From a virus, in the IMG/VR virus record IMGVR_UViG_3300033153_006111, positions 1 through 23,143 of that record: a DNA stretch of 23,143 nucleotides; one strand, 5' to 3'. The notes under the pieces are model-generated. The model saw nothing but the letters and a program-made list of their open reading frames with translations. It ran no database searches and had not been told where the DNA came from. How positions within the stretch are numbered: position 1 is the stretch's first letter; every line of letters starts with the position of its first letter. Both the position numbers and the translations under genes were made by a program. Of this stretch, positions 1 to 23,143 are shown one piece after another.

Positions 1-26
1 CCCTGTTTTTGGTTAAAGCCATACAT
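1..26 (-). CDS. Possible start of another tail-region gene, cut by the window edge
   Basis: Two ATG codons follow the stop of the 77-residue gene within 10 bases. The one at 26 would read MYGFNQKQ and the one at 22 would read MALTKNR. The second resembles the opening of many phage structural proteins, but only a handful of codons are visible and neither start has a clear Shine-Dalgarno sequence. The assignment rests mainly on the colinear, closely packed layout of the minus strand. Function cannot be given. Confidence 0.25.
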
Positions 27-30
27 AGCA

Positions 31-264
31 TTATTCTGTTATGGCTGTTACATAGCCGGAAGAGAACCCTGTAGTTTGCGCCCATATTTTTTTATCAGCT
101 ATGCCATTTATTTGAGTTCGAGGGCTAAGTAGTATTTCTCCTGCCGTTTCTGCTTCTGCTGCATTTGCGCCGAAATAGTATTTTATTTCGGACTCGCTGT
201 AGCAAAACCCTGCCCCATCTAGAACCTCTGTTAATGTTTTGCTGTTTATTGCTATTTTTGCCAT
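31..264 (-). CDS. Small hypothetical protein (77 aa), probably virion or fibre associated
   Basis: The start at 264 is preceded by an AAAGGAT ribosome-binding site at good spacing, and the gene ends in TAA. The product has no signal peptide or membrane segment. It has an Ala/Glu-rich middle and a Gly/Ser/Thr-rich C-terminus (residues about 60-77), a composition common in phage tail accessory proteins. I do not recognise the family. It lies downstream of the tail-fibre genes and is separated from them by 72 bases that hold an extended -10 promoter, so it may begin a separate transcript that continues left out of the window. A role in fibre assembly or as a virion decoration protein is inferred from position only. 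Confidence 0.6.
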   Translation of the reverse strand: MAKIAINSKTLTEVLDGAGFCYSESEIKYYFGANAAEAETAGEILLSPRTQINGIADKKIWAQTTGFSSGYVTAITE

Positions 265-296
265 TTTGTCATCCTTTATGTTTTGTTAGTAAGCCC

Positions 297-305
297 ATTA
301 TACCA
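297..305 (-). promoter_or_regulatory. Extended -10 promoter for the 77-residue gene and genes to its left
   Basis: The minus strand reads TGGTATAAT, a perfect -10 hexamer with the TGn extension. It lies about 33 bases upstream of the ATG at 264, leaving a leader of roughly 25 bases with a ribosome-binding site. No good -35 hexamer is seen at 16-18 bases. A short inverted repeat, TTAAC-ACG-GTTAA, lies just upstream at 311-323 and could be an operator. The same 9-mer occurs before terS. Confidence 0.5.
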
Positions 306-336
306 TGTTTAACCGTGTTAAGTGTAAGCATCATAA

Positions 337-1233
337 TTATGCCAAAACACTTCCAACAGGGGGTGCATCCCACATCTCCACATCTGTTATCCATGAATGA
401 CCTTTTGAGCCATATACCTTGAATGGTGAGAAATAATACATATACTCATTGTATAGTTTTGTTCTTTGGTGCATATCAAACAAAATAACTCCATCAATAG
501 CTATCTTTATCTGCCCTACAGCGGGGTCAGAACTACCAACCCAAAAACATTCAAGAGTGAACCATTCGTCTTGTGTTACAGGAATATCATAATTATGCTC
601 ATCCCAGTCAACACTACCACCAAGTGTCCCAACTTCACCTTTGATATACCAATGTGGGTCTGTATATCCATACGCATAAAGCCCAAACCTGTAATGCTCA
701 CCTTCTTGTTTCCATTCAATAGGCATCCACCAATCCTGAGTGCCGTCAATATGTGCTTTTATTCTATATTTGATATACATAGAGTCAAGTCTTTGTGTAG
801 CATTCCCACTTGCAGTACCCCAGATATTATATTGCACTCTTGACAATGAACCTTGATTTGGGTCATCCTGAATAAACTCTATATACAATGCCTCAGTTGG
901 GTTGCTATCGTATCCTGTTGTAGTAACAATGGCAGTATCTACAAATGTATCCCAGTAATTGTAATCATTAATAACATAGTTGAAGTTATCTTTGCTGTTG
1001 TTTCCCGGCAGGTCACTGTTCCACGTGTCTCCTGTTACTGTGTCCGTTCCACTTAATTTTTGATCGGCTATCGGTGAGCGCGTGATTGTTATTCCATCAA
1101 AACCAGAACTGAATAGCAAAGTTGCGGTTTCAGGAGTGGACGATAAATAGTTATCATCACACTCATCTTTAAAATCACTTCTTTCTGTGCTTGTCATAGC
1201 TCCAAGTTGTGTTTTTATTATTCCATTTATCAT
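337..1233 (-). CDS. Tail-fibre-like protein with a ConA-type jelly-roll (lectin or polysaccharide-lyase-like) domain
   Basis: The product is 298 residues. The N-terminal 100 residues look like an attachment region rich in Thr, Asp and Asn. From about residue 130 on, alternating strands rich in Trp, Tyr and Gly (for example WWMPIEWKQEGEHYRFGLY, then DEWFTLECFWVG, then GQIKIAIDGVILFD) follow the pattern of concanavalin-A-like jelly rolls such as the heparin-lyase-like polysaccharide lyases, in which a DEWF-type strand precedes the IxIDGxxxF strand. I cannot identify catalytic residues with confidence, so it could be a carbohydrate-binding module and not an enzyme. It starts 9 bases after the stop of the 1107-residue adhesin. 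The likely role is recognition or cleavage of host surface glycans by the tail tip. Confidence 0.6.
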   Translation of the reverse strand: MINGIIKTQLGAMTSTERSDFKDECDDNYLSSTPETATLLFSSGFDGITITRSPIADQKLSGTDTVTGDTWNSDLPGNNSKDNFNYVINDYNYWDTFVDTAIVTTTGYDSNPTEALYIEFIQDDPNQGSLSRVQYNIWGTASGNATQRLDSMYIKYRIKAHIDGTQDWWMPIEWKQEGEHYRFGLYAYGYTDPHWYIKGEVGTLGGSVDWDEHNYDIPVTQDEWFTLECFWVGSSDPAVGQIKIAIDGVILFDMHQRTKLYNEYMYYFSPFKVYGSKGHSWITDVEMWDAPPVGSVLA

Positions 1234-1242
1234 CGTATCTCC

Positions 1243-4200
1243 TTATAGATATTTTTTAAGACTTGTGTTGTCTATTTTGAGTGTACATCCACCACTCCAT
1301 CGACCTTGTATTTTAACCGTGATAGTGTCGCTTGTCGGGGTTACATCTTGCTCATATGTGTTGTTTGCGCCATTATATGTGTATCCCTCTGCCATCGGGT
1401 CTAGCCTACAAGTGACTTCTCCACTTACAAAATCTTCTATTGCATGTACAAGCTTATATGTTTCGCCATTTTCGACTGTAATTTCCTGCCATGCTACCTG
1501 ATTGCTTGATGTAGCAAACACAAGTTTTCCTCCAGATATTGAGATGCCTGACTCCATGCTCCATTCACTACCACCATCAAAATTAGGGTCTTGTATAAGC
1601 TCTGCCCCTAATGATGCCTCTTCATTGATAGCGAATGTATTTGATACAATATCTGCTGTTGAGTTATTCGACCATGCGTCTGAATATTCACCACCTGCAC
1701 CCTCTATCGTAATGGCATTACTTGCATCATTAATCCCACTATTGGCTGTGTAATCAAATGTCCAAACCCTAAGATTGTCCGCATCTTGCACTAGATTATC
1801 TATCGTTCCGTTTGCTGGGGTGGTTTGTGTAATGTCTGCTATAGTAAAACTGTCTACCTCCGTATTGAAGGTAAGAGTAATGGTATGAGCAAGTAAATCC
1901 GTAATATCATCTATGGTGCTGATTGACACTGTAGGGATAATGGGTAGCTTTGGATACTCAGTCGGTTTGTAGCTTGTTGTAGGGGGTGTATAGTTTAGCC
2001 CCGTGTTGGCAGAAGTTAATGTTAATGCCGTATCATTATCGCCATACCAGACATCGCTTGTGCCGTCTCCATAATCAACCAATTCATACATTTTATAAGT
2101 ATTGTTCATATCAACATCGTATGCACCGGCATGGCTCACTTCACCACTGCTCACTATCATTCCTGTATCAGGATACATACCGCCTGTTAAGTCTATCGTC
2201 TTATTTTGTGTATATCTTGCTTGTGTTTCAGCTAATGTCCATGATGAACCGTCTGAATGACAAAGCTTCCCATCATACTCTGACCCACTAGAAGAAGAAT
2301 TAACAAGCCAGTAGTAACCGCCCCACTCTTTAAGGGGTTCCGTCATCAAGTAAATATAAGGGGTTTGGCTTGATGGTGATGTTTTTGTGGATGAATTTGT
2401 TACCGATTCATCTGTAAATGGCAATACTTGTGGGTCATCTGTTGTTTCAGAAGACACGGTAACAACATCCCCTATGTAAATTGTTCCTTCTGTGTAGATT
2501 ATAATCGTAGGGGAGTTTTCCACACATGAAGGGGCAGTGATTACTGCCCTCCCTGTCCCCTCTACTTCCACAACAAATTCAGTCATGCCCCATTCGTGGG
2601 CTTCTAGGTTTTCGGTCATAGTGATTTCGATGTAATTCCCACTGCTTACAACATTTGCCGAAAGAAATTCTGGTTTGACCACAGTTGAGTTATTTGTAAT
2701 GCTTAAATCGCTTATTTTTTGCAAATAATTATCGAGGTCTCTCGTATAGTTAAGTAGGGCTGATGTCGCTGACCGTATAACATTTCCTGAGTCAAGTGTC
2801 ACGGTTAGTGTTGTACCAACCTGAACTGCACTAATTGCAGAATATTGAAGGGGGTAGTAAGTATAGCCTTCATCGAATATTTCAAAATAGCCTGATTGAT
2901 GCGTATGGTCAAGCGAATTGCTCATAGTACAAGTTATTATTAGTCCTGTCGTATCTATAGACGCACTTAATATTTTATTGGATGTTGGCAACAGAGAATT
3001 GTTTGTTACGTGCTGATTAGTGAACGATGATATCTCGACATTATCGGTTTCAGTATATGAAACTAATATCACCTCGCCACTTGCAATAATATTGTCTGAT
3101 GATATTTTTATATGAATAATATTGTCACCTGCAGAAATATATGGGTATTCTCCTGTGTCATCCAGTAAAATTGGATTATCATCAGCAGTCACACTAAACG
3201 ATGAAGCACTCCAATCATATCCCTTGTATATGTCCCTATTTAGACTAACAGATATATGCTCTCCTACGGTGGTAGTAGTTGCCATATATGGGGAGGCTCT
3301 TAGTAGGGCTGTATTGTTTGATAGAGTGTAATCAACCACATCAAACCCATACTCTATCGTTGAGTGAATAAGTCTAGCTGTTGTGATATAAGTTGTTACT
3401 CCGATACAATGCTCTACTGTCAATATCCCACCATCTTGCACCACAGACGACACTTCATAGCTTACATCATCTAAAACAAGGGAAAAATTATCCTTATTGT
3501 ATATTCTGTCTTGTGGGGCAGTCATGTTTGCAATAGTCATAAAACCACCTGATTCAATGGATGCAGTGATTATCTCATTATCCTCTATGCCTGCGGTTGA
3601 CGAGTTATTTGTAATAGACAAACTTGAAAAAGGGGCAACCTCTATATTATCCGTTATATTAAAAGACACAGTTACCTCTTCATATTCATAAATGGGTCTT
3701 GATGAATTTATAAACACCCTTATTATCCCATACTCACCACTTGTTGTTTGACAGTTTGTCGCGGCGCTTAAGAGTATATCTTCACCATCTGCAAGTATCG
3801 TAAATGGCAGTGTGGCATTATCCCAAGATTGTGCATAAGTTATTCTGTCAAGATAAATATATATCTCTTCCCCTGTTGCAGAAGTAAAAGCAGAACCGCT
3901 TGGGGATGCTCTTTCAATTATTGAATTGTTTATTAAAGCAAGTTCCCCAAAAGTAACCAAGCCGCCCTCTTGTTCGGTATGGGTTAGCATAACAGACGGA
4001 TAACTTGTTATTGGATGCTCTGGGGCAATATGCAGTATATCATCAATTCTTTCTGCCGAGAGTGCGCTATAGGTTTCGTCATTTAGTGTAATTGTAAAGT
4101 TTAACGGATCATAGACGGCATCTGCTCCAGAAGGCTGTAGGGTTGCTTGGATTTTGCCTTCTGTTGTTACTATATAGTTGTGGGAAGGTGAATAGTCCGG

Positions 4201-4566
4201 ATAAGATATCCCGATAACTTCTGCACTAAATTTTATCTTTCTTGTATCTCCTCCAACGATAATCTCTTCTATCCCATCAATTATAGACATTACATAATAT
4301 GCTTGACTTCCAAAGACTTCACCATAAAGGGTAAAAGCTTCCGTACCTCCATTTAAATCTATATCATAAAAATCATGAAAAGCACTTGCTTCCTCATCCG
4401 TTGTAAGCAAAATTTCAACATTTACTATTGTAGGTATTTTTTTAACCGCACCATCCAAATAAGATTTCGCTTTCTCTTTTTTTCCTGAGTATGAGTTCCT
4501 GATAAAACATTGTGCATATTCTGGTAAATGTGCGATTGAGTCATAGTCGTATTCTGTATAAGTCAT
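1243..4566 (-). CDS. Large tail fibre/adhesin: minor-tail N-terminus, SwmB-like and Ig-like repeats, CBM-like C-terminus
   Basis: The protein is 1107 residues. Residues 1-123 form a compact module (DEEASAFHDFYDIDLNGG, then TEAFTLYGE) like the small minor-tail proteins of siphoviruses and probably anchor the protein to the tail tip. Residues about 132-727 are six beta-sandwich modules ending in xTNNS or INNS, resembling the SwmB/adhesin repeat type and alternating between two subtypes (see the repeat entry). Residues 736-870 are a Tyr/Gly/Asp-rich insert of unknown fold. Residues 878-980 resemble a bacterial Ig-like domain (ITLTFNTEVDSFTIADI). Residues 985-1107 look like a CBM4/9-type carbohydrate-binding sandwich (ELIQDPNFDGGSEW opening, KIDNTSL ending). 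The start codon directly abuts the upstream TAA (TAAATG), implying translational coupling. The likely role is receptor binding; domain names are from pattern recognition only. Confidence 0.75.
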   Translation of the reverse strand: MTYTEYDYDSIAHLPEYAQCFIRNSYSGKKEKAKSYLDGAVKKIPTIVNVEILLTTDEEASAFHDFYDIDLNGGTEAFTLYGEVFGSQAYYVMSIIDGIEEIIVGGDTRKIKFSAEVIGISYPDYSPSHNYIVTTEGKIQATLQPSGADAVYDPLNFTITLNDETYSALSAERIDDILHIAPEHPITSYPSVMLTHTEQEGGLVTFGELALINNSIIERASPSGSAFTSATGEEIYIYLDRITYAQSWDNATLPFTILADGEDILLSAATNCQTTSGEYGIIRVFINSSRPIYEYEEVTVSFNITDNIEVAPFSSLSITNNSSTAGIEDNEIITASIESGGFMTIANMTAPQDRIYNKDNFSLVLDDVSYEVSSVVQDGGILTVEHCIGVTTYITTARLIHSTIEYGFDVVDYTLSNNTALLRASPYMATTTTVGEHISVSLNRDIYKGYDWSASSFSVTADDNPILLDDTGEYPYISAGDNIIHIKISSDNIIASGEVILVSYTETDNVEISSFTNQHVTNNSLLPTSNKILSASIDTTGLIITCTMSNSLDHTHQSGYFEIFDEGYTYYPLQYSAISAVQVGTTLTVTLDSGNVIRSATSALLNYTRDLDNYLQKISDLSITNNSTVVKPEFLSANVVSSGNYIEITMTENLEAHEWGMTEFVVEVEGTGRAVITAPSCVENSPTIIIYTEGTIYIGDVVTVSSETTDDPQVLPFTDESVTNSSTKTSPSSQTPYIYLMTEPLKEWGGYYWLVNSSSSGSEYDGKLCHSDGSSWTLAETQARYTQNKTIDLTGGMYPDTGMIVSSGEVSHAGAYDVDMNNTYKMYELVDYGDGTSDVWYGDNDTALTLTSANTGLNYTPPTTSYKPTEYPKLPIIPTVSISTIDDITDLLAHTITLTFNTEVDSFTIADITQTTPANGTIDNLVQDADNLRVWTFDYTANSGINDASNAITIEGAGGEYSDAWSNNSTADIVSNTFAINEEASLGAELIQDPNFDGGSEWSMESGISISGGKLVFATSSNQVAWQEITVENGETYKLVHAIEDFVSGEVTCRLDPMAEGYTYNGANNTYEQDVTPTSDTITVKIQGRWSGGCTLKIDNTSLKKYL
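2386..4173 (-). repeat. Threefold alternating two-module (A-B) protein repeat in the adhesin
   Basis: Protein-level repeat, diverged in DNA. A modules begin near residues 136, 331 and 531 (KIQATLQPSG, IITASIESGG, ILSASIDTTG). They share an F-x-hydrophobic-D core strand and end with INNS, SNNT and ITNNS. B modules begin near residues 218, 422 and 632 and share a conserved W near their middle (QSWDN, YDWSAS, HEWGMT), an F-hydrophobic-V-x-x-D/E-G strand, and a late acidic VTVS or LVSYTETDN-type strand ending in ITNNS, VTNNS or VTNSS. The A-to-A and B-to-B distances are each about 195-210 residues, so the duplicated unit is the A-B pair. Confidence 0.6.
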
Positions 4567-5976
4567 TTAAATATCTCCTTCAACTTCAAAAGAGTATGTG
4601 GCTTTATCACCCATCCTCTTATTTTTAAGATTTGTTCTTAGTGCGTACTTGTCTACTCTTCCCACTATCTTTGTCGGTGCATATGTGTCGCTTGTTTCCT
4701 GGGTATAATTATCTTTTGAAACAGCACCATTTATGATTACCGTATTGTCTCCTATTGAAGTCCAAAGATTGTGCATTGTATTATAGTCTGTAATTTCTAT
4801 ATCACAAGTGCCAGAAAAAACATTTTTCTTTGCTCCGTTTGTGGTGATTATCTCTCCCCAGTAGTCTTTTTCTTTCAGTCCGTTTCGTCTAAAAGTGTTT
4901 TGTATTGCTAGGTTTGTAAAACCACCGTCTACAGACAATCCAAGCTTTACTCCTCCCGCTCTTCCTTTAGTCGTTGTGTGGAAAGTGACTTTTATTTGAG
5001 AGCCTACAGGTAAATCTGACGGACAGTAGAAAACTTCTGTCACTGGACAGCCCGATAGCCTTTCTCTAGTATCTCTTTTTGTACTTGGGATATAGTTCGG
5101 TATAGTATATACTACTGTGTCTCCTGTTTTAAATTCTACTGATATGCTGTCACACAATACCCCTGTAATAGCAACTGTATCTACTTCTTCATCTGATGTA
5201 AGTGTCCAGCTTTTATCTTCCGTAAACTCTGCATAGGTGTAGTTTTTGTTATCAATTACTCTTGCGCTCATAGACATATTCTTTTTAGTCCACCCAGAAA
5301 AATATCTTAGGTCGTAAACAGGGACATACATATCACTTGTAGCTATCTCTGTTTCAACAGCTTTTAATGCTGGGGTTTTGTAATATAAAGCATTTGTTAG
5401 TGGATCTATAATGAACACATAAGGCACATAAGTAGTACCGTCGTTTAATATTACTGCTTCACCTACAATATTGCTGTCATCACTTGTTACCCCATCTATA
5501 ACGCTTACTTCTTTGGAGATATTCACATCTGATGAAGCTATAGTAAAAGTCCACCCTGTACTTGATGAAGCATCTCTAAATAATTCATATTCTCTGTTTC
5601 CAAATCTCCTAAAACCATTAAAGGGTCTAGTGCCTACATCGTCTTGAACTTTTGCATAAAACTCCGTGTGTGTATAAGCCCACGGTAAATCTCCGGCAGC
5701 AGCATATTCAGAGGGTTGTTTTAATGCAGTATCGTCTACAGCGGCATAACATCTATTTATTGCGGGGGAAAGATAAGCCATATCACCTACCTCAGCATTG
5801 CCAGATGGTGGATGAGTATAAATAGAGCCGCCTGTTCTTTCATATAACACATTATTACTAACTAATCTCATGCCTTGTGCAAAAGTAACATAATAATGAA
5901 AATCATCATAATTAAAGTTTACATCTGTTACATCTGTGCTTACTATAGTTGCTTTTTTAATAATTGATACTATCAT
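4567..5976 (-). CDS. Tail-tip/minor tail protein, 469 aa, family not recognised
   Basis: The gene follows the tape measure with a TAATG one-base overlap at 5974-5978 and abuts the adhesin gene downstream, which places it at the distal-tail position. The product is beta-rich and lacks membrane segments. It has an N-terminal segment with a GNAEVGDMAYLSPAI motif (residues about 59-73), a central region with aromatic strands and NFxY motifs, and a C-terminal part ending DKATYSFEVEGDI. The C-terminal half (from about residue 230) repeatedly uses paired strands such as VDTVAITGV and DSISVEFK, consistent with stacked beta-sandwich domains. A role as a distal tail or hub protein is inferred from gene order and not from homology. 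Confidence 0.6.
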   Translation of the reverse strand: MIVSIIKKATIVSTDVTDVNFNYDDFHYYVTFAQGMRLVSNNVLYERTGGSIYTHPPSGNAEVGDMAYLSPAINRCYAAVDDTALKQPSEYAAAGDLPWAYTHTEFYAKVQDDVGTRPFNGFRRFGNREYELFRDASSSTGWTFTIASSDVNISKEVSVIDGVTSDDSNIVGEAVILNDGTTYVPYVFIIDPLTNALYYKTPALKAVETEIATSDMYVPVYDLRYFSGWTKKNMSMSARVIDNKNYTYAEFTEDKSWTLTSDEEVDTVAITGVLCDSISVEFKTGDTVVYTIPNYIPSTKRDTRERLSGCPVTEVFYCPSDLPVGSQIKVTFHTTTKGRAGGVKLGLSVDGGFTNLAIQNTFRRNGLKEKDYWGEIITTNGAKKNVFSGTCDIEITDYNTMHNLWTSIGDNTVIINGAVSKDNYTQETSDTYAPTKIVGRVDKYALRTNLKNKRMGDKATYSFEVEGDI

Positions 5977-8399
5977 TAATTAACTCCCTCTAATGGTGAT
6001 TGGTAGGATGCGTTTTCTATTGTACCCTCTATGCTTACAATTTGTTCACGTATATTTTCAAGGCTTATTACTACATCACCTATTGTTTTTTCCTGGTATT
6101 CTGCATCTTTTAGTTTCGCTATATAGGTATCAAGTTTGATTGCATACTCTTCTCTTGATGTGCTGATCTTTTTTTCATACTCTAGTTGTTTATATAGAGC
6201 ATCAAAATATCCCTGTGTGTTGCCCGTTGATAGTTGTTGTTGGGCAAATCTATCTAAGTAATCAGCCTTCTCTATAGAGTTGAGATAACTTAGTGATCCA
6301 CTATAAGCTTTTTCTATTCTATTTAAAATATCTTCATGGAAAGCAAGTACATTTTTGGCTTCATCGACTTGTAATCGCATAGTTTCATCAGATAACCTTT
6401 GCTTCTCATCGAGTATATCTTGTGCATCTGCAAGAGCTTGTTTCTCTGCGTCTTTTTGAAGTTCCAAGTATTTCTCTATCTTGTATACACGTTCCTCTTC
6501 CAGTCTGTCAAGTTCATCATAATAATCGCTATAAACATCTTGCAATCTTAAAAGTTCTGCTAATCGTTTTGTATGCCCTATTGATCCTGTTACCGCTAAC
6601 TCTTGCATAGCTTCCACTTCTGCCCTATAAGCATCTGCTGTGCTGTATAGCCCTGTAGTAGATAACTCTTTGACTCTTAGCGCTTGCTTCTCTGTATCGG
6701 TATAGAAGTTTTCTATATACCCGTTGATGTTTGTCAAAGCATTATCCATTCCTCCGGAGGCGGCAATGAATGATTGTGATACAACTACTGCTACTCTTCC
6801 CAAGTGTCTGAAACTGCCTCCCATTCTATCAAAGGCATGATTTATATTTTCCATTTCATAGGTAACCCTCATCATAGTTTCCGTATATCTCTCACCAGCT
6901 TTTTGGAAGCTTCCTATGTATGGGGCTATTGATTTCGCTATCTCATCTAAGTCTGCACCTATCGCACCACTTATCATCGCACTGATTTCTTCTTGTGTTT
7001 TGCCTTCAAAATCTAGTTTATGCAAAGTTCCTGCAAAGCTATTTAACACGTTTTCTGCTGTGGTAATACCTAATGCTTGACTTGCACTTACTATGGCACT
7101 TATACCGCTGTCGTATGCTTGTGTAATGGCTCTTTGTGTTGCATCATCTACATTCCTTCTGGTAGTATCTTTTGTTGTGTTAGATGATAGCCCCCACCAT
7201 GAAGTTCTAGTTGTTTGTGTCACATCTAAAGTTTGTGCGATAATGTCATTTATTGTGTTGGCTTGTAGTTCCAACCCTGTAAATAATGTTTTTATATCTT
7301 TGGAGCTAAACCCTGCAAGGCCTCCTGTCGAAAAGCTATCTTTGTTTGAGAAGCTAAAATTTGAACTTAATGAAACAGATGCTTTGTCAGATTGCTCTAC
7401 TAATGCAGCTAAATTATCAAATATCCCTCTTGAATACACGAGATTTCTAGTAAGTGACCAATCCATACTTTCAAGGAGATTTACAATACTGTTACTTTCT
7501 GGATCATTTGCCACATTATTTTTCTTTTGCCAGTCATCTTTTGTTATTGGTGTACCGCTACTGAAAAGTCCACCAAGAAGAGTTCCAAGTATTGAAAATG
7601 CACCTCCGACAAGGAAACTACCAAATGAACTAAGCCCACCAAAGGCATCTGAAAGCCCTTTTGATAGTTTTTTGCTGGTATCACTTATGAAGTTAGACAT
7701 CATTGTACCGCCGATAGTGTCAAAGAAGCCCTGAAAACTGTCTACTAAGTCACCGTGTATCATTGCGTCAAAAGAATTTGCAAAGCTGTCTGTAAACCGT
7801 TCATTGTATTCCTGTATTGCGTCTAATCCATCTTTAGCCGCTTTATCTGCCGCCTTAGCTTTTGCCTCAGCAATATCTTTAATGCCTTTGATGGTTTTCC
7901 TAATAAGTGTTTCTTCTGATTTTATTCTATCTTTCGGTTTATAGTCCTCTATGGATTTGATATATTTTCTAACTTTTTTATCTACCTCATCCATACTTTT
8001 GCCCGTATCATTTAGTATTTGAGATATTTCTTTTTCTTCTTTTTTATAATTTACTATGGCACCCGTGAGTTCTTCTACAAGTTTTATTTGCTCCTCTTTC
8101 TGCTTGTAGTAGAGTTTCATTTGGCTCATAGAATAGCCTGTGGTGCTTGTGTTGGTTATCCCTTCCAGCTTGTCTTTTGCAAAAGATAGCGCACCTTGAC
8201 CTATCACTCGCATAAGTTTAGTGTACCCAGAAGCCACTATGTCAAATACGGCTATAACAGATTTCCAAGCCTTGATAACCATACCAGCGGCGGCAATAGC
8301 GCCTTTTGCCATAGCTTGAATAGCCTTAGCAAATGCCTTGGTAGCTTCTACCCCATTAACCCCTAGTTCATGTGTAAGGTCTTTTATTAACTCTTTCAT
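5976..8399 (-). CDS. Tail tape measure protein, C-terminal part (split from the N-terminal part by TAG)
   Basis: This 807-codon reading frame is in exactly the same frame as the upstream 260-residue reading frame; the two are separated only by TAG and CCG codons. It opens with helical, Ala-rich segments (residues about 10-60) that contain a hydrophobic stretch, then a coiled coil (about 85-200). Gly/Ser-rich hydrophobic stretches lie at about 255-285 (FGSFLVGGAFSILGTLLGG), and very long charged helices run from about 590 to the end (ELDRLEEERVYKIEKYLEL). This is the usual tape-measure composition. No Shine-Dalgarno sequence precedes the ATG at 8399, so independent initiation is doubtful. If the TAG is read through, or is an error or mutation, the full protein would be 1069 residues, which by the usual rule of about 0.15 nm per residue implies a tail near 160 nm. 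Confidence 0.8.
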   Translation of the reverse strand: MKELIKDLTHELGVNGVEATKAFAKAIQAMAKGAIAAAGMVIKAWKSVIAVFDIVASGYTKLMRVIGQGALSFAKDKLEGITNTSTTGYSMSQMKLYYKQKEEQIKLVEELTGAIVNYKKEEKEISQILNDTGKSMDEVDKKVRKYIKSIEDYKPKDRIKSEETLIRKTIKGIKDIAEAKAKAADKAAKDGLDAIQEYNERFTDSFANSFDAMIHGDLVDSFQGFFDTIGGTMMSNFISDTSKKLSKGLSDAFGGLSSFGSFLVGGAFSILGTLLGGLFSSGTPITKDDWQKKNNVANDPESNSIVNLLESMDWSLTRNLVYSRGIFDNLAALVEQSDKASVSLSSNFSFSNKDSFSTGGLAGFSSKDIKTLFTGLELQANTINDIIAQTLDVTQTTRTSWWGLSSNTTKDTTRRNVDDATQRAITQAYDSGISAIVSASQALGITTAENVLNSFAGTLHKLDFEGKTQEEISAMISGAIGADLDEIAKSIAPYIGSFQKAGERYTETMMRVTYEMENINHAFDRMGGSFRHLGRVAVVVSQSFIAASGGMDNALTNINGYIENFYTDTEKQALRVKELSTTGLYSTADAYRAEVEAMQELAVTGSIGHTKRLAELLRLQDVYSDYYDELDRLEEERVYKIEKYLELQKDAEKQALADAQDILDEKQRLSDETMRLQVDEAKNVLAFHEDILNRIEKAYSGSLSYLNSIEKADYLDRFAQQQLSTGNTQGYFDALYKQLEYEKKISTSREEYAIKLDTYIAKLKDAEYQEKTIGDVVISLENIREQIVSIEGTIENASYQSPLEGVN

Positions 8400-8402
8400 C
8401 GG

Positions 8403-8405
8403 CTA
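8403..8405 (-). other. In-frame amber codon interrupting the tape measure
   Basis: The minus strand reads TTC TAG CCG ATG AAA GAG. TAG is the only non-sense codon between two reading frames that together form one normal tape measure, and the protein logic runs across it: APLF, then X, then PMKELIKDL. A C-to-T change in CAG (Gln) would create it. The base after TAG is C, a context often associated with leaky termination. Confidence 0.85.
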
Positions 8406-9185
8406 GAATAAAGGTGCTGTAATCTTTCCAGACATTTTATCCCAAGCGACACCAAAGTTAGAAACGGCAGTAGCCCAGTTATCTTGTGACTGTCCTGTCT
8501 CTTTCATCTTGTCGCTAAGTAGCCCCACAAGGTCTGCAGTGCCTTTAACTTCCTCTTTGGTAAGTCCTAGTGCCTTTGCCATTTTACCAAAGCCGGATGT
8601 GCTAATCCATGTACCTCTTGCAAGGTCATCGATACCGGTTGAAAGTTCTTGTGCTGATAGTCCGAAATTAGATGCGGTATTAGTAACAAGTTTAAGTATG
8701 TCTACCTGGTCTTTTGCAGATACATTTACTTGATCCATCCCAGGTTTCATAAGTGCATAAATATCAATAAGTTCTGTTATCCCCATAGCTGTTTGACTGT
8801 TTGCTTTTTCAAGTATAGCCATAGTTTCTGCTGTTTCGTTATTAATCATATTTATACGCTCTAAAGCTCCAACTTGTCTGCCAAGCGTGGTTTCATATCC
8901 TCTTGATGCTGATACCATAGCCTTTAGTTTAGAGGATGAAGCATCCATTTGGATATTGTATTTTAGTGAGCCCGAAAGTAGTGACGACACCCCTTTAGCA
9001 AGAGCAACAACACCTACCGTAAGTGCCGTATAGCCTGCTACAGATTTAAGGATAGAAGAGTTAAGACCCGTGTTAGACTTTGCAGTTTTGCCCATAGCTA
9101 CATCGGTTTTACCAAACTCTTTTTGGAGTCTTTTAAGTTGGGCTTCTGCCTGTTTGCCTTTAACTGAAATCTCTATAGTTGCCAT
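8403..9185 (-). CDS. Tail tape measure protein, N-terminal part (TP901-core-like)
   Basis: The start at 9185 is preceded by AAGGAG and lies 10 bases after the tail-chaperone stop. Residues 1-45 are a charged helical lead (KGKQAEAQLKRLQKEF). Residues 45-72 are hydrophobic (GYTALTVGVVALAKGV). Residues about 140-250 carry the typical tape-measure core, with SNFGLSAQELSTGIDDLARG, GFGKMAKALGLTKEEVKG and NFGVAWDKMSGKITAPLF. In other phages that last stretch continues directly into a long helical region, as it would here if the TAG at 8403 were sense. A 260-residue protein stopping at this point would be unusually short for a tape measure. The tape measure fixes tail length and is ejected with the DNA. 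Confidence 0.85.
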   Translation of the reverse strand: MATIEISVKGKQAEAQLKRLQKEFGKTDVAMGKTAKSNTGLNSSILKSVAGYTALTVGVVALAKGVSSLLSGSLKYNIQMDASSSKLKAMVSASRGYETTLGRQVGALERINMINNETAETMAILEKANSQTAMGITELIDIYALMKPGMDQVNVSAKDQVDILKLVTNTASNFGLSAQELSTGIDDLARGTWISTSGFGKMAKALGLTKEEVKGTADLVGLLSDKMKETGQSQDNWATAVSNFGVAWDKMSGKITAPLF

Positions 9186-9195
9186 TTAACTCTCC

Positions 9196-9468
9196 TTATT
9201 TATCGTACAATTTCCTTAATGCTTCTGCATCTACTTCAAGAAACTCACTGCTATTCTTGACTTCTTCAAACTGTTCATCATTTAGGTGAACTAATTGTCC
9301 TATGCTCATTACTGTTTTAATGTGATCTTTAACACTAAGATTATTCCACTTTAAAACATCTTTCGCACTTTGGTATAGATATGAACTACCCATACCGTTT
9401 GATGTTGAAACTACATGACCGCAAATATAACTTATCACCGTACAAAACTCATCGAATGAGTCGGGCAT
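9196..9468 (-). CDS. Tail assembly chaperone, distal (T-like) part reached by -1 frameshift
   Basis: From the ATG at 9468 this is a 90-residue protein, rich in acidic residues and helices, placed immediately before the tape measure as in lambda gpT. The frame is open upstream of that ATG through the end of the preceding gene, as far as a TGA at 9568-9570. A -1 shift at the GGGAAAC site (9513-9519) would therefore join the 158-residue protein to it through 15 extra residues (LILLIATYLRTSDKD), giving a fusion of 263 residues. The ATG at 9468 has only a weak AAAGAT upstream, so production mainly as the fusion is more likely. Such fusions bind the tape measure during tail assembly. Confidence 0.75.
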   Translation of the reverse strand: MPDSFDEFCTVISYICGHVVSTSNGMGSSYLYQSAKDVLKWNNLSVKDHIKTVMSIGQLVHLNDEQFEEVKNSSEFLEVDAEALRKLYDK

Positions 9469-9509
9469 ATCTTTATCAGATGTGCGTAAGTAGGTGGCAA
9501 TAAGCAGTA

Positions 9510-9986
9510 TTAGTTTCCCTTTTGATTCTTTGCATCTTTTGCAATAGTATCTAGGTACTCTGAATAGTCACCATTTTCTTCTATATACTCCGATAAGGTG
9601 TCTTTGTCTTTACCGCCTACAGAGATAATGAAAGTTTCTTTTGACGCTTCTATCATTTTGTCAACACCACCAAGCTCTTCAAAGTTATTTTCTACTTCAT
9701 CTCTTTGGATATATAACTTTTCTAAGGTGTTTACTGAACTTAAAAGCTCTCGTGATTTGCCATCTATCTCTCTTAATGCTTCGATCTTAATCTCTGTTAC
9801 TTTAACTCGTCTGTCTAATTTCTGATTTTGTTTGAACAAGTCAAGGATAGTTTCATTTTCCTTACCAAGTTGTTTTTGCTCTTTTCTAGAAGGCTCTTTA
9901 TAATCAACATTAAATGTTTTTAAGACCTTTTTCCCACTGTCTACTATGTCTAATTTTATGCCCACTCTTGGTGTCATTTTTGCCAT
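9510..9986 (-). CDS. Tail assembly chaperone, proximal (G-like) protein
   Basis: The product is 158 residues, highly charged and mostly helical. An N-terminal beta region (GIKLDIVDSGKKVLKTFNVD) is followed by long helices with many Glu and Lys (residues about 30-115). Position between tail tube and tape measure, size and the C-terminal slippery site all match gpG-type tail chaperones. The reading frame ends KGN-TAA, and the codons GGA AAC before the stop form the last six bases of the slippery heptamer. The gene lies downstream of a terminator-like structure that separates it from the tail tube gene, which would lower its expression relative to the tube. Confidence 0.75.
   Translation of the reverse strand: MAKMTPRVGIKLDIVDSGKKVLKTFNVDYKEPSRKEQKQLGKENETILDLFKQNQKLDRRVKVTEIKIEALREIDGKSRELLSSVNTLEKLYIQRDEVENNFEELGGVDKMIEASKETFIISVGGKDKDTLSEYIEENGDYSEYLDTIAKDAKNQKGN
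9513..9519 (-). promoter_or_regulatory. Slippery heptamer GGGAAAC for -1 ribosomal frameshifting
   Basis: On the minus strand the zero frame reads AAG GGA AAC TAA. The heptamer G GGA AAC fits X XXY YYZ exactly, and both tRNAs can re-pair one base back as GGG AAA. It sits directly before the zero-frame stop, and the -1 frame stays open into the 90-residue reading frame. Lambda uses GGGAAAG at the corresponding place. I see no strong hairpin or pseudoknot downstream. Confidence 0.8.
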
Positions 9987-10010
9987 CTGTGTACTCCTGT
10001 GATTTTATGT

Positions 10011-10057
10011 CTGTGTGTTTTGATGAAAAGGCTTACCCCACACAGAAAAGATAAGCC
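10011..10057 (-). terminator. Terminator-like hairpin after the tail tube gene with a competing hairpin
   Basis: On the minus strand GGCTTA (10057-10052) pairs with TAAGCC (10035-10030), which is followed by TTTT, giving a short rho-independent-type terminator with a 16-base loop. The loop contains CTGTGTG (10045-10039), which can instead pair with CACACAG (10017-10011). The two helices interlock, so they are either alternative folds or a pseudoknot. The site lies between the major tail protein and the tail chaperone, a common place for transcriptional step-down in siphoviruses. Confidence 0.5.
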
Positions 10058-10065
10058 CTATATGG

Positions 10066-10518
10066 TTATGCTGAAGCTACTGTTTCAACAGGTAGTGTAA
10101 GTTGCTCAACCGTAAATTCGGTTTTATTTACTTCACCTTTTCTAAAGCTGTGTTTATACCCTGTTACCAGGTAATCTGCTACATACTGCGTACCGTTTGA
10201 CCCGCCAGTGTTATTCGCCTCATGTCTGACAGTAATCGTCTTGTCAGCCATAGTGGTTGCCGCGTGTGCAGCCTTGATAATAACATTTGCTGCATTCCCA
10301 GATGCCTCTGACCATAGATATGAATATGTTTGTGAACCAAATTCAAGCTCATTTAATGCTGTGTAGGGTACTGCGCTTGAAAGACAATACTCTTTGTTTG
10401 TCGAATATGTACCAAAATCTATGATAGCTTCTCCTCCGAATACACATATTGACTCGAAAGATGATGCCTCTGAACCAGCACCAACTTCAACAATCGTTAA
10501 ATTTCCTAATGTTGACAT
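10066..10518 (-). CDS. Major tail tube protein
   Basis: The product is 150 residues and beta-rich. Gene order (after the tail terminator, before the frameshifted chaperones) and size fit the siphovirus tail tube protein. Features include an N-terminal beta strand (GNLTIVEVGAG), a central Ala/Thr-rich segment (NVIIKAAHAATTMADKTITV), and a C-terminal TGYKHSFRKGEVNKTEFTVE region of the kind that completes the tube beta-sandwich. The start has AAAGGATAAATC before the ATG. A possible hairpin terminator lies just after the stop, which would favour high expression of this gene over those downstream. Confidence 0.7.
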   Translation of the reverse strand: MSTLGNLTIVEVGAGSEASSFESICVFGGEAIIDFGTYSTNKEYCLSSAVPYTALNELEFGSQTYSYLWSEASGNAANVIIKAAHAATTMADKTITVRHEANNTGGSNGTQYVADYLVTGYKHSFRKGEVNKTEFTVEQLTLPVETVASA

Positions 10519-10528
10519 GATTTATCCT

Positions 10529-10912
10529 TTACTTATTAAATATAGAAGACACTTGAAATGAGATAACACCCTCAAACAAAGTATCTTCCATTCTGTTGAT
10601 TATTCCACTAAACTCCAACTTATCAAGCTCTAGCTTATTCGTGGTACTGTTTGCCGTAAACTCATCAAGCACATCGCTAATGAGTTTTTCCGTCTTTCCT
10701 ATGTTTTTCTCACAGCAAAAGATATTATATCCCTTGACATCCTTACGAGTAGTGCCTTGAAAGCCCTGTGCCTCATTTGTGATGCCGTAGGATTGAATAA
10801 CGATATAAGGTGGTGCGATATTGATTTTTTCACCAAACATATATACGGGGGTAGTCTCACTGTATGCTTTGATATGATTTGCTATCTCTACATACTGTTC
10901 ATAACTTGTCAT
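10529..10912 (-). CDS. Tail terminator/completion protein
   Basis: The product is 127 residues and lies immediately upstream of the tail tube gene, where siphoviruses encode the gpU/gp17-type tail terminator. It has an N-terminal helix (YEQYVEIANHIKAYSE), a strand INIAPPYIVIQSYG with the diproline turn often seen in this family, a mixed middle, and a C-terminal strand GVISFQVSSIFNK. The ATG overlaps the upstream stop as ATGA. The family is assigned from length, order and secondary-structure pattern, so the exact homology is uncertain. Confidence 0.55.
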   Translation of the reverse strand: MTSYEQYVEIANHIKAYSETTPVYMFGEKINIAPPYIVIQSYGITNEAQGFQGTTRKDVKGYNIFCCEKNIGKTEKLISDVLDEFTANSTTNKLELDKLEFSGIINRMEDTLFEGVISFQVSSIFNK

Positions 10913-11223
10913 AATCGCTCCATATCGTATTCAAATTTTTTAAGCATAGGCTCTCCACCTTTCGGCCATTGGTCAGAGCCATACATCCTGCCTTCATACT
11001 CTCTTCTTCCAGCCCATAAGATAGAAGCATATTCCATATTATTCGTGATAGTCCAAGTAAAATTGTCGGTTCGCACCAATCGCCAATCATCTCGAAACTC
11101 CCCTGTACTAACTGGGGCTTCTAATTTCAAATCATCAAAGAACTTAACAACCCGTATGTTTACTTTTTTAATGTCTTTTTTAACACCGATGTCAAACTCT
11201 TTTACTAGGTTGCCTGTTATCAT
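10909..11223 (-). CDS. HK97 gp10-like head-tail/tail completion protein
   Basis: The product is 104 residues. It shows the gp10-type signature: a helical N-terminus (VKKDIKKVNIRVVKFFDDL), then APVSTGEFRDDWRL, then a NNMEYASILWAGRREYEGRMYG segment in which the protein surface of the neck ring is usually formed. ATGA overlaps at both ends bind it to its neighbours. In related phages this protein closes the head-to-tail joint. Confidence 0.65.
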   Translation of the reverse strand: MITGNLVKEFDIGVKKDIKKVNIRVVKFFDDLKLEAPVSTGEFRDDWRLVRTDNFTWTITNNMEYASILWAGRREYEGRMYGSDQWPKGGEPMLKKFEYDMERL

Positions 11224-11600
11224 TTTCTTATATGCAACTCATATATTGCATCTTTGCCTTGGGCTTCACTAGGTTTAACAGAGATAATGTTCCAAACTTC
11301 TTGGTCATCATCTTCAAATTTCCATGTGTCGCTTACTTCTTGATCAAAGACTACAGTTATCATTGCATCCCCGGCTTTCACCCTATCGGCTATATTGCCA
11401 TTGACAAACGAACCGATAAGCTCTCTGCCTGTAAGATATTCCCTATGGTAGAGCACAGCCGTTTCTGAGTCCTCACCTATTGTTTCACCTGTTACTTCAT
11501 CTTCTGTAGCTGGCACTATTAGAAGCCCGCTTGAACCAAAGCCAGTAATGAGCTTGGTAGCAACGGCTTTTAATCCATCTATAAAGTTAGTATTAGGCAA
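11220..11600 (-). CDS. Head closure/head-tail connector protein with a TTG start
   Basis: The product is 126 residues, beginning PNTNFIDGLKAVATKLI after the initiator. The start codon is TTG at 11600, chosen because AGAGGA precedes it at about 7 bases and because it gives an 8-base overlap with the upstream gene, like the other couplings here. The protein has a beta-barrel-like body (TAVLYHREYLTGRELIGSF, then AMITVVFDQEV) and ends YELHIRK. Together with its position between the adaptor and the gp10-like protein this points to a head closure (stopper) protein. Exact family uncertain. Confidence 0.55.
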   Translation of the reverse strand: MPNTNFIDGLKAVATKLITGFGSSGLLIVPATEDEVTGETIGEDSETAVLYHREYLTGRELIGSFVNGNIADRVKAGDAMITVVFDQEVSDTWKFEDDDQEVWNIISVKPSEAQGKDAIYELHIRK

Positions 11601-12039
11601 TGGTAAATCCTCTTGCCCCTGCTACTCCTACGCTATCCCTAAGGCAGCCATTGAGTAGACTTACGACTACAGGAGGAAAAGAGTTTATGTCTCCTACCCC
11701 TGTATTGTTTTTACTGTCTAGATTATATTCGACTTCAAGGCTTCCGACTTTCGCCTTCTTGTATTCATCATCATTTGTGATAATGAAAGAAAGATATGTG
11801 CCGTCATTCTCTAAATCGAACTGGATTAGAAGTGTTTGAGCCATAATAAAGCTACAAGTATCGCTTGCCACTGCTATCATATTGATAGCCATTGCAGACA
11901 CCACGAGCCTTTGCTCTTTCTCTGCCGTGTCTAGTAGACCCCACTTGACACCATCACCGATAAGTTCTAGTGCCGTTGTAGCGTCTGCTACATTCTGAAA
12001 AGTGTTCCAATCATCTGCGGGATATACTGTCAATGCCAT
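11593..12039 (-). CDS. Head-tail adaptor (DnaT-like/gp6-like) protein
   Basis: The product is 148 residues. The N-terminus MALTVYPADDWNTFQNVADA followed by alpha-helices (RLVVSAMAINMIAVASDT) matches the phage family annotated as DnaT-like ssDNA-binding or head-tail adaptor, found just downstream of coat genes. The C-terminal half contains VSLLNGCLRDSVGVAGARGF, a helix and a Gly-rich end. The ATG overlaps the stop of the 46-residue gene (TAATG). In the virion, such adaptors bind the portal and receive the closure protein. Confidence 0.55.
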   Translation of the reverse strand: MALTVYPADDWNTFQNVADATTALELIGDGVKWGLLDTAEKEQRLVVSAMAINMIAVASDTCSFIMAQTLLIQFDLENDGTYLSFIITNDDEYKKAKVGSLEVEYNLDSKNNTGVGDINSFPPVVVSLLNGCLRDSVGVAGARGFTIA

Positions 12040-12179
12040 TATTTAGCCTTTTTAGCTGGTGCTTTTCGTACAGGCTTTACCCCGTACTCTTTATCTGCCT
12101 TTGGGTCGAAATCATCTTTATTGATAATTTTCCACCCTCTGCCGCCTTCTGCAACTATTTTAATTGTTTCAGTTCTCAT
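12039..12179 (-). CDS. Small hypothetical protein (46 aa) between coat and adaptor
   Basis: The ATG at 12179 is preceded by AGGATAAGATC, whose AGGA lies within the last codons of the coat gene, and the gene ends TAA in a TAATG overlap with the adaptor. The product has a beta-type start (ETIKIVAEGGRGWKIINKDD), then a FDPKADKEYG turn, then a Lys/Ala/Pro tail (VRKAPAKKAK). Small proteins with an INKxDFDP motif are common just after phage coat genes; their function is not established. Coding is supported by the overlaps on both sides. Confidence 0.65.
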   Translation of the reverse strand: MRTETIKIVAEGGRGWKIINKDDFDPKADKEYGVKPVRKAPAKKAK

Positions 12180-12183
12180 GATC

Positions 12184-13329
12184 TTATCCTAAAAGAATTG
12201 CCGTGTGCTCTGGCTTGATGTTTTTCTGACCCCAAGCGATAGCAAGTTCGTATCTTACTTTTCTGTAACCGCCATAAATAGCAACTTCAAAAGCAAGCCC
12301 AGAAATAGGGTCTGTGATGATTGTTCTATCAATAGCCAAGTCACCCTCTTGTGGTAGTGCTGGTGCTCTTGTTACAAGCTGGATTGCCTCACGGTCAAAT
12401 GCCATGTTCATAGTACCATTGCTCCCGATAGTCATAGCTACACCATCTGCTAGTGTTTCTTTAAGCCCCGGCGCTGCAATTACTACATCCATGTCACCAT
12501 CACCGGCGAATCCTGTAGTAACTACATATTTGTTGTCGTCACCAGCAAAAGTGATAACGTCACCAGCCACAGCCGTACCCGTACCCGTATCAACATGGAT
12601 AGTAGTAGTCCCGACTGGATAAGTAGAGCCTGTGTCTGTTACATAAGAGGCTCCTGTGCCTTTAGTAGATACGTTTACTTTAGCACTCTCTCTGATCGCG
12701 AAACCATGAACATCTAAAAGTACACCTTGTCTAAGCAAGTCAGTACCGCCAGCCTCGTTTGCTTTAGTGAGGTTAGTCAATGTTCTCATATTTGCGCCGG
12801 CTGTAGAGTCGATTACTAAGTTCATATCGCTAAGAGGTGCGCCGTTATCAGCAAGAATCTTTCTTACTTGTGCCGTATCTGCCATAGTTGACGAGAATGG
12901 AGTTGTGCCAGCCGTACCGTATGCTCTTGATGTTGTGATACACAATGCTGCAAGGTCTGTTTCAATCTCGTTTGTAAGGCTTCTCATTGCCTGTGCAATC
13001 ATTTTACCTTGAATAGTCAGATAGCCTGGTCCGTTGTTTAGTCCAAGTTGTTCTTCACCCACAAAGCCAAACTCTGCCACTCTTGATTTAGAAATCGTGA
13101 TTGTAGTGTTTGTAATTGTCTGATCTGTTGGTTCTGGAATTGCCATAGCTGGTGTAGTATCACCTACGTTTGCAGCCCCTGCGATTGGAATTACAAGGTC
13201 AGCTCCCACTGATACTCTCTCTGCTCCGGAGTTTCTGCCTACTGCTGGAATAAATCCAACCTGCTCTCTTGAAATTGTATCTAGTGCCGCATATAAGTCT
13301 GGCATTAGATTTGTTAATGTATTACCCAT
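12184..13329 (-). CDS. Major capsid protein, P22-coat-like
   Basis: The product is 381 residues. The N-terminus (MGNTLTNLMPDLYAALDTIS) and the following GAERVSVGADLVIPI, plus the C-terminal region with FDREAIQLVTRAPALPQEGD, then DPISGLAFEVAIYGGYRKVRYEL and AWGQKNIKPEHTAILLG, match the P22 coat family seen also in many siphoviruses. A Gly/Thr-rich stretch at about residues 235-300 (VDTGTGTAVAGDVITFAGDD) would be the inserted surface domain. AAAGGGTAAATT precedes the ATG. The scaffold gene lies upstream, as expected for procapsid assembly. Confidence 0.85.
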   Translation of the reverse strand: MGNTLTNLMPDLYAALDTISREQVGFIPAVGRNSGAERVSVGADLVIPIAGAANVGDTTPAMAIPEPTDQTITNTTITISKSRVAEFGFVGEEQLGLNNGPGYLTIQGKMIAQAMRSLTNEIETDLAALCITTSRAYGTAGTTPFSSTMADTAQVRKILADNGAPLSDMNLVIDSTAGANMRTLTNLTKANEAGGTDLLRQGVLLDVHGFAIRESAKVNVSTKGTGASYVTDTGSTYPVGTTTIHVDTGTGTAVAGDVITFAGDDNKYVVTTGFAGDGDMDVVIAAPGLKETLADGVAMTIGSNGTMNMAFDREAIQLVTRAPALPQEGDLAIDRTIITDPISGLAFEVAIYGGYRKVRYELAIAWGQKNIKPEHTAILLG

Positions 13330-13339
13330 AATTTACCCT

Positions 13340-14071
13340 TTAATTTAGTTTCCCACCGTCAGCCATAAATTTAGCTCTCTGGGTGGGTTGTAGTTTTTCA
13401 AAATTATCTCTAGACATTACTTGTTGTCCTTCTGTATAATTACCGCCAGTGTTTCCAGCACTTGTTTTTGTAGTGGGCTTTCTAAAGGATTTATACGAGT
13501 CACTATTCAACATCTCAGAAGCATAATCTACTAGTCCAAGTGGTTTACCGTCTTTCATGATAGGGATTCTTTGATCGCCTACTGTTTGCATTGGTAATAC
13601 TTGCCCTTCGTTCATGCCAATCGACTTTCTAAGTTCACCCCTAAACACATCTCTCAGAAGTGGGTCATCAGTCAAATGCTCAGATACAGAGTTTAGGCCT
13701 CTATCAGCCTCAATATCCATTTTAAAATCAAGCATCTTTAGATCACTCTCTTTTCGGATATTCTGTATTTCTGTTTCTTTTTCTGATAGCTGTTTTGCTA
13801 AATCTTTAGCAGAGTCGCTTGTTCCCAGTTCTTTAAGTCGTGCTGATACTGTATCTCTGTTAATAAGGCTTAGTCCTAATACCTCTTTAACTAAAGCGTT
13901 CCCAGCTTTGTACTTATCTTTTTCGATTTTAATGTCATTGAATTGGTTAGTAAGACTATCTATCGTTGCCTTTGCTTGGTCATTGTTAGATGTTGTCTTG
14001 CTCTCTATCGTTCCTATTAGTGCCGTTGCTTCTGCATTGTCTCCGACTAATTTCAAAAGTTCTTCAAACAT
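13340..14071 (-). CDS. Capsid scaffolding protein
   Basis: The product is 243 residues, starting MFEELLKLVGDNAEA at 14071, where AAAGG precedes the ATG at about 6 bases. An in-frame ATG at 14128 would add 19 residues, but it lacks a ribosome-binding site and overlaps a probable -10 box. The protein is a long charged coiled coil (residues about 25-115, with SEKETEIQNIRKESDLKML), then a region with PLLRDVFRGELRKSIG and a Gly/Asn-rich linker. It ends with a short helix (RDNFEKLQPTQRAKFMADGG) typical of scaffold C-termini that bind coat. It lies directly before the coat gene. Confidence 0.75.
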   Translation of the reverse strand: MFEELLKLVGDNAEATALIGTIESKTTSNNDQAKATIDSLTNQFNDIKIEKDKYKAGNALVKEVLGLSLINRDTVSARLKELGTSDSAKDLAKQLSEKETEIQNIRKESDLKMLDFKMDIEADRGLNSVSEHLTDDPLLRDVFRGELRKSIGMNEGQVLPMQTVGDQRIPIMKDGKPLGLVDYASEMLNSDSYKSFRKPTTKTSAGNTGGNYTEGQQVMSRDNFEKLQPTQRAKFMADGGKLN

Positions 14072-14118
14072 TTTATGCCTTTGTGTGATTTGTTTATGAG
14101 CTACTGCTTCAATGCCAT

Positions 14119-14127
14119 AGTATATCA
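14119..14127 (-). promoter_or_regulatory. Possible extended -10 promoter for scaffold and coat operon
   Basis: The minus strand reads TGATATACT, a TGn extension with a five-of-six -10 hexamer. It lies about 48 bases upstream of the chosen scaffold ATG. No clear -35 box is seen. It would let the coat operon be transcribed independently of the terminase transcript, which otherwise has to cross the plus-strand island. A second, weaker candidate is TTAACC (14210-14215) with TATAAA (14186-14191) at an 18-base spacer. Confidence 0.35.
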
Positions 14128-14143
14128 TAACTTTTTCATCAAG

Positions 14144-14160
14144 TGATTAAAATTTAATCA
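14144..14160. repeat. Perfect 8-bp palindrome between divergent genes
   Basis: TGATTAAA-A-TTTAATCA is a perfect inverted repeat with a one-base centre, in the region between the leftward scaffold gene and the rightward endonuclease gene. It is AT-rich and not followed by a T-tract beyond its own arm, so it looks more like a binding site than a terminator. No protein can be assigned. Confidence 0.45.
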
Positions 14161-14234
14161 GTAAGTTTATTTGAGTTGTTTAATTTTTATACAATTTCTA
14201 TCTTAAATTGGTTAAAAGCTATACAGCTAAACTA

Positions 14235-14263
14235 TTGATGATTTTGTGGTGATTTGGTATAAT
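14235..14263 (+). promoter_or_regulatory. Sigma-70-type promoter for the homing-endonuclease-like gene
   Basis: TTGATG (14235-14240), a 17-base spacer, then TGG-TATAAT (14255-14263). This is the best promoter in the window. The inferred start near 14270 gives a leader of about 57 bases with two short hairpins, GCC-CTTC-GGC (14273-14282) and CTTTC-GTAGA-GAAAG (14298-14312), the second ending just before the AAAGGAG site. The leader could affect translation, but no known riboswitch is recognised. Confidence 0.7.
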
Positions 14264-14326
14264 CTTTGATAAGCCCTTCGGCGAGAAAAAGCATATCTTT
14301 CGTAGAGAAAGTTTAAAGGAGTTTGA

Positions 14327-14932
14327 ATGAAGGAGTGTACAAAGTGTGGTGCAACTAAAACACTAAAAGAATTTTACAACAACAAAAATACTAAAGATGG
14401 TAAAACATACAATTGTAAGAGTTGTTCAAATATTAGAAAAGAAAAAAGGTCAAGATCAAGAGATGGTTTAGTTGTTGTTTTGTATTGCTCTCAGAGGGCA
14501 AATTCTAAGCACCGTAATGACCCTATGCCTAACTACACAATACAGGAGTTTACGGGCTGGTTATTCTCTCAGCCAAACTTTGAGACAATATATAATGCCT
14601 GGGTAGATAGTGGATATAATAGAAATTTGCGCCCTAGCCCTGATAGAGACAACAAGAAGGGAGATTATGACTATTTGCCTTATGATTTAAACAGATTAAG
14701 ACTAGTTACATTTGGGGATAATTTACGAAAGTCTCATAAGGATAGAAGGAGCGGGATAAACAATAAGCACAACAAAAAAGTAAAACAATTAACAAGGGGT
14801 GGGAACACAATCAAAGAATATCACTCTACGCAACAAGCATCAAGAGAAACAATGGTCGCGCAATCTTCCATCTCTCGTGTTTGTGCGGGCAAACTTGGCT
14901 CAGCAGGTGGGTACATTTGGGAATTTGTATAA
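14327..14932 (+). CDS. Free-standing homing-endonuclease-like protein with zinc finger and NUMOD1 domain
   Basis: The product is 201 residues. An N-terminal zinc finger (C4, C7, C30, C33) resembles those of phage HNH endonucleases. Residues about 100-135 carry RPSPDRDNKKGDYDY followed by NLRLVTFGDN-like spacing (NRLRLVTFGDN), a motif found in phage homing nucleases. Residues about 152-201 form a NUMOD1 DNA-binding module (TIKEYHSTQQASRETM and GSAGGYIWEF). AAAGGAG precedes the ATG. The gene is on the strand opposite to all neighbouring head genes, with its own promoter, as expected for a mobile intronless homing gene. The catalytic residues are not certain. Confidence 0.7.
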   Translation: MKECTKCGATKTLKEFYNNKNTKDGKTYNCKSCSNIRKEKRSRSRDGLVVVLYCSQRANSKHRNDPMPNYTIQEFTGWLFSQPNFETIYNAWVDSGYNRNLRPSPDRDNKKGDYDYLPYDLNRLRLVTFGDNLRKSHKDRRSGINNKHNKKVKQLTRGGNTIKEYHSTQQASRETMVAQSSISRVCAGKLGSAGGYIWEFV

Positions 14933-14972
14933 GAATTATTTATGAACTTAGTAAATTTTATTTATTATCTTT

Positions 14973-14994
14973 ATTTTGTGGATTGGTATATAAT
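14973..14994 (+). promoter_or_regulatory. Second plus-strand promoter, similar to the first
   Basis: ATTTTGTGG-ATTGG-TATATAAT. The element ATTTTGTGG at 14973-14981 is the same as at 14241-14249 in the first promoter, followed in both by ATT(T)GG and a -10 box. The -10 is either TATATA behind TGG or TATAAT at 14989-14994. The expected transcript would start about 20 bases before the ATG at 15022, after a GTAAAGGAG site. Confidence 0.5.
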
Positions 14995-15021
14995 TAAGGA
15001 TTAAACGTAAAGGAGAATAAA

Positions 15022-15432
15022 ATGAAATATCCAAGATATTTTGAAAATATAATAACGGGAAATGTTTATAAGTTTGAATCTGTAGATACTGCAAGACTAT
15101 ATAGTGCAAAGGATAGTGTTACGAGACTTTCTTGCGATTTTGCCTTAAAAAAAGTGACTCCACACACAGATAACAGTATTTGGATGGCGATGTCCATCGA
15201 CGAAAAAATACACAATAAAGAAACAAAAATAGAGATAGGCAAAATGACAATAGATCAAATCAAAGAAGCCAAAGAAGAACTAGAGCATGATATTCAAAGA
15301 CGTATTATGATATTTGAGAAAGACACTAAGGTTAAAGTTAGTGCGGTATATTTAAAGATTTTCGAGACATCTGTGATGGGAGGTAGTGAGGTTTTACGTC
15401 ACATTGAAGCTAATATGGAGGTGAGGATATGA
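15022..15432 (+). CDS. Hypothetical phage protein, 136 aa
   Basis: The gene has a strong AAAGGAG site and its own promoter. The N-terminal half (YFENIITGNVYKFESVDTA) looks beta-rich. Residues about 75-95 form a charged helix (TIDQIKEAKEELEHDIQRR). The C-terminal segment (VKVSAVYLKIFETSVMGGSE) suggests a strand and loop and ends at a TGA that overlaps the next ATG. I do not recognise the family. It sits with two still smaller genes in an ATGA chain, so the three products may act together. Similar small proteins occur among early or accessory phage genes. Confidence 0.65.
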   Translation: MKYPRYFENIITGNVYKFESVDTARLYSAKDSVTRLSCDFALKKVTPHTDNSIWMAMSIDEKIHNKETKIEIGKMTIDQIKEAKEELEHDIQRRIMIFEKDTKVKVSAVYLKIFETSVMGGSEVLRHIEANMEVRI

Positions 15433-15557
15433 AAAAGCCTAAAACACTAGATGAGGCTATCCACGATTTACATATAGCTTGGGATAAATTCAAATTTGAA
15501 TTATTTGCACCAATTAAAAAAATGCTGCTTAAAATAATTAAGGCACTAACTAAATGA
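15429..15557 (+). CDS. Very small hypothetical protein (42 aa)
   Basis: The gene overlaps the 136-residue gene (ATGA at 15429-15432) and the following gene (ATGA at 15554-15557). The product begins KKPKTLDEAIHDLHIAWD and continues as a mostly helical, Lys-rich amphipathic peptide with a hydrophobic C-terminal face (KKMLLKIIKALTK). GAGGTGAGGAT before the ATG can serve as ribosome-binding site. Function unknown; an antihost or membrane-active peptide is possible but unsupported. Confidence 0.55.
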   Translation: MKKPKTLDEAIHDLHIAWDKFKFELFAPIKKMLLKIIKALTK

Positions 15558-15688
15558 AACAACTAATCCATAAAATCAAAGAAGCCATAGACGCTGGGTG
15601 CTATGATGAGGCTTTGCGGTTGCTTGATGAGTTGGAGAAGGTGATGGGTGCTTTAGTAACAGACAGCGAGTTTGTGGAAGCTAAGTAG
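15554..15688 (+). CDS. Very small hypothetical protein (44 aa), TAG-terminated
   Basis: Reads through IHKIKEAIDAGCYDEALRLL and DELEKVMGAL, giving a two-helix acidic peptide; the AxxxGxYDEALxLLDEL pattern resembles single TPR-like helical hairpins. It is coupled to the previous gene by ATGA. It ends in TAG at 15686-15688, immediately followed on the other strand by the stop of the MuF gene. If the TAG were read through, only five more codons would be added before TAA. Confidence 0.55.
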   Translation: MKQLIHKIKEAIDAGCYDEALRLLDELEKVMGALVTDSEFVEAK

Positions 15689-16669
15689 TTACCCCACCTT
15701 ACTTAACTTATTCTGTTGTATCATCGTAGAGTTTGCCTTAATCCCTTTTTTCTTCATAAGCACTTTGAAACGCTTATAGGTAATCTGCTTATTCTTATTG
15801 ATGACCTCTTGCACTTCTGTAGGCTGTAGCTTGAGCCATTCTTTGTAGTTGATATTCGGGTACTGTTTCCCACCTGCTATAATCTCACCATCTACTTTTT
15901 CATAAAATCTACCGGACCTAACAGTAGAGCGTCCAAGTTCCGTGATTGGTACAATGGTGCATCTACATCTAAAATGTTGTGGCAGCTCCGGGGCGCTCTT
16001 GTCTAACTTCCATACTTTGCCGTCAAGCCTTGCACAATCCTCACAAGTGTTAAGCTCTAAAGTAGCCACCCACTCATAGCCCTTGATAAGCCCTTCGCTT
16101 TCTAATTCACTAAAGACTTCTTTCATTGCATCGACTTTAGCTGACTTTATAGCACCCTGCACAACGATATCAGACACATGATCATATATTTTACCGCTGC
16201 TCTTCACAATATTCCTTCGTACTTCCTTATAGCCTTTACCTTGAACAATGCCGTCTGCTATGTGCATCTTAAATCGCTTAATAGCATCTTTGTGGTTGCT
16301 GTGAAGGAGGTCACCTAATTCATAACTATTAATAAGGGTTTTCTTATTGAAGCTTAACAGTTTATCAAGAGGATCTATCGAGTAAAGCCCTGCACCGAAT
16401 GTAGAAAAATTGCCGCCTATCATAGCCATTTCTTTTAGGAGTTCGTCGCCTAGTGATTTAAACGCTGGATTAAGTTCTGCTGTGATTAGTTGTGTAAGTA
16501 TCCTTCGTCTTTGCAAATCGGTCATATCTTCTATGAGGATATATTTACCAAGTAGCTTCTCTACCATATCAGCAAGGGCTTTTTGAAAGTTGTCTTTACT
16601 GTTTAGTCTTATCTTGTCAACCAGGGCTTCATAGCGTATGATAAGACTCTGGCGCTCTATGTCGGTCAT
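15689..16669 (-). CDS. MuF-like minor head protein
   Basis: The product is 326 residues. The C-terminal region carries the MuF metal-binding pattern: C209-x2-C212 (NTCEDCARLDGKVW), then H232 and C235-x-C237 (PQHFRCRCTIVPI). The N-terminal part is helical, with GKGYKEVRRNIVKS around residue 145-157, the usual minor head helix before the zinc region. It overlaps the portal gene by a TAATG. Such proteins bind the portal in the procapsid and may be ejected with DNA. Its stop abuts the stop of the plus-strand island directly, with no bases between. Confidence 0.85.
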   Translation of the reverse strand: MTDIERQSLIIRYEALVDKIRLNSKDNFQKALADMVEKLLGKYILIEDMTDLQRRRILTQLITAELNPAFKSLGDELLKEMAMIGGNFSTFGAGLYSIDPLDKLLSFNKKTLINSYELGDLLHSNHKDAIKRFKMHIADGIVQGKGYKEVRRNIVKSSGKIYDHVSDIVVQGAIKSAKVDAMKEVFSELESEGLIKGYEWVATLELNTCEDCARLDGKVWKLDKSAPELPQHFRCRCTIVPITELGRSTVRSGRFYEKVDGEIIAGGKQYPNINYKEWLKLQPTEVQEVINKNKQITYKRFKVLMKKKGIKANSTMIQQNKLSKVG

Positions 16670-18054
16670 TATTGTTTACCTACTGCCGTCAACCTATTTA
16701 TAAGTTCGTCCACATTCACATTCTTTAACTTACCATACCTTTGAAGCTCTAAGATAAACTCTTTTTTATCAATGATCTCTTCACCTAAAAGGTCTATAAG
16801 CATTTTGTATTCCAACTCATCAAGCTCATCTTTGATAAATTGCTTATTTACCGTGATTTCACCTTTTGGAGGGGTGCTCGCATAAGCACAAAAGATAACG
16901 TGTACTTTATTCAAGAACATTTCAAGCTTAGAGGCTGTAGATGAAAGAGTGCTTTCCCCTGCTACTCTTTCATTTTGAGATTGTTCTACTGTTTTGTTTC
17001 CAGAGCCGTCTGTTGTGATTGTGATAAAGCCCTCCATGATAGCCTTTCCTAAGTCCTCACTTGTGCTTTTCAGTACCTTGTCGTTGTCCCCTGACACTTC
17101 TTTAAACTCTATACCACCAATCTTTGCACCTGTCTCTGGGTTAACAGGAAAGTCGATACCCTTACTTGATTGGAACTCTACTATTTTAATTGGATTATCG
17201 TCATCATCAGTGCTGTCTGTTGCTATATTTCTGCTGTTCTGCAACATACCGAATGAGGTAACAAATAGAAAAGGTATCTTCATATTATATGAATACTTAG
17301 CACTCTCTATGTTGTATTGTTGTAGTTGGAGATTTGCTTCATTGATAAACGGTGGCATGACCTCATCATCATCGAAAGAGAATTTAACAATCGGCATACC
17401 TTCAACACCAAGCGTAATCTCTTCAATATATTCGACTATACCTTTCGCTCCCTCTCTCCAGATCTCAACGATTCCTGTATCAAAATAAATGCGATACTCT
17501 TTTTTATATTCTTTCTCGTATTTTGTTTTACTATACACATAAGAACCTATAACCGTTACCATTATAAGTTCCCCTATCTCGTTTTCAAATGTCATAGAGT
17601 CCACAATACTATCTATTCCAATCTTTTCCACATAAGGACGTACCCCACGCTCCTCTTCTTCTTTAGCGTTCTTTACGGCTATATTTGGAGTCCATACAAG
17701 CCAGTAAGATTCATTTTCTAGTAGAATGTCTCTAAGTGTATTTTTAGCTAAGTTTGTAAGGTTTTCTTTTCCTGATACTTTCTCATAGTATTTAACGATG
17801 TTCTCCGGCATATTTTCTGTGAACTCTAAGTCTTTTCTAAAAATAATATCCTTAAAACTATCAATACCTTTTTCAAAGATACTTTTGATGCTGCTTATCT
17901 CTTTTCGTGAGGCATACTCTGTGTCACTTTCTGATACAGACTTATTGAGATATTCTTTGACATAAGGACTCCCTCCGTATACATTTGAGCATTTTTTAGC
18001 TTCTGCTAGCTGGTCTGCGTTTGTTATGTTGAATGATGGGGTTTCTTTTACCAT
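16669..18054 (-). CDS. Portal protein, DUF4055 type
   Basis: The product is 461 residues. The N-terminal region (SVSESDTEYASRKEISSIK, then IDSFKDIIFRKDLEF) and the centre (NYxxE-type helix: QQYNIESAKYSYNMKIPFLF) fit the DUF4055 portal family, which lies between large terminase and MuF proteins in many phages. A C-terminal helical part (residues about 400-461) would form the clip or wing and crown. AGGAG, overlapping the TAG of terL, precedes the ATG at about 8 bases. The portal forms the dodecameric ring for DNA entry and tail attachment. Confidence 0.8.
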   Translation of the reverse strand: MVKETPSFNITNADQLAEAKKCSNVYGGSPYVKEYLNKSVSESDTEYASRKEISSIKSIFEKGIDSFKDIIFRKDLEFTENMPENIVKYYEKVSGKENLTNLAKNTLRDILLENESYWLVWTPNIAVKNAKEEEERGVRPYVEKIGIDSIVDSMTFENEIGELIMVTVIGSYVYSKTKYEKEYKKEYRIYFDTGIVEIWREGAKGIVEYIEEITLGVEGMPIVKFSFDDDEVMPPFINEANLQLQQYNIESAKYSYNMKIPFLFVTSFGMLQNSRNIATDSTDDDDNPIKIVEFQSSKGIDFPVNPETGAKIGGIEFKEVSGDNDKVLKSTSEDLGKAIMEGFITITTDGSGNKTVEQSQNERVAGESTLSSTASKLEMFLNKVHVIFCAYASTPPKGEITVNKQFIKDELDELEYKMLIDLLGEEIIDKKEFILELQRYGKLKNVNVDELINRLTAVGKQ

Positions 18055-18065
18055 TGGTTTTGCTC

Positions 18066-19511
18066 CTAGAATATCTGTATTTGGTTGAGTGCTGTTGTCT
18101 GTATTGCTTTTTTAGGTATCTCAAAGTTTATAAAATCCACCACTACATCTACGGTATCATCATGCTTGTGTGAGTCGTCTGCTTTGAATTTCACAAATTC
18201 TGACACTATTATACCACTTATTGCGTCATTTCTTCTAAGGTGCATTGCTCTGTCTTTTATCTTTGTGGTAGCCCTAAGCAATCTAGCATACTTACCCTCT
18301 TTCCTTTGAATGGCTTTTATTAGATAATCTGTCTCATCTTCTAATGCTTGGATAAGTCCTGTTCCGGAGTCTTTATCTTCTATAGAAACTCTTATCTTTT
18401 TCTTACCTGTTATAGTTAATGCTTCCTCATAAAAGTGCATGAAAGTAGTTTTTAGTTGAGGTACTTTTATTTTGCCACGATACATTTTAATAAGATAGCC
18501 TTCATTTTTGTAACATTTGCCAAATAACCCGAATGCCGTATAATCGTTGTATTGCTTAACTTTAGATGCTGTATCACAAAATATAGTGTACTCTTTTATC
18601 TCTGGTAGAGTGTCATACATCAACATCCACTCTTTTTCGATCATTTCACCCTTTTCAGGTGTAGGGTCTTGTGAGTATTGAATATCATTCATAAGTGCCA
18701 GGGCTTTTTCGTCACTGGCTTTGGCTTCCCATAGTGTGCCGTGTGGTAAATCGTGATCTATGTAAGTTCCGTTTTGCGAATAGGTATAGTTTTCGTCTAT
18801 GAATGATGGTAAAACTAAATGATGCCACCCCTCGTCTGTATCGTTAAGTAGATGTTCTGTAAAGTCGTTATCGGATATTCTCTGCATAATAACTATAACA
18901 GGAACATTATCATGCGCTGGTCTTGACCTGAATGTACTCTCCCACCTTTGGTTTACTGATTGCATTTTAGTACCACTAAAGGCATCATCCGGCTTGGTCG
19001 GGTCATCTATCAGCATAAGCCCACTAATAACATCTTCATCATCGAGATACCCTGCCCTAAATCCTGTAATGGCTGAACCGGAAGCAGAGGCTTTAAACGC
19101 ACCGCCTTTATTGGTGTTCCATAAGCCTTTGGATTTAGTATCTGCCTTGAAGTCCACATACGGAAAGAGATATTGATATTCTTCTGAATTAATTATGGTT
19201 TTGATCTTGCCTGAGTTGTCTTTTACAAGTTCGTCTGAATAGCTGATATGTAGTGATTTGGCTCTGGGGTTGAGTGCATATAGATAGGAGAATAAGCACC
19301 ATACCGTTATAGAGGTTTTTGTGTAGGCTGGGGGGATGTTTATTATTAGTCTTGTTATATCCCGGGTAATTACTCTTTGGATAGTGTCGCATATTAGCTC
19401 TTGATGTGGGGATAGCTTGTAGTGTCTACCCTCTAATACCTCTAAGGCAAAAGTAGTGAACTTTTTAAAGTCTAAGAGAAGTTCTCTTGCTATCGCTTCT
19501 TTGTTATCCAT
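18066..19511 (-). CDS. terL: Terminase large subunit
   Basis: The product is 481 residues. The ATPase part has a Walker-A-like loop at residues 58-67 (NIPPAYTKTS), which departs from the usual GxGKS form but matches the NIPPxxxKS type of phage terminases; Walker B is LMLIDDP (165-171). The nuclease part shows an RNase-H-like acidic set: D313 (FCDTA), E378/D379 (SIEDKDSG) and D451/D452 (KHDDTVD). The ATG overlaps terS by 8 bases. The gene ends in TAG; readthrough would add only a few residues before a TAA that overlaps the portal start. Packages DNA into procapsids through the portal. Confidence 0.9.
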   Translation of the reverse strand: MDNKEAIARELLLDFKKFTTFALEVLEGRHYKLSPHQELICDTIQRVITRDITRLIINIPPAYTKTSITVWCLFSYLYALNPRAKSLHISYSDELVKDNSGKIKTIINSEEYQYLFPYVDFKADTKSKGLWNTNKGGAFKASASGSAITGFRAGYLDDEDVISGLMLIDDPTKPDDAFSGTKMQSVNQRWESTFRSRPAHDNVPVIVIMQRISDNDFTEHLLNDTDEGWHHLVLPSFIDENYTYSQNGTYIDHDLPHGTLWEAKASDEKALALMNDIQYSQDPTPEKGEMIEKEWMLMYDTLPEIKEYTIFCDTASKVKQYNDYTAFGLFGKCYKNEGYLIKMYRGKIKVPQLKTTFMHFYEEALTITGKKKIRVSIEDKDSGTGLIQALEDETDYLIKAIQRKEGKYARLLRATTKIKDRAMHLRRNDAISGIIVSEFVKFKADDSHKHDDTVDVVVDFINFEIPKKAIQTTALNQIQIF

Positions 19512-20025
19512 TCTTTAGCTTTTCTTGTATTTCTTTTAGGGTTTTATTTTCAAAAGATACCACAACTTCTGTTTTGTTGTCTTTCTCAAATATACCAAAG
19601 TGTTTACCCAAGGAGTCTAATGCACCTTTTTTGTCATAGGTTTTAACTTTTGTAATTTCAGCACAACCAGCATCTTCTCCCCCCTTTTTTTCGGTACGGC
19701 TTGTAACTTCTGCAATAGTTCTTGATACATCGCTACCCATTCCATGAATGGACTTTAGACTATCCTCTTCATTTACTAGATTGGCGCTATCCTGGAAAGC
19801 AATAAGTGCGAGTTCTTTAATCACCATATCTGCTGTTATTTGAGTTCTCTCTTCTCTTTTTTTGTTCACTGTCTCTATCCTGCTTTGAATTTCAACATCC
19901 TTCAACAGTCGCTGTCCTTGTGAATACGCGGTCTTTTTACTATATCCAGACCTTAATGCCGACTGTGTTGCGTTAAGGTCAATAATATATTCATCACAAA
20001 ATCTTTTCTTTTGTTCTGTCATCAT
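19504..20025 (-). CDS. terS: Terminase small subunit
   Basis: The product is 173 residues of the XtmA/Terminase_2 type: KKRFCDEYIIDLNATQSALR and SGYSKKTAYSQGQRLL (residues 6-41) form the N-terminal helix-turn-helix that recognises the packaging site. A coiled middle (ERTQITADMVIKELALIAFQ) follows, and the C-terminus (residues about 150-173) is charged. The ATG at 20025 follows AAAAAAGG. The gene begins a run with terL and has an extended -10 promoter about 31 bases upstream. Confidence 0.85.
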   Translation of the reverse strand: MMTEQKKRFCDEYIIDLNATQSALRSGYSKKTAYSQGQRLLKDVEIQSRIETVNKKREERTQITADMVIKELALIAFQDSANLVNEEDSLKSIHGMGSDVSRTIAEVTSRTEKKGGEDAGCAEITKVKTYDKKGALDSLGKHFGIFEKDNKTEVVVSFENKTLKEIQEKLKNG

Positions 20026-20055
20026 TATAAGCCTTTTTTCTGTGTGTGTTCACTC

Positions 20056-20064
20056 ATTATACCA
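20056..20064 (-). promoter_or_regulatory. Extended -10 promoter for terS and the head operon
   Basis: The minus strand reads TGGTATAAT, giving an inferred start near 20049 and a leader of about 24 bases to the terS ATG. No good -35 box. The box overlaps the last codons and stop (ATG GTA TAA) of the 58-residue gene. It matches the box at 297-305 over nine bases and the flanking bases are also similar (ATGGTATAATGnG). Confidence 0.5.
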
Positions 20065-20233
20065 TAGTTGCAGTCTTTGCAGTAACCATAGGATTACCCT
20101 TATTGATCTCACGTGCTCTTATCTTGCTCCGAAATAACCTTGTACGCTCACATGACTCATCGCAAGTTGACCGCTTGGCTCTATAGTTCGGCTCTTGACA
20201 CATAACACATACTCTTACTTTTTCTTTTGCCAT
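20057..20233 (-). CDS. Small zinc-finger-like protein (58 aa)
   Basis: The ATG at 20233 overlaps the end of the 44-residue gene, and the stop TAA lies within the terS promoter. Cysteines C9-x2-C12 and C24-x3-C28 (RVCVMCQEP, STCDESCER) fit a small zinc knuckle or treble clef, followed by a basic stretch (RLFRSKIRAREINKG). The arrangement resembles the zinc modules in the neighbouring NinG-like and three-finger proteins. It may bind nucleic acid. The family is not recognised. Confidence 0.6.
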   Translation of the reverse strand: MAKEKVRVCVMCQEPNYRAKRSTCDESCERTRLFRSKIRAREINKGNPMVTAKTATMV

Positions 20234-20349
20234 AGTGAAACATCCCTAAGTTGTTGATTAATCTCTTTCACATCTTCATCTTTCATCATATCAGACTCTT
20301 TGCCCTTGTATTCTTTTGCTTTTTTCTTTACTTTGTCTTTTTTTGTCAT
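20215..20349 (-). CDS. Small Lys-rich hypothetical protein (44 aa)
   Basis: AAAGGATAAGT precedes the ATG at 20349. The product starts TKKDKVKKKAKEYKGKESDM and continues as a charged helix (KDEDVKEINQQLRDVSLWQ). It overlaps the 58-residue gene by 19 bases. Its reading frame is in frame with the upstream TAG that ends the glycyl-radical remnant (20365-20367), so readthrough of that TAG would fuse the two. Function unknown. Confidence 0.55.
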   Translation of the reverse strand: MTKKDKVKKKAKEYKGKESDMMKDEDVKEINQQLRDVSLWQKKK

Positions 20350-20364
20350 ACTTATCCTTTTCAG

Positions 20365-20524
20365 CTACGATGTAAAGAACTTCCGTTCTTGGTGTTCGCC
20401 CTTCTTGCCTACATTGAAACTTTCCGTTGGTCTATGATAACCCAAGCTACATAACACGAGTGTATACTAAACATTTAGTTCTTTCGGCCTGATGTTGTTC
20501 TAATATCTTATTTTGCTTTTTCAT
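20365..20524 (-). pseudogene. Stand-alone NrdD-type glycyl-radical domain, interrupted by 7 nt
   Basis: The ATG at 20524 overlaps the NinG stop (ATGA). The first frame gives 25 residues ending RTKCLVYTRVM, then TAG (20447-20449). In the next frame, beginning at 20442, GYHRPTESFNVGKKGEHQER and KFFTS follow, then TAG. Joined, they form RVM-GYHRP, the RVxGY motif around the radical glycine of class III ribonucleotide reductase C-termini, in a short form like the small phage proteins annotated NrdD-like. The seven bases TAGCTTG between ATG and GGT break the frame exactly at M-G of the motif. The cause is a frameshift mutation, sequencing error or (less likely) programmed bypass. If repaired, about 51 residues. 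Such proteins could patch an oxygen-damaged reductase. Confidence 0.7.
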
Positions 20525-21090
20525 CCTATTTCCTTTATTTTTTGTTTATATGTTTCGATTATCTCTTTCAAATCTTCAAGCGTCCACGTCTTAGTTACTT
20601 TCACCTTTAACCTATCTACTTTATCTTGACCTATCTTCTTAATTAGGTTCTGTTCATAAGGGAGTAAGTTCCCTGATTTATGGTTGTTACAAATTGAACA
20701 TTGTGCATGACAGTTATCCTCATCAAATCTTAGGTGCTGATTTATACCTACAGGCATGAAGTGTCCTGCGTGGATTTGTCTATCTGTGATCTCGTTACAA
20801 CTAATACAAGGCTTCCATCTGTCTCTTAGCCTAATGTATTGATTGAATATCTGTTGAGCTTTCTTTTTCATGTAAGATATGTCGTTTTGGTTAAACTCTT
20901 TCTTTGCTCTGTTGTTCTCTTTGGTTTTTCTTTTAGCTACTACTTCTTTCTGGTAATCAATCGCGCATTTCCAATCATGACACTTATGCCATGCGTTGTG
21001 AGGAATGAAGGTTTCATTACATTTGGAAGAGGCACACACTTTTTCTTTTAGTGGCTTTTTCTTTTTAAGCTGCTGATCTTTACTTATCAT
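20521..21090 (-). CDS. ninG: NinG-type recombination/HNH-like nuclease
   Basis: The product is 189 residues. An N-terminal zinc site (C19, C24, C37, C42) precedes a basic helical region (residues 50-90). The core has C95-x2-C98 (PCISCNE), QIHAGHFMPVG (H107, H110), then HLRFDEDNCHAQCSICNNHKSG (C127, C131, C134, H137), the hallmark of lambda NinG/Rap. That family resolves recombination intermediates. The ATG overlaps the upstream stop. NinG usually sits in the early or middle regulated segment; here it lies near the terminase genes. Confidence 0.85.
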   Translation of the reverse strand: MISKDQQLKKKKPLKEKVCASSKCNETFIPHNAWHKCHDWKCAIDYQKEVVAKRKTKENNRAKKEFNQNDISYMKKKAQQIFNQYIRLRDRWKPCISCNEITDRQIHAGHFMPVGINQHLRFDEDNCHAQCSICNNHKSGNLLPYEQNLIKKIGQDKVDRLKVKVTKTWTLEDLKEIIETYKQKIKEIG

Positions 21091-21302
21091 CCTTCTCTCT
21101 CCTCTAGCAATCTTTCAGTATGCCTTTGAGCTTTCGCCACATAAAACATCCTATCATCTTCCTCTTTTATCCTATCATGCTTCAAGAAGAGTTCACGATA
21201 TAGTTTTCGTCCGGCTTCTAGTTTGTATTTTAGGGCATCATAATATAGTTTATCCTCTAGGTCGCATGCGTCTATGTTGTATAAATAATTTGTGGTTTTC
21301 AT
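21087..21302 (-). CDS. Small hypothetical protein (71 aa)
   Basis: The start was placed at the ATG at 21302 (KTTNYLYNIDACDLEDKLYY) and not at 21332, because it begins one base after the upstream TAA, which is the spacing seen throughout this region. The 21332 start would run deep into the neighbouring gene. The product is highly charged and helical (DALKYKLEAGRKLYRELFLKH) with no visible motif. ATGA overlap with the NinG gene. Function unknown. Confidence 0.6.
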   Translation of the reverse strand: MKTTNYLYNIDACDLEDKLYYDALKYKLEAGRKLYRELFLKHDRIKEEDDRMFYVAKAQRHTERLLEEREG

Positions 21303-21303
21303 A

Positions 21304-21828
21304 TTAAGCCCCGACCTCCAGCCCATACCCACGACTCACACCAAAATCTAATGGTGGCAGCCCTAAGGCTTTGCGCTGTTTACTTCCTCGAGGAGTAGTC
21401 CATTTCGCATCCATAGTCCCCTTATATCTCTCTGTGTTTCGATTCCCATACCGTGTGTAGGTTGAGCAGTCCAAACACCTTACAGAGTCGTATGCTACAT
21501 CTGTGCCGCAATCTTTACACTTATTTGTATGTTTCACTTCTTTTTTTACTCGTCTTGTACCTTTTCTCCTGGCTAAAGACACCTCGTCCTTACATTTGTC
21601 CGAGCAGTACATTCGAGTACCTCCCATTCGCTTAAGGGTAAACACAACACTACACCCTTTTCTTTCGCATACTTTGGTTTTAGTGGTTAAGTCGCGTCTT
21701 TTCTCTTGTGAGATTTTTGCCTCTTCTGCGTTTTGCTTTCTGTAGCATTCCGGACTGCAATATGTGGTGTTATGATGTGCGTCTGATGGTATAGGGTTGT
21801 TGCATTTTTCTCTTCTACATATACTCAT
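21304..21828 (-). CDS. Three-zinc-finger protein (174 aa)
   Basis: Three cysteine sets are seen: C4/C9 with C24/C28 (CRREKC, YCSPEC), C54/C59 with C75/C79 (CERKGC, YCSDKC), and C104/C107 with C118/C121 (CKDC, CLDC). The first two are of one type (C-x4-C, then YCS-x2-C), resembling zinc modules at the start of phage HNH endonucleases; the third is a ribbon-like pair. A basic linker (ARRKGTRRVKKEVKH) lies between. The C-terminus (residues 140-174) is Gly-rich. AAAGGA precedes the ATG. No nuclease motif follows, so it may be a nucleic-acid-binding adaptor. Function unknown. Confidence 0.65.
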   Translation of the reverse strand: MSICRREKCNNPIPSDAHHNTTYCSPECYRKQNAEEAKISQEKRRDLTTKTKVCERKGCSVVFTLKRMGGTRMYCSDKCKDEVSLARRKGTRRVKKEVKHTNKCKDCGTDVAYDSVRCLDCSTYTRYGNRNTERYKGTMDAKWTTPRGSKQRKALGLPPLDFGVSRGYGLEVGA

Positions 21829-22202
21829 GATTTATCCTTTTGCTCTAGTATCCATTCACAAGCTTTGAAGATTGCTTCGGGTTCTGTTTTTTCATGAAAG
21901 GACATGGCCGTAGCATCTAGCTGTGCAGGGAATAATTTTATTCTACAATGTCCTCCAAATCTATCTACATAACTTAATAGCTTAACTTGTGGGTCTACTA
22001 CTTGAACTTTATTAAAATTATATTTATTAGCCCACTCTTTACACTTGTGGGCTAATTCGTGGATATTGATATCGCTCCACATATCCTCACCTGCATAAGC
22101 AAAAGTTACATTGTTCCCCTCAATTAAGATTCTATCGTTTTTATTGAAGCCCTCTTTTATTTTTCTTCCCAACACTTCGCTTAATAATTTTGAACTTAGC
22201 AT
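21825..22202 (-). CDS. Hypothetical phage protein (125 aa)
   Basis: The product begins LSSKLLSEVLGRKIKEGFNK and contains NNVTFAYAGEDMWSDINIHE, then HKCKEWANKY and a C-terminal EAIFKACEWILEQ helix. It looks like an alpha/beta protein of the small early-region hypothetical proteins of phages and prophages. There is no signal peptide. The ATG follows the upstream TGA by one base, and its stop overlaps the three-finger gene by ATGA. Not recognised. Confidence 0.65.
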   Translation of the reverse strand: MLSSKLLSEVLGRKIKEGFNKNDRILIEGNNVTFAYAGEDMWSDINIHELAHKCKEWANKYNFNKVQVVDPQVKLLSYVDRFGGHCRIKLFPAQLDATAMSFHEKTEPEAIFKACEWILEQKDKS

Positions 22203-22203
22203 A

Positions 22204-22392
22204 TCACTTCCTTAAATATTCAAGACATTCACCGTCTTTTGTTTTGCTTTTGATTAACGAATGACTTAAATGACAGTCGATAGTCATTCTCGTTGTTTGA
22301 TACGGCTTTGCATCTTTCGGAACTGATTTTGATGCGAAAATACAGTCGGTGCACTCTTCGAATGTAGCTTTTTTGGATTTTGGTTGACTCAT
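22204..22392 (-). CDS. Small cysteine-containing hypothetical protein (62 aa)
   Basis: ATGA overlap with the HNH gene. The product has C14-x2-C17 (ECTDCIFASK), C40 (TIDCHLSH) and C56 (KDGECLEYLRK), which together could hold zinc or a small Fe-S cluster. The rest is basic and short. Not recognised as any named family. It is one of several cysteine-rich small products in this segment. Confidence 0.55.
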   Translation of the reverse strand: MSQPKSKKATFEECTDCIFASKSVPKDAKPYQTTRMTIDCHLSHSLIKSKTKDGECLEYLRK

Positions 22393-22934
22393 GTTGTCTC
22401 CAAGAGTTCTGGGTTTTCGTGAATGTGATTATGTTTTTTGCTATTGCAATTTCTACACATAGGTTGTATATTTGCTATATAGTCACTTCCTCCTTTTGAT
22501 AGAGGAATAATATGGTCTTTAGTTAGTTTCTTTTCTTCACCACAACACACACATTTGTTGTTATTTTTTATACATAAGTTTTGCCACTCTCCAAGAGTAT
22601 GACTTCCTTTTGCGCCTTTCTCTCTTGCATATCTTCTAGCTTTGAGGTGTGCAATTCGCTCTGGATTGTTTTTAACATATTTTCTATGTGACTCATAAGG
22701 AGTAACACCTCCTCTCCATGAGTGTTGCTCTTCTTTTGGTAACTTTGTCTTTCTAAAGGCGGAATAGCAATCCATTGAACAGAAATGTCTTTTTTTTCTT
22801 TTATAGTGAGAAGGTCTATCGCTAGACAGTTTGCCACACATATCACAATTAAACTTCACTTGGTTAGAGTTTGCTTTGCTTATTTTATCTTTTGTCTCCT
22901 GTGAGTGCCTATATCTCTTTACTCCTCTTGACAT
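22389..22934 (-). CDS. HNH endonuclease with NUMOD3-like and zinc-finger N-terminus
   Basis: The product is 181 residues. It begins with a NUMOD3-like DNA-binding helix (RYRHSQETKDKISKANS), then a zinc finger (C30, C33 with C52, C56), a basic segment, and a C-terminal HNH fold: CVCCGEEKKLTKDHIIPL with C128/C131 and H141, then NIQPMCRNCNSKKH with N155, C160, C163 and H168. The NUMOD3-like module is frequent in homing endonucleases. GAGGAT precedes the ATG, which lies 16 bases inside the end of the YopX-like gene. The likely role is homing or DNA nicking; the target is unknown. Confidence 0.8.
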   Translation of the reverse strand: MSRGVKRYRHSQETKDKISKANSNQVKFNCDMCGKLSSDRPSHYKRKKRHFCSMDCYSAFRKTKLPKEEQHSWRGGVTPYESHRKYVKNNPERIAHLKARRYAREKGAKGSHTLGEWQNLCIKNNNKCVCCGEEKKLTKDHIIPLSKGGSDYIANIQPMCRNCNSKKHNHIHENPELLETT

Positions 22935-23143
22935 AATAAATCCTCATTCTCAAATATATTTCCGATTACTTCGACCCATTTCTCTGTACCGTAATTTGGA
23001 AACCTTCTTACATTTCTTTTTTTGTCATTAAAAATAAATCTTGCTTCCTTCGTGTACTCAACCTCAAACACATACCCCTTAGATGAGACATGATTAAGTG
23101 TTACTATATCCCCTTTATAAATCTCTACACCGTTTTTGTCTTT
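22919..23143 (-). CDS. YopX-like protein, C-terminal part (5' end outside the window)
   Basis: The visible 74 codons, ending TAA, read DKNGVEIYKGDIVTLNH, with a variable middle, and then WVEVIGNIFENEDLL. The DKNGxEIYxGDIV opening and the EVIGNIxENxxLL ending are the signature of the YopX family, small phage and prophage proteins of unknown role. The start lies beyond 23143. It overlaps the HNH start, so the two are probably translationally coupled. Confidence 0.75.
   Translation of the reverse strand, partial: KDKNGVEIYKGDIVTLNHVSSKGYVFEVEYTKEARFIFNDKKRNVRRFPNYGTEKWVEVIGNIFENEDLLCQEE

Follow-up and report, generated by a model that had tools for sequence, protein, structure and literature searches.

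We identified a tail tape-measure gene that is interrupted by a single in-frame TAG codon, and this codon most likely represents one chance nonsense substitution, or a consensus error of the metagenome, in an otherwise ordinary gene with no programmed signal at the site. The window analyzed here, which is the whole IMG/VR record IMGVR_UViG_3300033153_006111, is a linear stretch of 23,143 bases with 38% G+C, and is probably a fragment of a phage genome. Its minus strand bears tailed-phage head and tail genes, which encode small and large terminases, a portal, a Mu F-like protein, a major head protein, a chaperone pair, the tape measure and further tail proteins. The source is an uncultured tailed phage, and its tape-measure gene is of the ordinary siphophage type. 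Scanning of bacterial genomes with the tape measure gave no match and the terminase retrieved two distant terminases, and therefore a host could not be named. Other genes recognized in the window were:

1243-4566, minus strand, 1,107-aa protein containing a Big_12 bacterial Ig-like domain (E=4e-09)
20521-21090, minus strand, lambda NinG-like protein (E=1e-43)
22389-22934, minus strand, HNH endonuclease (E=4e-12)

The first of these genes lies downstream of the tape-measure block, and its product shows apparent internal repeats. Two plus-strand genes (14327-14932 and 15022-15432) are found inside the minus-strand structural block. The former encodes a weakly homing-endonuclease-like protein (I-HmuI NUMOD-like, E=0.008, below the cut-off), and the pair is possibly a mobile insertion.

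Two adjoining ORFs share one tape-measure frame

The tape-measure frame is distributed over two minus-strand ORFs, 9185-8403 (260 aa) and 8399-5976 (807 aa):

8403..9185, minus strand, first 260 codons of the tape-measure gene (N-terminal part), up to TAG (from PHROG 10093 and homologues)
8403..8405, minus strand, in-frame TAG (sense codons in 8/8 distinct homologues)
5976..8399, minus strand, last 807 codons of the tape-measure gene (C-terminal part), with an ATG lacking a Shine-Dalgarno sequence (from homologues)

A preliminary description had placed these ORFs in the same frame with only TAG CCG between them, and reading of the frame confirmed this, with TAG at 8405-8403 followed by CCG at 8402-8400 and then by ATG at 8399-8397. 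Translated, the frame gives ...KMSGKITAPLF*PMKELIKDLTHELG..., and its stop is the only internal one in ~1,069 codons. A good ribosome-binding site is present upstream of the first ATG at 9185 (AATAAGGAGAGTTAA). The second ATG at 8399 had been described as lacking such a site and, in agreement, no Shine-Dalgarno-like run was seen in the upstream ATTACAGCACCTTTATTCTAGCCG. A search for a better internal start for the 807-aa part gave Shine-Dalgarno-like starts only deep inside, at codons 778 and 817.

The N-terminal part matched PHROG 10093, tail length tape measure, with E=3.5e-11, while the match to Pfam TMP_3 (E=2.5e-05) was under the family cut-off. The gene is similar over nearly its full length to siphophage tape measures (PHROG 10093, Pfam TMP_3 and IMG/VR homologues), and shares with them a place directly after a chaperone pair, which here is probably a frameshifting one. 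A tape-measure gene is expected to run as an uninterrupted single frame; here the TAG at 8405-8403 breaks the frame, and we therefore named it an interrupted tape-measure gene.

The chaperone pair, assigned by position and frame since the first ORF had no family match, consists of ORFs 9510-9986 and 9196-9468 on the minus strand, with a slippery site at the end of the first:

9513..9519, minus strand, GGGAAAC, slippery heptamer in the tail chaperone pair (from frame and position)

ORF 9986-9510 ends GGA AAC TAA, so that the heptamer stands immediately before its stop, and a -1 slip here gives an open frame into the second chaperone ORF, up to 9196. With 4 sites in the window against 2.4 expected by chance, GGGAAAC itself is no rarity, and it is the frame and position that count. 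One of the homologous contigs (L073) has GGGAAAG at the matching place, and the slippery sequence of TP901-1 also begins with GGGAAAG (PMC4493119). The -1 frameshift at 9513-9519 appears to be a genuine recoding event, located just upstream of the tape measure and of the well-known kind seen in the lambda gpG/gpGT pair.

Homologues carry a sense codon at the site of the stop

We compared the site across eight distinct homologues from viral contigs in IMG/VR, after merging duplicates (L003 and L074 are from the same contig as L002, and L006 from the same contig as L005). An intact 1,027-aa homologue aligned with residues 47 to 1052 across the stop, with 35% identity (tblastn, E ~1e-142). This homology across the stop shows that the two halves are one gene, both ORFs together encoding one tail tape-measure protein. 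The preliminary view of an otherwise normal tape-measure gene split by one TAG is thereby borne out. All eight homologues are open through the TAG site; four of them reach a natural stop within the available stretch and the other four run off its end.

The comparison of this codon with related phages, which had been proposed earlier as a check, showed a sense codon in every distinct homologue, namely GAG (L002), GGA (L004 and L005), GAC (L073, L090 and L091), GAT (L088) and GAA (L089). The residues facing TAG are therefore Asp, Glu or Gly at a variable position, and the earlier suggestion of a former Gln codon (CAG-to-TAG) is not borne out. In contrast to this position, F260 before the TAG and K264, K268 and T271 after it are invariant in all nine sequences. 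Invariant residues on both flanks indicate that the stop does not lie in an inter-domain linker. A low-confidence AlphaFold model of residues 1-400 (mean pLDDT 46.5), in which Q replaced the TAG, placed a helix at residues 253-276 across the junction, which at a pLDDT of ~40 is a weak hint. The TAG codon falls at a variable position, acidic or small in the homologues, within what is probably a helix.

No near-identical copy of the phage was found in the IMG/VR scans, where the relatives showed ~30-47% protein identity over long alignments. Among named phages the N-terminal part had no match, and the C-terminal part had distant matches only. Three of the related contigs (L002, L004 and L005) have the tape measure and neighboring tail genes in common with the window. 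When compared with window positions 10066-18054, and judged by their translations only, they carry HK97-type-looking portal and head genes unlike those of the window (L002 also has a ClpP-like protein). It appears that head and tail modules have been swapped.

The sequence downstream of the stop is as conserved as in intact homologues

Over residues 262-1069, the window protein is 29% identical to L004 and 32% to L005, and the intact L002 protein is likewise 29% and 32% identical to the same two, although at such distances the comparison is blind to a short constraint-free period. Third-position G+C is 0.296 before the stop and 0.295 after it. By these identities, the divergence of the 807-aa part does not exceed that of the intact homologues, and the interruption would therefore be recent, an error, or tolerated. 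The downstream part has thus shared the constraint on its intact relatives until recently, or still does. A long conserved downstream frame is, however, also expected from a tolerated or read-through stop.

Readthrough or separate translation of the second ORF as improbable alternatives

Rare decoding of TAG by near-cognate tRNAs could yield a few full-length tape measures, which might suffice for each virion, since few copies are needed per tail (a predicted hexamer; PMC4493119). We consider such leaky or programmed readthrough quite improbable. In its favor, the only internal stop in the frame is TAG, and the base after it is C rather than U, a following U being linked with efficient termination; this preference, however, is weak for UAG (PMC5289835). 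A programmed stop should be conserved in relatives, whereas a stop was present in none of the eight at this site. No stimulatory structure was detected either, as folds around and after the TAG gave z values of -0.08, 1.29, -1.48 and -0.36 against shuffled sequence, none more than 1.5 standard deviations better than the shuffles. An E. coli reporter gave TAG readthrough that averaged 0.03% at 37 C, and 0.5-0.8% at 18-25 C (PMC11126739), levels that would leave the truncated protein in great excess. In TP901-1, tape-measure deletions of 30 residues, at either the start or the end of the protein, render the phage non-infectious (PMC5099701). Since both ends are needed there, a split gene should be costly to the phage and, extrapolating across distant phages, we expect that the 260-aa product could not function by itself. 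Frameshift rescue of the tape-measure frame was ruled out, as slippage at the TAG, read from the sequence, leads to TGA after 2 codons in the +1 frame and after 12 in the -1 frame.

A true split, in which ribosomes reinitiate at the ATG three bases past the TAG and produce two tape-measure chains, is very improbable. The closeness of TAG, CCG and ATG would suit translational coupling, and the second frame is long and conserved. On the other hand, its ATG lacks a Shine-Dalgarno sequence, all relatives make a single chain, and the junction falls in a conserved stretch rather than a linker, with the weakly predicted helix running over it. No natural split tape-measure gene was found in the literature searched.

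TAG serves as a normal stop in the phage

The stops of the 27 ORFs taken as genes are TAA in 17, TGA in 8 and TAG in 2, these being the N-terminal part of the tape measure and the large terminase:

18066..19511, minus strand, large terminase, TAG-ended (from homologue alignment and stop usage)

The terminase aligned with a 51%-identical homologue over residues 3-477 of 481. As the alignment extends almost to the last residue, its TAG lies at the expected gene end; readthrough here would add 5 codons before a TAA. None of the other genes among the 27 ORFs has an in-frame TAG, and no tRNA gene, including a suppressor tRNA, was detected within the 23,143-base window. The phage uses TAG as an ordinary stop. 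Phage-wide recoding of TAG (code 15 type) is ruled out by there being one in-frame TAG and a TAG-ended terminase, and the earlier judgment that such recoding was unlikely agrees with this stop usage.

TAG does occur inside the tape-measure genes of recoded crAss-like phages such as phAss-1, as in the window, and tRNA genes could lie elsewhere since the record is linear and probably a fragment; however, TAG-recoded phages have many TAG-bearing genes and often a suppressor tRNA (41 ORFs and three suppressor tRNA genes in phAss-1; PMC10607447), as against one in-frame TAG, a TAG-ended terminase and no tRNA in the window, which makes an amber-suppressing host, or a suppressor tRNA on the phage genome beyond the fragment, extremely unlikely.

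Origin and meaning of the interruption

A nonsense change or error is favored because all eight homologues are open with sense codons while conservation on the flanks is unbroken, because conservation of the 807-aa part equals that in intact homologues, and because TAG is a normal stop with no tRNA in the window, no unusual fold and no frameshift rescue. Of the origins offered in the preliminary description, a mutation or sequencing error is thus the one upheld, whereas leaky readthrough and an amber-suppressing host received no positive support. One sense codon of the gene would then read TAG in the contig, either through a mutation that is real and recent in the phage or prophage sampled, or through a consensus error, and from one contig we give these two about equal odds. 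If the mutation is real, the phage would probably be defective, or a minority variant. We infer that the change is recent and without function. Against this reading stands the TAG in the consensus of the assembled contig.

Amber mutants of phage structural genes resemble the interrupted tape measure in that one stop breaks a gene that is intact elsewhere and probably essential, although the present case is known from one metagenome contig only; the siphophage homologues found for the tape measure, in contrast, are uninterrupted at this codon. The case bears mainly on annotation, where both ORFs are best recorded as a single interrupted tape-measure gene instead of two tail genes, and where the phage should be kept out of counts of recoded phages. 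It is quite unlikely that the phage lives with the TAG, through two chains made by reinitiation or through a rare readthrough product, with tape-measure dosage set at termination. If TAG were indeed fixed in a productive phage, the gene would provide a natural example in which a key structural protein is produced as two pieces or via readthrough.
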